From the NCBI RefSeq assembly GCF_018798885.1, contig NZ_CP076366.1, positions 64,501-128,500 of the forward strand: a DNA stretch of 64,000 nt. Reading direction: 5' to 3'. Source of the DNA: Gemmobacter fulvus (GTDB lineage Bacteria; Pseudomonadota; Alphaproteobacteria; Rhodobacterales; Rhodobacteraceae). Made by a program: the position numbers and the translations under genes. The notes beneath the pieces are model-generated. The model saw only the letters and a list, made by a program, of their open reading frames with translations, had not been told where the DNA came from and did no database searches. Positions 1 to 64,000 of the stretch are shown here, piece by piece (positions within the stretch are counted from its first letter, which is position 1; each line of letters starts with the position of its first letter).

Positions 1-354
1 GTATTGTTGACCGTCTCGCCCGTTTCATTGGCAGCGACGGCGTCAGCGGAGCATGTCCTAGTGGCGAACACTTACTCCAAGGCAACTTTGAGATCAGTCG
101 CGGGTGAACTGGTGGCAAGCTTGCCGGGTGTGGAATATTTCCCGTCTTTTGAAATCATCACAACGCATGCCAACCATGGATCCTTTTATGAGCCGGATAT
201 GCGGAGTGTAAATCTCTTCGGGGTGCATCATGTGATGGAACACTTCTTCCGGTCGCTGACCTTTGTGCCAGGAGAACTGCACAAGGTATCCGCGCCAGAA
301 GAGCATAATGCCATTATTTGCGATGAAGAGAAACTTGCAGACTTTCAGAGCTGA
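1..354 (+). CDS. GSCFA-domain protein, C-terminal part (5' end outside window)
   Basis: The frame is open from the first base and stops at 352-354, so only the last ~117 residues are present. The segment TVSPVSLAATASAEH followed by VLVANTYSKATLR and a YFPSFEIIT stretch is characteristic of GSCFA-family proteins, which are found in bacterial surface-polysaccharide loci and resemble SGNH/GDSL esterases; their exact reaction is not established. The neighbour galE fits a glycan context. The apparent TTG start at 4 is an artefact of the window edge. The family call is from recognition of the conserved C-terminal block. Confidence 0.8.
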   Translation, partial: VLLTVSPVSLAATASAEHVLVANTYSKATLRSVAGELVASLPGVEYFPSFEIITTHANHGSFYEPDMRSVNLFGVHHVMEHFFRSLTFVPGELHKVSAPEEHNAIICDEEKLADFQS

Positions 355-487
355 ACGCCCCGCCCCCAAGATTGCATTTTGGCGCAGTATAGCGTCATAG
401 AGCGGGCGCAAAACTGTGGCAGACAGCGGAGGCACTTGATGAAAAACCTCCTAACAGTTTGATAATGTTCAGAAAGGTCTATAACAG

Positions 488-1474
488 ATGACGCAGACAG
501 TGCTGGTGACGGGCGGAGCAGGATATATCGGGGCTCATGCCTGCAAGGTGCTGAAGGCTGCGGGATTCACGCCCGTCACCTTCGACAATCTCAACACCGG
601 CTGGCAGGACGCGGTGAAATACGGCCCCTTCTTCAAGGGCGATCTGATGAACCGCGCCGATGTGGATGCGGCCTTTGCCCAGTATCAGCCGGTGGCGGTG
701 CTGCATTTCGCCGCCCTCAGCCTGGTGGGCGAAAGCATGACGGATCCCGGCAAATACTGGCGGGTGAATGTGATGGGCGCGCTCAACCTGATCGAGGGCG
801 CGCTGGCGGCGGGCTGCAAGAATTTCGTCTTTTCCTCGACCTGCGCCACCTATGGCGATCAGGACGGCGTGCTGCTGGACGAAGACTCGGTGCAGCGCCC
901 GATCAATTCCTATGGTGCCAGCAAACGCGCCATCGAGGACATGCTGGCCAATTTCGGCGCGAGCCATGGGCTCAACCATGTGATCTTCCGCTATTTCAAC
1001 GTGGCAGGCTGTGATCCCGAGGGCGAGATCGGCGAACAGCATGTGCCCGAAACCCATCTCATCCCGCTGATGCTGGATGCGGTGGCGGGCAAGCGTCCGG
1101 CGCTGACGGTGTTCGGATCGGATTACCCCACCCGCGACGGCACCTGCATCCGCGATTATGTGCATGTGATGGATCTGGTGGCGGCGCATGTGCTGGGCCT
1201 GCGCTGGCTGCTGGACGGGCGCGGCAACCGGGTGTTCAACCTGGGCACCGGCACCGGCTTTTCGGTGCGCGAGGTGATCGACCATTCGCGCGCCGTCACC
1301 AACCGTGATGTGCCGATCGTGGAGGGCGCGCGCCGGGCGGGCGATGCGGTGGCGCTGGTCTCGGGATCGGCCCGCGCGATGCAGGAACTGGGCTGGGAGC
1401 CGACCCGCTCCAACCTGCGCGACATGATCGGCGATGCTTGGACCTGGGCCCAGGGCAAGGGCTACAGCGCCTGA
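488..1474 (+). CDS. galE: UDP-glucose 4-epimerase GalE
   Basis: This cytoplasmic short-chain dehydrogenase/reductase interconverts UDP-glucose and UDP-galactose for exopolysaccharide or LPS synthesis. The 328 residues match the usual length. A Rossmann NAD-binding motif TGGAGYIGAH lies at residues 8-17. The catalytic YxxxK is Y142-K146 (SYGASK), with the supporting Ser in FSSTCATYG about 25 residues earlier. The C-terminal NLGTGTGFSVREV block is typical of GalE. It sits 133 bp after the GSCFA gene on the same strand and may be cotranscribed with it. The function of the enzyme is secure; which glycan it serves is inferred. Confidence 0.95.
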   Translation: MTQTVLVTGGAGYIGAHACKVLKAAGFTPVTFDNLNTGWQDAVKYGPFFKGDLMNRADVDAAFAQYQPVAVLHFAALSLVGESMTDPGKYWRVNVMGALNLIEGALAAGCKNFVFSSTCATYGDQDGVLLDEDSVQRPINSYGASKRAIEDMLANFGASHGLNHVIFRYFNVAGCDPEGEIGEQHVPETHLIPLMLDAVAGKRPALTVFGSDYPTRDGTCIRDYVHVMDLVAAHVLGLRWLLDGRGNRVFNLGTGTGFSVREVIDHSRAVTNRDVPIVEGARRAGDAVALVSGSARAMQELGWEPTRSNLRDMIGDAWTWAQGKGYSA

Positions 1475-1767
1475 TCTGCCGCCCCGCTGCTGTGTGGCGG
1501 GGGCAGAAAAAACAGCTGCCGCCCGGGAACCGATGCCCGGGTGCGGCGTTGCGCCCTGAGGGTCGCGCCCGCTGCCTTCGGCATGGCGGTGCGGCCCTGC
1601 GGCCCGCAGGATGGCCAGACCACAGGGGAGGCCACCGGCATCATGCAGGATCAGGGAAGGGGCGAAGATCGGGGTCATCAGGTCGGCCCGTCTTTTGCCA
1701 TTCCTGTTTGTTCAGGCCCGATCCCCAGTCCCCCCTTCTCCATGACCCCCTCAGCGGATGACCCGGC

Positions 1768-4653
1768 ATGAATATCGACCTTGAGGCGGTATTTGCCGCC
1801 GCCCCTTCGCCCTTTGTGCTGCTGGACCGGGATCTGCGGATCATCTGGGTCAATGCGGCCTATCTGGAGGTGACGGGCCGCGCGCGGGCCGAAATTGTCG
1901 GGCAGATCCTGTCCGAGGCCTTTCCCGCGCCCGAGGATTCGGTATCGGACCGGATGCTGCGCGGCTCGTTCCGGCGGGTGCTGGCCAGTGGCCGCATCGA
2001 CCATCTGCCGCTGATCCCCTATCCGATCCGCGATGCCGCCGGGGTGGAGGTGACGCGCTACTGGAGTGCGACCCATACCCCGATCACCGATGCCGCCGGT
2101 CAGGTGCAGTTCATCCTGCAAAACACCTATGATGTCTCGGATCTTTACCGCAACAGCGCGGGCACGGCCCCGGCGCATCAGGCGCTGCTGCTGCACCGCG
2201 CCGAGGCGGTGTCGCGCGAAAACCTCGCGCTTGGCACGCTGACCGAATTCTTTCGCGCGGTATTTGACCAGTCGCCCAGTTTCATCGCCATCACCAATGG
2301 CCCGGATCATGTGTTCCAGATCGCCAATCAGGCCTTTGTGCAGGTGATCGGGCAGCGCGAACTGGTGGGCCGCTCGGTGCGCGAGGCCCTGCCGGAGCTG
2401 GAGGGGCAAGGTTTCTTCGATCTGCTGGATCAGGCCTATCGCAGCGGCGAGGCCATCACCCTGCGCGGCGTGCCCGCCATGTTGCAGCGCGAGGCCGGGG
2501 CGGCGCCGGTGCAGATCCATGTCGATTTCACCTATCAGCCGCTGCGCAATGCCGATGGTGTCAGCATGGGCCTCATCATCGAGGGGCATGATGTCACCAG
2601 CCAGAAACAGGCCGAACAGGATCTGATCGCCTCGCGCGAACGCTTTCACAGCATGGCCCAGACCATGCCCAACCATGTCTGGACCGCCACGGCGGCGGGT
2701 GGGCTGGATTGGCTCAATGACCGGATCTACGACTACACCGGGGCGGCCGAAGGTGATCTGTACGGAGAGGACTGGGGCAAGGTGGTGCATCCCGAGGATC
2801 TGCCGCGCGTGGCCGAAAACTGGGGCGCAGCGGTGGCGCAGGGGCAGCGCTATGAGGCCGAGTTCCGCATCCGGGGGGCGGATGGCCATCACCGCTGGCA
2901 TCTGGTGCGCGCCGCACCGCTGCATGATGCGGCGGGTCAGGTGGTGCGCTGGGTCGGCACCAATACCGATATCGAGGACCGCAAGCTGGCCGAGGCGGCG
3001 ATTGCCGAGCTGAACGCCACGCTGGAAGACCGGGTGGCCGAACGCAACCGCGAGCTGGAGGATCTGCACGCCACGCTGCGGCAAAGCCAGAAGATGGAGG
3101 CGATCGGCAATCTGGCCGGCGGCATTGCGCATGATTTCAACAATCTGCTGCAAACCATCACCGGCAATCTGCAACTGGCGCTGCGCGAGACGCCGAAAGG
3201 CTCGGCGCTGGCCGCGCGGCTGGAACAGGCCATGGGGGCGGTGATGCGCGGCGCCACGCTGTCGTCGCAGTTGCTGTCCTTCGGGCGGCGACAGCCGCTG
3301 GCACCGCGGGTGATCAATCTGGGGCGCCTGCTGCGCGGCACCGACAGCATCATCCGCAGCGCCATCGGCGAAGGCGTGGAGGTGGAGACCATCGTGGCGG
3401 GCGGGCTGTGGACGACCCATGTCGATCCGACCAATGTGGAAAGCGCCCTGCTGAACCTGGCGATCAACGCCCGTGATGCAATGAACGGCAAGGGCAAGCT
3501 GACCATCGAGGTGGGCAATGCCTTTCTGGATGATGCCTATGCCCGCGCCAATGCCGATGTGCAGCCGGGCCAATATGTGATGATTGCCGTCAGCGACACC
3601 GGCTGCGGCATCCCGCGCGAGATCCTGGAGCGGGTGTTCGATCCGTTCTTCACCACCAAACCCGAAGGCAAGGGCACCGGGCTCGGCCTGTCGATGGTAT
3701 ATGGCTTTGTCAAACAATCCGGCGGCCATGTGAAGATCTACAGCGAGCCGGGCAGCGGCACCGCGATCAAGCTTTATCTGCCGCGCTCGCATGAGGCGGA
3801 AGAGGTCATCGCGCCGATGCAGGGCGATGCGCTGACCCGCGGCAACGAGACGATCCTGCTGGTGGAGGATGACGAGGCGGTGCGCGCCACGGCGGCGCAG
3901 CTTCTGGCCGATCTGGGCTATACGGTGTTGCAGGCCCGCGATGCCGACCGGGCGATGGTGGTGATCGAAAGCGGCGCGCGCATTGATCTGCTGTTCACCG
4001 ATGTGGTGATGCCGGGGCAATTGACCAGCCGCGAGATGGCCGAACGCGCCCGCGCGATGAACCCCGATCTGCCGGTGCTGTTCACCTCGGGTTATACGCA
4101 GAACTCCATCGTGCATGGCGGGCGGCTTGATCCGGGGGTGCAGCTGCTGAGCAAGCCCTACACCCAAGAGGCGCTGGCGCAGAAGATCCGCGCCGTGCTG
4201 GAACGGACCCCTGCCTCTGCGCCGGTCGATGCGGCATCCGCCAACGTGGCCCCCCAATCGGAAACGGCACCGGACCCGGCCACGCTGTTTGCAGGGGTGC
4301 GGGTTCTGGTCTGCGAGGATGATCCGCTGATCCGCTATGGCATCGTGGAAGGCTTGCAGGATGCCGGGTGCCAGATCGCCGAGGCCGCCTCGGGCGCAGC
4401 GGCGCTGGCGCTTCTGGCCGCCCAGCCCTTTGATCTGCTGTTTCTGGATGTGGGCCTGCCCGATCAGCCCGGCACCTGCGTGGCGCGACAGGCCCGCAAA
4501 CAGGCCCCGGATCTGCCGATCCTGTTTGCCACCGGCGATCTTGACGTGCCCGAGGCGGCAGAACTGGGCCGCTGTCAGGTGCTGAGCAAACCCTTCCATG
4601 ACGCGATGATGTATCGCGCCATCGCCCAGCTGCTGCAGCGCCCCAGCCCCTGA
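1768..4653 (+). CDS. Hybrid sensor histidine kinase with three PAS and two receiver domains
   Basis: This is a 961-residue soluble signalling kinase with no membrane segment visible. In order it has PAS domains at about 10-125, 160-280 and 290-405 (the last with the PAC-like VRWVGTNTDIEDRK), a short coiled coil, and a HisKA domain with His455 in GGIAHDFNNLL. The HATPase has DTGCGIP and GTGLGLS boxes. Two receivers follow, at about 690-805 (phospho-Asp in LLFTDVVMPG) and 845-955 (phospho-Asp in LLFLDVGLPD). No DNA-binding output is fused, so a partner must exist elsewhere. It starts 293 bp after galE. The signal sensed cannot be read from the sequence. Confidence 0.9.
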   Translation: MNIDLEAVFAAAPSPFVLLDRDLRIIWVNAAYLEVTGRARAEIVGQILSEAFPAPEDSVSDRMLRGSFRRVLASGRIDHLPLIPYPIRDAAGVEVTRYWSATHTPITDAAGQVQFILQNTYDVSDLYRNSAGTAPAHQALLLHRAEAVSRENLALGTLTEFFRAVFDQSPSFIAITNGPDHVFQIANQAFVQVIGQRELVGRSVREALPELEGQGFFDLLDQAYRSGEAITLRGVPAMLQREAGAAPVQIHVDFTYQPLRNADGVSMGLIIEGHDVTSQKQAEQDLIASRERFHSMAQTMPNHVWTATAAGGLDWLNDRIYDYTGAAEGDLYGEDWGKVVHPEDLPRVAENWGAAVAQGQRYEAEFRIRGADGHHRWHLVRAAPLHDAAGQVVRWVGTNTDIEDRKLAEAAIAELNATLEDRVAERNRELEDLHATLRQSQKMEAIGNLAGGIAHDFNNLLQTITGNLQLALRETPKGSALAARLEQAMGAVMRGATLSSQLLSFGRRQPLAPRVINLGRLLRGTDSIIRSAIGEGVEVETIVAGGLWTTHVDPTNVESALLNLAINARDAMNGKGKLTIEVGNAFLDDAYARANADVQPGQYVMIAVSDTGCGIPREILERVFDPFFTTKPEGKGTGLGLSMVYGFVKQSGGHVKIYSEPGSGTAIKLYLPRSHEAEEVIAPMQGDALTRGNETILLVEDDEAVRATAAQLLADLGYTVLQARDADRAMVVIESGARIDLLFTDVVMPGQLTSREMAERARAMNPDLPVLFTSGYTQNSIVHGGRLDPGVQLLSKPYTQEALAQKIRAVLERTPASAPVDAASANVAPQSETAPDPATLFAGVRVLVCEDDPLIRYGIVEGLQDAGCQIAEAASGAAALALLAAQPFDLLFLDVGLPDQPGTCVARQARKQAPDLPILFATGDLDVPEAAELGRCQVLSKPFHDAMMYRAIAQLLQRPSP

Positions 4654-4994
4654 TCCCGCCGCCTGTTGCGCGGTCCTCGGGGCCGTTTCTGTTCCGCGCA
4701 GTTGCGAAGCCATAGAGTCACGATAAGGGGGACTTATCGTGAGTGATGTGCCGATCCATGGAACCTGCCAGCAAGGATCATTAGGGCAGGATCTTGCGCG
4801 TTATAGGCGTATATGCTTGTATCTCATGGGAAAATGACACCTCCGGAGACGGCCGACAGACGGGGAAAACCCCTCTCCGGCCCGCCCGGCTGTCGCGTTT
4901 GGTTCCCGATTTCAATTGAAGCGATTAGCTGAAATCTGAGCGGTCGCGTTCGAGCTTATCATTTCACTAAAGGCGCTGCGGTGGGGCAGGGGGG
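4654..4994. other. Intergenic stretch without a supported gene
   Basis: This 341-bp gap separates the kinase from the convergent integrase. I see no coding frame. It holds a short inverted repeat (GATTTCA at 4908-4914, TGAAATC at 4930-4936) and a small GGGGAAAACCCC dyad near 4882. Because an integrase gene ends here an attachment site is possible, but no second copy of a core was found, so this is not claimed. Confidence 0.5.
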
Positions 4995-6104
4995 TCACAA
5001 TCCCGCGGCCTTGGTCAGGTTCACCCGGAACCTGTCGCGGCGTCGCTGGTATCGGCGGGTCATCTCTGCGCTGGCATGACCAAGCTGCTTTTGAACGTAG
5101 CGCTCATCAACTTCCGCGCTGCTGGCAAGGCCTGCGCGCAGGGAATGGCCCGAGAACAGCCGCACGCGCTCGGCTTCAGGCAGATCAGGGCGTAGCCCGG
5201 CCTCGCGGGCGCAGGACTTGATCAGCCGGGCGACGTGCTTGTCCGACAACCGCTCGCTCGTAGCTTTCAGGCCGTTGCGTGACGTGGCGACGAAGATCGG
5301 GCCGAAGTCGATCCTTGCGTAATGCAGCCACTGCGTCAGGGCATGGACCGGGCAGGTCTGATCTGATGAGCCGCGGGCGATTTCGACCTCGCGCCAACCG
5401 GTCTTGCCGCGCAGGGTGAGGAGCACGCCGTCCTCCAAGATCTCGACCCAGCCGCCGGAGTCAGGCGTGTCATCCTTGCCGTGGTCGAGGCTGACAATTT
5501 CGGACCGACGCAGGCCACCAGCAAAGCCGATCAGCAGGATCGCCCGGTCGCGCAGGCCGCGCAAATCGTGGGGGAGGGTTGCCAGCATGTCGCGCAGGTC
5601 TTCCGGCAGAATGGCCTCTTTCTGTGCTGGTGGCCGTGCGTGCTTGCGGCGGATGCCAGCCAGGACGCTGGCAATGTGCCGATCTTTGCGGTCGAGCCGC
5701 TCTCCGCGCTGCGCATAGCCCCAGGTCAGGCCAGACAGCCGCCGTTCTATAGAGGAGGCCGAGAGGGCAGGTGCTTTGCCGCTCGGCGCTGCCAGATCGG
5801 CGATGTAGAGGCCGATCAGCTGGGACGACGAGGGGAGAGGGTCCGCGCCACGCATCCGGCACCAGCGCGCGAAGTGGGCCCAATCCTTGGTGTAGGCCTT
5901 CAGCGTGTTCTCCGACGCCGCCTGACGCGCATAGTCACGCGCCGTTTCGACCAGGCGGTCGAGCGTGCCCGAGCCAGCGACATGGGAGGGCAGGGCGATC
6001 GTGTCGCGCTCCGTATCAGCGCTGTCGTCCCGCTCATGGCGATCGGGACGTTCCGGGGGTTCTGAAGGCGATTTCTCGGGCGTTTCGGTCATACCGTCGA
6101 GCAT
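4995..6104 (-). CDS. Tyrosine-type site-specific recombinase/integrase
   Basis: This 369-residue DNA breaking-rejoining enzyme has a Ser/Asp/Glu-rich N-terminal tail (1-45), a SAM-like core-binding domain (about 50-150, LVETARDYARQAASENTLKA) and a catalytic domain. The catalytic residues are visible: Arg in GFAGGLRRSEI, the HSLRAG box, LGHAS, and the nucleophilic Tyr in TRRYQRR. It is divergent from the DUF1403 gene across a 114-bp region containing a strong palindrome (6116-6140). An alternative start is the ATG at 6092. Whether it mobilises the adjacent DUF1403-ScpB-tni block or is a plasmid resolvase is unknown. Confidence 0.9.
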   Translation of the reverse strand: MLDGMTETPEKSPSEPPERPDRHERDDSADTERDTIALPSHVAGSGTLDRLVETARDYARQAASENTLKAYTKDWAHFARWCRMRGADPLPSSSQLIGLYIADLAAPSGKAPALSASSIERRLSGLTWGYAQRGERLDRKDRHIASVLAGIRRKHARPPAQKEAILPEDLRDMLATLPHDLRGLRDRAILLIGFAGGLRRSEIVSLDHGKDDTPDSGGWVEILEDGVLLTLRGKTGWREVEIARGSSDQTCPVHALTQWLHYARIDFGPIFVATSRNGLKATSERLSDKHVARLIKSCAREAGLRPDLPEAERVRLFSGHSLRAGLASSAEVDERYVQKQLGHASAEMTRRYQRRRDRFRVNLTKAAGL

Positions 6105-6115
6105 ACTCCCGGCAC

Positions 6116-6140
6116 GTCCGATAATGCAACATTATTGGAC
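6116..6140. promoter_or_regulatory. Near-perfect palindrome, probable operator between integrase and DUF1403 genes
   Basis: GTCCGATAATG (6116-6126), a 3-bp CAA spacer, and CATTATTGGAC (6130-6140) form an 11-bp inverted repeat with one mismatch. Related ATAATG blocks recur at 6141-6147 and 6200-6206. The site lies in the divergent promoter region, so it is likely an operator or a recombinase-binding site. What binds it is unknown. Confidence 0.5.
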
Positions 6141-6218
6141 ATAATGGCGCTGACAAAGCTGCGGCGCTATTGGTGCATTTAGCTGGTAGAAAGCGCCGTC
6201 ATAATGTAGGCTGCCGGC

Positions 6219-7109
6219 ATGAGAAAACCGCGCGCCGAGCCTTTGGAAACCTTGCCGATGCTGCCCCCGCTGCCGGGCTGGATCGGTGCTGCCCCGGCAG
6301 AAACCCTTGAGGCAGCGGCCTTCCGCTCTGGGGCCGCGCTGGCGCATCTGAGCCAAGTGACCGCGGCCGGGGATGTGCCTGTGGCGCTGTGGCGGGACCG
6401 CTTGGCTTTGGTGGCGGCCGGGAACTGCGCTGAAATGGCGGGGCGCAGGGAAGGGCCGGGCGCCTTGCGCGATGCCCTGCACCTGACGGGTCCGGGCGAC
6501 GACCCCGGCCCGGCGGGACGGCTTTTGCAGCAGTGGTCACGCGCGGTGGCCCGGCCTGTCTCGGTCGCGCATCTGACCAATGCGCTGCAAGGGATCGTGG
6601 CCGAGCGGATCGCGCTGTGCCTTGATGCCATGGGGCAGACCCCGGTCGACCGCGCGGCGCATGTCATTGAGGCGGTGCTGACAGATCACCCGCGGGCCGA
6701 AACTGCGGCGCTGATCCTTGCCGATGCGGTTCTGGCAAAGGGGGTGGGGGCAACGCATGTGCTGCCACTTCTGGCGCTGACGCTCAGGCCCCGCGACCTG
6801 CGCCTGCGGGGCGATGATCTGCGTCTGGCCTGTCACCGCGCCGTGGTCTCTGCCATCGGCGGGCAGGTGCTGCCACTGGCCGGGGACTTGGCCCGGGCGG
6901 CGGCCCGCCTGCGGGCGGTGGCCCCAAAGCTGCGCGCCAAGGCGGCGGGCCGGGCGGTCGATCTGTTCCTGTCGCGCGATGCGCTGGCGCCGGGGGCATT
7001 GGCCTTTATGTCGGATCGGGCCGCGCGACGGCTCTGCGACCGACTGGTTGCGCTCGGCGCCGTGCGCGAACTGACAGGGCGGGACACGTTCCGTCTGTAC
7101 GGGGTCTAA
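6219..7109 (+). CDS. DUF1403 family protein
   Basis: This 296-residue Ala/Leu/Arg-rich, mostly helical cytoplasmic protein has no signal peptide or membrane segment. The opening PPLPGWIGA, the middle VLTDHPRAETAALILADAVLA and the RLCDRLVALGAVRELTGRDTF end match DUF1403. To my knowledge that family is known mainly from alphaproteobacterial plasmids and integrative elements and has no established function. The C-terminus resembles a degenerate winged helix. It is followed 2 bp later by the ScpB-like gene, indicating one operon. The start ATG lies only ~14 bp after a CATAAT block, so the leader may be very short. Confidence 0.8.
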   Translation: MRKPRAEPLETLPMLPPLPGWIGAAPAETLEAAAFRSGAALAHLSQVTAAGDVPVALWRDRLALVAAGNCAEMAGRREGPGALRDALHLTGPGDDPGPAGRLLQQWSRAVARPVSVAHLTNALQGIVAERIALCLDAMGQTPVDRAAHVIEAVLTDHPRAETAALILADAVLAKGVGATHVLPLLALTLRPRDLRLRGDDLRLACHRAVVSAIGGQVLPLAGDLARAAARLRAVAPKLRAKAAGRAVDLFLSRDALAPGALAFMSDRAARRLCDRLVALGAVRELTGRDTFRLYGV

Positions 7110-7111
7110 GC

Positions 7112-7720
7112 ATGGGGCGGCGCGAGGACACAGAACTTGACCGCGAATTGGCCGTTCTTCCCCCTGAGATGCGCTGGCGGGAATGGATGCGACGAATCGA
7201 GGCGGTGCTGTTTGCAAGCGCGACCCCGGTGGCGCGCGAGGATCTGGCGCGGGTCGTGGGGCAGGGGGCCTCAGTCGATCTGTTGATCGAGGATCTGGCA
7301 GTGGATCTGGAGGGCCGACCCTATGAGGTGGCACAGGTGGGCAAGGCGTGGATGCTGCGCACGCGCGCGGCCTATGCCCCAGCGATCCGCGCCGCGGCGG
7401 ATGTGGACGGCCAAGCGCTGAACCTGTCAGAATACGATCTGGCCGTGCTGGCGGCGATCGCATTCCACCAGCCGGTAAGCCGCGACGGGCTGAAGGACAT
7501 CTTCGGCAAAGAGATCAGCCGTGATCTGATCGGCAGGTTGGCCGAGCGTGACCTGATCGGCACCGGCCCGCGCGAACCCCGGCGCGGCGCGCCCTACACT
7601 TTTGTCACCACCGAGACCTTCCTTGCCACCTTCGGGATGGCGTCCTTGCGCGACCTGCCCGATCCCGAGCAACTCGCAGATGCCGGCCTCGCGGGCAGGT
7701 CGGAGGCTCACGACATTTAA
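7112..7720 (+). CDS. ScpB-like segregation/condensation protein
   Basis: This 202-residue protein has the tandem winged-helix layout of ScpB: RIEAVLFASATPV near residues 28-42, then LNLSEYDLAVLAAIAFHQPVS and IGTGPREPRRGAPYTFVTTETFL. ScpB normally clamps the ScpA kleisin on SMC. Here neither scpA nor smc is nearby, and the partner is a DUF1403 gene 2 bp upstream. It is therefore likely a mobile-element-specific paralogue rather than the housekeeping subunit. Its stop TAA at 7718-7720 overlaps the stop of the convergent tniQ. The fold call is strong; the role is inferred. Confidence 0.85.
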   Translation: MGRREDTELDRELAVLPPEMRWREWMRRIEAVLFASATPVAREDLARVVGQGASVDLLIEDLAVDLEGRPYEVAQVGKAWMLRTRAAYAPAIRAAADVDGQALNLSEYDLAVLAAIAFHQPVSRDGLKDIFGKEISRDLIGRLAERDLIGTGPREPRRGAPYTFVTTETFLATFGMASLRDLPDPEQLADAGLAGRSEAHDI

Positions 7721-8760
7721 GGAGCGGGTTGAGCTTCGGCCGCAGATCGGCGGGCTTCATGAAGCTGGGTCGCTGCCCGCAGCAGGGCGGCCAGATCAGT
7801 CGCTCTGGGGGAGGAGGCCCGCCGCAGCCCTGCAGTTTCAGCAAGCTGATCCGTGAGTTCCTTGACCAATCCGTTGTGGTTTCCAGCGGCATTGGCAAGC
7901 CGGACCCAAAGGTTCAGCGGGCCACCACCTTTGTGGCCAACTATTCCGCTCTGCCCTTCCGACAGCCGCCGGAAGAAATCGTGGCGAATCCGATGCGACA
8001 GTTGCGGGATCGTTGATGTCGTCGTACCGACGGGCACCGGGCATATTGCAATCCTCTCTGGCAGGGTTTTCCGTTTGCCCCGGCCCACGCCAAGTGCGAG
8101 CCCTGCTGTGTCAAGACGAAGCAGATCGTCGATCAGCCGCTCGAGACGCCGGGCGCCTGGGTTTGCCGGGTCCGTCGGTTTGGCGAGAGGAGCGTCGCAG
8201 AAGGCGCAGTATTGCTGTGAAACAAGGCGATCCTGTCTGAACGGCGCAAGGCCCTGACCGCAAGACGGGCAGCGGTCGCGCAATCGGCAGCCATGGCGAA
8301 AGCAGGACACGCGGGTTGCCAGAGTCCAACTCTGCCGGAAATAGGGCGCCTCGTCTTCCCGCAGGCAGGTGGGACAGAACTGCAGCCAACAGGACTGCGC
8401 CGTCGATGTCCCTGCATCTTGCGGCCGGCTCCGCAGCTGCAAGCGCACGCTCGACAAGGGACTGTGGGCCAGACAAAGTCCGTCAATATCTTCGGGGCAG
8501 ATCGACGTATGGTCGAGCAGGATGCGGCGAACTGCCTCCGGAAGATGCCGGTCAAGTTGTGCCGACCATGTCTCGCCGGCCACTCCGAGCACCGCTCCAA
8601 AATAGCGCGGCGGCACACCATTGGCATGTGCAAGCCGATGCAGCCAGCTTGACAAAAGCTCGCCAGGAGCCGGCCTGATGTCCACCGGCCAGCGATGTCC
8701 CGCCGCCACTCTATAGCGGCGGGCCGGGGAGACGATGATCCTCGGCGCATTGCTGGTCAT
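7717..8760 (-). CDS. tniQ: TniQ family protein
   Basis: This 347-residue target-selection protein opens with the TniQ signature PAPGELLSSWLHRLAHANG. It then carries two zinc-ribbon-like clusters: CPTCLREDEAPYFRQ...CFRHGCRLRDRCPSCG, and YCAFCDAP. In Tn7-like elements TniQ/TnsD proteins choose the target site, and some variants partner with Cascade or Cas12k; no cas gene is present here. The C-terminal third (GHKGGGPLNLWVRLANAAGN) is less conserved. The start overlaps the tniB stop by 4 bp (ATGA), so the two are translationally coupled. Confidence 0.9.
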   Translation of the reverse strand: MTSNAPRIIVSPARRYRVAAGHRWPVDIRPAPGELLSSWLHRLAHANGVPPRYFGAVLGVAGETWSAQLDRHLPEAVRRILLDHTSICPEDIDGLCLAHSPLSSVRLQLRSRPQDAGTSTAQSCWLQFCPTCLREDEAPYFRQSWTLATRVSCFRHGCRLRDRCPSCGQGLAPFRQDRLVSQQYCAFCDAPLAKPTDPANPGARRLERLIDDLLRLDTAGLALGVGRGKRKTLPERIAICPVPVGTTTSTIPQLSHRIRHDFFRRLSEGQSGIVGHKGGGPLNLWVRLANAAGNHNGLVKELTDQLAETAGLRRASSPRATDLAALLRAATQLHEARRSAAEAQPAP

Positions 8761-9638
8761 GTCATTGAATGGCGCAAGGCCGAGTTCCGTCGCCGTGACA
8801 GCGGCACATAGCCGAGGGCCATGACGGTGCTGGACGTGATCCGTTCCTCACCGCTCTCAATAGCTGCAACCGCCGCCCGGGTGACGATGTCGACCACCTC
8901 GCCAATCAGCCCTTCCGACAGATCATGGATCATTCTGGCAAGGGGCAACCGCGAGAGGTTAGAGGCTTGGGCAAGCGGAATGCTCGCCTCGAGACTGTCG
9001 AGAAGGGCTGCAAAATCCTCGTCGAAACCCCACCGCGGCACTGGGACCGTATCAAATCGTGATCCCATTTCATCGGTGTCGTGCAGCGCATCGTAGACGG
9101 CGATTTCGCCGACAAGCACGGGCGAGATGTCATGCACCCGTGCGATCCGCCGCAGGAACGAGAAGATTGCCTTCACATCCTGCCTGCGCCCACGCAGCGC
9201 ACTATAGAACTCGTCGAAGATGAGCAGGCGCGGCTTCAGGCTGTCGAGAAGATGATCGACCTGTTCGCTGGCGCGGGACAGGCTGCGCCAGCCGGCAGCC
9301 TGCGGGGCGCGCAGTCCGGACAGAATGCTGGCGTAGAAATGCGACAGGCCTGCCCCCTCCCGGGTCTGGATCACCCAGACCCTTTGCCGGTCGGCACGGC
9401 GCAGATGTTCGACGGCGAAGCGTTCGGCGATCATGGTCTTGCCGTTGTGATAGGGACCAGCAATCAACAAGCCGCGTGGGCGGAGTGATGGCGGACGTTC
9501 CAGCAGCTGCCGCAACGCATCATGTGCCGCAGAGGCACCGGGATGGCCTATCCAGCGTGGCGCCCGAATATGAGCAATGCGGGTGGCAGCATCCGCATCG
9601 AGCAACGCTGAGGTTGATGGTAGGAGATGGTCGGCCAT
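8757..9638 (-). CDS. tniB: TniB family AAA+ NTP-binding protein
   Basis: This is the transposition ATPase, equivalent to MuB/TnsC. A Walker A motif is present in IAGPYHNGKTM and Walker B in LLIFDEFYSALRGR. The TniB-family opening THIRAPRWIGHPGA-like stretch (IAHIRAPRWIGHP) follows the short N-terminus. I start it at the ATG at 9636-9638 (MADHLLPSTSALL), 1 bp after the tniA stop, giving 293 residues. A longer frame reaching 9722 would overlap tniA and lacks family similarity. It ends in an ATGA overlap with tniQ. Confidence 0.9.
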   Translation of the reverse strand: MADHLLPSTSALLDADAATRIAHIRAPRWIGHPGASAAHDALRQLLERPPSLRPRGLLIAGPYHNGKTMIAERFAVEHLRRADRQRVWVIQTREGAGLSHFYASILSGLRAPQAAGWRSLSRASEQVDHLLDSLKPRLLIFDEFYSALRGRRQDVKAIFSFLRRIARVHDISPVLVGEIAVYDALHDTDEMGSRFDTVPVPRWGFDEDFAALLDSLEASIPLAQASNLSRLPLARMIHDLSEGLIGEVVDIVTRAAVAAIESGEERITSSTVMALGYVPLSRRRNSALRHSMT

Positions 9639-9639
9639 G

Positions 9640-11301
9640 CTACCAGGTCTCCACAGGAAAGACGCGGCGGGGTCGGTCAGGTTCTGGTCCGGTATGGGTC
9701 GCCTCTGAAACGTGCCCGACATTTTGATACGCCTTCGGCGCGTCTGCGGCGTGTCGGGCCCGGGTCATTTCCCGCAGGTGAGCCTTCGTGGATCTGGCCC
9801 CGGCGACCGTTGCCGCGATTTCCCGGCGCAGAAGCGTCTTTTCCTGCGCCGGTCGTTGTTGGCTCTCTCGCATGCGCGCTCGGTCGGCTTCATGCTGCCA
9901 AAGGGTGATTGGCATGGTCACCCCGTCCCGCCGCTTTACCGGACGCCAGATCCGCGTGTCGGGATCGGCGATGTAGATCCGGCTGATGTCCCGGGGGTCG
10001 TAGCATAGATCCAGAGGTGGCAACCGGTCACGGCGGGCGACGAGAGGCCCAAGCCATTGCTCGAAGTAGTCGATGGCGAACACGCTGACGCCTTGGGGAG
10101 AGATGCGGCGTGTTGTGCGGGGGAGAAAGTTGAGCAGGACTTGGTCAGGATCATCGATCGGCCGGTCCGTCGGTGGAAGTCGCCGCTCCCATTCGAGGCG
10201 AGGCACGGTCAGCTTGCGCGCGTTCTGGGTCTGGTTGTGATCGATGATTGCCAGGGCAATGCAGCGCTCGAGGGCCGCGAAGGTCAGACTTGCCCGCTTG
10301 TCGGACGAATAATCTCCGCGGTCCGCGATCGACCGACCGGTCTTGCCGGGAAGGGAGCGAAGCACCGTGTTCACCTTGCCCAGGAGCCGTTCGACAACGC
10401 CACCCCGGTGAACCGTTCCCTTGTTCCGGGTGCGGACGCTGATGCCGAAATCGGCACATCCCGTCGTGAAGGTGCTGCTCTGGAACTCCTTAGCGGAGTC
10501 CACGACGATCTGCTTGGGCCGGCCATGCATCGCCCATGGATGGGCAATCCCGCGTTCTGCCAGCCAGTCATCCTTGCGGCACATCGCGTGCGCAAGGCAC
10601 AATGCCACCGAGAGTCGGGAAGGGCGCTCGAGGGTGAGGCAAAAGCCGATGATTGCACTGGTCGCCACATCGGCGGCGATGGTCAGATAGGGTCTACCCA
10701 CGAAAACGCCGTGGTCGTCGATCACCTCGACGAACTGGATATCGGCCGGCGTGTGATCGATCTGGACGACGTCAAGGGAGTGGCTGGCGCGGATATATCC
10801 CGGACGCGGCTTCAGGCGGTGCAAGTGTTTGCCACCGGAAAGCCGCCGCCGCGCGATCTCCTCGGGGGAGAACAGTTTGGCAATCCGTCTGGCAACCGTG
10901 ACATAGGCCGGGGGCTTTAGCCCTTCGTCGGCACAGCGCGCGCGGATTTCGTCGACGATCGGGGCGAGATCAGGTTGCTCCGGCTGCAGCCACATCTCCC
11001 GCAACGTCTCGGAAATGATGGCTTCAACGCCGATCGATATCCTCGCACGCCGCGCACCGTTTGTTCGCGGCAGAACCGACGACACACGTCGCTCCCCACG
11101 ATACCGGGCGAGGTGATTGTAGACCTGACGGGTCGACAGGCGCAGTTCCACCGCTGCCCGGCTGACAGCCTCCCGCATTGGCAAGTCCCCGTCCAGAACG
11201 CGGTCCAACTCGCGGGCAATCCGAACCGCCTTCGACCAAGCTTCCTCTGAAGCGCGGGAAGCTGCCCGTTCCAAGGGCCGATCTTTGCTGAGCGTTGTCA
11301 T
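9640..11301 (-). CDS. tniA: TniA family DDE transposase (Mu/Tn7 type)
   Basis: This 553-residue transposase has an N-terminal HTH region with a LSTRQVYNHLARYRG helix at about 50-65. The RNase H-like core has its acidic residues visible: Asp in VVQIDHTPAD, Asp in IVVDSAKEF, and Glu in HRGGVVERLLGKVN. A Mu-type C-terminal beta-barrel (DLCYDPRDISRIYI) follows, then an Arg/Ala-rich tail. The catalytic triad looks intact. The leader of 119 bp to the divergent HTH gene contains short GTGAAA-type repeats that could be transposase sites, but this is unproven. Confidence 0.92.
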   Translation of the reverse strand: MTTLSKDRPLERAASRASEEAWSKAVRIARELDRVLDGDLPMREAVSRAAVELRLSTRQVYNHLARYRGERRVSSVLPRTNGARRARISIGVEAIISETLREMWLQPEQPDLAPIVDEIRARCADEGLKPPAYVTVARRIAKLFSPEEIARRRLSGGKHLHRLKPRPGYIRASHSLDVVQIDHTPADIQFVEVIDDHGVFVGRPYLTIAADVATSAIIGFCLTLERPSRLSVALCLAHAMCRKDDWLAERGIAHPWAMHGRPKQIVVDSAKEFQSSTFTTGCADFGISVRTRNKGTVHRGGVVERLLGKVNTVLRSLPGKTGRSIADRGDYSSDKRASLTFAALERCIALAIIDHNQTQNARKLTVPRLEWERRLPPTDRPIDDPDQVLLNFLPRTTRRISPQGVSVFAIDYFEQWLGPLVARRDRLPPLDLCYDPRDISRIYIADPDTRIWRPVKRRDGVTMPITLWQHEADRARMRESQQRPAQEKTLLRREIAATVAGARSTKAHLREMTRARHAADAPKAYQNVGHVSEATHTGPEPDRPRRVFPVETW

Positions 11302-11420
11302 TCCGCCGTGCCCTTCGAACCCTATTGAAGCCCTAAATGAAATTGAAATTGCAAAGCAAAAACCCTCGCCGCTTCCAGAGCTACCTTGTGGAAATCATGT
11401 GAAAACCACGCAGTGAAATC

Positions 11421-12428
11421 GTGAAGGAAAAGCGACAGTGGTTCCTGCCCGGCCCGATGGAAGTGGAGCCGGATTATCTGCCGCCCGGAACGAGGGCAGA
11501 GCTGCGTGAAACCGCAGTCCTCGACGATTGGCGGAAGGCAGAGGCAGGCAATGCCGCCCGTCTCGCCCGTGTGGCTGGCCGGATTGGCGCGCTGGATGAC
11601 CGTCTGCACCGTGGCCCGGAGGGCTGGCGGCACAGGCTCGCGATGATGGAGGCGGCAGACCTCAGCTGGTTTGTGGGCGACCGAATTGGCCCAGATCGGC
11701 TGGCGCTCTGGATATCCATGCGCTTGTCCGGGGTGCAGGACGACACCGCAGCGCTCGCGCGTGTCGGATGGGCGGTGCGGCGTCTTACAGGCGGTCCCGG
11801 CCCAGAGGTGGACCTTTCCGCTTTCCTTGATCGCCGTGACCCTGAAAACATGGCTGACGAAGCCGAGCCTTTCGCGGATCGCGCAGGCGGTTGGCTTGAC
11901 CTGATGGAGCAAGCCGCCGATCTGCACCCGATCACGCGCGCATGCATGGGGTTTCACCTCTGGAGCCTTGCGGGCCTCGGGCAACACGGCGACCGGATGG
12001 AAGCGGCGGTAACCGCCGCACGCATTGCCGCCAGCGAAGGCCCGAATTCGAATGGGGGGGCCATCTTTGCGCCTCTGGCTTTACGCGGGGCAGGGGGACT
12101 GCGCGCCAGTGGCCCACCGGCTGAGCGCTTAGAGCGTTGGCTCGAGGGAATGGAAACAGCATGCCTGACCGCGATGCGGCACCTCGACGATATCGCGGCA
12201 TGGTCAGCGCGGGCGGAAACCATGATGGCCCCGCTCTCTGGCAAGACACCACCAGCATTGCGCGCGGTGCTGACCGAATGGCCCGTCGTCTCCGCTCCAA
12301 TGGCCGAGACCCTGACCGGTGCCAGCCGCGCCGCCGTCCAGCGCAACCTCGCCTGGATGGAAACGCGAGGCCTTATCCGCGAGGTGACCGGGCAGGGGCG
12401 ATATCGGATGTGGTGCGCCACCGACTGA
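11421..12428 (+). CDS. RHE_PE00001-type protein (DUF1612 plus C-terminal helix-turn-helix)
   Basis: This 335-residue protein has a helical N-terminal region (DRIGPDRLALWISMRLSG near 85-105) and a C-terminal winged HTH (APMAETLTGASRAAVQRNLA, then ETRGLIREVTGQGRYR). It resembles the RHE_PE00001/DUF1612 family from rhizobial and rhodobacterial plasmids, whose function is not established; DNA binding is inferred from the HTH. It starts at GTG 11421, because the upstream GTG at 11413 stops after three codons. It diverges from tniA. A second, truncated copy lies at 15740-16030. Confidence 0.8.
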   Translation: MKEKRQWFLPGPMEVEPDYLPPGTRAELRETAVLDDWRKAEAGNAARLARVAGRIGALDDRLHRGPEGWRHRLAMMEAADLSWFVGDRIGPDRLALWISMRLSGVQDDTAALARVGWAVRRLTGGPGPEVDLSAFLDRRDPENMADEAEPFADRAGGWLDLMEQAADLHPITRACMGFHLWSLAGLGQHGDRMEAAVTAARIAASEGPNSNGGAIFAPLALRGAGGLRASGPPAERLERWLEGMETACLTAMRHLDDIAAWSARAETMMAPLSGKTPPALRAVLTEWPVVSAPMAETLTGASRAAVQRNLAWMETRGLIREVTGQGRYRMWCATD

Positions 12429-12470
12429 AAACCGCAGCAATATTTATGGCCTCCAGTAGATCTTCTTCTA

Positions 12471-13706
12471 TTATTCAGGCAGATCCCCGTCAGCGAACAG
12501 GTTGGGGAAAAGTCGCTCGCGGTAGTCTAGAGGAAACGCCAAACGCACGGGCGTCTTCGGTGAGGCGGATGACAGGTAGCCGACTGATGTTAGCTTGCTC
12601 AGCGTGTTGCGCGCCGTGCGCTCGGAGGTCTTGAGGACGATTTGCGCCTCTCCGCGTTCCAGCGTGCCATACCGAAGGACCGCCGAAATGAGGTCGGCCG
12701 CGCGCTTGTCATCGACAGTATCTTCGACCAGACGCCGGTAACGCTTTTCCAGACCGCCTAGGTCAAAGAGCTTGGCCGAGAAGGTAATCTGATCCAGCGC
12801 AACCTTCAGGAACCATTCGCAATAGGTCTTCAGGGCGGCCTCAGAGAGGTTACCCCGCCCGTCTCGATCGCCGCGCCGCGGGCTGTCGGCCATGTCCATC
12901 ATGCGTTTGTACTCGCCACGGTCTGTCAATCCGCGCGCCAGCCCGCGCGAGACAGACCATAACCCTTGGCCGCCGATACCAGCCTCGAGCGCCATGGCAT
13001 GTGACATCAGGCGGCTGACCCGCCCGTTCCCGTCGGGAAACGGATGGATATAGTTGAGCCGGTGGTGCGCCGAGGCAATGGCGATGATCCGTCCGCTCGC
13101 AGAGCGCGCCGCGATCTGAAAGCGTTTGTCGAAATGATCCATGAAGGCCGCAACTCGACCCGAGGAGGGCGGCAGGTGCCGTCCGACGACGACTTCGCTG
13201 TCTCCCTCTTGCCGGATACGACCCGGAATGATGGGCTCCGTGCTTCCATCCGGGTGTTCGATGCGGCGGAATTCCTCGGGCATCTCGTCGTAGAACGCCT
13301 TGTGGACCCAGGTGAGGAACGCGACGGATGTGGGCCGGAGCAAGATGCCTTCCCGATGCATCTTGTCGATCGACCGCTGGACGATGACATGTGCGCGGGC
13401 TTCCAGCGCAAGCGGGCGCGTCTCGGCTTCGAGCTCGGCCCCGGCGAGGGCGCGTTCGATATCGCGCGGGCGCGTGTTGTGCCCCTCGATCAGGTTCGAG
13501 TAGTAGCAGTTCATCACCCTGACCAAGTCCGCCAGCTCGGCCGCGCTATCCGGATGCAGCCCCTGTCCAAGCCGGGCTGCCTCGCGCTGAATATCGACCG
13601 ACAGGTCCGCCAGACTGGCAGGTATCTGCTCCTCGAAGAAGCACGGTTCTATCCTGCCGGGTGTCTCAAGCATTTTTTGCCGATCTTGTAGGGGCGGAAC
13701 TATCAT
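12471..13706 (-). CDS. Fic family protein
   Basis: This 411-residue Fic/DOC enzyme typically transfers AMP to a protein hydroxyl. The catalytic motif HPFPDGNGRVSRL is complete, with the essential His. An N-terminal Fic_N-like region contains NCYYSNLIEGHNTRP, which includes the S/T-x-x-x-E-G/N pattern of an autoinhibitory helix. The C-terminal part (SERTARNTLSKLTSVGYLSS) is a winged helix, suggesting DNA binding. No antitoxin partner gene flanks it, which fits the built-in inhibitory motif. It is convergent with the RHE_PE00001-type gene. The target protein is unknown. Confidence 0.92.
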   Translation of the reverse strand: MIVPPLQDRQKMLETPGRIEPCFFEEQIPASLADLSVDIQREAARLGQGLHPDSAAELADLVRVMNCYYSNLIEGHNTRPRDIERALAGAELEAETRPLALEARAHVIVQRSIDKMHREGILLRPTSVAFLTWVHKAFYDEMPEEFRRIEHPDGSTEPIIPGRIRQEGDSEVVVGRHLPPSSGRVAAFMDHFDKRFQIAARSASGRIIAIASAHHRLNYIHPFPDGNGRVSRLMSHAMALEAGIGGQGLWSVSRGLARGLTDRGEYKRMMDMADSPRRGDRDGRGNLSEAALKTYCEWFLKVALDQITFSAKLFDLGGLEKRYRRLVEDTVDDKRAADLISAVLRYGTLERGEAQIVLKTSERTARNTLSKLTSVGYLSSASPKTPVRLAFPLDYRERLFPNLFADGDLPE

Positions 13707-13859
13707 CCCTTGTTACTCTTTTTGGTCATGAAGTCCAAGAGTTTGCCGATGTGTCTTGCCGATCATCGTTGCCGACATCAAGCATAGGTGCCGAGGCAGA
13801 ACATTTACAATAACCGGAGAGGTTTCGTCTGGCTCGCGGGGGCGCCAACCACTCCACCG

Positions 13860-14189
13860 TTACCGCGGAATTTCTCCGGCCAACACGGCCCGTCCATGGA
13901 CCGCAAGGGTTGCCGTGAACCTCGGACATCCGAACTGCCGGATGACATCGAAGACACGCGCATCGTAGGCAGCTTGCCCGATCAAGCGACACAGGTCCGA
14001 TGCGTGGAACTGACGGTTTGGGCTTGGCGCAGCCTGGATCTGATCGAGCAATTCACGTTCTTTTGGATCAATTGTCCGTTTCGGGGTTGGAGTGGGTTCC
14101 GAGCGAAGTGGAGTTCCCGGTGCAGTGCGCCATTGTCGCGTAGCCCTTAAATGCGGTATAGGAAAATCAACAAAATCAAAGGGGCGGCT
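13860..14189 (-). pseudogene. Unrecognised open frame truncated by the ISKra4 element
   Basis: On the minus strand a frame is open from the IS left end to a stop at 13860-13862, reading about 109 residues. It includes KRTIDPKERELLDQIQAAP and CRLIGQAAYDARVFDVIRQF. It has no start codon of its own apart from a TTG at 14051, so it looks like the 3' part of a gene cut by the insertion. I do not recognise the family. The remaining DNA between the Fic start and 13860 shows no further gene. Confidence 0.35.
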
Positions 14190-14213
14190 TGAGACCGTTC
14201 AACTACCTGGGGT
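14190..14213 (+). repeat. Left terminal inverted repeat of the ISKra4-type element
   Basis: This 24-bp block begins TGAGACCGTTC and ends CCTGGGGT. It is identical to the reverse complement of 15716-15739. The transposase stop codon lies inside its last base pairs, as expected for a compact IS. Confidence 0.9.
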
Positions 14214-15658
14214 CATGCGGCACGCTGAAAGAGCGGTAAAGGCACGAACGGCGAAATGATAGTCTGCTTTGGTTGAACGGGCGGCCGGTAGGCGAGACGT
14301 TCCGCAAGATCGCAATTGGCAAGGGCCACGCGAACTTGAAGGAGCAGGTTAGCCCCGCGTTCCGACCAACGCATCTGCTGCTTTTTGACCATTCGCCTTG
14401 CGACCAAATTGTTGACGCTCGCTTCAGCGGCCGTTGAGGCGATCCGTCTCCCTTCGCGATATCTTGCGCCGTAGTTGGTTATCGAACCCCGGTTCTGCTC
14501 AATGTAGGTGCGCAAGTTTAATAGACCGCCTCGTAGCGTGACGATCGTGTAGCTGCTCTGTTCATCTGCCTTCAGGTCGTGAAACAGTCGACCGATAAGG
14601 TCAATTGCCCTGTCTCTTTGACCATTCCAGAGACGCCATCTCACCGCTGCTATGTCTTCCAGAAGCTCCTCCCGCTCGTTCGGCGGTAGTCGTTGCGCCA
14701 ACCACGCGGCAGTCTGCTCGATGGGGCGCAGCTTCATAGCAATGTGAAACCAGTCGAGGATGTGCGTCGCCGGCTGCGGGAGAGCGGATTTCAAGCGCTT
14801 CAAACAGTCCTCACCGTCAGAAATCACGGTGATATCGCCCTTGCCTTCGTATCCGAGACGTTTGAGGGCAAGCAGCCCTTCTGCCCTCATTCTCCGTCGC
14901 GATGTACCTGAAAAGGCGAACAGAACTCCTCGGTCGGATCCGACCCCGCCACGACTTGCATGGCAGATGACCGCTTCGAAACTTCGCGTCTCACGGCCGC
15001 GGATCTGCGGGATGTGTGCAGTATCGATGCTAAGGACAAATTCCCGTTCTGGGTCTTGAGGCAGCGGCAGCTCACATTGACGACCCTCCTGCGCATCAAC
15101 TTGTTCAAAGAACATGCGCTGTTCTTCTTTTTCTTCCAGTCGCTTACCTACTGCCAAGGTGCGATGTCGCAGGGTCGTGTGCCGAGTTGGTGTCTGCCCC
15201 GGCAGGAATTCGGCCAGAACTTCCGCCGCTGCCCGGTAGGGCATAAGTGCGCCAAGCTTAGCAGTAAGCGTCATCAGTTCTGCAGTTGCACGGTCAGGGC
15301 AGAGCTCAGAGACCGGGGTAGTTGTGAAATCAACACCGGGCATGCAGCGGCGGCAGGGGTATAACCGCGGGCTCTCTACGGTGACAGCGCCGTAAACTGT
15401 CTGGATCGTTCTGGTCGAATAGTCCTTGATCGGCCGCTTTCCGCCACATCCCTGGCAATGACGTCGGAACAGAACATAGAGGGCACACTGCTGCTCGATG
15501 ATGTGCCGTTGAAGCGAGGCCATGATCGTCTTGCCATCGTCAATCGAAAGGCCGACGCTACCGTCGATCAGATTGTCAAAGTTCTTCTCGATCTCGAACT
15601 CGAACCGGCGACCTCGCGTGATTTCGTCCGAACCCTCAATACTGATTTTCCAGCGCAT
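14213..15658 (-). CDS. ISKra4 family transposase
   Basis: This 481-residue transposase has a zinc-finger-like segment near residue 68 (CQGCGGKR) and a second Cys pair (YPCRRCMPG). The RNase H-type core includes LSIDTAHIPQI (first Asp), VISDGEDCLKRL (second Asp) and a later AAEASVNNLVARRM region carrying the Glu. It has the length and motif order of ISKra4/UPF0236-like transposases. No internal stop is seen, so it may be active. The start ATG at 15658 is 57 bp inside the right repeat. Confidence 0.85.
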   Translation of the reverse strand: MRWKISIEGSDEITRGRRFEFEIEKNFDNLIDGSVGLSIDDGKTIMASLQRHIIEQQCALYVLFRRHCQGCGGKRPIKDYSTRTIQTVYGAVTVESPRLYPCRRCMPGVDFTTTPVSELCPDRATAELMTLTAKLGALMPYRAAAEVLAEFLPGQTPTRHTTLRHRTLAVGKRLEEKEEQRMFFEQVDAQEGRQCELPLPQDPEREFVLSIDTAHIPQIRGRETRSFEAVICHASRGGVGSDRGVLFAFSGTSRRRMRAEGLLALKRLGYEGKGDITVISDGEDCLKRLKSALPQPATHILDWFHIAMKLRPIEQTAAWLAQRLPPNEREELLEDIAAVRWRLWNGQRDRAIDLIGRLFHDLKADEQSSYTIVTLRGGLLNLRTYIEQNRGSITNYGARYREGRRIASTAAEASVNNLVARRMVKKQQMRWSERGANLLLQVRVALANCDLAERLAYRPPVQPKQTIISPFVPLPLFQRAA

Positions 15659-15715
15659 CCTTCCTCTCCTCTGCCAAGACTGGCAGCGAGTAGAGCGCGG
15701 TTCGGCCAGAAATGC

Positions 15716-15739
15716 ACCCCAGGTAGTTGAACGGTCTCA
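15716..15739 (-). repeat. Right terminal inverted repeat of the ISKra4-type element
   Basis: The plus strand reads ACCCCAGGTAG through ACGGTCTCA, the exact inverse of the left repeat over 24 bp. It defines the IS boundary at 15739. Confidence 0.9.
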
Positions 15740-16030
15740 CGCGACAACGGGATGAACAACGCTTGCCTCGCAGCAATGCGGCACCTCGACGATCTCGAAA
15801 TATGGTCCACCCAAGCGCAGACTGTCATGTCGGTATTGTCTGGCCGTACGCCTCCAGCTTTGCGCGCTACTTTGACCGAGTGGCCGTTGGTCTCTGCACC
15901 GATGGCAGAGACTCTGATCGGTGCCAGCCGTGCGGCTGTCCAGCGAAACCTAGCTTGGATGGAGGCGCGGGGGCTGATCCGCGAGGTGACCGGCCAGGGG
16001 CGTTTCAGGATGTGGCGTGCGGCGGTTTAG
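15740..16030 (+). pseudogene. RHE_PE00001-type protein, C-terminal fragment cut by IS
   Basis: About 96 codons survive, beginning exactly at the IS end. From AACLAAMRHLDD-like sequence (NNACLAAMRHLDDLEIW) through the HTH (APMAETLIGASRAAVQRNLA) to GQGRFRMWRA, they closely match the last ~95 residues of the full-length gene at 11421-12428. The missing ~240 residues are not on the other side of the IS. The ATG at 15752 could in principle express a bare HTH domain of 92 residues, but this is probably a remnant. Confidence 0.85.
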
Positions 16031-16108
16031 CGGCCAGATTTGACCACAGCCTTCTCTGACGCTCGGCTTCGATAGCCCAAGAATGTTGGGCGCTCTTGTG
16101 AGGTGAGA

Positions 16109-17512
16109 TCACGCATCACCGAGAGGCAAACGTACAACTGCTTCCAGTCCACCTGCCAGCACATTGCGGAGCACGACTGTCCCGCCGTGTGCCTGAATGA
16201 TCGTGCGGGCGATTGCCAGGCCGAGGCCGACGCCGCCGGTATCTCGGCTGCGAGACCCTTCCAAGCGTACGAACGGCTCAAAGACCGCTTCAAGCTGGTC
16301 TCCGGGCAATCCCTGGCCCTTATCCGCGATGGTGATGACGGCCAATCCCGGCGTTCGGTCCAGCTTTACCATCGCAACCCCGCCATAGCGGACAGCATTG
16401 TCGATCAGGTTCCTTAGAGCACGGTTCAAGGCGTGCGGGCGGACGGTGATGGGCAGAGGCGACGACGGGGCAAGATTGGCTCGTTCTCCCCCTACATCGT
16501 TGACCAGATCAGCCAGCAGGACGGCAAGATCGACTTCAGCGGCGGGTTCTGCCCGCGCAACCCCGCGTGCGAATTCCAGTGTCGCCTCGACCATGGCCTG
16601 CATTTCCTCGACCAGTGCCTTCAGCCGTACGCTATCCTCGGTTTCGTCCAGCATTTCGATCCTGAGCCGCATTGCTGTAAGCGGCGATCGCAAATCATGA
16701 CTCAGGGCGGCGAGCATGTGCGTGCGCTCGTTCACGAAGCGGGTCAGTCGGGCCTTCATCCGGTTGAAGGCCTGCGTGGTCTCGCGCACCTCGGATGGCC
16801 CCGTCGTCGGCAGCGGATCGGCATCAAGCCCACGGCCCAAGCGGTCGGCGCCAACAGCAAGAGCACGCATCGGGCCGACGACGCGCCGCGCAGTCCACCA
16901 GGCCACCAAAGCTACCGCAACCGCCATTAACACCACCGGCAGCAGGGCCTGCGGAGTTAATTGCAGGGCAGGGCGGTAAAACATCGTGCGCACGTTCAGC
17001 CAGTCGCCCGCCACAAGACGGATCGACAGCGTCAGCTCAATGGGGTCAGTCCGCCCCGCCATCATCGTCTCATGCATCGGGCGCATGGACGCAGGTACTC
17101 CCTCTGGTAATGGCAGGGACGCGAGGGACAGCGCATGAACATCGGCGCGCACTTCCCGTTCCGGCTCGCCAAGGATCTGGCGGATCTGGCCCAGAACCAT
17201 GTCCGCCTCGGCGCTGTCGTGGGACGCTGCGGGCTCCGGTCCGACTTCAAACCGGACAAGCGGAGAATTTGCCGCGCGGAGTATCGACATGCGCAGATCA
17301 GTGGGGGCGCCATCCAGAAGCAAGACAACATTCGCGGCGCGCCCTGCCGCCTCCAGCCCGAGGGCTGCACGAACTGCACGGTTCCGTTCGTCTGTCAGCA
17401 GCAACAGGCCAAGCCCCTGTGTGATGGCCAACGCCAAAAGCAACATGATCAGCAACTGCCCGCCAAGAGATTGCGGGAAGAGCTTGCGCAATATCGGGAA
17501 GCGCGCGCTCAT
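16109..17512 (-). CDS. Two-component sensor histidine kinase, probably metal (copper) responsive
   Basis: This 467-residue inner-membrane kinase has TM1 near 17-38 and a periplasmic sensor of ~145 residues containing RPMHETMMAGRTDP, whose His/Met residues could bind copper. TM2 lies near 190-210. A HAMP domain follows, then HisKA with the His in ALSHDLRSPLTAMR and an HATPase with NAVRYGG, ADKGQGLPG and GVGLGLAIA. It overlaps the response regulator stop by ATGA. The CusS/CopS-like role is inferred from its position at the head of the copper island, divergent from a Met-rich secreted protein. Confidence 0.88.
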   Translation of the reverse strand: MSARFPILRKLFPQSLGGQLLIMLLLALAITQGLGLLLLTDERNRAVRAALGLEAAGRAANVVLLLDGAPTDLRMSILRAANSPLVRFEVGPEPAASHDSAEADMVLGQIRQILGEPEREVRADVHALSLASLPLPEGVPASMRPMHETMMAGRTDPIELTLSIRLVAGDWLNVRTMFYRPALQLTPQALLPVVLMAVAVALVAWWTARRVVGPMRALAVGADRLGRGLDADPLPTTGPSEVRETTQAFNRMKARLTRFVNERTHMLAALSHDLRSPLTAMRLRIEMLDETEDSVRLKALVEEMQAMVEATLEFARGVARAEPAAEVDLAVLLADLVNDVGGERANLAPSSPLPITVRPHALNRALRNLIDNAVRYGGVAMVKLDRTPGLAVITIADKGQGLPGDQLEAVFEPFVRLEGSRSRDTGGVGLGLAIARTIIQAHGGTVVLRNVLAGGLEAVVRLPLGDA

Positions 17513-18234
17513 GGCATTGCACTGACATCTGCGGCGAGGCTGTAGCCACCACCCCAGACCGTTGCGATCAGTGTAGGCTTGGCCGGGTCGGCCTCGATCT
17601 TGCGGCGCAAGCGGCTGATCTGGTTGTCGATGGTGCGATCGAACACCTGTGCGGCGCGACCCGATGTGAGATCGAGCAGTTGTTCGCGACTGAGCACGAA
17701 GCGCGGCCGTTCCAGAAACACCGTCAGCAGACGGAATTCCGCGGTTGTCAGAGGGACCTCGATGCCATTGTCGTCGGTCAGGGTCCGGCGGTCGGTATCA
17801 AGCACCCATCGGTCGAAGGCCAATCTGTGCCCAGCAAGGCTGCCACCAACAACTTCCGGCCGGTCGGATCGGCGGAGGATCGCCTTGATCCGGGCCAGCA
17901 ACTCACGCGGATTGAAGGGTTTGGGCAGGTAGTCGTCCGCGCCGACCTCCAACCCCACGATACGGTCAGTTTCATCACCCAGGGCTGTCAGCATCAAGAT
18001 TGGAATGGCGCCCTGTGCGCGCAAACGTCGGCAGACCGAGAGGCCATCCTCGCCTGGCATCATCACATCCAGCACGATCAGATCGAATTGACCCACCTTC
18101 ATCGCCGCATCCATTGCGACGGCATTGGCGGCAGACGTCGCGCGCATGCCGTTCTTTTCCAGATACTTCACCAGGGCATCGCGGATATCGCGGTTGTCAT
18201 CGACGATCAGAATATGCGGCGGTTGGGTCATCAT
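17509..18234 (-). CDS. OmpR-family response regulator
   Basis: This 241-residue regulator has a receiver (acidic pair VDDNRD, phospho-Asp in LIVLDVMMPGEDG, Thr in MLTALG, Lys in YLPKPFNP) and an OmpR winged helix (LTTAEFRLLTVFLERP, VFDRTIDNQISRLRRKIE, TVWGGGYSL). It is cotranscribed with the following kinase (4-bp overlap). Its 181-bp divergent promoter region faces the EF-hand protein gene, a probable target. It is likely the CusR/CopR counterpart, but direct repeats for it could not be assigned with confidence. Confidence 0.9.
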   Translation of the reverse strand: MMTQPPHILIVDDNRDIRDALVKYLEKNGMRATSAANAVAMDAAMKVGQFDLIVLDVMMPGEDGLSVCRRLRAQGAIPILMLTALGDETDRIVGLEVGADDYLPKPFNPRELLARIKAILRRSDRPEVVGGSLAGHRLAFDRWVLDTDRRTLTDDNGIEVPLTTAEFRLLTVFLERPRFVLSREQLLDLTSGRAAQVFDRTIDNQISRLRRKIEADPAKPTLIATVWGGGYSLAADVSAMP

Positions 18235-18415
18235 CTTGTCTCCTGATGTCGACCCTAGCTGAACGCGGTGGTGCTGCGGACAGAAGATTGTCGCAAACCT
18301 CTCTCAGGACCGTGGCTTGCGACAGTTTGATACAAAACAGGCCTCGTCCTGACAAACCTGTGGGACACCTCGCTCCCAGATTGGATCCATCGCAATCTGA
18401 TCCAGGAGAGACAGA

Positions 18416-18916
18416 ATGAAACGTTCGACAAAATTCGCCCTCGCAACCGTTGCCGCCCTTGGCGTAGCCGCTGTAGCCGTACCGGTCGTCGCGCAGCAGG
18501 GCCAGATGCAGCATGATGGTATGATGGACGGAAGGATGGGCATGATGGGCCAGCATGGCGGTATGATGGGTGGCGCCATGGGAATGATGGCCGGCGGCCA
18601 GAGCTATGCCATGGCCACGTTCGATACCAACAAAGACGGCACGCTCAGCCCCGAGGAAATGACAGCCGGGATTCAGGCTGAACTCAAGACCTACGACACC
18701 GACGCCAACGGTACATTGTCGCTGGAGGAATTCGCGGTGATGCACGCGGCTCACACCCGACCGATGACCGTGCGTGCCTTCCAGATGCACGACGCCGACG
18801 GTGACGCACAGGTCACGGAAGCTGAAATGGCCGCCATGGCAGAAATGATGCAAAGCCACATGGGCGGGCAGCAGGGCATGCCGGGCATGGGTCATGGGAT
18901 GATGGACAACGACTGA
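18416..18916 (+). CDS. Secreted Met-rich EF-hand protein
   Basis: This 166-residue exported protein has a signal peptide at 1-26 ending AVPVVAQ. A Met/His/Gly-rich segment (about 28-60, MMDGRMGMMGQHGGMM) is suited to Cu(I) binding. Three EF-hand loops follow (DTNKDGTLSPEE, DTDANGTLSLEE, DADGDAQVTEAE) and a second Met/His-rich tail (MPGMGHGMM). It is likely a periplasmic copper buffer whose fold is set by calcium-type loops; this is inference. It is transcribed away from the response-regulator gene. The RBS GGAGAGAC precedes ATG 18416. Confidence 0.8.
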   Translation: MKRSTKFALATVAALGVAAVAVPVVAQQGQMQHDGMMDGRMGMMGQHGGMMGGAMGMMAGGQSYAMATFDTNKDGTLSPEEMTAGIQAELKTYDTDANGTLSLEEFAVMHAAHTRPMTVRAFQMHDADGDAQVTEAEMAAMAEMMQSHMGGQQGMPGMGHGMMDND

Positions 18917-18927
18917 CGCGCTTTATT

Positions 18928-18963
18928 CTCCCACTAACTGGGCAAATCTCCGGTTAGCGGGAG
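18928..18963 (+). promoter_or_regulatory. Intercistronic stem-loop
   Basis: CTCCC at 18928-18932 pairs with GGGAG at 18959-18963, and CTAAC at 18934-18938 with GTTAG at 18953-18957. Two more GC pairs and an 8-nt loop complete the stem. No T-run follows, so it is not a classical terminator. It may protect the EF-hand mRNA or attenuate read-through to the small membrane gene downstream. Confidence 0.45.
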
Positions 18964-18994
18964 GAATCCCAACACAGATCAGGAGGCCATGAAG

Positions 18995-19108
18995 ATGAAC
19001 GGCTACGGTATGGGATTTGGAATGGGCTTCGGCTGGCTCTGGATGATCGTCACCCTTGTGCTGGTCGGCCTCGCGATTGCGGCGCTGGTCAAATACTTGC
19101 GCAAATAG
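18995..19108 (+). CDS. Small Met/Gly-rich single-span membrane peptide
   Basis: This 37-codon gene encodes an N-terminus MNGYGMGFGMGFGW, one hydrophobic helix (LWMIVTLVLVGLAIAALV) and a basic KYLRK end, so an N-out/C-in bitopic protein is likely. A perfect AGGAGG at 18981-18986 is 8 bp from this ATG and only 2 bp from the in-frame ATG at 18989, so I prefer 18995. Similar short SHOCT-less peptides occur in copper loci. The Met-rich face could bind Cu(I); this is not proven. It lies 15 bp before the DUF302 gene. Confidence 0.65.
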   Translation: MNGYGMGFGMGFGWLWMIVTLVLVGLAIAALVKYLRK

Positions 19109-19123
19109 CGGAAGGGAAACCCG

Positions 19124-19510
19124 ATGGACTATACGTTCAACCGGCTGATCACCGGCGCGGATTTTAACAAGGTCGACGCCCGGACCCGTGCCGCGCTGGC
19201 GGACAATGGTTTTGGCGTGCTGACAGAGATCGACGTCAAGGCAACGATGAAGAAGAAGCTGGACGTGGATATCCCAGCCTACCGCATTCTTGGGGCCTGT
19301 AACCCGAAGATGGCGATGGAAGCCATAGGGATGGAGCCGCGCGTCGGTGCGATGCTGCCCTGCAACGTTATCCTGCGCGAGGTCGAAGGCGGCGTTGAGG
19401 TAAGTTCGATTGATCCGGTGGCGTCGATGCAGGCTATCAACAATCCCGCATTGCATGCCGTCGCAGGTCAGGTGCGAAACCTACTGGCCAAAGTTGTTGC
19501 GGCAATTTGA
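19124..19510 (+). CDS. DUF302 domain-containing protein
   Basis: This 128-residue protein has no signal peptide. Recognisable DUF302 blocks are KATMKKKLDVDIPAYRILGA, CNPKMAMEA and MLPCNVILREVEGG. DUF302 genes commonly accompany copper and sulfur redox genes, but their biochemical role is not established. The two Cys residues (in GACNP and LPCN) may be functional. It is preceded by a good RBS (GGAAGGG) and forms a likely operon with the 37-residue membrane peptide. The CueR-type promoter of the next gene starts 26 bp after its stop. Confidence 0.85.
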   Translation: MDYTFNRLITGADFNKVDARTRAALADNGFGVLTEIDVKATMKKKLDVDIPAYRILGACNPKMAMEAIGMEPRVGAMLPCNVILREVEGGVEVSSIDPVASMQAINNPALHAVAGQVRNLLAKVVAAI

Positions 19511-19535
19511 TTGCACCAGAAGCTGCAATCTTCGC

Positions 19536-19566
19536 TTGACCTTCCATTGATGGGAAGGCGCATCGT
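19536..19566 (+). promoter_or_regulatory. MerR/CueR-type promoter of the YHS-type copper ATPase
   Basis: A -35 TTGACC (19536-19541) and a -10-like CATCGT (19561-19566) are separated by 19 bp instead of 17. The spacer holds a CCTTCC-7-GGAAGG dyad. The long spacer with a central dyad is the hallmark of MerR-family activation, and the dyad resembles CueR sites. The start codon is 58 bp downstream. Confidence 0.8.
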
Positions 19567-19624
19567 GAGTCGGTAGGCCTTTGCATCTGCCTTCGCGCGG
19601 CACTGACCGCGATAGGAGAACGCT

Positions 19625-21997
19625 ATGAAACCCACCGATCCGCACAGCAGCCACGCCCATCCAGACCCGGATATGCCCGAGGGCCAAGGCGTTCCAGAAA
19701 TTGGTACCGGGCCAACGTCCATTGACCCAGTGTGCGGCATGACCGTCACGTTGAAACCTGACACGCGGACCGAGGCGTTTGGCGGCAAGGACTTCCATTT
19801 CTGCTCCGGCAAGTGCCAGACGAAGTTTCAGGCCGATCCGTGGTTCTACGCCTCAGGCCGTGCGGCGGGTCGCAAGAAAGCTGCCCCAGCCAATGTCCAG
19901 TACACCTGCCCGATGCACCCCGAGATCATCCGCGATGCGCCCGGCTCGTGCCCGATCTGCGGCATGGCGCTGGAGCCGATACTGCCCTCTGACGAGCCCA
20001 GCCACGAGTTGACCGATTTCACCCGACGCATGTGGATCTCAGTTGCCGCGGCGGTGCCGCTGATCGTGTTGACGATGGGAGAGTTCGTGGCCCTGCCGGT
20101 GCGCGACTGGATCGGGCATCAGGTGGCCAGTTACCTGGAGTTCGCGCTGGCAACTCCGATCATCCTTTGGGCGGCCCTTCCCTTCTTCAAGCGAGGCTGG
20201 GATTCGCTGGTGAACCGGTCGCCCAACATGTGGACGCTGATCAGCCTTGGGGTGGCGGCGGCCTACCTCTATTCGCTCGTCGCGACGTTTCTGCCTGGCG
20301 TGTTCCCTGAAGTCTACCGGATGGGTCACGGTGTTGGCACCTACTATGAAGCGGCGGTGGTGATTGTGGCTCTGGTCTTTGTCGGCCAGGTCTTGGAACT
20401 GCGCGCCCGCGAACGCACCGGCGATGCAATCCGCGCGCTTCTCGACCTCGCGCCGAAGACGGCGCGGCGCATTCTGCCGGACGGCACCGAATACGATGCG
20501 CCTTTGGAGAACATCATGGAGGGCGACCGTCTGCGCGTGCGCCCTGGCGACGCTGTGCCAGTCGACGGCGTGGTGATCGAAGGTCATTCATCCTTGGACG
20601 AAAGCATGCTGACCGGCGAGTCGATGCCGGTCGAAAAAGGTCCGGGCGATGCAGTGACCGGGGCCACCATCAACAAGAACGGAAGTCTTGTTATCGAGGC
20701 TGGCAAGGTTGGCGCCGACACCGTTTTGGCGCAGATCGTGGCCATGGTGTCGAACGCGCGTCGGTCGCGTGCACCAATCCAAGGGCTGGCGGATCGGGTG
20801 TCCGCAATCTTCGTTCCGACCGTAGTTGGGATCGCATTACTGGCCTTTGCGGCCTGGATGATCTTTGGCCCCGAGCCAGCCCTGGTCTTTGCCATCGCGT
20901 CGGCGGTGTCGGTGCTGATCATTGCCTGCCCCTGCGCGTTGGGTCTTGCCACGCCAATCTCGATTACGACGGCGGCTGGACGCGGCGCTCAGGCGGGTGT
21001 GCTGATCAAAGACGCTGAGGCGCTGGAGCGGATGGCGGGAGTCGATACGCTGATAGTCGACAAGACGGGCACGTTGACTATGGGCAAGCCCAAGCTCACC
21101 AATACGGTGACGCTTGGGGACGTGGCAGTCAAAGACCTGTTGTCCCTTGCTGCGGCGCTGGAACGTGGGTCGGAACATCCGCTTGCCGAAGCCATTGTTG
21201 AGGGGGCTGACGCGCAGGGCGCGTCCCGGCAAGAGGCTACTGGATTCGAGGCGGTCACTGGCAAGGGTGTGCGTGGCAAGGTCAATGGTCGCGCGGTTGC
21301 GCTTGGCAACGCAGCCATGATGCAGGAAATGGGCTTGGACACTGCGCGCGCGGAGACGCAGGCGGACACTTTGCGCGCCGAAGGCAAGACCGCGATGTTC
21401 ATTGCTGTCGACGGTGTGCTCGCAGGCATCGTCGCTGTCGCAGATCCGATCAAGGCGTCGACCGCACAGGCGATCAAGGAACTGCATGCCCAAGGGCTGC
21501 GCGTTATCATGGCGACCGGCGACAACGAACGCACCGCACAAGCTGTAGCGGGCAAGCTCGGCATAGATGAGGTGCGCGCGGGAGTGTTGCCCGAGGCCAA
21601 GAAAGATCTGATCGACCAGTTGCGCCGTGAAGGTCACAAGATCGCCATGGCCGGCGACGGCGTGAATGACGCGCCTGCGCTGGCGGCAGCGGATGTCGGC
21701 ATCGCCATGGGTACCGGGGCTGACGTCGCGATGGAAAGCGCGGGCATCACGCTTTTGGGTGGCGACCTGATGGGCATTGTCCGAGCGCGCAAGTTGGCAC
21801 GCGCAACCTTGCGCAATATTAAGCAGAACCTGTTCTTTGCCTTTGCCTACAACGCACTTGGCGTACCGATCGCAGCCGGGCTCCTTTATCCGATAACCGG
21901 CCTTCTTCTGTCGCCGATGATCGCGGCGGCGGCGATGAGCCTGTCCTCGGTCTCAGTCATCACCAACGCATTGCGTCTGCGCAGGGTTGATCTCTGA
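19625..21997 (+). CDS. P1B-type copper-translocating ATPase with YHS and heavy-metal-binding N-terminal domains
   Basis: This 790-residue ATP-driven Cu(I)/Ag(I) exporter sits in the inner membrane. The N-terminus carries a YHS domain (about 34-76, DPVCGMTV with [10 protein letters not shown]) and a HMBD (about 92-118, YTCPMHPEI with [10 protein letters not shown]) instead of HMA domains. Eight TM helices are predicted. The ion-path motif is [10 protein letters not shown], the phosphorylation site DKTGTLT, the nucleotide-domain motif SEHPLAEAI and the hinge [10 protein letters not shown]. The RBS TAGGAG precedes ATG 19625. It resembles SilP/CopP-type pumps. The CueR-like promoter upstream indicates copper induction. 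Confidence 0.93.
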
Positions 21998-22172
21998 GGG
22001 GCAAGTCTTAGCTGGAAAACCGTACACTTGGGAAAGGTCTGCGAGACCGAGCGTCAAGCCGAGCCGGACAGGGTTTCGAAAAGAACCTGATGCCCGGAAC
22101 CGCACTGACGGCCTTTGATTGCGCCAGTATCCCAGTTAAGAGAACCTGCCCTTTGGGAACTATCCGTGACGA

Positions 22173-22601
22173 TCAGACGACCGAAAGCGTCACGAACGCA
22201 AGAGCAGCGTAGCGACTGAACTTCGCAAGTGTGACGATCAGTATAAACCGCCAGAGCGGTTCCCGCATCATGCCTGCGGCAAGCGTCAGAGGGTCACCGA
22301 TGATCGGCAGCCACGACCCGAACAGGCTTACCCACCCCCAACGGCCATACCAGCCCTGGGCCTGAACAATTTGCCTTGCCGAAAACGGGAAACGTCGATG
22401 GTCGGAGAAGCGCATCAGAAACCGTCCGATGGTCCAGTTGACCGCCGCACCAAGGACGTTGCCCGCCGTTGCGACCAATAGAAGCAACCAAACGGGCTGT
22501 GTCCCGGCGAGAAGCAGTGCAACAAGCACGGCCTCGGACTGTGCCGGGATCAACGTGGCGGCGATAAACGCTGCGAAGAAAAGACCCGTCAGAGCAAGCA
22601 T
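22173..22601 (-). CDS. YqaA family membrane protein (DedA/SNARE-associated)
   Basis: This 142-residue inner-membrane protein starts at ATG 22601, giving the usual YqaA length. The longer frame to 22715 would overlap the cbtA end and lacks similarity. Family signatures are GNVLGAAVNWTIGRFL and FGSWLPIIGDPLTLAAGMMR. DedA-superfamily members move lipids or ions; YqaA itself is uncharacterised. It follows cbtA closely on the same strand. No metal motif is obvious, so its tie to the island is unclear. Confidence 0.8.
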   Translation of the reverse strand: MLALTGLFFAAFIAATLIPAQSEAVLVALLLAGTQPVWLLLLVATAGNVLGAAVNWTIGRFLMRFSDHRRFPFSARQIVQAQGWYGRWGWVSLFGSWLPIIGDPLTLAAGMMREPLWRFILIVTLAKFSRYAALAFVTLSVV

Positions 22602-22668
22602 CAGTTCAGGTCGCCGTTGGCCGGCAGCGTTGCGGGCGGCCCGGCTGAGGACGTTGTTCGCACAAAGG

Positions 22669-23466
22669 TCACGTTCTTCCCGGGCGATCAAGGTCAGGTC
22701 TCGCTGTGTCGGCATGCCGACCGGGCAAATTCTTGCGAACCGCTGACAAACCAGACATCCGGGCCAAAGTCATGCCGAGCACGATCCAGCCAACAAGATT
22801 GGTACCGATTACGCGGGCGGAAAACAGCGCCGAAAGTTCTGGTGGCACGACTGCGGCAAGGTTCTCGTCAATAGTTGGTGCTCCTACGACATGAGGCAAC
22901 AGTCCGATGACCAAAGCGGCAAGAAGCGCTGGCGGCTTGTGCCACAGAACGATCAAGCCCGCGCCTGCGCACGTGGCGATGGCAGTCGAAATCCACCAGA
23001 CCTGACGTGCTTCAAGGTCAGCCGCCGGCATGCCGGGAAGTTCCGGAGGTAGGCCAAGTGCAGGTGCAAGGCAAAAGGCCGCAAACCCGATCAGCGCAAT
23101 GCCAGGCCATGATACGTGCTGCGTCCGGCCGACGGCCGGGAGGGCTGCAACTGCGGCAGAGGCCAGAAGGCCAAAGCCGCCCCATGTGAGGACCAAGAAC
23201 AGCATGGTCTGCAAATTGCGCGACACGTCTAGGCTATTGCCTGCAACCATGTCTGGATGCGCGTTGCCGACAGTAGCAGGTTCTTCAGCAGCGATAACTG
23301 TCGTTTTTGATGGTGCTGCGTCAGTCACCTGCAGAACAAGCTCACCAGTCTCGTATCGTTCGGCCTGACCGATCAGGGGCTGGATCAGCCAGAACTGCAA
23401 CACGGCCGTCACGAGGCCCGCGACTGCACCAGCAATCAGCCCGCTTGAAAGCAGGGTCTTGGTCAT
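22669..23466 (-). CDS. cbtA: CbtA, predicted cobalt transporter subunit
   Basis: This 265-residue protein has about five to six membrane helices. Family-typical features are LIAGAVAGLVTAVLQFWLIQPLI at the start (quoted in part) and conserved segments such as GLPPELPGMPAADL and GLLPHVVGAP. CbtA works with the one-helix CbtB in predicted cobalt uptake linked to vitamin B12. The start at ATG 23466 has AGGAGA at good spacing; the TTG at 23472 is less likely. It follows cbtB by 18 bp under a cobalamin riboswitch. Confidence 0.88.
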   Translation of the reverse strand: MTKTLLSSGLIAGAVAGLVTAVLQFWLIQPLIGQAERYETGELVLQVTDAAPSKTTVIAAEEPATVGNAHPDMVAGNSLDVSRNLQTMLFLVLTWGGFGLLASAAVAALPAVGRTQHVSWPGIALIGFAAFCLAPALGLPPELPGMPAADLEARQVWWISTAIATCAGAGLIVLWHKPPALLAALVIGLLPHVVGAPTIDENLAAVVPPELSALFSARVIGTNLVGWIVLGMTLARMSGLSAVRKNLPGRHADTARPDLDRPGRT

Positions 23467-23484
23467 CGTCAATCTCCTGTCAGA

Positions 23485-23655
23485 TCAGTGGCAGGGAAAG
23501 CCGGTGGCGTGCCGGGTGTCATGCGTCGAGGCGTGCAGGGTATCCGGTGACGAGAACCCGGCGACAAACAACAAAAATGTCCCCAGAAAGGCCGTGGTCA
23601 GGATCGGGCGCAGCATGCCCGCAGTTTGCGTGATCGCTTGAGTGGTCGTGGTCAT
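23485..23655 (-). CDS. cbtB: CbtB, small cobalt transporter subunit
   Basis: This 56-residue gene is easily missed because of its size. The protein has one TM helix (AFLGTFLLFVAGF, about 22-34) and a C-terminal His-rich metal-binding tail (DTLHASTHDTRHATGFPCH), exactly the CbtB pattern. The RBS GGAGATAGCC precedes the ATG at 23653-23655. It is the first gene after the cobalamin riboswitch and is coupled to cbtA. A 6-bp hairpin (23667-23684) sits directly upstream of the RBS and could sequester it. Confidence 0.9.
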   Translation of the reverse strand: MTTTTQAITQTAGMLRPILTTAFLGTFLLFVAGFSSPDTLHASTHDTRHATGFPCH

Positions 23656-23699
23656 GGCTATCTCCGCCCGTCACACCCGACGGGATGTTGTTACAGTGG

Positions 23700-23905
23700 C
23701 GTCCGGCCGGTCTCCTGGCTCGCGGGGTCACACGTCCCTTCGCCTTCCCGGGCAATTTGGCCCAGTGGCATAATGAATGGACGCTACCGCATACAGTCGC
23801 GGGGGCGGCTGGGGCTTCGGGTGCCGCAATTGGGTCCACCCTTCCCCATTCCCGATTGAGTTCGGGGGTTCTACACCCCATGAACGCCGAGCCTGCAGAC
23901 CGTCA
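23700..23905 (-). ncRNA. Cobalamin (B12/AdoCbl) riboswitch
   Basis: Read on the minus strand, the leader contains the ordered elements of the cobalamin aptamer. These are a GGGAATGGGG-like block, the core CAGCCGCCCCCGCGACTGTA (23800-23819 region) and the B12 box AGCCAGGAGACCGGCC near 23705-23722. Downstream a CCCGTC/GACGGG hairpin precedes the cbtB RBS, suggesting translational repression when cobalamin is bound. Boundaries are approximate. Control of cbtAB by this riboswitch class is established in proteobacteria. Confidence 0.93.
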
Positions 23906-23923
23906 CGCTTCTGTGGTGCAATG

Positions 23924-24412
23924 TCAATCCACGGGTTGATGTTGGCGTGGGCGCGCATCGGCCAGTCTTCCAGAACGAGACAGACCAGTCTTCTTCTCTA
24001 TTTCAGCCCTACTTGCGGGGCTGGGGCCATTCCCGAGGTCAGCCAGAATTGGACAATCTGGCCGATGATCCCCGCAGCATTCATCGGCGAGTTGCTGCAA
24101 GGTTTCCATCATGGCCTGCATCTCGCTGATTTTCCGCTCCAGCCCGGTTATCTGCTCCTGTGCCAGACGCTTCACGTCGCTACTCTGGCGGGATCGGTCT
24201 CGCCAGAGCGCCAGCAGTTCCTCGATTTTCTCTACCGGAAAGCCAAGGTCGCGAGAGCGCCGGATGAAGCGCAGCATTTGCACTTCGGTATCAGAATAGA
24301 CGCGGTAGCCCGAACCGGTGCGCCCTGCCGCAGGGATTAGGCCTGTAGACTCGTAGTAGCGGATCATCTTGGCAGATACGCCCGAGGCTTTTGCGGCTTC
24401 ACCAATGTTCAT
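23924..24412 (-). CDS. cueR: CueR, Cu(I)-responsive MerR-family regulator
   Basis: This 162-residue activator has an N-terminal MerR HTH (MNIGEAAKASGVSAKMIRYY, then ESTGLIPAAGR), a dimerisation helix, and a C-terminal loop with two cysteines spaced as in CueR (CCGDHRPDC). The C-terminus extends ~30 residues beyond typical CueR. It is cotranscribed with copA, starting 12 bp after its stop, and probably binds the divergent sites at 26934-26964 and 27003-27033 and related sites in the island. Its coding end lies next to the cobalamin leader. Confidence 0.92.
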   Translation of the reverse strand: MNIGEAAKASGVSAKMIRYYESTGLIPAAGRTGSGYRVYSDTEVQMLRFIRRSRDLGFPVEKIEELLALWRDRSRQSSDVKRLAQEQITGLERKISEMQAMMETLQQLADECCGDHRPDCPILADLGNGPSPASRAEIEKKTGLSRSGRLADARPRQHQPVD

Positions 24413-24424
24413 GATCTGGCTCCT

Positions 24425-26893
24425 TCAGGCTTGATTAGGGGCAAAGCGGCGCAGACGCAGCGCGTTGCCAAGAACGAAGACCGACGACAGCGCCATCGCG
24501 CCGGCGGCAAAGATCGGCGACAGAAGAATTCCGTAAACCGGCCAAAGCGCCCCGGCGGCGACCGGGATCAGGGCGGCATTGTAAGCAAAGGCCCAGAACA
24601 GATTCTGCCGGATGTTGCGCATCGTGGCCTTCGAGAGCGCAATGGCGTCGGGCACTGCGGTAAGACGCCCCGACATCAACACCACATCGGCAGCCTCGAT
24701 GGCGATATCTGTGCCTGTGCCAACTGCAAGCCCCACGTCCGCCTCAGCCAGAGCCGGAGCATCGTTGATCCCGTCGCCGACATAGGCCAATGTGCCAAGG
24801 GCCTTCAGCCGCTTGACGGCGGCGACCTTTCCGTCGGGCAGGACCTCGGCCACGACCTCGTCGATGCCCAACTGCCGTGCGATGGCCTGCGCCGTGCGGG
24901 CATTGTCGCCCGTGATCATCGCAACCTTCAGGCCAAGCACATGCAGGGCCTTGATCGCCTGGGGTGTCGTTGCCTTGACCGGGTCGGCAACGGCAAGGAT
25001 CGCCGCCAATTTGCCCTCTATCGCGGCATAGAGAGGCGACTTGCCCTCATCCGCTAGCCGGACCGCGATATCGGCAAAGACCGCCACATCCAGACCGAGC
25101 TTTGCCATGTAACGGTCGGCCCCGATGTCGACCTGCGAGTCGCCGGCGCGCGCCAGGACACCATAGCCCGTGACGGCGGCGAATCCGGTCACTTCGGGCA
25201 GGGTCAGGTTCTCCTCCTTTGCTGCTGCCACGATAGCGCGGGCAATCGGGTGTTCTGATTTACCCTCGACCGCCGCGACGGCGGCCAGCACCTGGTTACG
25301 GTCAAAGCCGGGGGCAAGGTGAAGATCCGTTAGGCTGGGTTTGCCCATCGTCAGCGTGCCGGTCTTGTCAAAGGCCACCACCTTGACGTCTTGCAAGGCC
25401 TGCAACGCTTCACCCTTGCGGAACAGGATGCCCAGTTCCGCGCCGCGCCCGGTTCCGACCATGATCGATGTCGGCGTGGCCAGCCCCATTGCACAGGGGC
25501 AGGCGATGATCAGTACTGCCACGGCGTTGACAAGGCCAAAGGTCAGGGCAGGCTCAGGGCCAAAAACCAGCCAGACGATAAAGGTCAGCGCGGCCAGTGC
25601 CATAACCGCGGGCACGAACCACATGGTCACGCGGTCCACCAACGCCTGGATCGGCAGCTTTCCCCCCTGGGCGGCCTCGACCATGCGGATGATCTGGGCC
25701 AGCATCGTCGCTTCGCCCACCGCCGTGGCGCGAAAGGTGAAGGCACCGGTCTGGTTGATCGTGCCACCGGTCACGGCGCTGCCAATCGTCTTTTCCACCG
25801 GCAACGGTTCGCCCGAGATCATGCTTTCGTCGATCCAACTGGCCCCTTCGGTCACTTCACCGTCGACCGGCACCCTTTCGCCGGGGCGCACCTCGACCAG
25901 ATCGGACGGACGAACCTCGGCAATCGGCAACTCGACCACAGCACGATCTCGGAAAACCCGCGCCGTCTTGGCCTGCAATCCGACCAGACGCTTGATCGCC
26001 TCAGAGGTTCGCCCCTTGGCCCGCGCTTCGAGCGTGCGGCCAAGCAGGATCAGCGTCACGATGACGGCCGCCGCCTCGTAGTAGACGTTCACCGTGCCTG
26101 GTGGCAGCAAAGTGGGGACGAAGGTTGCGATCAGCGAATAGCCATAGGCGGCTGAGGTGCCGACAGCGACAAGACTGTTCATGTCCGGGGCAAACCGCGC
26201 CAGCGCGGGCAGCCCCTTGGCAAAAAAACGCAAACCCGGGCCAAAGAGAACCGCCGTCGTCAGGGCGAACTGCAGATACCAGCTGTTCTGCATGCCGATC
26301 GTGTTCATCACCGCCATATGCACCCATGTGAACAGGTGCGATCCCATCTCCAGCAGGAACACCGGCAGGCTCAGCGCGGCGGCGATCCGCAGATCCCGCC
26401 TCAGGGCGCTTTCCTCGGCGGCCTTGCGCAAGGTTACCTCCTCCGACAGATCGGCGGCGGACACGGCCAGACGCGCATAATATCCCGCATCTTCGATGGC
26501 ACGGATCAGGGCGGCAGGATCGGCCTGTCCAATCACATGTGCCAGCTCGGTTGCCAGATTGACCGAGGCATAGGTTACCCCGGACACAGTTTTCAGCGCA
26601 CGTTCCACCCGGGCGACGCAAGAGGCGCATGTCATGCCCTCGATCTGCAGATCGACAGGGCGAGAGGTAACGTCATAGCCCGCATCCTCGACAGCCTTGA
26701 CGAGCAACGCACGGTCAACGGCTGCGCCCTTCACCTCTGCCCTTTCGGTGGCGAGGTTGACCGACGCCGATTGAACGCCGGGCACCGCTTTCAGAGCGCG
26801 CTCGACACGGCCGACGCAAGAGGCGCAGGTCATGCCCTCCACGTCGAGAACGAATTTCTCTGCCTCAGCAATTGGCAATGTAGTCGCCTGCAT
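24425..26893 (-). CDS. copA: CopA, P1B-type Cu(I)-exporting ATPase with two HMA domains
   Basis: This 822-residue cytoplasm-to-periplasm Cu(I) pump has two N-terminal HMA domains, each with MTCASC ([15 protein letters not shown] and [15 protein letters not shown]), about 70 residues apart. Then come eight TM helices, [28 protein letters not shown] and [11 protein letters not shown] use the ATG at 26893 because the upstream extension to 26986 runs through the CueR-type promoter. copA leads a two-gene operon with cueR. It differs from the second ATPase (19625-21997), which has YHS/HMBD domains instead. Confidence 0.95.
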
Positions 26894-26933
26894 GTTCACA
26901 GCGGAACTCCTTCGGCATATGTTTCCGCTATTC

Positions 26934-26964
26934 GAGATAGGGCTTCCCATGATGGTAAGGTCAA
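26934..26964 (-). promoter_or_regulatory. CueR-type promoter of copA-cueR
   Basis: On the minus strand TTGACC (26959-26964) and TATCTC (26934-26939) are 19 bp apart. The spacer carries CCTTAC...GGGAAG, the same dyad as the copZ site. The copA ATG is about 40 bp downstream. Confidence 0.85.
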
Positions 26965-27002
26965 GGGCTGTTTTTTGTTTTTTCACTCACGGGTTTGTGC
27001 TC

Positions 27003-27033
27003 TTGACCTTACAACGATGGGAAGCCCCATATG
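27003..27033 (+). promoter_or_regulatory. CueR-type promoter of copZ
   Basis: TTGACC (27003-27008) and CATATG (27028-27033) are 19 bp apart around a CCTTAC...GGGAAG dyad. It is nearly identical to the divergent copA site, so both operons should be induced together. The copZ start is 36 bp downstream. Confidence 0.85.
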
Positions 27034-27068
27034 GTGTTGCATGAGACGGAACCCTGAAGGAGGTACTC

Positions 27069-27257
27069 ATGCAGTTCCATATTGAGAACATGACCTGTGG
27101 CGGCTGCGCACGCAGCGTGACCAAGGCAATCCAGTCGGTTGATCCGACCGCCGAAGTCAATGCCGATCCCGGTGCACGCAAAGTCGATGTCAAATCCTCG
27201 GCTCCGCGCGACCAACTGGTTAACGCCTTGACCGAAGTTGGCTATGCACCTGCGTGA
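27069..27257 (+). CDS. copZ: CopZ-like copper chaperone (single HMA domain)
   Basis: This 62-residue cytoplasmic Cu(I) carrier is a whole HMA fold: MTCGGCARSVTKAI gives the CxxC site at residues 10-13, followed by the typical VNADPGARKVDV strand and LVNALTEVGYAPA. It should hand Cu(I) to the CopA ATPase and possibly to CueR. It is transcribed divergently from copA under a matched CueR-type promoter, with GAAGGAG as RBS. The next gene, encoding a DUF305 protein, is 55 bp away and has its own RBS. Confidence 0.92.
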   Translation: MQFHIENMTCGGCARSVTKAIQSVDPTAEVNADPGARKVDVKSSAPRDQLVNALTEVGYAPA

Positions 27258-27312
27258 TCGCGCTAGCTGGGCCATGAAGATAAAGTTTAGAAAGTAAAAG
27301 GAAGAAAACGAT

Positions 27313-27735
27313 ATGAAGAAGATTGCAACCGCTGCCGTGCTGGCCGCCGTGCTGGCCGCAGGAAACTATGTCTATGCCCAGACCGACAATATGGCAGGGA
27401 TGGACCATTCAGGCATGAACATGGGAACCGACGGCATGACCATGATGAGCCACGCTGCCATGATCCCGCCAGAACTGGCCGACAACGCAGCCGTGAAAGG
27501 CTATGCCGCCGCGATGGACGCCATGATGGCCAATATGGCTCCCTATACCGGCGATGCCGACGTCGATTTCGTCAAAGGCATGATCCCGCACCATCAGGCT
27601 GCCATCGACATGGCGAAAGTGCAGCTTGAATTTGGTACGGATCCCGAGATGCGCAAGCTGGCCGAAGAAGTCATCGCGGCCCAGGAAGCGGAGATTGCCG
27701 ACATGAACGCCTGGCTTGCCGCGAAAGGCATGTGA
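27313..27735 (+). CDS. DUF305 family secreted protein
   Basis: This 140-residue periplasmic protein has a signal peptide at 1-22 (ending AGNYVYAQ). A Met/His tag [12 protein letters not shown] starts near residue 27. The DUF305 four-helix core contains the signature [17 protein letters not shown] and ends [16 protein letters not shown]305 proteins such as cyanobacterial CopM bind copper. The MDH tag recurs in three other proteins of this island. It probably shares the copZ transcript. Its RBS is AAGGAAG. Confidence 0.88.
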
Positions 27736-27795
27736 TCAAACTTGCGGTGTGGGCATTGTGGCCAATGATCACCTTGCCCGCAGCATTCTTGCCCG

Positions 27796-28383
27796 TCACC
27801 CCATGCCGTGCAGTCCATGGAAGCCACCGGTGAGGATCACAGGCACGACGATCAGGGCTGCGGGCGCCAGGATCAGCGCCCGTTGCCATGCCCGCCTGAA
27901 CTGCCAAAACAAGAATAGAGCGAGCAAGACAACCAACCCGACCTCGAAGACCGCGAAAACGTCGCCGTAGAAGCGCTGGTCCCAGTAGCTGACCGGGCTT
28001 CGGAAGATCCAGTCAGACAGCGGCCAGAACTGGCGTCGAGCGTCGTCGTGATGGGTTACGAAATCCGCTACAGCGTGAAGCAGACCAGACCCCGCGAAAG
28101 CACGAAGCAGGACGCGGCCGCTCCAATGGGCAGCGAGGAAAAGCGGGGCCCAGATCAGGAAGCCGTGATCCACCGCGAAAATCGCTTGCCACGGGGCCGA
28201 AAAGTATAGCCGTCCAAAGACATCATGCTCCGGCAAACCGAGCACGCGGGTGGACCACAGGACCATAGCGAACATCGGCAAGTCCGGGACAAAGCTACCG
28301 ACCATCGCCGCAACAAGTGTTGCCGATGCCAGGGGCCGCGCAAAAAAAGCCGCTCCGATCAACATGTGCGACGGCGTGTTCAT
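27796..28383 (-). CDS. Multi-span membrane protein of the metal-dependent hydrolase (DUF457-like) type
   Basis: This 195-residue protein has about five hydrophobic segments. The opening MNTPSHMLIGAAFF, the GSFVPDLPMF motif and the HAVADFVTHHDDAR motif resemble YdjM/DUF457 membrane hydrolase-like proteins, which have a conserved Asp/His set. Related rhodobacterial genes are sometimes labelled as cobalamin-associated, but I see no evidence for that role. It ends an operon with the L,D-transpeptidase and DsbA-like genes (4-bp gap to the latter). Function unknown. Confidence 0.6.
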   Translation of the reverse strand: MNTPSHMLIGAAFFARPLASATLVAAMVGSFVPDLPMFAMVLWSTRVLGLPEHDVFGRLYFSAPWQAIFAVDHGFLIWAPLFLAAHWSGRVLLRAFAGSGLLHAVADFVTHHDDARRQFWPLSDWIFRSPVSYWDQRFYGDVFAVFEVGLVVLLALFLFWQFRRAWQRALILAPAALIVVPVILTGGFHGLHGMG

Positions 28384-28387
28384 AGCG

Positions 28388-29155
28388 TCAGCATACAGAT
28401 GTCTGTCTGGATTTCTCGTCTTCCGCGATGCGCCGGAGGAGTGTGTAGGGAATTGCGCCGTTGAGGACGGTTCGCCCGATCACGAGCCCCGGCGTGCCGA
28501 TAAACCCGAAAATATCGGCGAGAGCCCGGGTCCGATCAAGGTCTGCCTGGACTTCCGGCGAGGCCATGTCGCGGGCAAGCTGATCGACGTCGAGTCCGAT
28601 GTCGGTGGCTACGCGCAAGACGGATGCCGGTTCTGCGACCAGTGGCGTCCGCATGAAGTGTCGACGTAGCTCCTGCTGCTTGCCTTGCCGTGCGGCCGCA
28701 ACCGACGCGCGTGCGGCGAGTTCGGACGCAGGCCCGAAAATCGGAAGTTCATGCTGGATGAGGCGGAAGGATGCCGTATCCTCTGCCAAAAGCGTGTCCA
28801 GATCCCGCTCAAGTGCCCGACAGTAAGGGCAGCGGAATTCACTGAAATATGCGATTGGGACGATTTCCGTCAGTACCGCCGGGCCGAACAGAGCAGGGCA
28901 AAGGTCGGCACGCAAAGCGTCTGCACGCGCGCGTCGCTGATCAACATCGGCGGGCGGTGCGTCTAGCCCTATGAGTGCGACCGTTGCTCCAGAAGTCTGA
29001 CCCTGTTCCTCAAGCCGGCGAAATGGCGGCAAGTCTGGCAAGTCGATGTAACCTGGGCCGCGCCCGGGAAGACGGTCCCACGGCAGCGCACGCAAGCCGT
29101 AGATCAGGGCGACGGTCCCGCCAAGAACGAGCAGGCCACGGCGTGATCCTGTCAC
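28388..29155 (-). CDS. DsbA-family thiol oxidoreductase
   Basis: This 255-residue protein is exported or membrane-anchored (hydrophobic segment near residues 8-22). A thioredoxin-type active site CPYC lies in YFSEFRCPYCRALERD, and the cis-Pro loop is GFIGTPGLVIG. The fold matches DsbA/DsbG-like proteins involved in periplasmic disulfide chemistry. Its start overlaps the stop of the L,D-transpeptidase gene by 4 bp. Copper catalyses wrong disulfides, so a thiol-repair role is plausible, and L,D-transpeptidases need a free catalytic Cys; this link is inference. Confidence 0.85.
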   Translation of the reverse strand: MTGSRRGLLVLGGTVALIYGLRALPWDRLPGRGPGYIDLPDLPPFRRLEEQGQTSGATVALIGLDAPPADVDQRRARADALRADLCPALFGPAVLTEIVPIAYFSEFRCPYCRALERDLDTLLAEDTASFRLIQHELPIFGPASELAARASVAAARQGKQQELRRHFMRTPLVAEPASVLRVATDIGLDVDQLARDMASPEVQADLDRTRALADIFGFIGTPGLVIGRTVLNGAIPYTLLRRIAEDEKSRQTSVC

Positions 29156-29715
29156 AGTACGGTCACCGGCGTGCCGACGGGCACTTGATCATAGAGCTGC
29201 TTTACATGATCGTTCAGCATGCGGATGCAGCCGTTCGATACGGATTGCCCTATGGAGGCCGGATCTGTCGTGCCGTGGATGCGGAAATAGGTGTCACGGC
29301 CGTCTTTGTAGAGATAAAGCGCCCTCGCCCCGAGAGGATTGCCGGGCCCGCCCGGCACGCCGTCCGCGAATTGCGCATAGCGGTCGGGGTCACGCCGTAT
29401 CATGTCATTCGTCGGCCGCCACGAGGGCCACTCGGCCTTGCGCTCGATGATCGCCGTTCCCTTGAATTCGAGACCAGCCTTGCCAACACCGACGCCGTAG
29501 CGAATTGCGCGTTCGCTGTCGAAGACGTGGTAGAGGTAGTAAAGACGCGGGAATACAAGGATCTGACCCGGAGCGTGCTGCTCGCGGACGCGCACCTCTC
29601 GCGGCTGAAATTCTTCGGCCAAAACGAAAGGTTCTTCGGTGTGGGCTAGCAGGATAGACGGTGTGGCAAAAGCGGCAGCTGCGGCACCGCCTAAAAAGGA
29701 ACGTCGGGAAATCAT
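29152..29715 (-). CDS. L,D-transpeptidase (YkuD), Tat-exported
   Basis: This 187-residue periplasmic enzyme forms 3-3 peptidoglycan cross-links or attaches proteins to the wall. A Tat signal is visible (MISRRSFLGGAAAAAF). The YkuD domain has HGTTDPASIGQSVSNGCIRM with the catalytic His and Cys in the standard order. It is cotranscribed with the DsbA-like gene (4-bp overlap). It is a paralogue of 30231-30800, whose gene is divergent from this operon. Confidence 0.92.
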   Translation of the reverse strand: MISRRSFLGGAAAAAFATPSILLAHTEEPFVLAEEFQPREVRVREQHAPGQILVFPRLYYLYHVFDSERAIRYGVGVGKAGLEFKGTAIIERKAEWPSWRPTNDMIRRDPDRYAQFADGVPGGPGNPLGARALYLYKDGRDTYFRIHGTTDPASIGQSVSNGCIRMLNDHVKQLYDQVPVGTPVTVL

Positions 29716-29753
29716 GATGTCTCCTGGGATGAAGCGATTGGACTTGGGTTCGT

Positions 29754-30056
29754 TCAGGAGACGTATCGCGGAGGCGGCGGTTGTGGAGAAGAGATGCGGC
29801 TGCTTGCCCGTACTGGCCCGATTTCGAACTGCGATGGGGCAAAAGCGATCTTCAATATCGGAGTCGCGACCTGACCGGCCAATAGGACCTGGCAGGCCAC
29901 ATGACCAGAACCGCCGCCGCAGTGGGATTCCTGGAATATTGGCATGGCATGCATTTCGAGAAAGGGGCTTTCATGAACTGCATGATCCGATCGCGCCTCC
30001 CCAAAAAGAGACGCGAGCACAACAGCGCTGCAAAGAATGGCGAGTAACTTTCGCAT
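29754..30056 (-). CDS. Small secreted protein with Cys pair and Pro-rich tail (family member 1)
   Basis: This protein has 100 residues from ATG 30056. A signal peptide (about 1-23) is followed by a His/Met segment (DHAVHESPFLEMHAM), a pair of cysteines (HCGGGSGHVAC), a hydrophobic stretch, and a tail ending PQPPPPRYVS. Its architecture matches 30805-31179 and 39969-40319. I do not recognise a named family. The frame continues upstream to 30074, but the ATG at 30056 begins the signal peptide. It lies 38 bp before the L,D-transpeptidase and probably leads its operon. Likely a periplasmic copper-binding peptide, by inference. Confidence 0.6.
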   Translation of the reverse strand: MRKLLAILCSAVVLASLFGEARSDHAVHESPFLEMHAMPIFQESHCGGGSGHVACQVLLAGQVATPILKIAFAPSQFEIGPVRASSRISSPQPPPPRYVS

Positions 30057-30184
30057 CACCATATATAGAGTCACATGTGCTCTGAAGTGTTGTTCACATC
30101 GCAGTGACCTCTGCTATTTTCGCGCGGCGCGGCGAAATCGCCACGTCATCACCAGTTTGTGACCATTTGATCTGACAAACCGGT

Positions 30185-30215
30185 TTGACCTTCCCACGTT
30201 GGAAGGCTGTATCAC
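30185..30215 (+). promoter_or_regulatory. MerR/CueR-type promoter upstream of the second L,D-transpeptidase
   Basis: TTGACC (30185-30190) and TATCAC (30210-30215) are 19 bp apart. The spacer contains a CCTTCC-6-GGAAGG dyad, one base shorter in the centre than the 7-bp spacing of the other sites. It lies between the two divergent cell-wall operons; the -35/-10 orientation points to 30231-30800. Confidence 0.75.
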
Positions 30216-30230
30216 GATGAAAAAACCGAG

Positions 30231-30800
30231 GTGCAGCCCACGCGATCCAATCGACGTTACTTCGCTGTCGGAGCACTGGCCGCGCCCTTTTTGGTGGGCC
30301 GGGCCGCCTTTGCCTCCGAAGACACCGAAGGCCCGGTTCGCAATAACATCTCGTCGTTTCGGGTTCACGAGTGGCAAGACCATTTCGATGCGTTGGGTCT
30401 TGGGATCATCATATCTGACACGACCGCGAAGGTTCTCCAGCACTGGACCGGTGACGGTCAGATGTTCCTGTATCCGAGTTCTGTCCCGCTATCCGAGGAT
30501 CTGACTCGCAGGGGCTATACCGAAGTCGTCGAAAAGCGCGTCAAACCAAGCTGGACACCGACGCCATCGATGCGGGAGCGCAATCCCGAGTGGCCAGCAT
30601 TTGTGCCGGGCGGCGACCCCAGCAACCCGCTTGGAACGCGTGCCCTCTATTTGTCCTGGCAATATTACCGCATCCACGGCACCCACGATACGCGGAAAAT
30701 CGGGCGCCGTTCCTCAAACGGTTGCATCGGCCTCTACAACGAGCATATTGAAGAAGTCTTCGACCGAGTTCCGGTCGGGACGCAAGTCAAGTTGATCTAG
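30231..30800 (+). CDS. L,D-transpeptidase (YkuD), Tat-type export signal
   Basis: This 189-residue periplasmic peptidoglycan enzyme starts at GTG 30231. The SNRRYFAVGALAAPFLVG signal has twin arginines. The catalytic block HGTHDTRKIGRRSSNGCIGL keeps the His and Cys. It is a paralogue of 29152-29715 but with a different N-terminus (VRNNISSFRVHEWQDHFDAL). The only ATG nearby (30217) is out of frame. It has its own CueR-type promoter 16 bp upstream, so the leader would be very short. It is followed 4 bp later by a small secreted protein gene. Confidence 0.9.
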   Translation: MQPTRSNRRYFAVGALAAPFLVGRAAFASEDTEGPVRNNISSFRVHEWQDHFDALGLGIIISDTTAKVLQHWTGDGQMFLYPSSVPLSEDLTRRGYTEVVEKRVKPSWTPTPSMRERNPEWPAFVPGGDPSNPLGTRALYLSWQYYRIHGTHDTRKIGRRSSNGCIGLYNEHIEEVFDRVPVGTQVKLI

Positions 30801-30804
30801 CCTT

Positions 30805-31179
30805 ATGTTGAAGACGCACACCAAACGGACCGCGTTGAACTTCCTGCTTCCGGGCGGGATGGTCCGTGTTCTATGGGCATGGTCTTTCATGATCGTGCTG
30901 CTCTGCGGTTTGACTATTGGCCAATCTGCATCGGCGTTCGCCCCGGTTGATCATCACTCCCCGACCTCGGTAGAGATGTCAGACGGCACTGCCGGATCGA
31001 CGAACATATCGCTGTCTTGCCATCCGGCGCTGGCATGTACTGCATTCGTGTTGCCAGTCGGCGCAGTGACTGCGTTCATCCCCAGCCATGCAGTGATGTC
31101 GCGACCGCGTTTGGCCCAGACCCAGCTTCGCTTCGGGGGCCCCTCTGTCAGTCTGCCCCCTCCACGTCTGCTGATCTGA
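30805..31179 (+). CDS. Small secreted protein with Cys pair and Pro-rich tail (family member 2)
   Basis: This 124-residue protein has an N-terminal export signal or anchor (about 20-45, MVRVLWAWSFMIVLLCGLTI). Next comes an Asp/His patch (VDHHSPTSVEM), a Cys pair (SLSCHPALACTAFVLP), and a C-terminus GPSVSLPPPRLLI. The layout is shared with 29754-30056 and 39969-40319, although sequence identity is low. It starts 4 bp after the L,D-transpeptidase stop, so the two are probably coexpressed from the CueR-type promoter. No known family recognised. Confidence 0.6.
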   Translation: MLKTHTKRTALNFLLPGGMVRVLWAWSFMIVLLCGLTIGQSASAFAPVDHHSPTSVEMSDGTAGSTNISLSCHPALACTAFVLPVGAVTAFIPSHAVMSRPRLAQTQLRFGGPSVSLPPPRLLI

Positions 31180-31343
31180 AGGTCAGCCTGGGCAAGAGCC
31201 ATGGTTCGATGGTGCCGTTTCAGGCCCAGTCGAGTGCTCTGTCGTTTTAATCCTGACCCAAAACATGTGCGCAGTTCGCGAACCGCCTGAAGTGCGGTGC
31301 GCGGTGGTCAATCAAAAACAACAAACCGAGAGCAGTCAGGCAG

Positions 31344-31988
31344 ATGGCAAAACAATGGACAGGCGCTATGGCGCTTGCCGCTTCCGCAGTCGCGGCAGTG
31401 GCGATGGCACACAACGGGGCGAAAGGCGTCGTCCTTGAGAGGATGAACGGCATGACGGCGATGCGGGATACCGTGGCGGAACTGGCGCCAATGATGCAGG
31501 GCGCTGTGCCCTACGATGCCTTCATCGTCTCGGAAGGCGCCGCCGTGATCGCGAGCCACGCCGGCGAAACCATGCTGTCGCTCTTCCCCGAAGGCAGCCT
31601 TGAAGGCGTAACCTATGCCAAGCCGGAGATCTGGTCCAACTGGCAGGATTTTGCAGCTCTGGCAGAAGAGATGAGGGTATACGCAGATGCCCTGTCCGAG
31701 GCTGCGCCGAACGGGCTTGAACCGGCTTCCGCACTGCCGGCAGACATGGCGGGGATGGATCATACCGGAATGGCCATGCCCCCTGTCGAAGAGACCAATC
31801 CCGGTTTTTCGGTGGCAGAGTTAATGGGCTATGCCGAAAAGACCGCAGACAGCCCGGTTTCGTCAGGACAGGCAGACCCGGCCTCCCTAGCGCCGACCCT
31901 TTCTAGCCTTGCCGCCGATGATTTGTTCACTCGGATCAGCGGAACCTGCTCCTCTTGTCATGCGCAGTTTCGCGCGGGAAAGAACTGA
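31344..31988 (+). CDS. Cytochrome c' (class II c-type cytochrome) with Met/His insert
   Basis: This 214-residue periplasmic monohaem protein has a signal peptide (1-22), a four-helix core, and the C-terminal haem site CSSCH in FTRISGTCSSCHAQFR, the class II position. An insert between helices carries MAGMDHTGMAMPP, the same tag found in three other proteins of this island. Cytochromes c' bind NO or act in electron transfer; a copper role is inferred. It opens a series of eight tightly packed genes to 38517. Confidence 0.88.
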   Translation: MAKQWTGAMALAASAVAAVAMAHNGAKGVVLERMNGMTAMRDTVAELAPMMQGAVPYDAFIVSEGAAVIASHAGETMLSLFPEGSLEGVTYAKPEIWSNWQDFAALAEEMRVYADALSEAAPNGLEPASALPADMAGMDHTGMAMPPVEETNPGFSVAELMGYAEKTADSPVSSGQADPASLAPTLSSLAADDLFTRISGTCSSCHAQFRAGKN

Positions 31989-31990
31989 CC

Positions 31991-32974
31991 ATGCGGGGCC
32001 TGATCCGGCTTTTTGCCATTTTGCCGACCGTGGTGGGTAGCCTTGGTGCCGGGGTGCTGGCGCTCTGGCCCATCGGAGATGCGGAGCCCGCCGCATTTCC
32101 GATCGGCGACCCTGAACGTGGGGCGTATCTGGCCCGTTCAGGCGGTTGCGTGTCGTGCCACACCAACGCGGCGGCGAAGGGCCCCGCACTTGCAGGCGGT
32201 GCACCGCTCGATACGCCGTTCGGAACTTTCGTGCCGCCGAACATCACGCCGCATCCTGTGGCGGGAATCGGGCGGTGGACCATTCAGGATTTCGCGCGTG
32301 CCGTGCGTCAGGGCGTTTCCCCAGAAGGGGACCCCTATTATCCGGTCTTCACTTATTCCTTCTACGCCGGGTTTACAGACCAGGACATCGCCGACTTGTG
32401 GGAGGCTTTTCGGACTGTCCCACCCGTCGCCGAAGCAGCTCCTGTCCATGATGTGGGCTTCCCCTTCAGTTTTCGGTCCGGGCTGAAGCTGTGGCGGGCC
32501 AACTATCTTGATGCGCCGGTGACGGACGCGCTGATGGGCACATCGTCGCCGTGGAACCGCGGACGTGTTCTGGTTGAAGGGGCGGCGCATTGCGCGGCCT
32601 GTCACACGGGACGAAACCTTGCCGGTGGCCTGAAAGACAGCGCGCGTTTTGCGGGAAACGACGATCTGCCTGGCGGCAGCAAGGCGCCGTCGATCCTCGT
32701 GGCCGACCTCCTAGGGCGGGGCTTTACGGTGGGCAACCTCAGCTATGCCCTCAAATCCGGGCTCCTTCCGAACGGAGATGCCTTTGGCGGCAGCATGGCT
32801 GAGGTCGTAGCGCAGGGCACTTCTTATTTTACGGACGCCGACCGCGAAGCGATTGCAACCTACCTTCTTGATCCCGATGGCACTGGATTAGTGCCCGCGC
32901 CCGGACCGCTGCCCACAGACACACCCATGGCGGGGATGGATCATTCAAACATGGACATGAGCAATGAAAACTAG
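31991..32974 (+). CDS. Dihaem c-type cytochrome with C-terminal Met/His tag
   Basis: This protein has 327 residues from ATG 31991, 2 bp after the cytochrome c' stop. An N-terminal anchor (about 5-27) is followed by two class I haem sites: CVSCH (GGCVSCHTN) with a GTFVPPNITPHP loop, and CAACH (AAHCAACHTGRN). This resembles the dihaem subunits of membrane dehydrogenases. The C-terminus ends in MAGMDHSNMDMSNEN, the island's copper-binding-like tag. Its last 11 bp overlap the next gene. Partner oxidase or dehydrogenase is unknown. Confidence 0.88.
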   Translation: MRGLIRLFAILPTVVGSLGAGVLALWPIGDAEPAAFPIGDPERGAYLARSGGCVSCHTNAAAKGPALAGGAPLDTPFGTFVPPNITPHPVAGIGRWTIQDFARAVRQGVSPEGDPYYPVFTYSFYAGFTDQDIADLWEAFRTVPPVAEAAPVHDVGFPFSFRSGLKLWRANYLDAPVTDALMGTSSPWNRGRVLVEGAAHCAACHTGRNLAGGLKDSARFAGNDDLPGGSKAPSILVADLLGRGFTVGNLSYALKSGLLPNGDAFGGSMAEVVAQGTSYFTDADREAIATYLLDPDGTGLVPAPGPLPTDTPMAGMDHSNMDMSNEN

Positions 32975-33392
32975 AGTTCTGGCCATCCTCGTTGCTCTCG
33001 GCGTCCTCGGATTTGTGGGTGCATTCATCTGGGCAGCGATGCGGCCCCCGGCGTCAGTGCCGATATCATCCGGCGGAGTCGCACCGACTGCATCGGTTTC
33101 TGAAATGCTGCCGGACGGACGAATCGACGTGCAAGTCTACGCCACGGGGAACCGAGATGTCCGTATGGACATCCAGTTCGTGCCCGACGCTGATACAACA
33201 GAGTCGATCGACATGCGACCGGACGTCAACTTTGCCATGGTCGAGATGCACATGGACGGTTTCACACCGCCCCTTGAATTGGTCGAGGCAGGTGTTTGGC
33301 GGGTCAACCTCAAGCTGCCAATGGCTGGCCTATGGCTCGTCAATGTCGGTTTTGGTGAGGAATTTGCGGAGGTTCAGTTCGATGCTCCCTGA
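32964..33392 (+). CDS. Membrane-anchored periplasmic protein, FixH/YtkA-like
   Basis: This 142-residue protein has an N-terminal anchor (residues 5-25, AILVALGVLGFVGAFIWAAM). A beta-rich domain follows with an EMHMDGFTPPLELVEAGVW pattern and a GLWLVNVGFG end. This resembles FixH/YtkA-like domains, known for accessory roles in metal-loaded respiratory enzymes. The call is tentative. The Met/His pair in MVEMHMDGF could bind copper. It overlaps both neighbours by 11 bp, so translation is coupled. Confidence 0.6.
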   Translation: MKTRVLAILVALGVLGFVGAFIWAAMRPPASVPISSGGVAPTASVSEMLPDGRIDVQVYATGNRDVRMDIQFVPDADTTESIDMRPDVNFAMVEMHMDGFTPPLELVEAGVWRVNLKLPMAGLWLVNVGFGEEFAEVQFDAP

Positions 33393-33873
33393 AATTATCG
33401 CGTCTGAGAAATTGCGCGCAGATGCCCTCCAAAGGCTCATTCGCGGAACTCTTGCCGGGCTGGCCGTGTTCGCCACCTTGGGTACAGTCACCGCTGTCTG
33501 GATCAATCCCTTCTTTGTGCGCATGACCCCGGTTGGACCCTGGGAGCTTGGGGCGACGACCTTAACTGCGATATTGGTTGGCGTGATCATCGGCCTCTGG
33601 GTTCCGCAGTGCCGTTTGCGAACGTCCGGGGCGGGTGGCGTTGCAAGCTTTCTCGGCATCGCTTGCCCGACCTGCAACAAAGTCCTGATGCTGATCTTCG
33701 GTGGCCCAGCCCTGTTGGCCTGGTTCGACCCGGTTCGGCCCTATCTGGCGGTGGCAGGCGTGATCATCATGTCATTCGCCGCGATGCGGGCGTTGCGGGC
33801 ATACCGTGATTTCAGAATGTCGGCGGGCGGAACAGTAAACGCCAGTTCAACGTCGTTTGGGAGCAACAAATGA
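33382..33873 (+). CDS. Membrane protein with intramembrane CPTC motif
   Basis: This protein has 163 residues from ATG 33382, which overlaps the previous stop by 11 bp. Four hydrophobic segments are visible, near 25-45, 60-78, 92-115 and 125-142. The motif GIACPTCNKVLMLIFGG places a CxxC in or beside the third segment; such a pair could bind Cu(I) or act as a redox pair. I do not recognise a named family. It lies between the FixH-like and ferric-reductase-like genes and overlaps the latter by ATGA. Confidence 0.65.
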   Translation: MLPEIIASEKLRADALQRLIRGTLAGLAVFATLGTVTAVWINPFFVRMTPVGPWELGATTLTAILVGVIIGLWVPQCRLRTSGAGGVASFLGIACPTCNKVLMLIFGGPALLAWFDPVRPYLAVAGVIIMSFAAMRALRAYRDFRMSAGGTVNASSTSFGSNK

Positions 33874-34625
33874 GGGTCGCCGAAATATCAGGCCACGCTG
33901 CAAGGCCGCGTCGTCTGGCACAACGGACGCTGGTTCGCCATGCGGCTGTGGCATTTTTGGCCACCGGACTGGTTCTTGGCTTTGCCGCCGTACACTTCGA
34001 TTTCAGCCCGATGCACCGCTGGAACCGAGCATTCGGGGATGCCTCCATGGTACTTGTCGCTCTGTCCGTCGGGTTAGGGCCATTGGCTCGGTTCCTCCGG
34101 AGTATCGTGCGTGTTCTTCCTTTCCGGCGTGAGCTTGGCATCTACGCATGCCTTCTTGTGATCGTTCATGCCGCTGTGATCTTGATTGGTTGGGTCCAAT
34201 GGGACCTGATGCGGCTTTTTGGCTTCGAATGGCATCCTGAACTTCTGACCTATGTGATGCTTCAGCATGGCTTCGGACTTGCCAATGCCATTGGGGTTGC
34301 CGCCCTTCTGCTTACGATCCTGTTGGGTGTGACTTCGAGCGACTTCGCCATGCGTCGCCTTGGTGTTTCGGGCTGGAAATTTCTTCAAATGGGCGTCCTG
34401 CCGCTCTGGTGGCTGACCGTCGCGCATGTAGCCTACTTTCTGTTCATGCATTTCCTCAGTTTTCACCGCGCGACCCCGCCGCCGAATACGCTCCAGCCTT
34501 GGTTCCTGGGGCTGGTCGCCGCAGTTTTTGCTCTGAGAGGGGCCGCTTATGTGCTGACCGTTCGCGCGAAGGGGAAATCTCGGCCGGAAGAAATGGGAGG
34601 AGACCGTGCGACGATCTCAACGTGA
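33870..34625 (+). CDS. Ferric-reductase-like transmembrane haem protein (MsrQ-like)
   Basis: This 251-residue protein has about six TM helices and paired His residues suitable for b-haem ligation (CLLVIVHAAVILIG, LTYVMLQHGFGLAN, WLTVAHVAYFLFMHFLSFH). The layout matches the FRD/MsrQ superfamily. MsrQ passes quinone electrons to periplasmic methionine sulfoxide reductase. No MsrP is present here, so partners may be the neighbouring cytochromes or the CPTC protein. It overlaps upstream by 4 bp and its end overlaps the PBP2 gene start by 20 bp. Confidence 0.72.
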   Translation: MRVAEISGHAARPRRLAQRTLVRHAAVAFLATGLVLGFAAVHFDFSPMHRWNRAFGDASMVLVALSVGLGPLARFLRSIVRVLPFRRELGIYACLLVIVHAAVILIGWVQWDLMRLFGFEWHPELLTYVMLQHGFGLANAIGVAALLLTILLGVTSSDFAMRRLGVSGWKFLQMGVLPLWWLTVAHVAYFLFMHFLSFHRATPPPNTLQPWFLGLVAAVFALRGAAYVLTVRAKGKSRPEEMGGDRATIST

Positions 34626-36558
34626 CCTTGCCCAGATATCCCAGAAGACCACACGAAGGGCGCTTCTGATGGGGGGCGTCATGACAACGTTTGTCGGCGT
34701 GCTGGGCCTGCGGATGTGGCAACTGGGTGTACGTGACGCAGATCAATATTATCTGTTGGCTGAAGAAAACCGTATCAGCTTGCGGCTTGTGCCGCCCAAC
34801 CGAGGTCGCATCTATGACCGCGCAGGAAAGATAGTGGCCGACAACGAGCAGGCTTTTCGTATCACGCTGGTGCGCGAGGAGGTCAAAGATCTTGAAGACG
34901 TGCTTGCGAAACTGCGACGTCTTCTGGGTCTTGATGACGAAGCCATCGTTAAGATCAAAGGCCAGATCGAGCGGACAAGCGGCTTTGCTCCAATCACCGT
35001 GAAAGACCGGGTCACGTGGGAAGAACTGTCAATCGTGGCTGTGAACGCGCCAGCACTTCCGGGGATCCATCCGGAAATGGTTTTGTCGCGCGTCTATCCG
35101 TTTGGTCCCGATTTTGCTCACCAGGTTGGCTATGTAGGCCCAGTGAGCGAGAACGATCTGAAGGAAGAAGAGGTCGCGGCTGAACCCTTACTCCGTCTGC
35201 CAGACTTTGAGGTCGGCAAGATCGGGATTGAGCGCAGACATGAACGAGCGCTGCGCGGCTTGCCGGGGACGCAGCGTGTCGAGGTCAATGTGTCTGGGCG
35301 CACCATGCGGGAACTGGCGCTTGATCCGCCGACAGCCGGGCCGGACATGCAAATCACGCTCGACCATCATCTGCAGAATTTTATGCGCGTGCGTCTCGAA
35401 GGTCAGAGCGCGGCGGCCATCGTCATGGACGTGACGGATGGCGATGTGCTTGGTTGCACATCAGCACCGTCGTTTGATCCGAACCTGTTCGTGCGTGGCA
35501 TCTCGAACCTGGACTATGGCGCGCTGCGCGACAACGAGTTTCGCCCGCTGTCCGACAAGACAGTGCAGGGGGCCTATCCACCGGGATCAACGGTCAAGAT
35601 GTCGAATGCGTTGGCCGCACTTGAGAGCGGTGTCATGGACCCTGCAGAAACGGTCGCCTGCAATGGCTATGTCGAGATTTCAGGCCGCCGGTTCCATTGC
35701 TGGAAACGTGGCGGGCATGGGCGGGTGGATATGGTCGGCGCTTTGCGTGAGTCCTGCGATGTCTACTTCTATGAGGTTGCGCAACGCATCGGGATTGACG
35801 GCATTTTTGCCATGAACGATCGGCTCGGGCTTGGCCAGAAGTATGATCTGCCGCTGTCCGGCATGGCGCGCGGCAACAACCCCTCGCGCGATTGGAAGCA
35901 GAAGAAGTACGGCCAAGACTGGCTGATTGGCGACACGATCAACGCCTCAATCGGGCAGGGCTTTACTCTGGCCTCGCCGATTCAGCTCGCAACCATGGTG
36001 GCGCGGCTTGCTTCCGGCACGGCCGTGCTGCCTCGGATGGTGCGGCCGATCAGCGGGACGTCGACGGAAAACTCTGCTCCAGCGTCTCTTGGACTTTCAG
36101 CTGAGGCGCTGTCCATCGTTCGGCAGGGTATGTTCGAGGTGTCTAACCACGAGCGTGGCACTGCCTACGCGTCAAGAATTGCCGACCCGACAAAAGTGAT
36201 GGCAGGAAAGACCGGCTCAAGCCAGGTTTTCTCGATCTCGGCGGCGGAACGCGCGGCGGGTGTCCGATCACAGGATGAACTGCCGTGGAACCGTCGTGAC
36301 CACGCGCTGTTTGTCGCCTTTGCCCCGTTCGACGCACCCCGCTATGCAGTCACAGTGGTAGTCGAGCATGGTGGTGGAGGTTCAACGGCTGCCGCGCCGA
36401 TAGCACGCGATATCATGCTGTTCGCGCAATACGGCGGATTGCCACCGACGGACGCTTATCCCGCGTCGCAAAGGACCCGCGTCAGCGATCAGCTGGCACT
36501 CTTGTCCGATCGCATCCTTCCGCCCGATGGTGCGACATCAATTGTGAGCCGGACATGA
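34606..36558 (+). CDS. mrdA: Penicillin-binding protein 2 (transpeptidase)
   Basis: This 650-residue inner-membrane D,D-transpeptidase builds wall in rod elongation. One N-terminal TM helix (about 20-40) precedes a PBP dimerisation domain (PPNRGRIYDRAGKIVADN). The active-site motifs are complete: Ser328-Lys331 in PPGSTVKM, Ser383-Asp385 in ESCDVYFY, and K535-T-G in MAGKTGSSQ. It starts at GTG 34606 inside the previous gene. Finding an mrdA-type gene without rodA or mreBCD, within a cytochrome/copper operon, is unusual. It is probably an accessory copy rather than the housekeeping one. Confidence 0.93.
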   Translation: MRRSQRDLAQISQKTTRRALLMGGVMTTFVGVLGLRMWQLGVRDADQYYLLAEENRISLRLVPPNRGRIYDRAGKIVADNEQAFRITLVREEVKDLEDVLAKLRRLLGLDDEAIVKIKGQIERTSGFAPITVKDRVTWEELSIVAVNAPALPGIHPEMVLSRVYPFGPDFAHQVGYVGPVSENDLKEEEVAAEPLLRLPDFEVGKIGIERRHERALRGLPGTQRVEVNVSGRTMRELALDPPTAGPDMQITLDHHLQNFMRVRLEGQSAAAIVMDVTDGDVLGCTSAPSFDPNLFVRGISNLDYGALRDNEFRPLSDKTVQGAYPPGSTVKMSNALAALESGVMDPAETVACNGYVEISGRRFHCWKRGGHGRVDMVGALRESCDVYFYEVAQRIGIDGIFAMNDRLGLGQKYDLPLSGMARGNNPSRDWKQKKYGQDWLIGDTINASIGQGFTLASPIQLATMVARLASGTAVLPRMVRPISGTSTENSAPASLGLSAEALSIVRQGMFEVSNHERGTAYASRIADPTKVMAGKTGSSQVFSISAAERAAGVRSQDELPWNRRDHALFVAFAPFDAPRYAVTVVVEHGGGGSTAAAPIARDIMLFAQYGGLPPTDAYPASQRTRVSDQLALLSDRILPPDGATSIVSRT

Positions 36559-37031
36559 CCTTGCGGGAGAAGAACAGATGGGCGTTCCGCCTTCAAAGGT
36601 CGTTGCTCATCGGCGGCCTCTTGGCGACCGTGGCCACTCCATCCTTCGCCTTCTTTCACAGTGAGCCGGATATCGAGTTGGGCCGGAAGACGTATCAGGA
36701 AACTTGTGCATCCTGCCACGGCGCAAATCTGGAAGGGCAGCCGAACTGGCAATCAGCAAACTCGAACGGGACTTATCCTGCACCTCCCCACGATGAGACA
36801 GGTCACACGTGGCACCACGGGGATGAAATGTTGCTCAACTACATCCGCAAAGGTGGGCAAGTTGTGCTGGACGAGATGGGTGTCGATTTCATGTCAGGCA
36901 TGCCCGCGTTCGGTGAGCAACTTTCGGATGCCGAGATCGAAGCGATCCTCGCCTATATCAAATCGACTTGGCCAGCGCGGGTCCGCGCCACGCAGGAAGA
37001 CCGCACCCGCATGGAGGCGGCGAGCGAATGA
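36555..37031 (+). CDS. Class I c-type cytochrome
   Basis: This 158-residue periplasmic monohaem cytochrome has an export signal up to about residue 32 (VATPSFA) and a haem-binding CASCH in YQETCASCHGANLEG. A Met ligand is likely in FMSGMPAFGEQLSDAEIEAI, the standard class I ending. It starts in an ATGA overlap with the PBP2 gene, so the two are translated together. It probably accepts electrons from the membrane proteins of this operon; direction and partner are unknown. Confidence 0.88.
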   Translation: MTLREKNRWAFRLQRSLLIGGLLATVATPSFAFFHSEPDIELGRKTYQETCASCHGANLEGQPNWQSANSNGTYPAPPHDETGHTWHHGDEMLLNYIRKGGQVVLDEMGVDFMSGMPAFGEQLSDAEIEAILAYIKSTWPARVRATQEDRTRMEAASE

Positions 37032-37135
37032 ACCAGCACCTTAGTCTCTCCCCAAGAAGAAACCTGCTTGCCTCTCAAGTGGCTAGAGGGTTCACACACG
37101 ACAAAATCAGCCCCATTTCCCAGAAGGTCTCACCT

Positions 37136-37864
37136 ATGCGCGTTACCCAAATGATACTTGCCGCCACGTTTGCACTAGCGTTGCCAGAACAATCCCTGTC
37201 GCAAGAGATCTCCGATGATCGGATCAAGGCGCTCGTGGCCGAAACACTTCGGGAAAATCCCGAACTGGTGCTGGAAGCCTTGCAGGCCCTGGAAGCGCGC
37301 CAAGCCGAAGCTCAGGCCGCCACAGCCGCGTCTGTCCTCACCAAAGAACGCACCACTTTGGAACGCGACCCCAATGCGCCAATCCTCGGCAATCCGGACG
37401 GCGACGTCACGATTGTGGAATTCTTTGACTATAATTGCCCCTACTGCAAACGGGCCATGCCCGAAGTCAATGCCTTGATGGCCGACGACACCAACGTGCG
37501 CCTTGTTTTGCGTGAGTGGCCGATCCTGAGCGAGGGGTCTGCTTTTGCTGCCCGCGCCGCCCTGGCGTCGCGGCAGCAGGGCAAATACGCCGAAATGCAC
37601 GACGCCCTGATGACGATGCGCGGCAAGGTTGAAGCAGAGGCCGTGCTGCGCATAGCAGGTGAGGTCGGTCTCGACATTGAGAAGCTGAAGATCGACATGC
37701 AGTCGCCCGAAGTTGAGGAGCATATTGCCACCTCAATGAGACTGGCCGAGGCGCTTGGTTTCAATGGCACGCCCTCGTTCGTGGTCGGCGATCAGCTGAT
37801 CCCCGGTTTTGTGGAAAAGCCGCAGTTGGTCGAAGCCGTGACAGCAGCACGGGCGGTAGAATGA
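37136..37864 (+). CDS. DsbA-family periplasmic oxidoreductase (DsbA/Com1-like)
   Basis: This protein has 242 residues from ATG 37136, where a signal peptide begins (MRVTQMILAATFALALPEQ). The upstream ATG at 37028 would add 36 non-conserved residues. It has an N-terminal helical segment (ENPELVLEALQALEARQAE), then a thioredoxin fold with CPYC in FFDYNCPYCKRAMPEV and a cis-Pro loop GFNGTPSFVVGD. It resembles the BdbD/Com1 type with a likely disulfide-forming role. It follows the cytochrome gene and overlaps the next gene by ATGA. Confidence 0.88.
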   Translation: MRVTQMILAATFALALPEQSLSQEISDDRIKALVAETLRENPELVLEALQALEARQAEAQAATAASVLTKERTTLERDPNAPILGNPDGDVTIVEFFDYNCPYCKRAMPEVNALMADDTNVRLVLREWPILSEGSAFAARAALASRQQGKYAEMHDALMTMRGKVEAEAVLRIAGEVGLDIEKLKIDMQSPEVEEHIATSMRLAEALGFNGTPSFVVGDQLIPGFVEKPQLVEAVTAARAVE

Positions 37865-38517
37865 GTGTCCTATTGCCGCGCTTTCCTGTCGCCCGTCTTC
37901 CATTCTCGTTTGCGGACGTGGAAAGGGTCCAGACCGCGATCAGGCGGTCTATCTTGGTGGTTGCAGTGTGGATGGCCCTGTCAGGGAATGCCTTGGCGCA
38001 TTCGTTCACTGCAGCTCTTATAGTCGCCGACGATAACCGTGAAGCAAGCCTCGCAGAAGCCGTACGCGGCTTCCTGCTGGCGGCAGACGAGCGGGATGGG
38101 CACGCAAACGAAACGTCTGACGGGCATCTGGGTGGGGTCGATGTGCATGTGCTTCCGCTTCCGCGCGATGCAGCCGGGTCGGTCGAAGGCCTGATCGGTA
38201 AACCTACCGAGCCCGGCGATGTCGTGGTCGTCCTTGGCACTGAACCTGCAGCAAGCGAAGCCGCGCGAAAGTATCAGTCCAACAGCACCGTCTTGCTGCA
38301 AGTGGTGCTACCGGTGGGATGGGACAGCGACGTAGGGACTGACAGTTTTGTGGCGCGCTACCGTCTCGCCTATGGCACAGCGCCCGGTTTGATGGCGGCA
38401 ACAGGCTATCACGCAGCGCGTCGTCTGGATGTAGCCATCAGACCGCTGGACGGTGTGATCCCGCGGGCGGCTCTGGAAGACGCTTGGCGGTCAACCTCGT
38501 CCGGGCTGCCTTGGTAA
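37861..38517 (+). CDS. Hypothetical exported protein, periplasmic-binding-protein-like
   Basis: This 218-residue protein has a hydrophobic export segment around 30-46 (ILVVAVWMALSGNALA). The rest looks like one lobe of a type I periplasmic binding fold: EAVRGFLLAADERDG, PGDVVVVLGTEPAASEAA and VARYRLAYGTAPGLMAATGYHAARRLDVAI, as in branched-chain-amino-acid binding proteins. It is too short to be a full receptor. It closes the operon beginning at 31344. Related ABC substrate-binding-like proteins occur beside quinohaemoprotein dehydrogenases, so an assembly role is possible. Function unknown. Confidence 0.5.
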   Translation: MSVLLPRFPVARLPFSFADVERVQTAIRRSILVVAVWMALSGNALAHSFTAALIVADDNREASLAEAVRGFLLAADERDGHANETSDGHLGGVDVHVLPLPRDAAGSVEGLIGKPTEPGDVVVVLGTEPAASEAARKYQSNSTVLLQVVLPVGWDSDVGTDSFVARYRLAYGTAPGLMAATGYHAARRLDVAIRPLDGVIPRAALEDAWRSTSSGLPW

Positions 38518-38599
38518 TTTGTAGTTCTCGGAAATCGCCGCCTGCGCCCCGCCGCTGCGAGTCGGTGCTTTTGGCGCGTCCCCGCTCGCCTAGTCCAGG

Positions 38600-39067
38600 T
38601 CAGGCTGCCGGATAGCTGGTGAACATGCTGCTGCTGCCGTCAAGTCCGACGAGAAGAACGTCATAAGCTTCGCGCTCGGCCTCTGGCCCCATGCCGGGAG
38701 AGCCGAAAGGCATGCCTGGAACGGTGAGCCCGGTAGCAGCAGGACGTTCGGCCACCAAGCGACGGATATCGGCGGCGGGGACGTGGCCTTCGATGGTGTA
38801 GTCGCCGATCGTCGCCGTGTGGCACGAGACAAGATCATCGGGGATGCCACGTTCGCGCTTGAATGCGGCCAGTTCTTCAACGCTGCGCTCTTCGAAGCTG
38901 ACAGCAAAGCCGCTCTCGCGAAGGTGGCCGATCCAGGCATTGCAGCAGGGGCAGCCCGGATCTTTGACCACGTGGATGCTCGCGTCTGTTTTGGCCCAAA
39001 CGGGCGTGGTGGCGAGGCTGATGGCCCAACTCATCGCTCCGATCATGGTGCGTCGAGATATCTGCAT
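38600..39067 (-). CDS. DUF411 family protein, copy 1
   Basis: This 155-residue exported protein has a Tat-like signal (MQISRRTMIGAMSWAISLA). The DUF411 motifs are PGCPCCNAWIGHLRESGF with vicinal cysteines, LVSCHTATIGDYTIEGHVPA, and a Met-containing PGMPFGSPGMGPE near the end. DUF411 proteins are linked to copper resistance and are thought to bind copper through these Cys/Met residues. It is convergent with the preceding operon. It shares the same layout as copy 2 (42452-42928) with clear divergence, so they are not a recent duplication. Confidence 0.9.
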   Translation of the reverse strand: MQISRRTMIGAMSWAISLATTPVWAKTDASIHVVKDPGCPCCNAWIGHLRESGFAVSFEERSVEELAAFKRERGIPDDLVSCHTATIGDYTIEGHVPAADIRRLVAERPAATGLTVPGMPFGSPGMGPEAEREAYDVLLVGLDGSSSMFTSYPAA

Positions 39068-39167
39068 GTTTTTGTCCCTCGCGGTTGAACACGTTGGCGT
39101 GGTTATAGTGGTCGGCAGGCATCCAAGCCATCAATCTTTGGTGGATTTGTGCCCGATCACCGAAAGA

Positions 39168-39779
39168 TTACTCCAATCGCGGATCATCAGCTTGCACCAG
39201 AAGAACACCATGATTGTTGTCTGCGTCGTCATCCGTAATCTTGCGGGTTTCGACCCCGGGCAAATCAGCAAAAGCTTCCATCATGCGCTTGGGAAACCAC
39301 GTCATCGGCAAGCCTTCAAAGCCGGGGACACCTTCAAGGACCCGAGAGAGCGCAATGGTGCAGTTCGCTTTTGGAACGGCACCATAGGCCATTGCCCGCT
39401 GCATGATCAGTGCGGCCACTTCGGGCGAAACTTCGACCGTCTGCTCCACCACGTCGAAAGTCTCGCGCGCATGGTAGTCGATATAGAAATCAACCATTTT
39501 TGGCGTAACACCGAAATGCACATCGTTGCGCTCGGGAAGCTGCGGGTGGCGCCATGTTCCGGCGGGATCAAACATGACCCTCTGAGCGCCGTTGATCAGA
39601 AGCCCGGCATGCGCACCAGAGCCGTTGCGTGTCGAAAGCACGGTGTAGAGTGTTACCGACGTCGGGCCGGGATGCGTGTAGCGTGATGCGACAACGGCCG
39701 CCTCCGGTGCCCAGATCGGTTCCGCCCCGCAGGCCGCCAAACTCAGGGTTGTCGCTATGGCTAGAAAAATCTTCATCAT
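39168..39779 (-). CDS. Predicted lipoprotein of unknown function
   Basis: This protein has 203 residues from ATG 39779 (MMKIFLAI). A lipobox LSLAAC gives a lipidated Cys near residue 17. The mature part contains THPGPTSVTLYTVLSTRNGSGAHAG-like sequence (quoted in part), with HAGLLINGAQRVMFDPAGTW and KANCTIALSRVL. The spaced His and Cys suggest a cysteine-hydrolase-like fold similar to NlpC/DUF4105-type proteins, but this is tentative. The frame continues upstream to 40103 without similarity. It is divergent from the small secreted protein at 39969. Confidence 0.6.
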   Translation of the reverse strand: MMKIFLAIATTLSLAACGAEPIWAPEAAVVASRYTHPGPTSVTLYTVLSTRNGSGAHAGLLINGAQRVMFDPAGTWRHPQLPERNDVHFGVTPKMVDFYIDYHARETFDVVEQTVEVSPEVAALIMQRAMAYGAVPKANCTIALSRVLEGVPGFEGLPMTWFPKRMMEAFADLPGVETRKITDDDADNNHGVLLVQADDPRLE

Positions 39780-39968
39780 CTGTATCACCCGTCCGTGTAG
39801 CCAAACCATTATTCGCAAAACTTCGGTCATCCAGTAAACTTTCTGATAGGGCAGGTGGTGTATACAAATTCCGACAATTCTGCCGCATAGCCCGCAGATT
39901 TTTGGGGATGTTCTGAGACACCAAAATGTCAAATGACTGTGCCGCATCATGCTGATAACCACAGTTCC

Positions 39969-40319
39969 ATGAACAAGTCGGCCCCCTTCGTTAAAGTCCT
40001 GGTTTTCGCAGCCTATATGCTGGCGATGCTTGTTCCCGGTTGGACCATGGTTGGAGAGCAAACTCAGGCTGAACATGCGCAGATGATGGCCATGGCCGGT
40101 CACGAAATGACCACGGCCGATATGGGCAGCGACAAGTCAGACCAAACAATGCTCTTGTGCCAGCAACATTGTTTGGTTGTGGTTGCGACCCTGCCGGCAG
40201 CAGATCAAACGATTGAAATAGCCGGGCACCCGATTGACGTTGTGACCGGAGATGATCCTCTGGTTTCCTCCCTGGCCTTTCCGCCCCCCGGACATCCTCC
40301 AAAAGTCGTAGTGATCTGA
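39969..40319 (+). CDS. Small secreted protein with Cys pair and Pro-rich tail (family member 3)
   Basis: This protein has 116 residues from ATG 39969. The N-terminal hydrophobic signal (VLVFAAYMLAMLVPGWTM) is followed by a Met/His stretch (EHAQMMAMAGHEMTTADM), a close Cys pair (LLCQQHCLVVVATLP) and a tail SLAFPPPGHPPKVVVI. The pattern repeats that of 29754-30056 and 30805-31179. It lies 70 bp before the multicopper oxidase and is probably its operon partner. It could deliver or buffer copper for the oxidase; not recognised as a named family. Confidence 0.62.
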   Translation: MNKSAPFVKVLVFAAYMLAMLVPGWTMVGEQTQAEHAQMMAMAGHEMTTADMGSDKSDQTMLLCQQHCLVVVATLPAADQTIEIAGHPIDVVTGDDPLVSSLAFPPPGHPPKVVVI

Positions 40320-40389
40320 CCCCGCAGAACAGGCGCTCGCGCCATGGTCTGCCAGTCTGCTATTTTCTGCGACTTACAGGAGAACTCAC

Positions 40390-41859
40390 ATGTCGCTTTT
40401 GACCCGACGCGGCTTTCTTGCCGCTACTTCGGCTTCGGCCGCTACTTTGCTTTTGCCCGCCCAAGTGCGTGCTCAATCCACCCGGATGATCCTTTCGGCC
40501 ACATCGCGCACCATTGAGGTGCAAGGCAAGGCTGCGACAGTCTGGGGCTTGCTCGACGGCAACGGACGTTCCGGCCTTGTCTTTGATCCGGGGCAGGCAT
40601 TCGCGGTTGATCTGACCAATACGCTTGACGCACCGACCATCATCCACTGGCACGGTCAGATCCCGCCCAATATGCAGGACGGGGTGCCCGACCTGCCGAT
40701 GCCGATGCTCCAACCCGGAGAGTCTCGCGGCTATGATTTTGCCGCACGTCCCGGGACGCATTGGATGCATGCCCATATCCCGGAGCATGAAATGCTACTG
40801 CTTGCTGCCCCGCTTGTGGTCCGTCGGCCGGAAGATGTGTCGGCCGACAGGCAGGAAGTGACGCTGTTCCTGCATGACTTCTCCTTCAGACCACCAGCCG
40901 AAGTGCTGGCCGAGATCACTGGCGGCACTTCGATGGCCGGGATGGATCACAGCCAGATGGGGCAGGATGGCGTGGCCGCGATGGACATGGGTGCGATGGG
41001 GCAGGGCGACGCGATGTCGATGCCGGGCATGGATGGCATGGCCATGGACTTGAACGACTATAACTTTGATGCCTATCTCGCAAACGACCGCACTCTTGAC
41101 GATCCAGAGGTTTTGCAGGTCGACAAGGGCGGCCGGGTCCTTGTCCGGGTGATCAATGCGGCAGCAGCGACGGTCTTCTGGATCGACTCTGGCAGCTTGC
41201 CGGGGCGGCTGGTCGCTGTGGATGGGGAGCCGGTCCAGCCAATGACCGGCAGCCGTTTCGGCCTGGCCATGGGTCAACGTCTTGACATCGAGCTGGACGT
41301 GCCAGCCGAGGGCGGAGCTTTCCCCATCCTCGCGCTGCGAGAAGGGGCAAAAGAGCGCACGGGTGTAATTCTTGCGACCCCGGGCGCTTCAGTGACGAAG
41401 GTTGTTGGCTTGTCTGACGCTGAACATCCGGCATTCAGCGCTGACCTTTCGCAAGAGGCTGCTTTGCGCGCTGTCACGCCCCTGCCCGAACGCGCGCCGG
41501 CTTCGCAGCCTATGCTGATGCTGGGCGGGTCGATGATGCCCTATGTCTGGACGATCAACGGCCAGACCTGGGGCAACCATGTCCCTGTCACCGCGAAATC
41601 CGGCGACAGAGTAGAGATCACGTTCCACAACATGTCGATGATGGCGCATCCTATGCACTTGCACGGTCATGCGTTTCAAGTGGTCAGCACGGGTGGTGCG
41701 CGCTTTGCAGGTGCGGTGCGCGACACCGTGCATGTGCCACCGATGGGCATGGTGACGGTCGCGGTGGATGCAGGCGAAGCTGCGCGGTGGATGCTGCACT
41801 GCCACCACATGCCCCACCTTTCGACGGGCATGATGACGGAGTTCGCAGTATCGGCCTAA
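40390..41859 (+). CDS. Multicopper oxidase (CueO/CopA-type), Tat-exported
   Basis: This 489-residue periplasmic cuprous oxidase has a Tat signal (LLTRRGFLAATSASAATLLL). The copper-ligand blocks are all present: IIHWHGQ, HWMHAHIPEHE, HPMHLHGHAF and the C-terminal HCHHMPHLSTGMM, giving T1, T2 and T3 sites. A Met-rich insert (about 183-220, beginning MAGMDHSQMG) sits in the second cupredoxin region, as in CueO-type Cu(I) oxidases. The RBS is CAGGAG. A strong terminator follows at 41865-41903. Fusion with a reductase domain is absent. Confidence 0.95.
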   Translation: MSLLTRRGFLAATSASAATLLLPAQVRAQSTRMILSATSRTIEVQGKAATVWGLLDGNGRSGLVFDPGQAFAVDLTNTLDAPTIIHWHGQIPPNMQDGVPDLPMPMLQPGESRGYDFAARPGTHWMHAHIPEHEMLLLAAPLVVRRPEDVSADRQEVTLFLHDFSFRPPAEVLAEITGGTSMAGMDHSQMGQDGVAAMDMGAMGQGDAMSMPGMDGMAMDLNDYNFDAYLANDRTLDDPEVLQVDKGGRVLVRVINAAAATVFWIDSGSLPGRLVAVDGEPVQPMTGSRFGLAMGQRLDIELDVPAEGGAFPILALREGAKERTGVILATPGASVTKVVGLSDAEHPAFSADLSQEAALRAVTPLPERAPASQPMLMLGGSMMPYVWTINGQTWGNHVPVTAKSGDRVEITFHNMSMMAHPMHLHGHAFQVVSTGGARFAGAVRDTVHVPPMGMVTVAVDAGEAARWMLHCHHMPHLSTGMMTEFAVSA

Positions 41860-41864
41860 AAGCC

Positions 41865-41903
41865 GCCGAGGCCCGCAGTATGCCTGCGGGCCTCGGCCCT
41901 TTT
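41865..41903 (+). terminator. Rho-independent terminator after the multicopper oxidase
   Basis: A 14-bp perfect stem (41865-41878 with 41884-41897, GCCGAGGCCCGCAG and its inverse) encloses a 5-nt loop and is followed by CCTTTT. It lies 6 bp after the oxidase stop and before the TlpA-like gene, whose expression may depend on read-through. Confidence 0.88.
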
Positions 41904-41918
41904 CGCAGGAGATAGGCA

Positions 41919-42440
41919 ATGACGCGATTCTTTGGACGACGCGCCGTTCTTGCGGCACTGGCCATGCCATTCGTCACGCAGCGCGCACACGCGCGCGCGC
42001 CCTTTCGACTTCGTGGGGACCCGCAGCCTTTGCTCTCGCCCCCGATCGTGGACGAGTCAGGGCGCGACCGGCGTCTCGAAGACTTCGGGAGCCGTGTGAT
42101 TCTCTTGAACATCTGGGCAACATGGTGCCCGCCGTGCCGGGAAGAAATGCCAATGCTCGACCGACTTCAGGCGCGGATCGGCGGTGCAGATTTCATGGTG
42201 CTGCCTCTTTGCATCGATGATGCGGGAATTGACAGGGGGCGGCGTTTCTACAATGAGGTTGGCATTGCGAATTTGTCATTGTTCTGGGCTGAATCCCTTC
42301 GTGTTCAACTGGCCCTCGCCTTTGTCGGACTTCCGACGACGCTACTGATCGACCGAGAAAGTCGTGAGATCGGGCGCCTGCAAGGCCCGTTTGATTGGGA
42401 CAGTGATGACACCGCCACCCAGATCCGTGGTCTCCTTTAA
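41919..42440 (+). CDS. TlpA/ResA-like thioredoxin-fold protein
   Basis: This 173-residue exported thiol-disulfide protein has a signal at about 1-25 (twin Arg in FGRRAVLAALAMPFV). The redox site is WCPPC in NIWATWCPPCREEMPML, and the cis-Pro is in FVGLPTTLLIDRE. TlpA proteins keep the cysteines of SCO proteins and cytochrome oxidase CuA site reduced, which fits the two SCO genes nearby. The RBS CAGGAGATAG precedes the ATG. It is convergent with the DUF411 copy-2 gene, 11 bp apart. Confidence 0.88.
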   Translation: MTRFFGRRAVLAALAMPFVTQRAHARAPFRLRGDPQPLLSPPIVDESGRDRRLEDFGSRVILLNIWATWCPPCREEMPMLDRLQARIGGADFMVLPLCIDDAGIDRGRRFYNEVGIANLSLFWAESLRVQLALAFVGLPTTLLIDRESREIGRLQGPFDWDSDDTATQIRGLL

Positions 42441-42451
42441 CCTCTGGTCGC

Positions 42452-42928
42452 TCAGTCGGATGGATAGCTGGTGAACACTTTCAAACTGCCATCGCGCTTG
42501 ATCAGAAGCACCTCATATGCGTCGCGGCTGTCTTCTGAACCCATGCCTGGCGAGCCGTAGGGCATGTCTGGCACAGAAAGTCCAAACGCATCCGGTCTTT
42601 CGACGAGCAACCGGCGGATGTCGGCAGCGGGAACATGTCCTTCGAGCACATACCCGTCGACGGTTCCTGTGTGGCAAGAGAAGGCTTTTACCGGGACCCC
42701 GTGGTCCATCTTGTAGCGGATCAACAGGGTCCCCATCGAGACTTCATCAGTCACTGTGAAGCCTTGCTCGCGCAGGTAGTCGACCCAAGCTTCGCAACAT
42801 TCACAACCGCGCCCTTTGACGACATGAATGGGGGGCTCTACCTGCGAATTTGCACTGTCTACTGGCAAGGCCCAGAAGGCCGCCGCAGCAAGTATAAATT
42901 CACGTCGTTTGACCAGCAATCCCGTCAT
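42452..42928 (-). CDS. DUF411 family protein, copy 2
   Basis: This 158-residue exported protein has a signal at about 1-27 (FILAAAAFWALPVDSANS). DUF411 motifs are GRGCECCEAWVDYLREQGF with the vicinal Cys pair, FSCHTGTVDGYVLEGHVPAA, and PDMPYGSPGMGSE. Presumed role is periplasmic copper binding. It overlaps the M23 peptidase stop by 4 bp, so it is part of the SCO-PCuAC-SCO-M23 operon. It is distinct from copy 1 at 38600-39067. Confidence 0.9.
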   Translation of the reverse strand: MTGLLVKRREFILAAAAFWALPVDSANSQVEPPIHVVKGRGCECCEAWVDYLREQGFTVTDEVSMGTLLIRYKMDHGVPVKAFSCHTGTVDGYVLEGHVPAADIRRLLVERPDAFGLSVPDMPYGSPGMGSEDSRDAYEVLLIKRDGSLKVFTSYPSD

Positions 42929-44091
42929 CCCCGATCCTCCATTTTGGCCGACTTGAAGCCGGTCTCTTTTCGCCAGGTTGTAAGAGCATTCAGATCGTCA
43001 ACTGAAGCGATCTCCTGAGCAGAAAGGGCCTCGCGATCCGTCGGATCGATGGGCCGACCGTCCACACGAACTTCATAGTGAAGGTTTGGTCCACTCACGA
43101 GCCCTGTAGCTCCGACTGCTCCGATCCTGCTCCCGGCTTTTACCCTTGTTCCCTGTTCCGCCGTGTCGGTGATTTCCGACAGATGCGCATATCGCGTCAC
43201 GACGCCACCGCCATGATCAATATCAACCGTCAAACCGTACCCGCGAATTGTCCCGGCAAAGATGATGCGGCCCGCCCCGGTTGCTGACACTTCGGTCCCT
43301 ACAGGCGCTGCATAGTCTATACCGGTATGCATCCGTACCCCGCCCAGCACAGGATGATTGCGCCTGCCAAAGACAGAGGAAAGACGCGCCCCAAGGATTG
43401 GCGCAGCGGAGCGTTGGACGGCTTCTCCATCCTCAAAAACGATGACTGGCCCTGCAGCGTCAGACGCTACAAGTTCGAGAACGCGATCTGTCAGTTCCAG
43501 CCGCGCATAGTTCAAGCGTGGCTCGCCCGCGATGCTTCCGTCGGGAAGTTGGTCCTCCCGCCAGACAAGAGCGAAGCTTTCACCACCTTTTATGTCGCGC
43601 CTGAAATCAACCTGGCCCGCGAGAAGCGCTGTCAGGTCAACGGCGAACCTTTCGGGCGCGTTGGCTGCGACAAGCGCCTCATACAGGGGACCCTGCAGGG
43701 TCAAAGTCTCCCGTCTGTCGACTTCCCGGATCGGGGGATCAAGCCTCTCGGCTGTGATCGGTCCGTTGAACGACAAGTTGATCTCGACCCCATCATCAAC
43801 AAACAGCGACAGTCGCAAGAGTCTCGTGGGGTCAATTTTTTCTGCAGCCCACTCCAGCCGATGTCCGGGGCGCAGTTCTGTCAGATCATAAACACCCGCA
43901 AGGGCCAATGCTGCCTCGGCCCTGACGTTTGGCGAAATGCTCGCTCTGCCAAGAACGCTGTCCAGAGTATCACCGGATGCGATCGTCGCCGTCGACTGCG
44001 AAAGAACATGTGACGTCGGTGGGTCCGCGAAGACCGGGACGGGTGCGGCAAGCCCGAAAGCAAGAAGCAAAAGCGTGGTGTGTCTGATCAT
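42925..44091 (-). CDS. M23-family peptidoglycan metallopeptidase
   Basis: This protein has 388 residues from ATG 44091, where a signal peptide begins (MIRHTTLLLLAFGLAAPVPV). The N-terminal region includes a LysM/OapA-like segment (IASGDTLDSVLGRASI). The C-terminal M23 domain has HTGIDYAAPVGTEV (zinc His and Asp) and GPNLHYEVRVDGRPIDP (HxH-type region). Such enzymes cut D,D-cross-links. It is in one operon with the SCO, PCuAC and DUF411 genes, an unusual setting. The catalytic residues appear complete, so it is a likely active endopeptidase. Confidence 0.9.
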   Translation of the reverse strand: MIRHTTLLLLAFGLAAPVPVFADPPTSHVLSQSTATIASGDTLDSVLGRASISPNVRAEAALALAGVYDLTELRPGHRLEWAAEKIDPTRLLRLSLFVDDGVEINLSFNGPITAERLDPPIREVDRRETLTLQGPLYEALVAANAPERFAVDLTALLAGQVDFRRDIKGGESFALVWREDQLPDGSIAGEPRLNYARLELTDRVLELVASDAAGPVIVFEDGEAVQRSAAPILGARLSSVFGRRNHPVLGGVRMHTGIDYAAPVGTEVSATGAGRIIFAGTIRGYGLTVDIDHGGGVVTRYAHLSEITDTAEQGTRVKAGSRIGAVGATGLVSGPNLHYEVRVDGRPIDPTDREALSAQEIASVDDLNALTTWRKETGFKSAKMEDRG

Positions 44092-44107
44092 CTGGCAGGA
44101 TGGCCTT

Positions 44108-44710
44108 TCAACTGAGGGCACGGCGAATTTTGGGCACGGCGAAGCGCCGGTCTTCGTGGAAGTCGATGATGCTGGCAAAGCGCCCGTCCGGGTAGAACAG
44201 GAAAACTCCAGCTGTATGGTCCATTGTGTAGTCGTCTCCATCACGCGGTACCTTGCGGTAGGACACACGAAAATCCTCAGCAGCCTGAGCAATTTGACTG
44301 GGAGTTCCGGTCAGACCAGCAATCCGCGGGTCGAAATTGGCGACATACTCGGCCAACACGTCCGGCGTATCGCGGTCGGGATCAACCGAGATGAGGGCGA
44401 TGTTCAGCCGGTCGGCATCTGGCCCCAACTCCTCCAGCCAGCCGGATATGTCACTTAGCGTGGTTGGGCAAACATCGGGACACCAGGTAAAGCCGAAGAA
44501 CACCATTGTCGAGCGGCCGATCCAGTCAGCGGATCGAACGGCCCGTTTGCGGTGGTCGGTCAGTTGCCAACTCATTTCGCTCATCGACAGCGGCAGGGCC
44601 GCATTCAAGACCGGGCCATTGCTCGTGCGGTAGGCGCCAAGGCCCAACATGAAGGCCATGGCGCCGACTACGCTCCCAACCCCAAGAATTATTGTTCTGC
44701 GTCGGCGCAA
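44108..44710 (-). CDS. SCO1/SenC family copper protein, copy 1
   Basis: This 200-residue membrane-anchored periplasmic protein has a TM near 8-27. The copper site CPDVC (FGFTWCPDVCPTTL) and the conserved distal His in YTMDHTAGVFLF are both present, as needed for metallochaperone activity towards the CuA site of cytochrome oxidase. It overlaps the upstream PCuAC gene by 22 bp. The second SCO gene (45166-45759) is in the same operon and has the same key residues. Confidence 0.92.
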   Translation of the reverse strand: MRRRRTIILGVGSVVGAMAFMLGLGAYRTSNGPVLNAALPLSMSEMSWQLTDHRKRAVRSADWIGRSTMVFFGFTWCPDVCPTTLSDISGWLEELGPDADRLNIALISVDPDRDTPDVLAEYVANFDPRIAGLTGTPSQIAQAAEDFRVSYRKVPRDGDDYTMDHTAGVFLFYPDGRFASIIDFHEDRRFAVPKIRRALS

Positions 44711-45162
44711 TCCGGACCCTCCGCACGCACGGAAAGCACTTCTACATTCACTGTCACCTCGCCTGCCTTCTCGAAAGACAACGTGACAGGAAAACTGTCA
44801 CCCTCCTTCAGGGCCGCAGTCAGACCCATGAGCATCCCGTGATAGCCACCCGGCGAAAGTTGGACGCTTTGGCCCGCCAGGACAGGGATCGACATGGCAT
44901 GCGGCATCGACGCGACGCCATCCTTGAGCACAGTCTCGTGCAACATCGGCATCCCCGCTGCTGGCGTGGAAATGCCGACAAGAGCATCGTCGGTAGCGCC
45001 AGCATTGCTGATCGAGACATAGAAAACGCCAGGACGGCCAGCGCCGATGGTGACCTTAGACCAGCCATGCTCGACGCTCAGATCACCGACTGTCACGGTT
45101 TCGCAGGCAAAGGCCGCTGATGCAGTCAACGACAGGGTCGCAGCAAGCAACAAGTGTTTCAT
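44689..45162 (-). CDS. PCu(A)C-type periplasmic copper chaperone
   Basis: This 157-residue exported protein has a signal at 1-19 (ending ASAAFA). The Cu(I) motif H(M)x10Mx21HxM is readable as MLHETVLKDGVASM... and GGYHGMLMGL. It loads CuA of cytochrome c oxidase together with SCO proteins. Three CuA-type assembly factors here (two SCO, one PCuAC) form a full relay. A short C-terminal tail has an extra Cys (GPDCADAEQ). The gene overlaps SCO copy 1 by 22 bp and follows SCO copy 2 by 3 bp. Confidence 0.93.
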   Translation of the reverse strand: MKHLLLAATLSLTASAAFACETVTVGDLSVEHGWSKVTIGAGRPGVFYVSISNAGATDDALVGISTPAAGMPMLHETVLKDGVASMPHAMSIPVLAGQSVQLSPGGYHGMLMGLTAALKEGDSFPVTLSFEKAGEVTVNVEVLSVRAEGPDCADAEQ

Positions 45163-45165
45163 GGG

Positions 45166-45759
45166 TCAAAACCTCGTCTGAAGGTCGGAAAGGATGTCGG
45201 CGGCCGGAGTGCCGTAGGTGAATTGGCGAAGCCATTCACCATCCGGACCAATCAGGAAAAGGCCGGGACTGTGCGCCATGGAATAGCCGTCAGGCGATGC
45301 AGCATCGTTCTCGCGTTCATAGAAAATCTTGAAGCTGTCGGCCGCGGCTTTCGTCTCGGTCTCGGTCCCTGCCAGACCCAGGATCGCCGGATGAAAGGCT
45401 GCAGTGTAGGCCGCAAGGCCGAGCCGCCGGTCGCGTTCGGGGTCAATCGAGACGAAAAGCGGTTGAACTTTCTCGGCATCCGCCCCGAGATCGTCCATAA
45501 CTTGGGCTACGTCAGAAAGCGTCGTAGGGCAGACATCGGGGCAGTTTGTGAAGCCGAAGAAGACGAGAAGGAATTTCCCGCGAAACTCTGCACTCGTCCT
45601 GATACGGCCTTCCTCATCCGCAAGTGTAAAGACTGGCGTGAAAGCCGGACTGGTTTCAGCAACACCCTCGCCTTGGATGGCCCACCTTGTTCCGGCAAAA
45701 ATGATCATCGCCGCGATGGCGGCGACCCATAACCCAATTTGAAGGCGTCTAAGGCGCAT
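45166..45759 (-). CDS. SCO1/SenC family copper protein, copy 2
   Basis: This 197-residue protein has an N-terminal anchor (about 8-25) and the site CPDVC in FFGFTNCPDVCPTTLSD. The distal His is in YSMAHSPGLFLIG. It is the first gene of the SCO-PCuAC-SCO-M23-DUF411 operon. A MerR-type promoter with a GAACCT/AGGTTC dyad sits 32 bp upstream (45791-45821). It resembles copy 1 but with a different N-terminus, so it is an older duplication. Confidence 0.92.
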   Translation of the reverse strand: MRLRRLQIGLWVAAIAAMIIFAGTRWAIQGEGVAETSPAFTPVFTLADEEGRIRTSAEFRGKFLLVFFGFTNCPDVCPTTLSDVAQVMDDLGADAEKVQPLFVSIDPERDRRLGLAAYTAAFHPAILGLAGTETETKAAADSFKIFYERENDAASPDGYSMAHSPGLFLIGPDGEWLRQFTYGTPAADILSDLQTRF

Positions 45760-45790
45760 CGAAATATCCGACCAAGAGGTTCATTTGAGT

Positions 45791-45821
45791 GGTCTAGAAC
45801 CTTGAGCAGCTAGAGGTTCAA
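45791..45821 (-). promoter_or_regulatory. MerR-type promoter of the SCO/PCuAC/M23/DUF411 operon
   Basis: Minus-strand TTGAAC (45816-45821) and TAGACC (45791-45796) are 19 bp apart, with a GAACCT...AGGTTC dyad spanning the spacer. The half-site differs from the CCTT(A/C)C type at the copper ATPases, so a second MerR-family regulator is possible. No gene for such a regulator is seen in the window. Confidence 0.65.
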
Positions 45822-45866
45822 GCGACATTGGTGTGAGTTTTTTGACGACCGGCGATGTTTCGCCGA

Positions 45867-46040
45867 TCAGTGCGCCCCAAGAAACCGCCCCAAGGCGATC
45901 CCTAGGAAGATACCGAAAAGACCAAATGCGATGGCGAAACCGGCCCCATGCTGCAGCCGGTCCATCCGTTTGCCTCCACGCTGTCGCGCGAGAAGATAGC
46001 CCCACACAAATCCGATGCCCCCAAATAGCAGTCCGATCAT
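45867..46040 (-). CDS. Small double-hydrophobic membrane protein
   Basis: This protein has 57 residues from ATG 46040. Two hydrophobic stretches (MIGLLFGGIGFVWGYLLA and AGFAIAFGLFGIFLGIALG) flank a basic loop (RQRGGKRMDRLQHG), a hairpin membrane topology. An AAGGAAAT RBS precedes the ATG at good spacing. I do not recognise the family. It lies between the lnt remnant and the MerR-type promoter, and could be the downstream partner of lnt. Being so short, it could also be a chance frame, but the RBS and composition favour a gene. Confidence 0.55.
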   Translation of the reverse strand: MIGLLFGGIGFVWGYLLARQRGGKRMDRLQHGAGFAIAFGLFGIFLGIALGRFLGAH

Positions 46041-46069
46041 GGCGATTTCCTTGTCAAGAACGCTGAATT

Positions 46070-46823
46070 CTACAGTCGCGGTCGCAGTCTGATGGTAGCC
46101 CATGCAAGCAGGACCAGCGCCAGCGCGGTCCAGTCGCCGAAGCGAGCATAAGGGGTCGGCGAAAGCGGTCGTGGCAAGCGCGTGTCAATTATTCCTGCCG
46201 TTCCAAGCTCGAGCATAGCCACCGTCCGACCGTAGGCATCAACCACGGCGGATATTCCGGTGTTGGCGGCACGAACAAGCGGGAGACCTTCTTCGACCGC
46301 TCGCATTCGGGCTGAAGCCAGATGTTGCCATGGTCCGATCGAGGTGCCGAACCAGGCATCGTTGGTTGCGTTGAAGATCCAGTCCGGACGGATCGCGTCA
46401 TCGGCGACATGGCCGGGAAAGATTGCCTCATAGCATATCGCCACTCCAACATAGGGGTGGGGCCCAATCGCCAGCGTGCGCGGTCCAGGGCCGGGCGCAA
46501 AATCACCCAGAGATTGAACCAACCGCTGAAACTGCAACACACTGCGCCAGGGAACATACTCGCCAAAGGGTACGAGGTGATGCTTGGCGTAACGTGTGAG
46601 GATTGTGCCGTCCGGAGCGATAGCGAGGACGGAATTGCGGTAGACCATTCCCGCCCCGGTTTTTTCCCGCTCCGGGCTGCCGGTGAGCAAGACACCAGTT
46701 TCGGACAACAGCCACCCCAACATGACCCGTGCGCCAGGATCCTCTGCAAGGAACCCAGGCCAGGCGGTTTCGGGCCAAAGCAGAAGATCGAATGACCCTG
46801 AGCGGGCCGACAGGGAAAAAAGC
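46070..46823 (-). pseudogene. lnt: Apolipoprotein N-acyltransferase (Lnt/CutE), N-terminus removed by IS6
   Basis: About 251 C-terminal residues remain. The CN-hydrolase catalytic set is intact: Glu in LLWPETAWPG, Lys in RYAKHHLVPFGEYVP, Cys in GVAICYEAIFP. The N-terminal membrane half (normally ~230 residues) is missing because the frame enters the IS6 left end at 46824. Full Lnt is ~500 residues, so activity is unlikely. The E. coli gene was first described as cutE, a copper-tolerance locus, which fits this island. The rest of the frame to 46927 is IS sequence. Confidence 0.9.
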
Positions 46824-46837
46824 GGTTCTGTCGCAAA
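46824..46837 (+). repeat. IS6 left inverted repeat
   Basis: GGTTCTGTCGCAAA, identical to the inverse of 47637-47650. It marks the exact truncation point of the lnt remnant. Confidence 0.9.
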
Positions 46838-46910
46838 CTTTTGGGATCTTTCGTTTGTTGGCTGATTTTGCGACATGGTTCTCAAACAAGCAAGCAACAG
46901 GGTGTATCGG

Positions 46911-47597
46911 ATGTCGGTTGATTTCAAGGGAGCCCATTATCCTAAAAGCGTAATCCTGTACGCTGTTTATTTCTATGTGCGATATGGAGTTTCCTATCGC
47001 GACCTGGAAGAAATCATGGAGGAGCGTGGGGCTGAAGTTGACCATGCAACCTTGAACCGTTGGGTGGTTAAGTTTGGGTCGCTGATGGCGGCACAAGCGC
47101 AGTCCCGCAAGAAGCCAACCGCCAAATCTTGGCGCATGGACGAAACCTACATCAAGGTTAAAGGCAAATGGACCTACTATTACCGGGCGGTCGACAACAC
47201 GGGAAAAACTCTTGATTTCATGCTATCTGAGCGTCGCGACAAGGCGGCAGCCCGTCGATTTTTTAAGGGTGCGATTGGCACGAACGGCGTGCCCGACCGT
47301 GTCGTCATCGACAAGAGTGGCGCCAATCTGGCGGGTCTGCAAAGCGTCAATGTGATCCTGAAGTTCACGGGCTCAGGCAACACGATCAAGATCCTGCAGG
47401 TCAAATACCTCAACAACATCATCGAACAAGATCATCGCTTCGTGAAGCGGATCACGGGCCCCATGCTCGGCTTCAAGGCCTTCCATTCTGCCGAGGCGAC
47501 CTTGGCTGGGATCGAGACCGCGCACATGATCCGAAAGGGGCAGATCTATGCCAACGGCCTTACCGCGTTTCAGCAGTTTGCGGAGCTCGCAGCATAA
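46911..47597 (+). CDS. IS6 family transposase
   Basis: This protein has 228 residues from ATG 46911 (MSVDFKGAHYPKSVIL), the usual IS6 start; the longer frame to 46875 is unlikely. The DDE catalytic residues are visible: Asp in WRMDETYIKVKG, Asp in VVIDKSGANLAG, Glu in NNIIEQDHRFVKR. An N-terminal HTH region includes GVSYRDLEEIMEERG. No frameshift or stop is seen, so it may be active. The C-terminus ends FQQFAELAA, near the right repeat. Confidence 0.95.
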   Translation: MSVDFKGAHYPKSVILYAVYFYVRYGVSYRDLEEIMEERGAEVDHATLNRWVVKFGSLMAAQAQSRKKPTAKSWRMDETYIKVKGKWTYYYRAVDNTGKTLDFMLSERRDKAAARRFFKGAIGTNGVPDRVVIDKSGANLAGLQSVNVILKFTGSGNTIKILQVKYLNNIIEQDHRFVKRITGPMLGFKAFHSAEATLAGIETAHMIRKGQIYANGLTAFQQFAELAA

Positions 47598-47636
47598 TTA
47601 TGTCCGGGCGATGCCCGCACTCAAACTCCAACAAAC

Positions 47637-47650
47637 TTTGCGACAGAACC
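47637..47650 (-). repeat. IS6 right inverted repeat
   Basis: TTTGCGACAGAACC, the inverse of the left repeat. It marks the exact truncation point of the glycosyltransferase gene. Confidence 0.9.
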
Positions 47651-50042
47651 CGGGTTGCTCGCCCCGCTGCTGGCGGCGGAACCAGGCGACGGCTTGCTTT
47701 ATGGCGATGACCGTCGCGCAGATCCAATTGCCCCAAGCTCCCTGGCCGCCTATCTAAAACCTGCTTGGTCGCCGGACCTTTTGCTGTCGCAGAACTACAT
47801 CGGCCGGGCTTGGCTTGCCACGCGAGACTTGGCGGAGCGGGCGGGTCTCACCCCCGCCGATCTGGCCGCGACGGGCGATTATGCCAATGTGCTGCGGCTG
47901 ACTGCGGCGGCCAGCGGTGCGATCCGTCATGTGCCGGGCCTGATGCTGGGGGCCGCTGGCAAGGGCGAAAGCCCCTCCGCCGAACGCCGGGCACTTCAGG
48001 CCCATTTGCGCGACCGGGGCGATCTGGCGAAGGTGCGGCCCGGCGCCGCCCCCTTCCTGCACCGGCTGGAGCGCCGCCCCGCCCACCCCGGCAAGGTATC
48101 GATCATCATTCCATCGATCGGCGCGAAGGATCATATCCTGCGCTGTCTCGAGAGTATCCACCGCAAGACGCGGGATGCAGAATTCGAGATCGTGGTGGTC
48201 GACAACATCCGCCGCCGCCGGATCACCCCCGAGGGCCGCGCCTGGAAGAAATGGTTCCGCGACAATGCCGATGTGGTGGTCGAGGTGGACGAACCCTTCA
48301 ACTGGTCGCGGCTGAACAATCTGGGTGCGGCAGCGGCGAGCGGCGATTATCTGCTGTTCCTTAACGACGATATCGAGGTGCTGACCCCCGACTGGCTGAC
48401 TGTGCTGATGGCAGAGGCCGAGCGTCCTGAAGTCGGTGTAGTGGGGCCGCAGCTTCTTTATCCCGATGGCAAGGTGCAGCATGCGGGCATGTTCCTGTCG
48501 CGCGCCATGCCCGGCAGCGCCCGGCATGCATTCCGCTTCGCCGAGGCCGACGACCCCTGCTATTTTGGCCTCGCCCTCAGCCAGCGCAACCTGCTCTGCG
48601 TCACCGGCGCCTGCATGATGGTGCGGCGAGCGGTCTTCGATGCGGTCTCGGGCTTCGACGAGGCGCATAGCGTGGTGAATAACGACATCGACTTCTGCCT
48701 GCGCCTGCACCGCGCAGGCCTGTCGGTGATCTTCACCCCTCATACGCGGCTGACCCATTATGAACTGGCCAGCCGCGCCAATCTGAAGGACGTTTTCGAC
48801 CGCAGTGGTTTTCTGGAAACCTGGGGCGATATCTGTCTGGCTGGAGATCCCTATCTCAACCCCGCCATCAGCAGCGAAGCCGATGATTACGCCCCCGAGG
48901 AAGAGCCGCTGCGCGAGGTCTATGCCGGGCATCCTTTGGGCGCGCGCACCGAAATCCGGCGCATCCTTGCGGTGAAGCTGGATCATATTGGCGATCTGGT
49001 CACCGCGCTGCCCGCCTTCCGGCGACTGAAAGAGCTGTTCCCGCAGGCGCATCTGACCGCGCTGGTCGGTCGGTCCGCCATGGGCATCGCCAGCATGGAA
49101 ACCGCCATCGACGAGCTGATCCCCTTCGAATTCTTCGATGCCCGCTCGGGCCTCGGGCGCAAGAAGCTGACCAAGGCCGATTATGCCGCGCTGGAGGCCG
49201 ATCTGACGGCGCGGCGCTTCGATCTGGCGGTGGATCTGCGCAAACAGGGCGACACCCGGCATATCCTGCAACGCAGCGGCGCGCCCCTGACCGCCGGTTT
49301 CGACCATGATCGGGGCTTTCCCTGGCTGGACATCGCCCTGGAATGGGAACGCGACCCGCTGCAATCGGACAAGCGCAACCATGTCACCACCGATCTTCTG
49401 ACCATGGTCGAGGCGGTGGGCACCGCCTTCACCACCGACCGGCGCACCATCGCCACCTCGGCCGAACGGTTACCGCCGCTGTCTGATGCGCTGCGCAGCG
49501 AATTCGCCGGGCTTTTCGCCCATGACTATGTGGTGATCCACCCGGCGGCGGGCACGCCGCTGCGGCAATGGTCGCCCGCCTTCTTCGGCCGGCTGATCGA
49601 CCTGCTGGCCGATCAGGACGACATGCGCATCGCGCTGATCGGTGGCCCCGACGAACGCGAGATCGCCGAACGGGTGCTGGCGGCAGTGAAACGGCAGGAC
49701 CGGGTGTTCAATCTGGTCGGCCGGTCGAAACTGTCCGAGGTGCCGCGCATCATGGCCGAAAGCGTGCTGTTCGTCGGCAACAACAGCGGCCCCAGCCATA
49801 TCGCCTCGGGGCTGGGCGTGCCAACGGTGGCGGTGCATTCGGCGCTGGTCTCCTCCGAGGAATGGGGACCGCTCGGCCCCTCGGCGGTGGCCCTGCGCCG
49901 TGACATGAGCTGCGCGCCCTGCTACATCGCCATGGCCGAACAATGCCACCGCGCCATGGCCTGCCTGCACTCGCTGTCGCCCTTCGCGGTTCACAACCTC
50001 TGCCGCCGCTTCCTTGCGCTGCGGACAGCGGGCCACGGATGA
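47651..50042 (+). pseudogene. Bifunctional glycosyltransferase (GT2 plus GT9), 5' end removed by IS6
   Basis: The open frame from the IS right end contains ~796 residues. The first part is GT2-type (KVSIIIPSIGAKDHILRCLE, then FLNDDIEVL and NNDIDFCLRLHRAG). The second is GT9/heptosyltransferase-like (RILAVKLDHIGDLVTALPAF, HPAAGTPLRQWSPAFFG, NNSGPSHIASGLGVPTVAV). The missing 5' part means the native start is lost; the TTG at 47655 could only yield a slightly shortened protein. It should add heptose-like or other sugars in LPS/EPS synthesis. The downstream hldE/gmhB genes support a heptose link. Confidence 0.85.
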
Positions 50043-50180
50043 ACCTCGTGAATGGAGAGCATTAGGTACAAGGTTAACCGCCAACTGCTTTCTAACAAAG
50101 GATATTTAATTGCGTTTCGAAGTTCTTTCCAATAAGTGTTTCGTTAAATTCTGAACCATATTGAGATTACGAGAGTTAAT

Positions 50181-51175
50181 ATGAATATAGTTCCCAAGGC
50201 GGTCGTTGGCAAAGACGGCTGGCTTTTTCTGTCAAATGACACAAATCGAACTTGGGATCAGTTCGAAGGTCGGTTGCTTCTAGACGATAACGAGGTGGCA
50301 GCTTGGCGACGCGAGTTTGCAGAACGTGGTGCCTTGATGAGCAGGCACAACATTCACTACCGGTCATCGTCGCCCCGAACAAGGAAAGTGTGTTTCCCGA
50401 ACAGGTACCAGCAGATTTTCAGAAAGCTTCGTCAAGGCTGGTGCACCAGGTTGAGGCAGCCGCCAAGGGCCTTGTCCATGCAATGTTTTTGGAAAAGTTC
50501 ATTCTAGGACATGCTGAACGCCTCTCCTTCTTCAACAAAGGAGATACCCACTGGTCTACGCTTGGCGCTTGGCATGTCGCGAACCATATCTTCAAGGGTC
50601 TGGAAATTCCCCGCCGTATCGAGCCGATTTCGGATGAGGTTGAATTCCATTGGTCAGTCTCAAAAATCGGAGACCTTTCAAACAAATTTGATCCGCCCAT
50701 AGGTTTGGGTGGCTGGCACGCTGTCATCCGTGGCGGCCGCGCGAAGTGCACCTTTAACAATGGGATTACCAATCACGGGCATGTCAGTATTTGGGAAGGG
50801 GGTGATCCGGATGGGCCGTCGATCCTGCTTTTCGGTGACAGTTTTGCAGGCGCTTTGGTGAGCTATTTGGCCCATCGGTCTCGCCGCCTTGTCCGCCTGC
50901 ATACCAGTTCCATCGACAAGGAAACCCTGTTTCGCGAACGTCCAGAAATCGTGCTTTCGGTTGCGGTAGAGCGGTTCCTAAGATCGGTGCCCACCGGGAT
51001 GGCCGAGTTTTCCTACAAGACGGATTTGCGGCAAAAGTTGCAGGCGCTCGACGACGCCGCGCGTAAAGATCTTTCTGCTGACATGCTTCAGCGGCAACCG
51101 CCGACAAATGCGGCATACGCAGCGGACATACTTGCTTCGATGCCATCCGGGCAGGGCTCAACCCTTCCAGCTTGA
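50181..51175 (+). pseudogene. AlgX/AlgJ-like SGNH O-acetyltransferase, frameshifted
   Basis: Two overlapping frames together make one ~331-residue protein. Frame 1 starts at ATG 50181 (MNIVPKAVVGKDGWLFLSND) and ends its similarity at HNIHY. Frame 3 continues with PVIVAPNKESVFPEQVPADF and the catalytic GDTHW and LLFGDSFAG motifs. A one-base loss near 50361 (TACCGG where TACCCGG would keep frame) explains the switch. AlgX/AlgJ proteins O-acetylate polysaccharide in the periplasm. It may be a real mutation or a sequencing error. An AT-rich 138-bp leader precedes it. Confidence 0.8.
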
Positions 51176-51222
51176 TAAATTGCAATAGGGCCTATCTGTT
51201 CCCTTTGCATGCCTTTCCCGTT

Positions 51223-52395
51223 TCAGCGCGCCCCGATCCGCTCAAGCTGTTGTCCCAGTTCGCCGATGGCGCAGGTGATGTGATAGAGGCTAGAGGCGCG
51301 GGCCGGTTCGTTGGGGTCGTGCGGGTGGCCGTCGCGGCCCAGATGCTCCCACCACGATCCCGGCACCGGATGGTCGAAATAGCGGCGCAGGCCGCGGGCG
51401 GCGCGGGTGGCCAGATCGGCGGCGCGGTCTTGCGCGGCGGTGTCGCTGGCAGTGGCAAGGGCGCTGACATGGGCCTTCAGCCGCTCGGTCTGCGGCCAAA
51501 GCCGGAACAGCCCGTCGCGGACGGTCAGATCGGCGTTCAACTCGTTCATCGCCAGATCCTGTGTCGGATCGACACCCGGCCCTTCGCCGATTTCGGCCAG
51601 ACGCGCGGCGGCGGCCAGCGCCTTGGGGTGGTTGCGCGTCGCGCCCCAGCGCCGCAACAGCCAGGCCCATTCAAACTGGTGCCCCGGCTCCACCACATCC
51701 TGCGGCGCAGACAGTGCCTGCCAGTCGCCATCGAAGTATTCCTTCAGCGCCCCGGTCACCGGGTCGAGGAAACGATCCAAGCACAATTCGGCAAGGCTGT
51801 CGGCCAGCGCTCCCCAGGCCGGATCGGCCGATATCTCTTCCCAAGCCAGTGCCGCCTCGAAGAGATGCATATGCGGATTGGCCTTCAGCGGCAGGCTGCG
51901 CGGCTTCGCTTCCTCAAAACCGCGCTCCGGATGGCGCCAGCCCGCGATCATCGTGTCGCGCAGCGCCGCCGCCCGGGTGGCCAGCGCAGGATCACCACCA
52001 CGCATCGCGCTGGCTCCCGCCAAGGCAAACAGAACGAAGGCATGGTCATAAAGATCGAAGTCGTAGCGCAATACCTGCCCATCTGCGGCAACAGTAGGCA
52101 CCACAATCCCCTTGGGCGGCAGATGGTGGCGGACCAGATTGGCCAACCCGTAATCCACCATTCCGGTGGCGTCGCCCTCCCAGCCCAGTTGCCCGGCGGT
52201 GGCGAAGGAAAAAATCTGCCGTGCGGTGACGCGGGCACGGCGCGGATCGTCCAGCGGTCGGCCCTGTGGCGTCAGCTTTTCGAAGAAACCACCAGTCGAC
52301 CGATCGGTCCCCGTTCCGGCCCAGAGCGGTAGTGCCTGCCCGAATAGCCAGTCGCACAACAGCGTGTATTCCGCCCGGAGGGCTGCAAGGGTCAT
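51223..52395 (-). CDS. AGE-family epimerase/isomerase
   Basis: This 390-residue (alpha/alpha)6-barrel sugar epimerase resembles N-acylglucosamine 2-epimerase or mannose isomerase. Signatures include RRARVTARQIFSFATAGQLG, DYGLANLVRHHLPPKG, YDFDLYDHAFVLFALA, LKANPHMHLFEAALAWEE and PGHQFEWAWLLRRWG, with conserved Arg/His residues. It follows gmhB by 2 bp, so one operon hldE-gmhB-AGE is likely. The substrate may be a mannose- or heptose-phosphate precursor; the exact specificity cannot be read from the sequence. Confidence 0.85.
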   Translation of the reverse strand: MTLAALRAEYTLLCDWLFGQALPLWAGTGTDRSTGGFFEKLTPQGRPLDDPRRARVTARQIFSFATAGQLGWEGDATGMVDYGLANLVRHHLPPKGIVVPTVAADGQVLRYDFDLYDHAFVLFALAGASAMRGGDPALATRAAALRDTMIAGWRHPERGFEEAKPRSLPLKANPHMHLFEAALAWEEISADPAWGALADSLAELCLDRFLDPVTGALKEYFDGDWQALSAPQDVVEPGHQFEWAWLLRRWGATRNHPKALAAAARLAEIGEGPGVDPTQDLAMNELNADLTVRDGLFRLWPQTERLKAHVSALATASDTAAQDRAADLATRAARGLRRYFDHPVPGSWWEHLGRDGHPHDPNEPARASSLYHITCAIGELGQQLERIGAR

Positions 52396-52397
52396 GA

Positions 52398-52934
52398 TCA
52401 GATCTCCGCTTGTAAAAGGGGGGCGAGGAAGTTGTCGAGATTTCCGCCAAGAAACAGATGACCCGCGATCCCGGCAGCCACCGCCGCCTGCAGATCGCTG
52501 TCCTTGTCGCCGATCATCAGGCTGCGCGCCGGATCGACCGGCCAGTGCCGCATCAGATCGACCAGCATACCCGGCCTCGGCTTACGCCAGTCACTGTCGC
52601 CGCGCCATTCCGGCAGCGGCGCCTCGGGAAGCCATGGACAATGGCGGATATCGTCGATCCGGGCCCCGCTGCGGGCGGTCAGATCGGCGCGGACATACGC
52701 CATCAAGTCATGGAATTGCTCCTCGGTGAAATAACCCCGCGCAATGCCCGACTGGTTGGTCACGACAAAGACCAGCCAGCCAGCCAGATTCGCTCTGTGG
52801 ATCGCCTCCGGGGCGCCCTCGATCCAATCAAAACGATCAGGCGTCCCGACATAGCCGTGATCGTGGTTCAGCACCCCGTCACGGTCGAGAAACAACGCGG
52901 GCCGCAGAGGGCCCGCCATATCCAGTGTCGTCAC
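52398..52934 (-). CDS. gmhB: D-glycero-D-manno-heptose 1,7-bisphosphate 7-phosphatase (GmhB)
   Basis: This 178-residue HAD-superfamily phosphatase starts at GTG 52934, which overlaps the hldE stop (GTGA). Motifs are [18 protein letters not shown] (nucleophile Asp), [26 protein letters not shown] and [12 protein letters not shown]. Three Cys/His residues in the CPWLP-type loop ([14 protein letters not shown]) suggest a zinc site as in GmhB. It removes the 7-phosphate before ADP-heptose formation. The long frame to 53147 runs through hldE and is not real. Confidence 0.92.
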
Positions 52935-54367
52935 GAAGCGGTCTCCACCGCAGTGCCGTTGCCAGCCCGGGTGACGATCCCGGTGGTCGAACGGCCCGGC
53001 AGCAGGTCGAGCAGCACGGTCTCGCCGCCCCAAGCGCGGATCTCTTGCGCGCCCACCACCTTGTCGATCGTGTAATCCGATCCCTTGAACAGCCGGTCGG
53101 GCCGCAACGCCAAGATCAACTCCAGCGGCGTATCCTCGCCGAACCAAGTGACGGCATCGACCGGATCAAGCCCAGCCAGAACCGCCGCGCGATCCTCCAG
53201 TGGATTGATCGGCCGTGATGGCCCCTTCAGCCGACTGACGCTGGCATCGTCGTTCAGCGCCACGATCAGCCTGTCGCAATGGCGTCGCGCCTCACGCAGC
53301 ATCCGCACATGGCCCGCATGCAAGATGTCGAAACAGCCGTTGGCAAAGCCAACGCGCAATCCCTCGGCCTGCCATTCGCGCAGGATGTGCGCCGCCGCCG
53401 CATGGCTCAATACGCCGCCGCTGCCGGTCTCGATCCGCATCGCATGTTCCAACTCTGCAATGGAACAGACCGCAGTACCCAGCTTGGCGACCACAACACC
53501 CGCAGCCAGATTGGCAAGGCGCATCGCCTCGGGCACCGGCCGACCAGCCGCCAGCGCCAGTGCCAAGGTGGCAATGACCGTATCCCCTGCGCCAGAAACG
53601 TCGAACACCTCCTGCGCGGTTGCCTGCGAAACCGCCACCGGCCCCTCACGCGGAATCAGCATCATGCCCTTCTCGCTGCGGGTAGCGATCACCGCACCGA
53701 TATCCACCCGGGCCAGCAGGGCGCGACCGGCCGCCTCGACCTCGGCATCGGTGCCGGTGGGCAGGCCTGTGATCTCGGCCAGCTCCGAGGCATTAGGAGT
53801 GACGTAATCCGCCCCGGCATAGCGCGCATAGTCGCGACCCTTGGGGTCGACGACGCACAGCGCCCTGGACTCCCGCGCCATGGCGATCGCCCGAGCGCAG
53901 ACTTCGGGGGTCAGCACCCCCTTGCCGTAATCCGACAGGATCAGCACGCGGGCCTGCGGCAAGCTTTCAGCCAGCCCCGCCAGCAGTTCCCCCGCCTCGG
54001 CTGCCGTAGCCGGGCGCGGCGCCTCGTCATCGATGCGGACGATCTGCTGCTGCTGGGAGATGACGCGCAGCTTGAGAATGGTTTTCCAGTCGAGGCTGCG
54101 CACCAGCCGCGCCGGTTCACCGATGACGCGGACCAGATCATCCCCGGTCCTGTCACATCCGGCCAGCCCGAAGAGGACCGCCCGTCCGCCCAAAGCAGCG
54201 ATGTTGCGCGCCACATTGCCCGCGCCGCCTGCCATCATGGTTTCGCGTGCCTTGCGAACCACCGGCACCGGTGCTTCGGGCGAAAGCCGCCCCGATGTGC
54301 CATAGACGAACCTGTCCAGCATCACATCGCCGATGACCACCACCCCGTGATCGAAATCAGGTATCAT
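52931..54367 (-). CDS. hldE: Bifunctional heptose 7-phosphate kinase / heptose 1-phosphate adenylyltransferase (HldE)
   Basis: This 478-residue enzyme has an N-terminal PfkB-type kinase ([53 protein letters not shown]) and a C-terminal cytidylyltransferase-like domain ([21 protein letters not shown]). It supplies ADP-heptose for LPS core. It is first in an operon with gmhB and the AGE epimerase; gmhA, needed for the first step, is not in the window. Its ATG at 54367 is 45 bp downstream of the stop of the repeat-domain gene. Confidence 0.95.
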
Positions 54368-54412
54368 GATAAAACCGCATTATTGAACTTGCGACAGGAA
54401 GGTCGGCCTGCC

Positions 54413-54805
54413 TTACGGAGTGGGCAGGCGCCCCTCGGCATAGCCGAAAGCCAGGAAATGCTGCTTGGCCGAGGCGATCTGCCCCGCCTTGGCAGCTTCG
54501 GCGATGTCGGGATAGGCCTTGAAATACCACTCTTCGTCCACCTCGATCTCGCAGGGCAGTCGGCCTTCGAAATAGCCGCTAGCGATGAAATGTTCGCGCG
54601 CGGTCTTCACCACACCGTCACGAATCGCCTGCTCGACGTCGGGATAGTTGTCGCGATACCATTCCTCGTCGATCTCGACGGCATGGAGCAGCTTGCGCAG
54701 CAGGCTTTCGAAGTCCTCATAGGTCATCTTGACCGAAGGCTTTCCCTCATCGCTGCTGAATACGAGATTTTCATTGAGACTGGAAAAGGGCGGAACGTAC
54801 CGCAT
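54413..54805 (-). CDS. Hypothetical protein with two YPDV-type repeat units
   Basis: This 130-residue protein has no signal or TM. Two tandem copies of a ~40-residue unit are visible (DEEWYRDNYPDVEQAIRDG...GYFEGRLP and DEEWYFKAYPDIAEAAKAG...GYAEGRLP). The N-terminal ~85 residues (MRYVPPFSSLNENLVF...) are closely similar to the start of the sulfotransferase-like protein at 54994-56451. The unit occurs in glycan-related proteins of proteobacteria and may be a protein-protein interaction module; its function is unknown. Confidence 0.65.
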   Translation of the reverse strand: MRYVPPFSSLNENLVFSSDEGKPSVKMTYEDFESLLRKLLHAVEIDEEWYRDNYPDVEQAIRDGVVKTAREHFIASGYFEGRLPCEIEVDEEWYFKAYPDIAEAAKAGQIASAKQHFLAFGYAEGRLPTP

Positions 54806-54993
54806 GATCTAAATCCTCATATCGTTCAAGCGTAGGAAACTCACGCACCCTACGTATGTAATGTTTAACTATTGCAGGTTGTTATGCAAGCGATTTGCTG
54901 CATCGCCGCAAAGATTGGTAATGGCAACATGCCGTGTGCGTACCCCTAAACCGTCACTCATCTCAACGTAGCAATTTCTTGCCTGACGAACCC

Positions 54994-56451
54994 TCATGCC
55001 GAGTTTTTGTTCGTCAGGCGATACGTCCACTCAGCAACCCTGTCACCAATATATTTCCCATTGGGCCGAGCTCTTTTAGCAAGCATCATGAGGCACAGCG
55101 CATCGTCCATCTTCACCTCCTTCTTATTAACAATTTTTTCAGCAATACGACAAAGATAGTTTGCATCATCATCATGCAAACTCATCTTAATTCTATTGCA
55201 TATCGAATCTACCATAACCTCGATTTGTTTAGCAGAAATTGTATATTCGGCGTCAATCTCATCCGAAACGACAGCATCCTTCCCTTCGATAATCACCTTC
55301 TCACTTTCAGGAATCCTCCTATTAATGTCATCAATAATAGGTTTGATTCGACTCACAACCACGTCATAAGTTACTTCTGTGCACTTCAACTTACTTGCCT
55401 TAACCTCTGGACACGCATCAACTAGAACATCGCTTACAAAGTCACTGGAACCTTTAAGGTTTTTATTGAACACCCTTTGGAACTCGTATTCCGCGAGGGT
55501 GAGGGATCTGTTGACCGTAGCCGTTTTGGGGTAAGTCACATCGAAACCCGGAGCACTTCCATTGAAAAGGTCTTTAATAAAAATATCTGAGATTTCAGTT
55601 TTGTAATTTGAATAGTTCCGCACTGTCAGGTCAAAACCATACCTCTCAGCAGCGTCGAGCCAGAGCGCAACCTTTGAAAATGGGTAATTCGAAGAATCTT
55701 CGATCAGGAAACTATTCAGATCTTTGACTAACCCTCCCCGTTTGATCCATTGACCCCATCCAGAAAAGAGAACTTCAAAAACATTTCGCGTATACAGAAC
55801 AACACGTAGGTTGAATCCCCTCCGAAGCACAACGCGCTCCAATGTGTCGCCCTCAAGAAGCTGATTAAATAGGTCCTCATTACTAAAAAGGTAACTTTTT
55901 TCTGAGTTCAGTTTATATTCTGGATTTAATATCAAATCGCCATTACCGGATGTGATCCTCCCATCAGAAGCCATCACGTCGCTTTCATGCCCAGGATAAA
56001 GAACGCCAAAGCGCTCCAACCTATCCTTATTCAACGCCAGTACGGATTGTATGAAACTCGTTCCAGTTTTTCCATGCCCGATGTGAAGTATCAAATCTTG
56101 ATTCACATTTTCCTGTTGACTCTTTTGAGCAACAGTTGAGTTTGTAACATTATGGCTAGAGACAGGTTGTTTCGATGGATAGGTATCTGCCGTCCCGCTA
56201 GGCAAGCGGCCTTCGAAATACCCACTGGTTACAAAATGGTCGTGCGCACTTCTCACAGCGCCTTCACGAATTGCCTGATCCACGTCGGGATAACGAGAGC
56301 AATACCAATCCTCATCGACATCTACGGCATAGAGCAACTTGCTCAGAAGGCTTTTGTAAGCCTCATAAGACATCTTGACCCAAGACTGGCCGTCCTCATC
56401 ATCGAAGATTAGATTTTCATTGAGACTGGAGAACGGCGCGACATATCGCAT
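54994..56451 (-). CDS. Sulfotransferase-like protein with YPDV repeat N-terminus, in AT-rich DNA
   Basis: This 485-residue protein has N-terminal ~88 residues closely related to the neighbour 54413-54805 (MRYVAPFSSLNENLIF, one YPDV unit). A linker follows, then a P-loop domain with LILHIGHGKTGTSFIQSVLA, a typical PAPS-binding start, and VLYTRNVFEVLFSGWGQW. The sulfotransferase assignment is moderate. The gene and flanks (54830-56580) are markedly AT-rich compared with the surroundings, a sign of recent transfer. It would modify an exported glycan. Confidence 0.7.
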   Translation of the reverse strand: MRYVAPFSSLNENLIFDDEDGQSWVKMSYEAYKSLLSKLLYAVDVDEDWYCSRYPDVDQAIREGAVRSAHDHFVTSGYFEGRLPSGTADTYPSKQPVSSHNVTNSTVAQKSQQENVNQDLILHIGHGKTGTSFIQSVLALNKDRLERFGVLYPGHESDVMASDGRITSGNGDLILNPEYKLNSEKSYLFSNEDLFNQLLEGDTLERVVLRRGFNLRVVLYTRNVFEVLFSGWGQWIKRGGLVKDLNSFLIEDSSNYPFSKVALWLDAAERYGFDLTVRNYSNYKTEISDIFIKDLFNGSAPGFDVTYPKTATVNRSLTLAEYEFQRVFNKNLKGSSDFVSDVLVDACPEVKASKLKCTEVTYDVVVSRIKPIIDDINRRIPESEKVIIEGKDAVVSDEIDAEYTISAKQIEVMVDSICNRIKMSLHDDDANYLCRIAEKIVNKKEVKMDDALCLMMLAKRARPNGKYIGDRVAEWTYRLTNKNSA

Positions 56452-56589
56452 CAGAGAAGCCCTTCATGTTATAAAAAAGCAAGAAAACCGTATACTTCAC
56501 GCCCGAAATATTTCACGGCTGCGCGCCACTTTGCAAGGCCTCCAGGCAGCCCACTACCATCCAGATCTGTTGCACCCCAAATCCTGCCA

Positions 56590-57480
56590 TCACTCATGTA
56601 TAAGCCGCGCCAGATAGGCGCCGTAATCGTTCTTGGCGAAAAGCTTCGCCCGTGCCCTCAGGCCCGCTGCGTCGATCCAACCCTGTTCGAAGGCGATCTC
56701 ATCAGGGCATCCCACCTGCAAGCCCTGCCGTTTTTCCAGAGTCCGCACGAAATTCCCAGCATCGAGCAAGCTGCCATGCGTGCCGGTATCGAGCCAAGCA
56801 TAACCGCGCCCCATACGCTGCACCGTCAGTGTGCTTTCGGCCAGATACATCTCCAACAGCGTGACGATCTCCAATTCACCTCGAGGTGAAGGCTGCACCG
56901 TCCGCGCCTTGGCGGGTGCCGTTCCATCCATGAAGTAAAGACCGGTCACAGCATAGTCTGACAAGGGCTTTTCGGGCTTCTCGATGATGCTTTCCACCCG
57001 GCCCTCAGCATCGAAGGCCACCACACCATAGCGCTCGGGGTCCGAGACGCGATAGCCGAAGACCGTGGCCCCTACCGACTGCACCGAGGCATCGGACAGC
57101 AGTTTCGTCAGGCCATGACCGAAGAAGATATTGTCGCCCAGCACCATGACAGAGGGCGCGCCTGCCAGGAAATCCTCGGCCAGGATATAGGCCTGGGCAA
57201 GCCCGTCGGGCGAAGGCTGTGTGATATAGGTCAGGCTCAGCCCCCACTGGCTGCCGTCGCCAAGGGTGCGGCGGAACTGGTCCTGATCCTGTGGCGTGGT
57301 GATCATCGCAATCTCGCGGATGCCAGCAAGCATCAGCGCGGTCAGCGGATAATAGATCATCGGCTTGTCGTAGACCGGCAGCAGCTGTTTCGACACACCG
57401 AGCGTGATCGGATAAAGCCGCGTACCGGACCCGCCCGCCAGAATGATGCCCTTGCGCGAGGGCGCCATCGCTTGCGTCAT
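56590..57480 (-). CDS. rfbA: Glucose-1-phosphate thymidylyltransferase RfbA
   Basis: This 296-residue enzyme makes dTDP-glucose, the first step of dTDP-L-rhamnose synthesis. Motifs are GIILAGGSGTRLYPITLGVS, KQLLPVYDKPMIYYPLTAL, QPSPDGLAQAYILAEDFL and VLGDNIFFG. I place the start at ATG 57480 in an ATGA overlap with rfbD; the frame to 57528 adds non-conserved residues. It is the last gene of the rfbCBDA operon. The end is 139 bp from the sulfotransferase-like gene. Confidence 0.96.
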   Translation of the reverse strand: MTQAMAPSRKGIILAGGSGTRLYPITLGVSKQLLPVYDKPMIYYPLTALMLAGIREIAMITTPQDQDQFRRTLGDGSQWGLSLTYITQPSPDGLAQAYILAEDFLAGAPSVMVLGDNIFFGHGLTKLLSDASVQSVGATVFGYRVSDPERYGVVAFDAEGRVESIIEKPEKPLSDYAVTGLYFMDGTAPAKARTVQPSPRGELEIVTLLEMYLAESTLTVQRMGRGYAWLDTGTHGSLLDAGNFVRTLEKRQGLQVGCPDEIAFEQGWIDAAGLRARAKLFAKNDYGAYLARLIHE

Positions 57481-58337
57481 GAAATCGCTCCGAGTTCTGT
57501 CAATGCGTCGGTGACCGCTGTCCGCCAATCGGGACGCGAGAGGTTAAAAATGGATAGTCCCGCACAGTCCATCCGCGAGTTCGCTGGTCGCAGGGCCGGG
57601 GTCGGATAGGCGCTGGTCGGAATGTCGCTCACACTACAGGAAAGCCCGGCTTGTGCCATGATCTCGCGTGCAAAACTGGCCCAGCTGACGTCTGGCGCCC
57701 CTGAGAAATGAAAGGTGCCACTCTTGCGGGGATCAGCCTGCAACTGCGCTGCGATGGCCAGACAGGCTCGCGCAATAGCATGAGCCGGGGTCGGCCCGCC
57801 GATCTGGTCGGCCACCACATTCAGGCTCTCGCGTTCTCGCCCGAGCCGCAGCATGGTCTTGAGGAAATTATGACCATGGGCTGAGAAGACCCAAGATGTG
57901 CGCAGGATCGCATACACTCCGCCGGCGGCCCGCGCACCCTCCTCGCCCTTTCGCTTCGACCGGCCATAAGCACCTAGCGGTGAGGTAGGGTGATCGGTGG
58001 AAAAGGGCACCTCCCCCATGCCATCGAAGACGTAATCGGTCGAGATATGCACAAAGGGAATGCCAAGAGTAGCGCATTCCGTCGCCATCGCAGCCGGGGC
58101 GTCGCCGTTTACCACCGTGGCGGCAGTCTCTTCGGTTTCAGCCTTGTCTACAGCCGTCCAGGCGGCAGCATTGATCACCGCCACAGGTCGGGCGGCGCGG
58201 ATCGCGGCGGCACAGGCCGCAGGCTCTGACAGGTCGGCCTGATCGCGGCCTAGGAACAGCGCCTCCGGGGCAAGCCTTCGCAACTCGGTGGCGACCTGGC
58301 CGGTCGATCCGAAAATCAGCAGACCCATGCCGCTCAT
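57477..58337 (-). CDS. rfbD: dTDP-4-dehydrorhamnose reductase RfbD
   Basis: This 286-residue SDR enzyme performs the last step to dTDP-L-rhamnose. It has [15 protein letters not shown] (NAD-binding), [32 protein letters not shown] and the catalytic YGRSKRKGE. It overlaps rfbB and rfbA by 4 bp each. The ATG at 58337 gives [10 protein letters not shown]; the inner ATG at 58328 is also possible. Confidence 0.96.
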
Positions 58338-59383
58338 GCCTTGACTCCCAGTCGCTCACCCACGCCATTGCGGGCTTGGAGCGGGCGCCACCAAGCTTCA
58401 TTGTCGAGATACCATTGCACGGTCTTCGCCAGCCCCTCTTCCACTGTCACGCTGGGGGTCCAGCCCAGTTCACGTCGGATACGGGTAGGGTCGATCGCAT
58501 AGCGCGCGTCATGGCCGGGCCGGTCGGTGACAAAGGTGATCTGGTCGGCATAAGAGCCGCTTTCCTTCGGGCGCTTCTCGTCGAGAATGGCGCAGAGCGT
58601 CTTAACTAGTTCGAGATTCGTGCGCTCGTTCTCACCACCAATGTTGTAGCTGCGGCCTGGAACGCCCTGCTCCACCACCAGCAGAAGCGCATCTGCATGA
58701 TCCTCGACATACAGCCAGTCCCGGATATTGCTGCCGTCGCCATAGATCGGCAGCGGCTTGCCAGCCAGTGCGTTCAAGATCACCACCGGGATCAGCTTTT
58801 CCGGGAAGTGGTAGGGTCCGTAATTGTTGGAACAATTGGTCAGCACCACCGGCAGGCCGTAGGTTTCGGCCCATGCGCGCACCAGATGGTCAGAGGCGGC
58901 CTTGGAAGCCGAATAGGGGCTGCGCGGGTCGTAGGAGCTTTCCTCGGAGAACTTGACCGAAGGATCGGCAGGCAGCGAACCGAACACCTCGTCAGTACTG
59001 ATATGATGAAAGCGGAAGCCTGCGGGCTTGCCAGCCCTGATCCAGTAGGCGCGCGCCGCTTCCAGCATGTTGTAAGTGCCGGTGATATTGGTCTCGACAA
59101 AATCGCCCGGTGTGTCGATCGAACGGTCGACATGGGATTCCGCCGCCAGATGCATCACCAAATCCGGCTTATGTACGGCAAAAGCCCGATTCAGCGCGAC
59201 CCGGTCGCGGATATCAACATGTTCGAAGGCGTAAAGCGGGCTTCGCGCAGCCTCAGCCACATTGTCGAGACAGGCGGCATAGGTCAGCGCATCCAAATTG
59301 ACCACCGCATGGCCACGCGCCACCGCCAAACGCACCACGGATGAGCCAATGAAACCGGCGCCGCCGGTGACGAGAATCTTCAC
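58334..59383 (-). CDS. rfbB: dTDP-glucose 4,6-dehydratase RfbB
   Basis: This 349-residue SDR enzyme carries out the second step of the pathway. It has [57 protein letters not shown] and the catalytic [14 protein letters not shown]. It overlaps rfbC and rfbD by ATGA, so the whole set is translationally coupled. Length and motifs are canonical. Confidence 0.97.
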
Positions 59384-59949
59384 GTCTCACCCTCCCAGGT
59401 GAAGGGGCTGTCGAAACCAGCCAACAGTGGTGCCACCGCATCCTTGTCGGACAGTACGGGTTGATCATCCCCGAGCCCCCAGTCGATGCCGATGATAGGG
59501 TCATCCCAGCGGATGCTGCCATCGCATTCGGGCGCGTAGAAGTCAGTGCATTTGTACTGCACCTCGCAATCGGTGGTTCTTGTGACGAATCCATGAAGAA
59601 AACCGATTGGAATCAGCAACTGCTTGCCATTCTCAGCCGAAAGCTCCACGCCCATCCATTTGCCATAGGTGGGTGATCCCTTCCGGATGTCGACGGCCAC
59701 GTCGAAGATCGCACCACGGGTGCAGCGTACCAACTTGACCTGAGCACGCGGTGGCCGCTGATAATGCAGCCCACGCAGCGTACCCGGCATCGCAGAGAAG
59801 GAATGGTTGTCTTGCAGGAAATCCAGATCAAGGCCCACATCCGCCATCCGGGCGGCATTCCACGTTTCACTGAACCAACCGCGTGCATCCCCGAACCGCT
59901 GGGGCATAAGCACTGCAACACCCGGTAGTGACGTATGCTTGATTTCCAT
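59380..59949 (-). CDS. rfbC: dTDP-4-dehydrorhamnose 3,5-epimerase RfbC
   Basis: This protein has 189 residues from ATG 59949 ([15 protein letters not shown]), preceded by GGGAATTT. The cupin-fold epimerase motifs [20 protein letters not shown] and [15 protein letters not shown] are clear. First gene of rfbCBDA. The promoter should lie in the next ~250 bp upstream, before the IS debris; no clear -35/-10 was assigned. The operon makes dTDP-L-rhamnose for EPS or O-antigen. Confidence 0.96.
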
Positions 59950-60108
59950 AATAAATTCCCATCGCAAAGGGTTGTTCGATCCCTAACCTAACAACCTCGG
60001 CGTGACAATCGTGTCCGTGAAACACGTTCATGACATCTATGGACAGCTCACCTAATGTGCAGGCTTTATGAATTCAACCACTTTCGCAACCGCTCTGTGA
60101 GCCTCACT

Positions 60109-60127
60109 TGTTGATTTCCACCCAGAA
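60109..60127 (+). repeat. Isolated IS21-type terminal sequence
   Basis: TGTTGATTTCCACCCAGAA matches the IS21 end at 61707-61725 over 19 bp. No transposase gene adjoins it, so it is probably a remnant left by an earlier IS21 copy. Confidence 0.65.
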
Positions 60128-60211
60128 GTGATGGGGTGGATACCCCCTCCCGACGTCATTGCGATGTGCCAAGGTGATGTTGGGTAACGTCACGGGAAGG
60201 AGGGAATAACC

Positions 60212-60283
60212 ATGGAAGATGTTAGCATAGTCGGGCTGGATTTAGCCAAGCGGGTTTTTCAGGTTCATGGCGCGGCTGTATCG
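60212..60283 (+). pseudogene. IS110-family transposase, N-terminal fragment
   Basis: After a good RBS (GAAGGAGGG), an ATG at 60212 opens MEDVSIVGLDLAKRVFQVHG, the characteristic IS110 start with the first catalytic Asp. Homology ends near 60283, where an IS3-type end follows; the frame then stops at 60314-60316. It is unrelated in detail to the IS110 transposase at 60721. Confidence 0.8.
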
Positions 60284-60304
60284 ACCCATCTGAATCTGCT
60301 CAGG

Positions 60305-60535
60305 TTAAGCCGCTAATCTGAATGCCTCGGCAGGCGTGCGCATGGCAAGCGCCTGATGCGGGCGGTGGTTGTTGTAGAAGCTGATCCAGTCGCCGATAGC
60401 GCGTGTTGCATGCTGGATGCTGTCGAAGCGTTGGCGATGGACGCATTGCTCTTTCAGTGTTCGGATCACGCGCTCGACCATGCCGTTATCCGGCATGATC
60501 ACAGCGATGCCTTCGGCGCCGGGAACTGCTATCAT
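60305..60535 (-). pseudogene. IS3-family transposase OrfB, C-terminal fragment
   Basis: About 75 residues remain. NGMVERVIRTLKEQCVHR carries the catalytic Glu and YNNHRPHQALAMRTPAEAF is the integrase-core ending of IS3 elements. The upstream catalytic Asp residues are missing. The fragment is flanked by IS110 sequences on both sides. Confidence 0.85.
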
Positions 60536-60720
60536 GATGGCATCCGGGACCTTGGGGCATCGGGAGCACGTGAGTGCGGGCAGACCGAGCTACAGCGGTG
60601 GGCCGAGAGCCCGTTCCGTTATATGGTCGCCCCTGCGGCTCGCCCGGATGTGCCGAGAGCACGGATCTGTAAATGCCGCGTGCCCGCCTGCTCCCTTCTT
60701 GCCAACGGAAGGAGGCCGCT

Positions 60721-61746
60721 ATGCGCATCATTGGACTGGATATCCATCGCGTCTTTGCTGAGGCGGTGGTTTTGGAAGACGGGACCGCGCGACGACTTGG
60801 CCGCGTCGATATGACAAGAGAGAAGCTGTCGGCTTTCGCCGTGACCCTCCTGCCGACCGATCATGTGGTTGTGGAAGCCACAGGCAATGCGGCAGCCGTC
60901 GTCGAGATACTTACGCCACATGTGGCGCGGGTTGTTGTGGCCAATCCCTTGCAGGTTCACCTCATCGCAAGGGCAAAGACCAAGACTGACAAGATTGATG
61001 CTCGTGTGCTTGCTCAGCTCTATGCTGCGGGGTTCCTACCTGAAGTCTGGATCCCCGATGCTGCGACCCAGGCACGGCGCCGTCAGGTTACACGGCGCAA
61101 CCAGCTGGTGAAGAGTCGGGTGCGCTTGAAGGCCATCGTGCAGTCGATCCTTCACGCACATCTCATACCCCGCTGTCCGCATCAGGATATCTTCGGCGGC
61201 AGGGGACGTGCTTGGGTTCTGGCCCAAGACGTGCCGCCGGATGAGCGGGCGGCGATCATCCGACACATTGAAGAATATGACCGGCAGACGGCAGCGCAGC
61301 GGGTGGTTGAAGAGGACATTGCACGTGCAGCCATGCCGGATACGGCTGTCAGGCGGCTTATGACAATCCCTGGCGTCGATATGGTGGTGGCAGTCGGGGT
61401 CATGGCTGCGATCGGCAGGATCGACCGGTTTCCATCTGCGGATCAGCTATCCGCCTATCTCGGACTGCATGCCAGCGTGCGGCAATCCGGCGATGGCCCG
61501 GCCTATCATGGACGGATCACCAAGCGCGGCCGGAGCGACGCACGCCACCTGCTGGTCGAGGCGGCCTGGCAGACGGTGAGAAGCCCTGGGCCACTGCGCG
61601 CCTTCTACGAGCGCATCAAGGCACGCCGCGGGGCACATGTCGGCGCCGTCGCGGTTGCCCGCAAGCTGGCTGTGTTGATCTGGCACATGCTGTCGAAGGG
61701 GGAGGATGTTGATTTCCACCCAGAACTGAGCCGGGTAGGCGCGTAA
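60721..61746 (+). CDS. IS110 family transposase, C-terminus altered by IS21
   Basis: This protein has 341 residues from ATG 60721 with AAGGAGG RBS. The DEDD-type N-domain has MRIIGLDIHRVFAEA (Asp), VVEATGNAA (Glu) and KTDKIDARVLAQL (Asp pair). The transposase_20 region has LMTIPGVDMVVAVGVMAAIG, SYLGL-like AYLGLHASVRQSG and KRGRSDARHLLVEAAW. The last ~14 codons (VDFHPELSRVGA) are read from the IS21 end starting at 61707, so the native C-terminus is lost. Activity is uncertain. Confidence 0.85.
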   Translation: MRIIGLDIHRVFAEAVVLEDGTARRLGRVDMTREKLSAFAVTLLPTDHVVVEATGNAAAVVEILTPHVARVVVANPLQVHLIARAKTKTDKIDARVLAQLYAAGFLPEVWIPDAATQARRRQVTRRNQLVKSRVRLKAIVQSILHAHLIPRCPHQDIFGGRGRAWVLAQDVPPDERAAIIRHIEEYDRQTAAQRVVEEDIARAAMPDTAVRRLMTIPGVDMVVAVGVMAAIGRIDRFPSADQLSAYLGLHASVRQSGDGPAYHGRITKRGRSDARHLLVEAAWQTVRSPGPLRAFYERIKARRGAHVGAVAVARKLAVLIWHMLSKGEDVDFHPELSRVGA

Positions 61747-61766
61747 TTTCCACTGAGAACTGAGCC
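61711..61766 (+). repeat. Repeated IS21 end motif (transposase-binding repeats)
   Basis: GATTTCCACCCAGAACTGAG (from 61711) and AATTTCCACTGAGAACTGAG (from 61745) are two similar ~22-bp direct repeats, as is typical for IS21 ends. Confidence 0.75.
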
Positions 61767-61809
61767 ATGTGAACCTTCCCTCGAAGCGGCGAGCGGCGGG
61801 GGCAACGGA

Positions 61810-63354
61810 GTGATCCACATGGGACTTTTGAACATCATTCGCCGTATGCACTTGCGACAGAAGCTGTCGATCCGCGAGATCGCGCGGCGCACAGGTTTGT
61901 CACGCAATACTGTGACCAAGCATCTTGCTGCGGACACAGTAGAGCCGAAGTTCGCGACGCCGGAGCGGCCGAGCAAGCTTGACCCTTTTGCCGAGAAGCT
62001 GGCGGGCTGGCTGAAGACCAATGCCGGGAAGCCACGCAAAGAGCGGCAGACCCTGAAGAAGATGCACGCCGATCTGGTGACGCTCGGGTTCACCGGCTCC
62101 TACAACCGGGTTGCGGCCTTCGCCCGGGACTGGCGGGCTGATCGACAACGCGAGCAGCAAACGACGGGGCGCGGCACCTTCGTCCCGCTGACTTTCCGCC
62201 CTGGCGAAGCGTTCCAGTTCGATTGGAGCGAGGACTTCGCGGTTGTCGGCGGTGAGCGCACGAAGCTTCAGGTCGCCCATATCAAGCTGTCGCACAGCCG
62301 TGCCTTTCTCTTGCGGGCCTACCCCTTGCAGACCCATGAGATGCTGTTCGACGCTCATTGGCACGCATTCCGGGTCTTCGGCGGCGTGCCGGAACGCGGC
62401 ATCTACGACAATATGAAGACGGCGGTGGATCGTGTGGGCCGCGGAAAGGCCCGCGATGTCAACATCCGCTTCTTGGCGATGGCGAACCACTATGTCTTTG
62501 AGCCGGAGTTCTGCAATCCAGCGGCAGGGTGGGAGAAGGGACAGGTCGAGAAGAACGTCCGCGACTCCCGCCATCAAATGCTGCAAGGCATGCCAACCTT
62601 TCCTGATCTTGCCGCGCTGAACGCTTGGCTGGAGGAGCGCTGCATCGCGCTATGGCACGAGACCGCCCATGGCACATTGCCCGGCACGATCGCGGATGTC
62701 TGGGCTGACGAGAAAGCCGCGCTGATGCCGCTGCCAGTGGCATTTGACGGCTTCATCGAGATCAGCAAGCGCGTCTCACCCACCTGCCTGATCAGCTTCG
62801 AGCGCAATCGCTACAGCGTTCCGGCATCATTCGCGAACCGGCCCGTCAGTCTGCGGGTCTATCCTGACCGGCTGGTCGTGGCGGCGGAGGGTAACATCCT
62901 GTGCCAACACGCCCGGGTGATCGAGCGCAGCCACAAGCTGCCCCCGAAGACGATCTATGACTGGCGGCACTATCTGGCGGTCGTGCAAAGGAAGCCCGGG
63001 GCTCTTCGGAATGGTGCGCCATTCCTGGAATTACCACCTGCCTTCAGACAGTTGCAGGATCAGATGCTGCGCAAACCCGGCGGTGACCGAGAGATGGTGG
63101 ACATCCTCGCGCTTGTCGTGCAGCACGACGAACAGGCCGTGCTGACCGCCGTGGAACTGGCGCTGGCCGAGGGCGTGCCGACCAAGACCCATGTGCTGAA
63201 CCTGCTGCACCGCTTGGTCGACGGCAAGGTGATCGGTGGTCCGCCGCTGGATACCCCGCAAGCGCTAATTCTGCGGCGTGAACCCAAAGCTAATGTCGAA
63301 CGCTATGACGCACTGCGCAGCCAGATCGTCGCGGGAGGCCGCCATGCGTCATGA
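61810..63354 (+). CDS. istA: IS21 transposase IstA
   Basis: This 514-residue DDE transposase has an N-terminal HTH (KLSIREIARRTGLSRNTVTK). The catalytic core has FQFDWSEDFAVV (Asp), ERGIYDNMKTAVD (Asp) and GWEKGQVEKNVRDSR (Glu). A C-terminal Mu-type beta-barrel (RNRYSVPASFANRPVSLR) follows. The start could be GTG 61810 or ATG 61819; the GGAG at 61807 favours the ATG. It overlaps istB by 11 bp, typical of IS21. Confidence 0.95.
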   Translation: MIHMGLLNIIRRMHLRQKLSIREIARRTGLSRNTVTKHLAADTVEPKFATPERPSKLDPFAEKLAGWLKTNAGKPRKERQTLKKMHADLVTLGFTGSYNRVAAFARDWRADRQREQQTTGRGTFVPLTFRPGEAFQFDWSEDFAVVGGERTKLQVAHIKLSHSRAFLLRAYPLQTHEMLFDAHWHAFRVFGGVPERGIYDNMKTAVDRVGRGKARDVNIRFLAMANHYVFEPEFCNPAAGWEKGQVEKNVRDSRHQMLQGMPTFPDLAALNAWLEERCIALWHETAHGTLPGTIADVWADEKAALMPLPVAFDGFIEISKRVSPTCLISFERNRYSVPASFANRPVSLRVYPDRLVVAAEGNILCQHARVIERSHKLPPKTIYDWRHYLAVVQRKPGALRNGAPFLELPPAFRQLQDQMLRKPGGDREMVDILALVVQHDEQAVLTAVELALAEGVPTKTHVLNLLHRLVDGKVIGGPPLDTPQALILRREPKANVERYDALRSQIVAGGRHAS

Positions 63355-64000
63355 CCCCGCCGCCGGCGCTATCGTCATCATGCTCCGCAGCCTGAAGATG
63401 TATGGCATGGCCCAAGCCGTAGAGGATCTCATCGAACAGGGTGCCCCGGCGTTTGAAGCCTGCATTCCGATCCTGTCGCAACTGCTGAAGGCCGAACTGG
63501 CCGAACGCGAGGTGCGGTCCATCGCCTACCATATGAAGGCGGCACGCTTCCCAGCCTACAAGGACCTCTCGGGCTTCGACTTTGCCGCCAGCGAGATCAA
63601 CGAGGCGACCGTCAGGACGCTGCACCGCTGCGAGTTCATGGGCGGGGCCCAGAATGTCGTCCTGATTGGCGGGCCGGGCACCGGCAAGACCCATGTCGCG
63701 ACCGCCATTGGCATACAGGCCGTTGAGCATCACCGCCGCAAGGTTCGCTTCTTCTCGACCATCGAACTGGTCAACGCCCTCGAGCAGGAAAAGGCAAAAG
63801 GCAAGGCCGGTCAGATCGCCGAAAGCCTGACCCGCCTCGACTTGGTGATCCTGGACGAGCTCGGATATCTGCCGTTCAGCGCCTCGGGTGGGGCGTTGCT
63901 GTTCCATCTGCTCAGTAAGCTCTACGAGCGCACCAGCGTCGTCATCACCACCAATCTCAGCTTCAGCGAATGGGCCACCGTCTTTGGCGATGCCAAAATG
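63344..64000 (+). CDS. istB: IS21 helper ATPase IstB (3' end outside window)
   Basis: 219 codons are present. This AAA+ protein assists IstA. The Walker A motif is in LIGGPGTGKTHVATAIG, the Walker B in LVILDELGYLPFS, and VVITTNLSFSEWATVFGD is the sensor region. Its ATG at 63344 overlaps the istA end. The frame runs to the last base of the window without a stop, so only about 25-40 residues are missing. Confidence 0.95.
   Translation, partial: MRHDPAAGAIVIMLRSLKMYGMAQAVEDLIEQGAPAFEACIPILSQLLKAELAEREVRSIAYHMKAARFPAYKDLSGFDFAASEINEATVRTLHRCEFMGGAQNVVLIGGPGTGKTHVATAIGIQAVEHHRRKVRFFSTIELVNALEQEKAKGKAGQIAESLTRLDLVILDELGYLPFSASGGALLFHLLSKLYERTSVVITTNLSFSEWATVFGDAKM

Follow-up and report, generated by a model that had tools for sequence, protein, structure and literature searches.

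The analysed stretch of DNA (64 kb, hereafter the window) contains a copper island in which genes for wall-building enzymes stand among genes for copper handling, and the evidence leans towards a mobile Rhodobacterales copper island that carries copper-switched second copies (spares) of copper-sensitive envelope enzymes.

Gene content of the copper island

The island is located on a 141-kb contig and holds two L,D-transpeptidases (LDT1 and LDT2) as well as a complete PBP2 (Table 1); for each of these three, the genome's 3.4-Mb contig carries a diverged paralogue. Both the CueR gene and the Cu(I) ATPase gene used to assign copper-island membership are present, with TIGR02044 and TIGR01511 scoring above their cut-offs. 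The wall genes are neighboured by CueR, metal P-type ATPases, DUF305, DUF411, cytochromes and DsbA/ScsC (Pfam, NCBIfam), and further by multicopper oxidase, TlpA/redoxin-type, SCO, PCuAC and M23 proteins (Pfam), in agreement with the sequence-only reading, which had placed two LDTs and a PBP2 among copper and cytochrome genes. The Lnt piece is, as had been proposed, a remnant, covering only positions 170–395 of the 395 in the lnt model (TIGR00546). The M23 peptidase is likewise present but not with the end given earlier (44091), as the open reading frame spans 42925–44292 from the first possible start, TTG. With this start it overlaps the SCO gene; 44091 would represent a later start. Transposition genes are found near the wall genes in the window.

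Table 1 Features of the copper island and CueR-type boxes in the window
Feature	Position	Strand	Basis or remark
CueR-type box, 7-bp centre, before second metal ATPase	19536..19558	+	0 mismatches
Second metal ATPase	19625-21997		Pfam
CueR, Cu(I)-responsive regulator	23924..24412	-	NCBIfam TIGR02044, 169.7 bits (cut-off 147.4)
Cu(I) P-type ATPase, CopA type, two HMA stretches	24425..26986	-	Pfam; NCBIfam TIGR01511 above cut-off
CueR-type box, 7-bp centre, before P-ATPase	26942..26964	-	2 mismatches; overlaps first possible start of the ATPase
CueR-type box, 7-bp centre, before CopZ	27003..27025	+	2 mismatches
CopZ-like HMA metallochaperone	27069..27257	+	Short ORF read from sequence
Conserved protein hyp195	27796..28383	-	No Pfam match; 58-68% identity at equivalent place in PBP2-type loci
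DsbA-like thiol oxidoreductase	28388..29155	-	Pfam PF01323
LDT1, YkuD L,D-transpeptidase	29152..29715	-	Twin-arginine start, SNGCIRM active site; Pfam, alignment
CueR-type box, 6-bp centre, TTGACCTTCCCACGTTGGAAGG, before LDT2	30185..30206	+	First base 46 nt 5' of LDT2 start codon
LDT2, YkuD L,D-transpeptidase	30231..30800	+	Twin-arginine start, SNGCIGL active site; Pfam, alignment, structure model
Conserved small protein hyp124	30805..31179	+	
Cytochrome c'	31344..31988	+	Pfam PF01322
Cytochrome c	31955..32974	+	Pfam PF00034; first possible start, true start perhaps later
YtkA-like protein	32964..33392	+	Sub-threshold Pfam match, 20.8 bits (cut-off 25.9)
Small membrane-type protein	33382..33873	+	Start from translation; conserved in relatives
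Ferric-reductase-like transmembrane protein	33870..34625	+	Pfam PF01794
PBP2 (mrdA type)	34606..36558	+	Cys/His site kept; Pfam, NCBIfam, alignment
Cytochrome c	36555..37031	+	ATGA overlap with PBP2
ScsC-like DsbA	37136..37864	+	Pfam ScsC_N and DSBA; start read from sequence
Conserved protein hyp218	37861..38517	+	No Pfam match; conserved
DUF411 protein	38600..39067	-	Pfam
Multicopper oxidase	40390..41859	+	Pfam
TlpA/redoxin-type protein	41919..42440	+	Pfam
Second DUF411 protein	42452..42928	-	Pfam
M23 metallopeptidase	42925..44292	-	Pfam; first possible start
SCO - PCuAC - SCO, copper chaperones	44108..45759	-	Pfam
Lnt (apolipoprotein N-acyltransferase) remnant	46070..46927	-	N-terminal part missing; TIGR00546
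IS6-type transposase ORF	46875-47597		Overlaps Lnt remnant

At the position of the CopZ-like reading frame, loci L001 and L002 carry an annotated heavy-metal-associated protein. The YkuD Pfam scores of LDT1 and LDT2 (71.0 and 77.8 bits) are well above the cut-off of 23.4. The catalytic H148 and C164 (numbered from the second codon) are invariant in 41 rows, and the structure model of LDT2 resembles solved LDTs, with 4lzh as the best Foldseek match (E 2.3e-10). In YkuD L,D-transpeptidases an Arg is expected two places after the catalytic Cys. This residue is Arg in LDT1 (GCIRM) vs Gly in LDT2 and nearly all its core kin, GCIGL being shared by core and island copies, and the chemistry of LDT2 may consequently be special. 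Together with the best NCBIfam matches of the island LDTs, i.e. LdtE and two related L,D-transpeptidase models, all far below their cut-offs, this is compatible with anchoring rather than replacement: the LDTs would tether proteins of the outer membrane or periplasm to peptidoglycan, or make the wall stiffer, upon copper damage to the outer membrane, with PBP2 and M23 serving local remodelling. Some alphaproteobacterial LDTs do link outer-membrane proteins. However, no anchor substrate was found, and with paralogues of LDT1 and LDT2 on the 3.4-Mb contig a new LDT activity need not be invoked; we regard anchoring as unlikely.

PBP2 contains dimerisation and transpeptidase domains (Pfam), with STVK (SxxK), SCD (SxD) and KTG motifs in its translation, and passes the NCBIfam mrdA equivalog TIGR03423 (684 bits, cut-off 455). 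Its scores against the mecA models fell far below their cut-offs. A C-C-H-C site is present in 16/16 island PBP2 rows and 11/12 core rows, the twelfth core row having D-D-H-C; the site is equated with the Zn ligands of A. baumannii (D-D-H-C) by spacing and motif only, and metal binding is putative. The earlier idea of copper-tolerant enzymes finds no support here: island LDT2 retains one catalytic Cys, the same as core LDT2, and PBP2 keeps its Cys/His site as in core PBP2. The spares are probably not copper-proof through loss of thiols, and the gain would more likely consist of fresh supply, Tat export after cytoplasmic folding, or altered partners. The clearest LDT2 difference is Q70 in 48/51 copper loci vs H70 in 31/32 others, which reflects only two changes on the tree (sign test p 0.5) and is absent from both Paracoccus rows.

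Two classes of CueR-type box

Four boxes of the CueR-type pattern TTGACCTTCC-N-GGAAGG were found in the window with ≤ 2 mismatches, compared to none in 6 Markov-simulated windows, and they precede the two metal ATPases, CopZ and LDT2. The CueR-type promoter claimed for LDT2 was confirmed as TTGACCTTCC-CACGTT-GGAAGG at 30185, with no mismatch. Still, its centre is 6 bp long vs 7 bp in the other three boxes; the E. coli copA box also has a 7-bp centre. The LDT2 box may represent another class of CueR site, or the site of another regulator. Exact patterns were surveyed in 295 genomes, with 30 loci read per class. A metal ATPase was located downstream of the 7-bp boxes in 23/30 cases, and the genes behind the 6-bp boxes were cytochrome c (11/30), LDT2 (7/30), CopZ (7/30), DUF2933, Rieske and a weak CcmI-like match (1 each), with nothing recognised in 2 and ATPases in 0/30. 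Judged by pattern and downstream gene, there are two box classes, the 7-bp class mostly before export ATPases and the 6-bp class mostly before envelope genes and CopZ.

Across loci, a box with ≤ 2 mismatches precedes LDT2 in 33/51 copper loci vs 0/32 others (Fisher p 2e-10, a value that is too small because some loci are near-duplicates), against a background of 46/2040 random stretches from copper loci. The centre is 6 bp in all 33. No box of ≤ 2 mismatches was present within the 260 bp before LDT2 in 18/51 copper loci; the boxless L049 and L053 have a regulator/kinase-type pair in front of the LDT genes. These counts support well that LDT2 has a copper-type promoter, frequent near copper genes and not seen in the 32 loci without them.

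Within the 64-kb window, PBP2 has no CueR-type box (≤ 2 mismatches) of its own, and its induction by copper would thus require about 4 kb of read-through from LDT2. PBP2 has a 20-nt overlap with the preceding gene and, in line with the coupling to cytochrome genes previously noted from the sequence, an ATGA overlap with the following cytochrome gene, and such overlaps permit read-through. The LDT2–PBP2 run is broken by a 164-nt gap (31180–31343), and the stretch from LDT2 to PBP2 contains six terminator-like sites on the + strand, within hyp124 and within the ferric-reductase-like gene; in total, 12 such sites on both strands of 8.6 kb vs 7.4 (sd 2.6) expected by shuffling constitute a slight excess. 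Transcription switched on by copper would only possibly read through to PBP2.

The run containing PBP2 also encodes three cytochromes and the ferric-reductase-like protein, and cytochrome c, the commonest gene behind 6-bp boxes, is found near LDT2 in 41/46 copper loci. A general envelope-stress or respiratory module would account for this, a cytochrome/haem electron chain serving periplasmic copper or redox repair and LDT2/PBP2 serving growth under any stress. Yet the gene set is linked to copper by the type of its boxes and by CueR, CopZ and the copper ATPase, which makes such a module rather improbable.

Recurrence, second copies and selection

Lack of recurrence in other genomes had been named beforehand as a refutation, and was itself refuted. 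The window shares the order LDT1, LDT2, cytochromes, YtkA-like, ferric-reductase-like, PBP2, cytochrome, ScsC with 11 other loci (L001, L002, L025–L027, L029–L034), from 8 isolates (two on plasmids) and 3 MAGs, and a twelfth locus (L041) has a shortened LDT2 through PBP2 without LDT1. Four more stretches around island PBP2 show the block, L213 and L214 from two family genomes, possibly kin of those named, and L215 and L216 from Pseudogemmobacter, all with M23 at the equivalent place. Searching from PBP2 alone gave the island type in 4/295 family genomes, in each case inside this same island (the window, L213, L214 and G034, whose PBP2 is that of L001 at identical coordinates). Among the 46 copper loci, PBP2 occurred in only 11, and within the fetched flanks M23 was found in 0/46 and SCO/PCuAC in 2/46.

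In sister islands the same LDT is paired with ccmFGHI, DsbD and DsbA, in some cases also with a Rieske gene. Some of these islands are on conjugative plasmids, and Dinoroseobacter shibae and Phaeobacter inhibens were found to have plasmid-borne sister LDT islands, as does R. litoralis on pRLO149_83. The wall enzymes form part of a conserved copper module rather than a set of chance neighbours, but the proposed kit of wall enzymes only is too narrow: with the same promoter class, and with cytochrome-c maturation, disulfide and Rieske genes in the sister islands, the theme looks like envelope copper targets generally.

Island-type PBP2 (82–84%, 63% in one genome) and core PBP2 (53–58%) were both found in 11/13 genomes searched. 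Similarly, island-type CcmF (79–92%) accompanied a core copy (52–54%) in 5/7 genomes, and two Rieske matches were found in 4/7, one of them split (the island gene of L056). The pN/pS values were 0.10–0.15 for LDT1, LDT2 and PBP2 vs 0.21–0.23 for the ATPase, which reached 0.35 in a single locus with a cut copy, and the block is under purifying selection. That the wall genes are passengers picked up by the island, with no copper role, would agree with the nearby transposition genes and with island PBP2 forming one tight clade, one row excepted. It is nevertheless very improbable, given a gene order kept in many hosts, the low pN/pS values, an LDT2 box restricted to copper loci, and the clustering of copper LDT2s on the tree (5 changes vs 25.7 shuffled, 0/500 shuffles).

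Proposed target replacement and related systems

Full inhibition of an LDT by Cu2+ in vitro is described in PMC10864386, and LDTs, lipoprotein maturation, Fe-S clusters and thiols are given as copper targets in a review (PMC9302775). We infer that copper induces the spares and that they replace core enzymes, PBP2 taking its share by read-through. LDT2 heads a long + strand run behind a CueR-type box, with PBP2 inside the run and LDT1 and DsbA back to back with it. Upon rising copper the regulator would activate the spare LDT, and read-through might extend this to PBP2, cytochromes and ScsC. Fresh wall cross-linking, cytochrome and disulfide enzymes would then be available at a time when the core copies suffer inhibition or mis-metallation; the island would also export and oxidise copper. 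Against this reading stand the thiols retained by the spares, the terminator-like sites upstream of PBP2, the boxless copper loci, the low share of copper loci with PBP2, M23 or SCO/PCuAC, and the split Rieske gene of L056. Tentatively, target replacement would form a distinct resistance layer, the 6-bp operator class controlling mobile spares and the 7-bp class export. As part of this equally tentative scheme, the spares under the 6-bp class would be periplasmic and membrane enzymes poisoned by copper: L,D-transpeptidases, PBP2 in some islands, CcmFGHI, DsbA/DsbD and Rieske.

The island resembles CueR copper efflux operons (copA, copZ, cueO type) in its CueR, CopA-type ATPase, CopZ and multicopper oxidase, and in the TTGACCTTCC-N7-GGAAGG boxes before ATPases and CopZ. 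Unlike these, it has the second box class, with a 6-bp centre, before L,D-transpeptidase, cytochromes, DUF2933, Rieske, ccmF and some CopZ. ScsABCD is comparable in that the window encodes a ScsC-like protein and one sister island a DsbD-like protein, but it is not known to include wall enzymes. As with mecA/PBP2a, a core enzyme would have a spare that is mobile and probably induced, a likeness that concerns the way of working only; here PBP2 is of mrdA type, the stressor is a metal and any insensitivity of the spare is putative. To our knowledge, a natural defence of L,D-transpeptidases against copper has not been described in bacteria.

The roseobacter plasmid metal clusters (R. litoralis pRLO149_83, D. 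shibae pDSHI03) are sister islands with LDT, cytochromes, multicopper oxidase, DsbA, heavy-metal-associated protein, P-ATPase and CueR; the window type has LDT1, PBP2 and M23 in addition. The metal genes on pRLO149_83 and their orthologues on D. shibae plasmids were already known, and the word 'transpeptidase' is absent from the available part of that text (PMC3141670). The same paper reports that Roseobacter litoralis was inhibited at 0.04 mM copper and that R. denitrificans grew at 0.1 mM. R. litoralis, which bears a sister LDT island, is thus not copper tolerant, which, as a species comparison and not a knock-out, counts against a strong resistance effect.

In many hosts, then, a copper-type promoter precedes an LDT that has core kin, and other proposed targets of copper are present beside it as second copies. 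Both Dinoroseobacter shibae and Phaeobacter inhibens are amenable to culture and manipulation, and with sister islands on their plasmids the proposal is testable soon. If true, the genes of these islands would amount to nature's own inventory of what copper hits in the envelope, and resistance to a metal could rest on target replacement, as is the case for some antibiotics.

Wall enzymes of the copper island and their core counterparts

The window spans bases 64501-128500 of a 141,504-base contig in a 4.68-Mb genome assembled in seven contigs, and the gene anatomy that the sequence-only reading had described for its copper island was borne out by domain and family-model matches. LDT1 and LDT2 both match the YkuD family of L,D-transpeptidases, with twin-arginine starts and the His and Cys residues intact (Pfam, alignment). 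PBP2 is a complete mrdA-type protein (Pfam, NCBIfam); translation begins at a GTG inside the 3' end of the gene for the ferric-reductase-like protein, and the PBP2 stop codon overlaps the start of the next cytochrome gene. Around these genes are found DsbA, a ScsC-like DsbA, cytochromes, DUF411, a multicopper oxidase, a TlpA-type protein, M23, SCO-PCuAC-SCO and an Lnt remnant, the last being a gene of lipoprotein maturation that an insertion seems to have truncated. The Tni-like transposition genes are a possible carrier element of the island. A kinase/regulator pair before an LDT gene is also found in many sister islands, i.e. copper clusters that have the same LDT but lack PBP2.

Features of the window in and around the copper island
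Feature	Position in window	Strand	Remark
Phage-type integrase, TniQ, Mu-transposase-C protein (Tni-like transposition genes)	4995-11301		Left of copper island
Fic/DOC family protein	12471-13706		On the island's contig
Histidine kinase and adjoining same-strand ORF of response-regulator size	16109-18234		Pfam (kinase); beside second metal ATPase
Copper island	about 19.5 to 46 kb
LDT1	29152-29715	-
LDT2	30231-30800	+
PBP2	34606-36558	+
Lnt C-terminal piece overlapping IS6-type transposase ORF	46070-47597		TIGR00546 / Pfam

The same genome holds 14 YkuD matches, 12 of them on its 3.38-Mb contig, where LDT2 has a relative with 62% identity over 158 residues (L016) and LDT1 two further ones with 49-55% identity (L013, L009). 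Similarly, the window PBP2 is 56% identical to the core PBP2. Eleven of the 13 genomes searched, among them the present one, hold a core-type PBP2 (53-58%) alongside an island type (63-84%, or the query); the remaining two carry the island type alone and the island type with a 39% match, respectively. The island PBP2s, except that of the Cypionkella MAG locus L061, form one tight clade (support 100/100) separate from the core rows. Second-copy status was examined for LDT, PBP2, CcmF and Rieske proteins and, judged by sequence, LDT1, LDT2 and PBP2 of the island are spares and not sole copies.

With a single exception among 86 rows, core as well as island copies of LDT2 have GC[IVY]GL or GCVGM at the active site; LDT1 (GCIRM) has Arg in place of this Gly. 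The LDT2 family would thereby constitute an L,D-transpeptidase subfamily with Gly for the Arg. The LDT1,3 family (LDTGo) was considered because it is alphaproteobacterial; Gox1074 is described as a lipoprotein whose Cys is residue 264. On the LDT2 tree, in which 3 of 86 rows were unlabelled (flanks too short, or own core row) and a long-branch warning applies to the Paracoccus rows, the copper label requires 5 changes against 25.7 when shuffled (0/500 as low), with the same count on the careful tree. The copper LDT2s do not all fall on one side of one branch, since starred branches force five changes on the careful tree and three on the quick tree; their history may be one gain with losses.

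Copper-type boxes with 6-bp and 7-bp centres

The window contains four copies of the TTGACCTTCC-N-GGAAGG box (two mismatches or fewer), and none occurred in six Markov-simulated windows. Three have a 7-bp centre and lie before the genes for the Cu ATPase, a further metal ATPase and CopZ. The fourth precedes LDT2, for which a CueR-type promoter had been claimed, and has a 6-bp centre as opposed to the 7 bp seen elsewhere in the window. A box within 260 bp of LDT2, always with a 6-bp centre, was found in 33 of 51 loci near copper genes versus 0 of 32 others, 2 of 85 loci being left unlabelled; the corresponding p of 2e-10 is too small, as some loci are near-duplicates. About one third of the copper loci are without a box near LDT2, and random stretches of copper loci gave the same box in 46/2040 cases.

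The exact patterns were further searched in 295 family genomes irrespective of LDT, reading one locus per genome. The 6-bp pattern occurred in 49 places in 40 genomes, compared with 12 for the backward control, by which about one quarter of the matches could be chance; the 7-bp pattern was present in 124 genomes. Behind the 30 seven-bp boxes read among the matches listed were a metal ATPase (23), CopZ (2), CueR, cytochrome c and DUF305 (1 each) and unrecognised genes (2). The 30 of 49 six-bp places read gave cytochrome c (11), LDT2 (7), CopZ (7), DUF2933 (1), Rieske (1), a CcmI-like protein (1, a weak match of 29% identity) and unrecognised genes (2), with no metal ATPase in any of the 30. The seven LDT2 cases include that of the window, and one of the seven has DUF2933 on the other side. 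By this tally the spare LDT belongs to a class of copper-type promoters directed mainly at envelope genes, with CueR as its candidate reader.

Recurrence of the block and its sister islands

A synteny search had been proposed for the LDT-PBP2 gene set, and the set indeed recurs: the block is found in the same order elsewhere, including on plasmids of Neotabrizicola shimadae and Tabrizicola piscis. A scan of species genomes with the LDT2 alignment gave 584 confirmed relatives, of which the best 80 were used, and copper-type genes lay within the fetched flanks of 46 of these 80 loci. Eleven of the 46 had a PBP2 match, namely nine full blocks, a partial block (L041) and L061, with a 63% PBP2 in an island built differently. 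The full-block isolates are Haematobacter massiliensis, Pseudogemmobacter bohemicus, Rhodobacter ruber, Pseudotabrizicola algicola, R. capsulatus SP108 (L033), Gemmobacter caeruleus and the two plasmid hosts. A full block was also found in a MAG labelled Verrucomicrobiaceae (L030), and the partial one in a MAG labelled Porticoccus; both taxon labels are taken with caution. P. bohemicus Cd-10 (G296, the genome of L026) carries three PBP2-island copies on contig C5, with identical PBP2 proteins. Searching from PBP2 alone recovered the island type in 4 of 295 family genomes, each time inside the same island. LDT1, LDT2 and PBP2 show strong purifying selection, with pN/pS of 0.10-0.15 (six comparisons each, dS near saturation); values above 1 for ScsC at L025, L213 and L214 were frame artefacts of the match and were excluded. 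At L073 (Rubellimicrobium aerolatum) a core-like LDT2 adjoins a copper cluster that holds DUF411, SCO-PCuAC-SCO and fragments of LDT1 spread over separate ORFs; this may be an island beside the core gene.

Many roseobacters carry the same LDT in another copper cluster without PBP2. One such sister island (L036) contains CcmF, redoxin-type, CcmH, CcmI-type and DsbD-type proteins, a cytochrome and a multicopper oxidase, and another (L051) a Rieske protein. Boxes with a 6-bp centre stand before CcmF at two loci (L036, L050) and before the Rieske gene at three (L051, L054 and L056, the last with a split gene). Among the copper loci of the best 80 of 584, the flanks held CcmF in 8/46, DsbD in 14/46, a second LDT in 25/46 and Rieske in 4/46, versus 0/32, 0/32, 1/32 and 0/32 (p 0.14 for Rieske) of the others. 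As the copper label was set by ScsC, MCO, CueR, DUF411 and ATPase matches, flank counts of those genes are circular; LDT count, PBP2, CcmF, CcmG/H/I, DsbD, Rieske and DUF2933 are independent of it. Island-type (79-92%) and core (52-54%) CcmF coexist in 5 of 7 genomes searched, the other two having the island type only (77%) and, in the window's own genome, the core type only. The second CcmF was seen to lie inside the island for L036 and L053, as was a CcmF for L050, but not for the L035, L037 and L045 genomes, and at L057 the CcmF place falls at the locus edge. Two Rieske matches were found in 4 of 7 genomes searched.

LDT2 relatives (E to 1e-40) occur on 132 plasmid records, 59 of them typed conjugative, with surroundings read in a few; island-type PBP2 occurs on 2. 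Sister islands lie on two plasmids typed conjugative, Dinoroseobacter shibae pDSHI03 and Phaeobacter inhibens pP66_b, and, with petA, on Roseobacter litoralis pRLO149_83. On pDSHI03 the genes DSHI_RS20380-20440 extend from ccmF to dsbA and include the LDT DSHI_RS20410. Two Paracoccus plasmids carry an LDT trio and DUF411, to which one adds M23, LspA, DsbB and SCO-PCuAC-SCO.

Copper targets and their proposed spares

Among the targets of copper, a 2022 review (PMC9302775) lists L,D-transpeptidases, the maturation of lipoproteins, Fe-S clusters and proteins with thiols, and every one of these groups is represented in the islands taken together. PMC10864386 describes full inhibition of an LDT by Cu2+ in vitro. 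The simplest reading of the islands, which we place barely on the probable side of even, is a mobile set of spares by which copper would turn on replacements of envelope enzymes. Cytochrome c assembly, too, is reportedly a copper target, according to a 2015 mBio paper.

PBP2 would fit this set if copper disturbed a metal site in it. A. baumannii PBP2 is described, in PMC9974482, as requiring a Zn site near the active site, and residues at like spacing, a putative metal site here, read C-C-H-C in 16/16 island and 11/12 core rows.

Copper tolerance of the enzymes themselves, which had been proposed as a check on the purified proteins, found no visible counterpart in the residues examined. Loss of Cys in LDT2 was rejected, the mean being 1.0 in 42 copper rows versus 1.09 in 33 others (L003, L004 and L073 left out of the copper set, identical rows merged), as was loss of metal ligands in PBP2, the C-C-H-C site being the same in island and core rows. 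Position 70 of LDT2 (window protein) is Gln in 48/51 copper loci and His in 31/32 others; as a copper-tolerance residue it shows only two changes on the tree, too few for a test.

Weighing against the reading of copper-induced spares, R. litoralis, which has a sister island, is less copper tolerant than R. denitrificans in PMC3141670. The unchanged Cys and ligands of the spares, and the third of copper loci that lack a box near LDT2, count against it as well. The basis for the predicted copper induction of PBP2 is operon layout. Terminator-like sites lie between LDT2 and PBP2 and slightly lower the probability of the spares reading; inspection by eye of the 164-nt gap after hyp124 gave no box in 12 aligned loci.

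In the open-licence PMC literature no paper was found that links a spare transpeptidase or ccmF to copper resistance, none that assigns a spare LDT, PBP2 or ccm gene a part in it, and no earlier report of the two box classes (6-bp and 7-bp centre). Heavy-metal genes on these roseobacter plasmids are already known, as PMC3141670 describes; what would be new is a layer of target replacement within a copper island.
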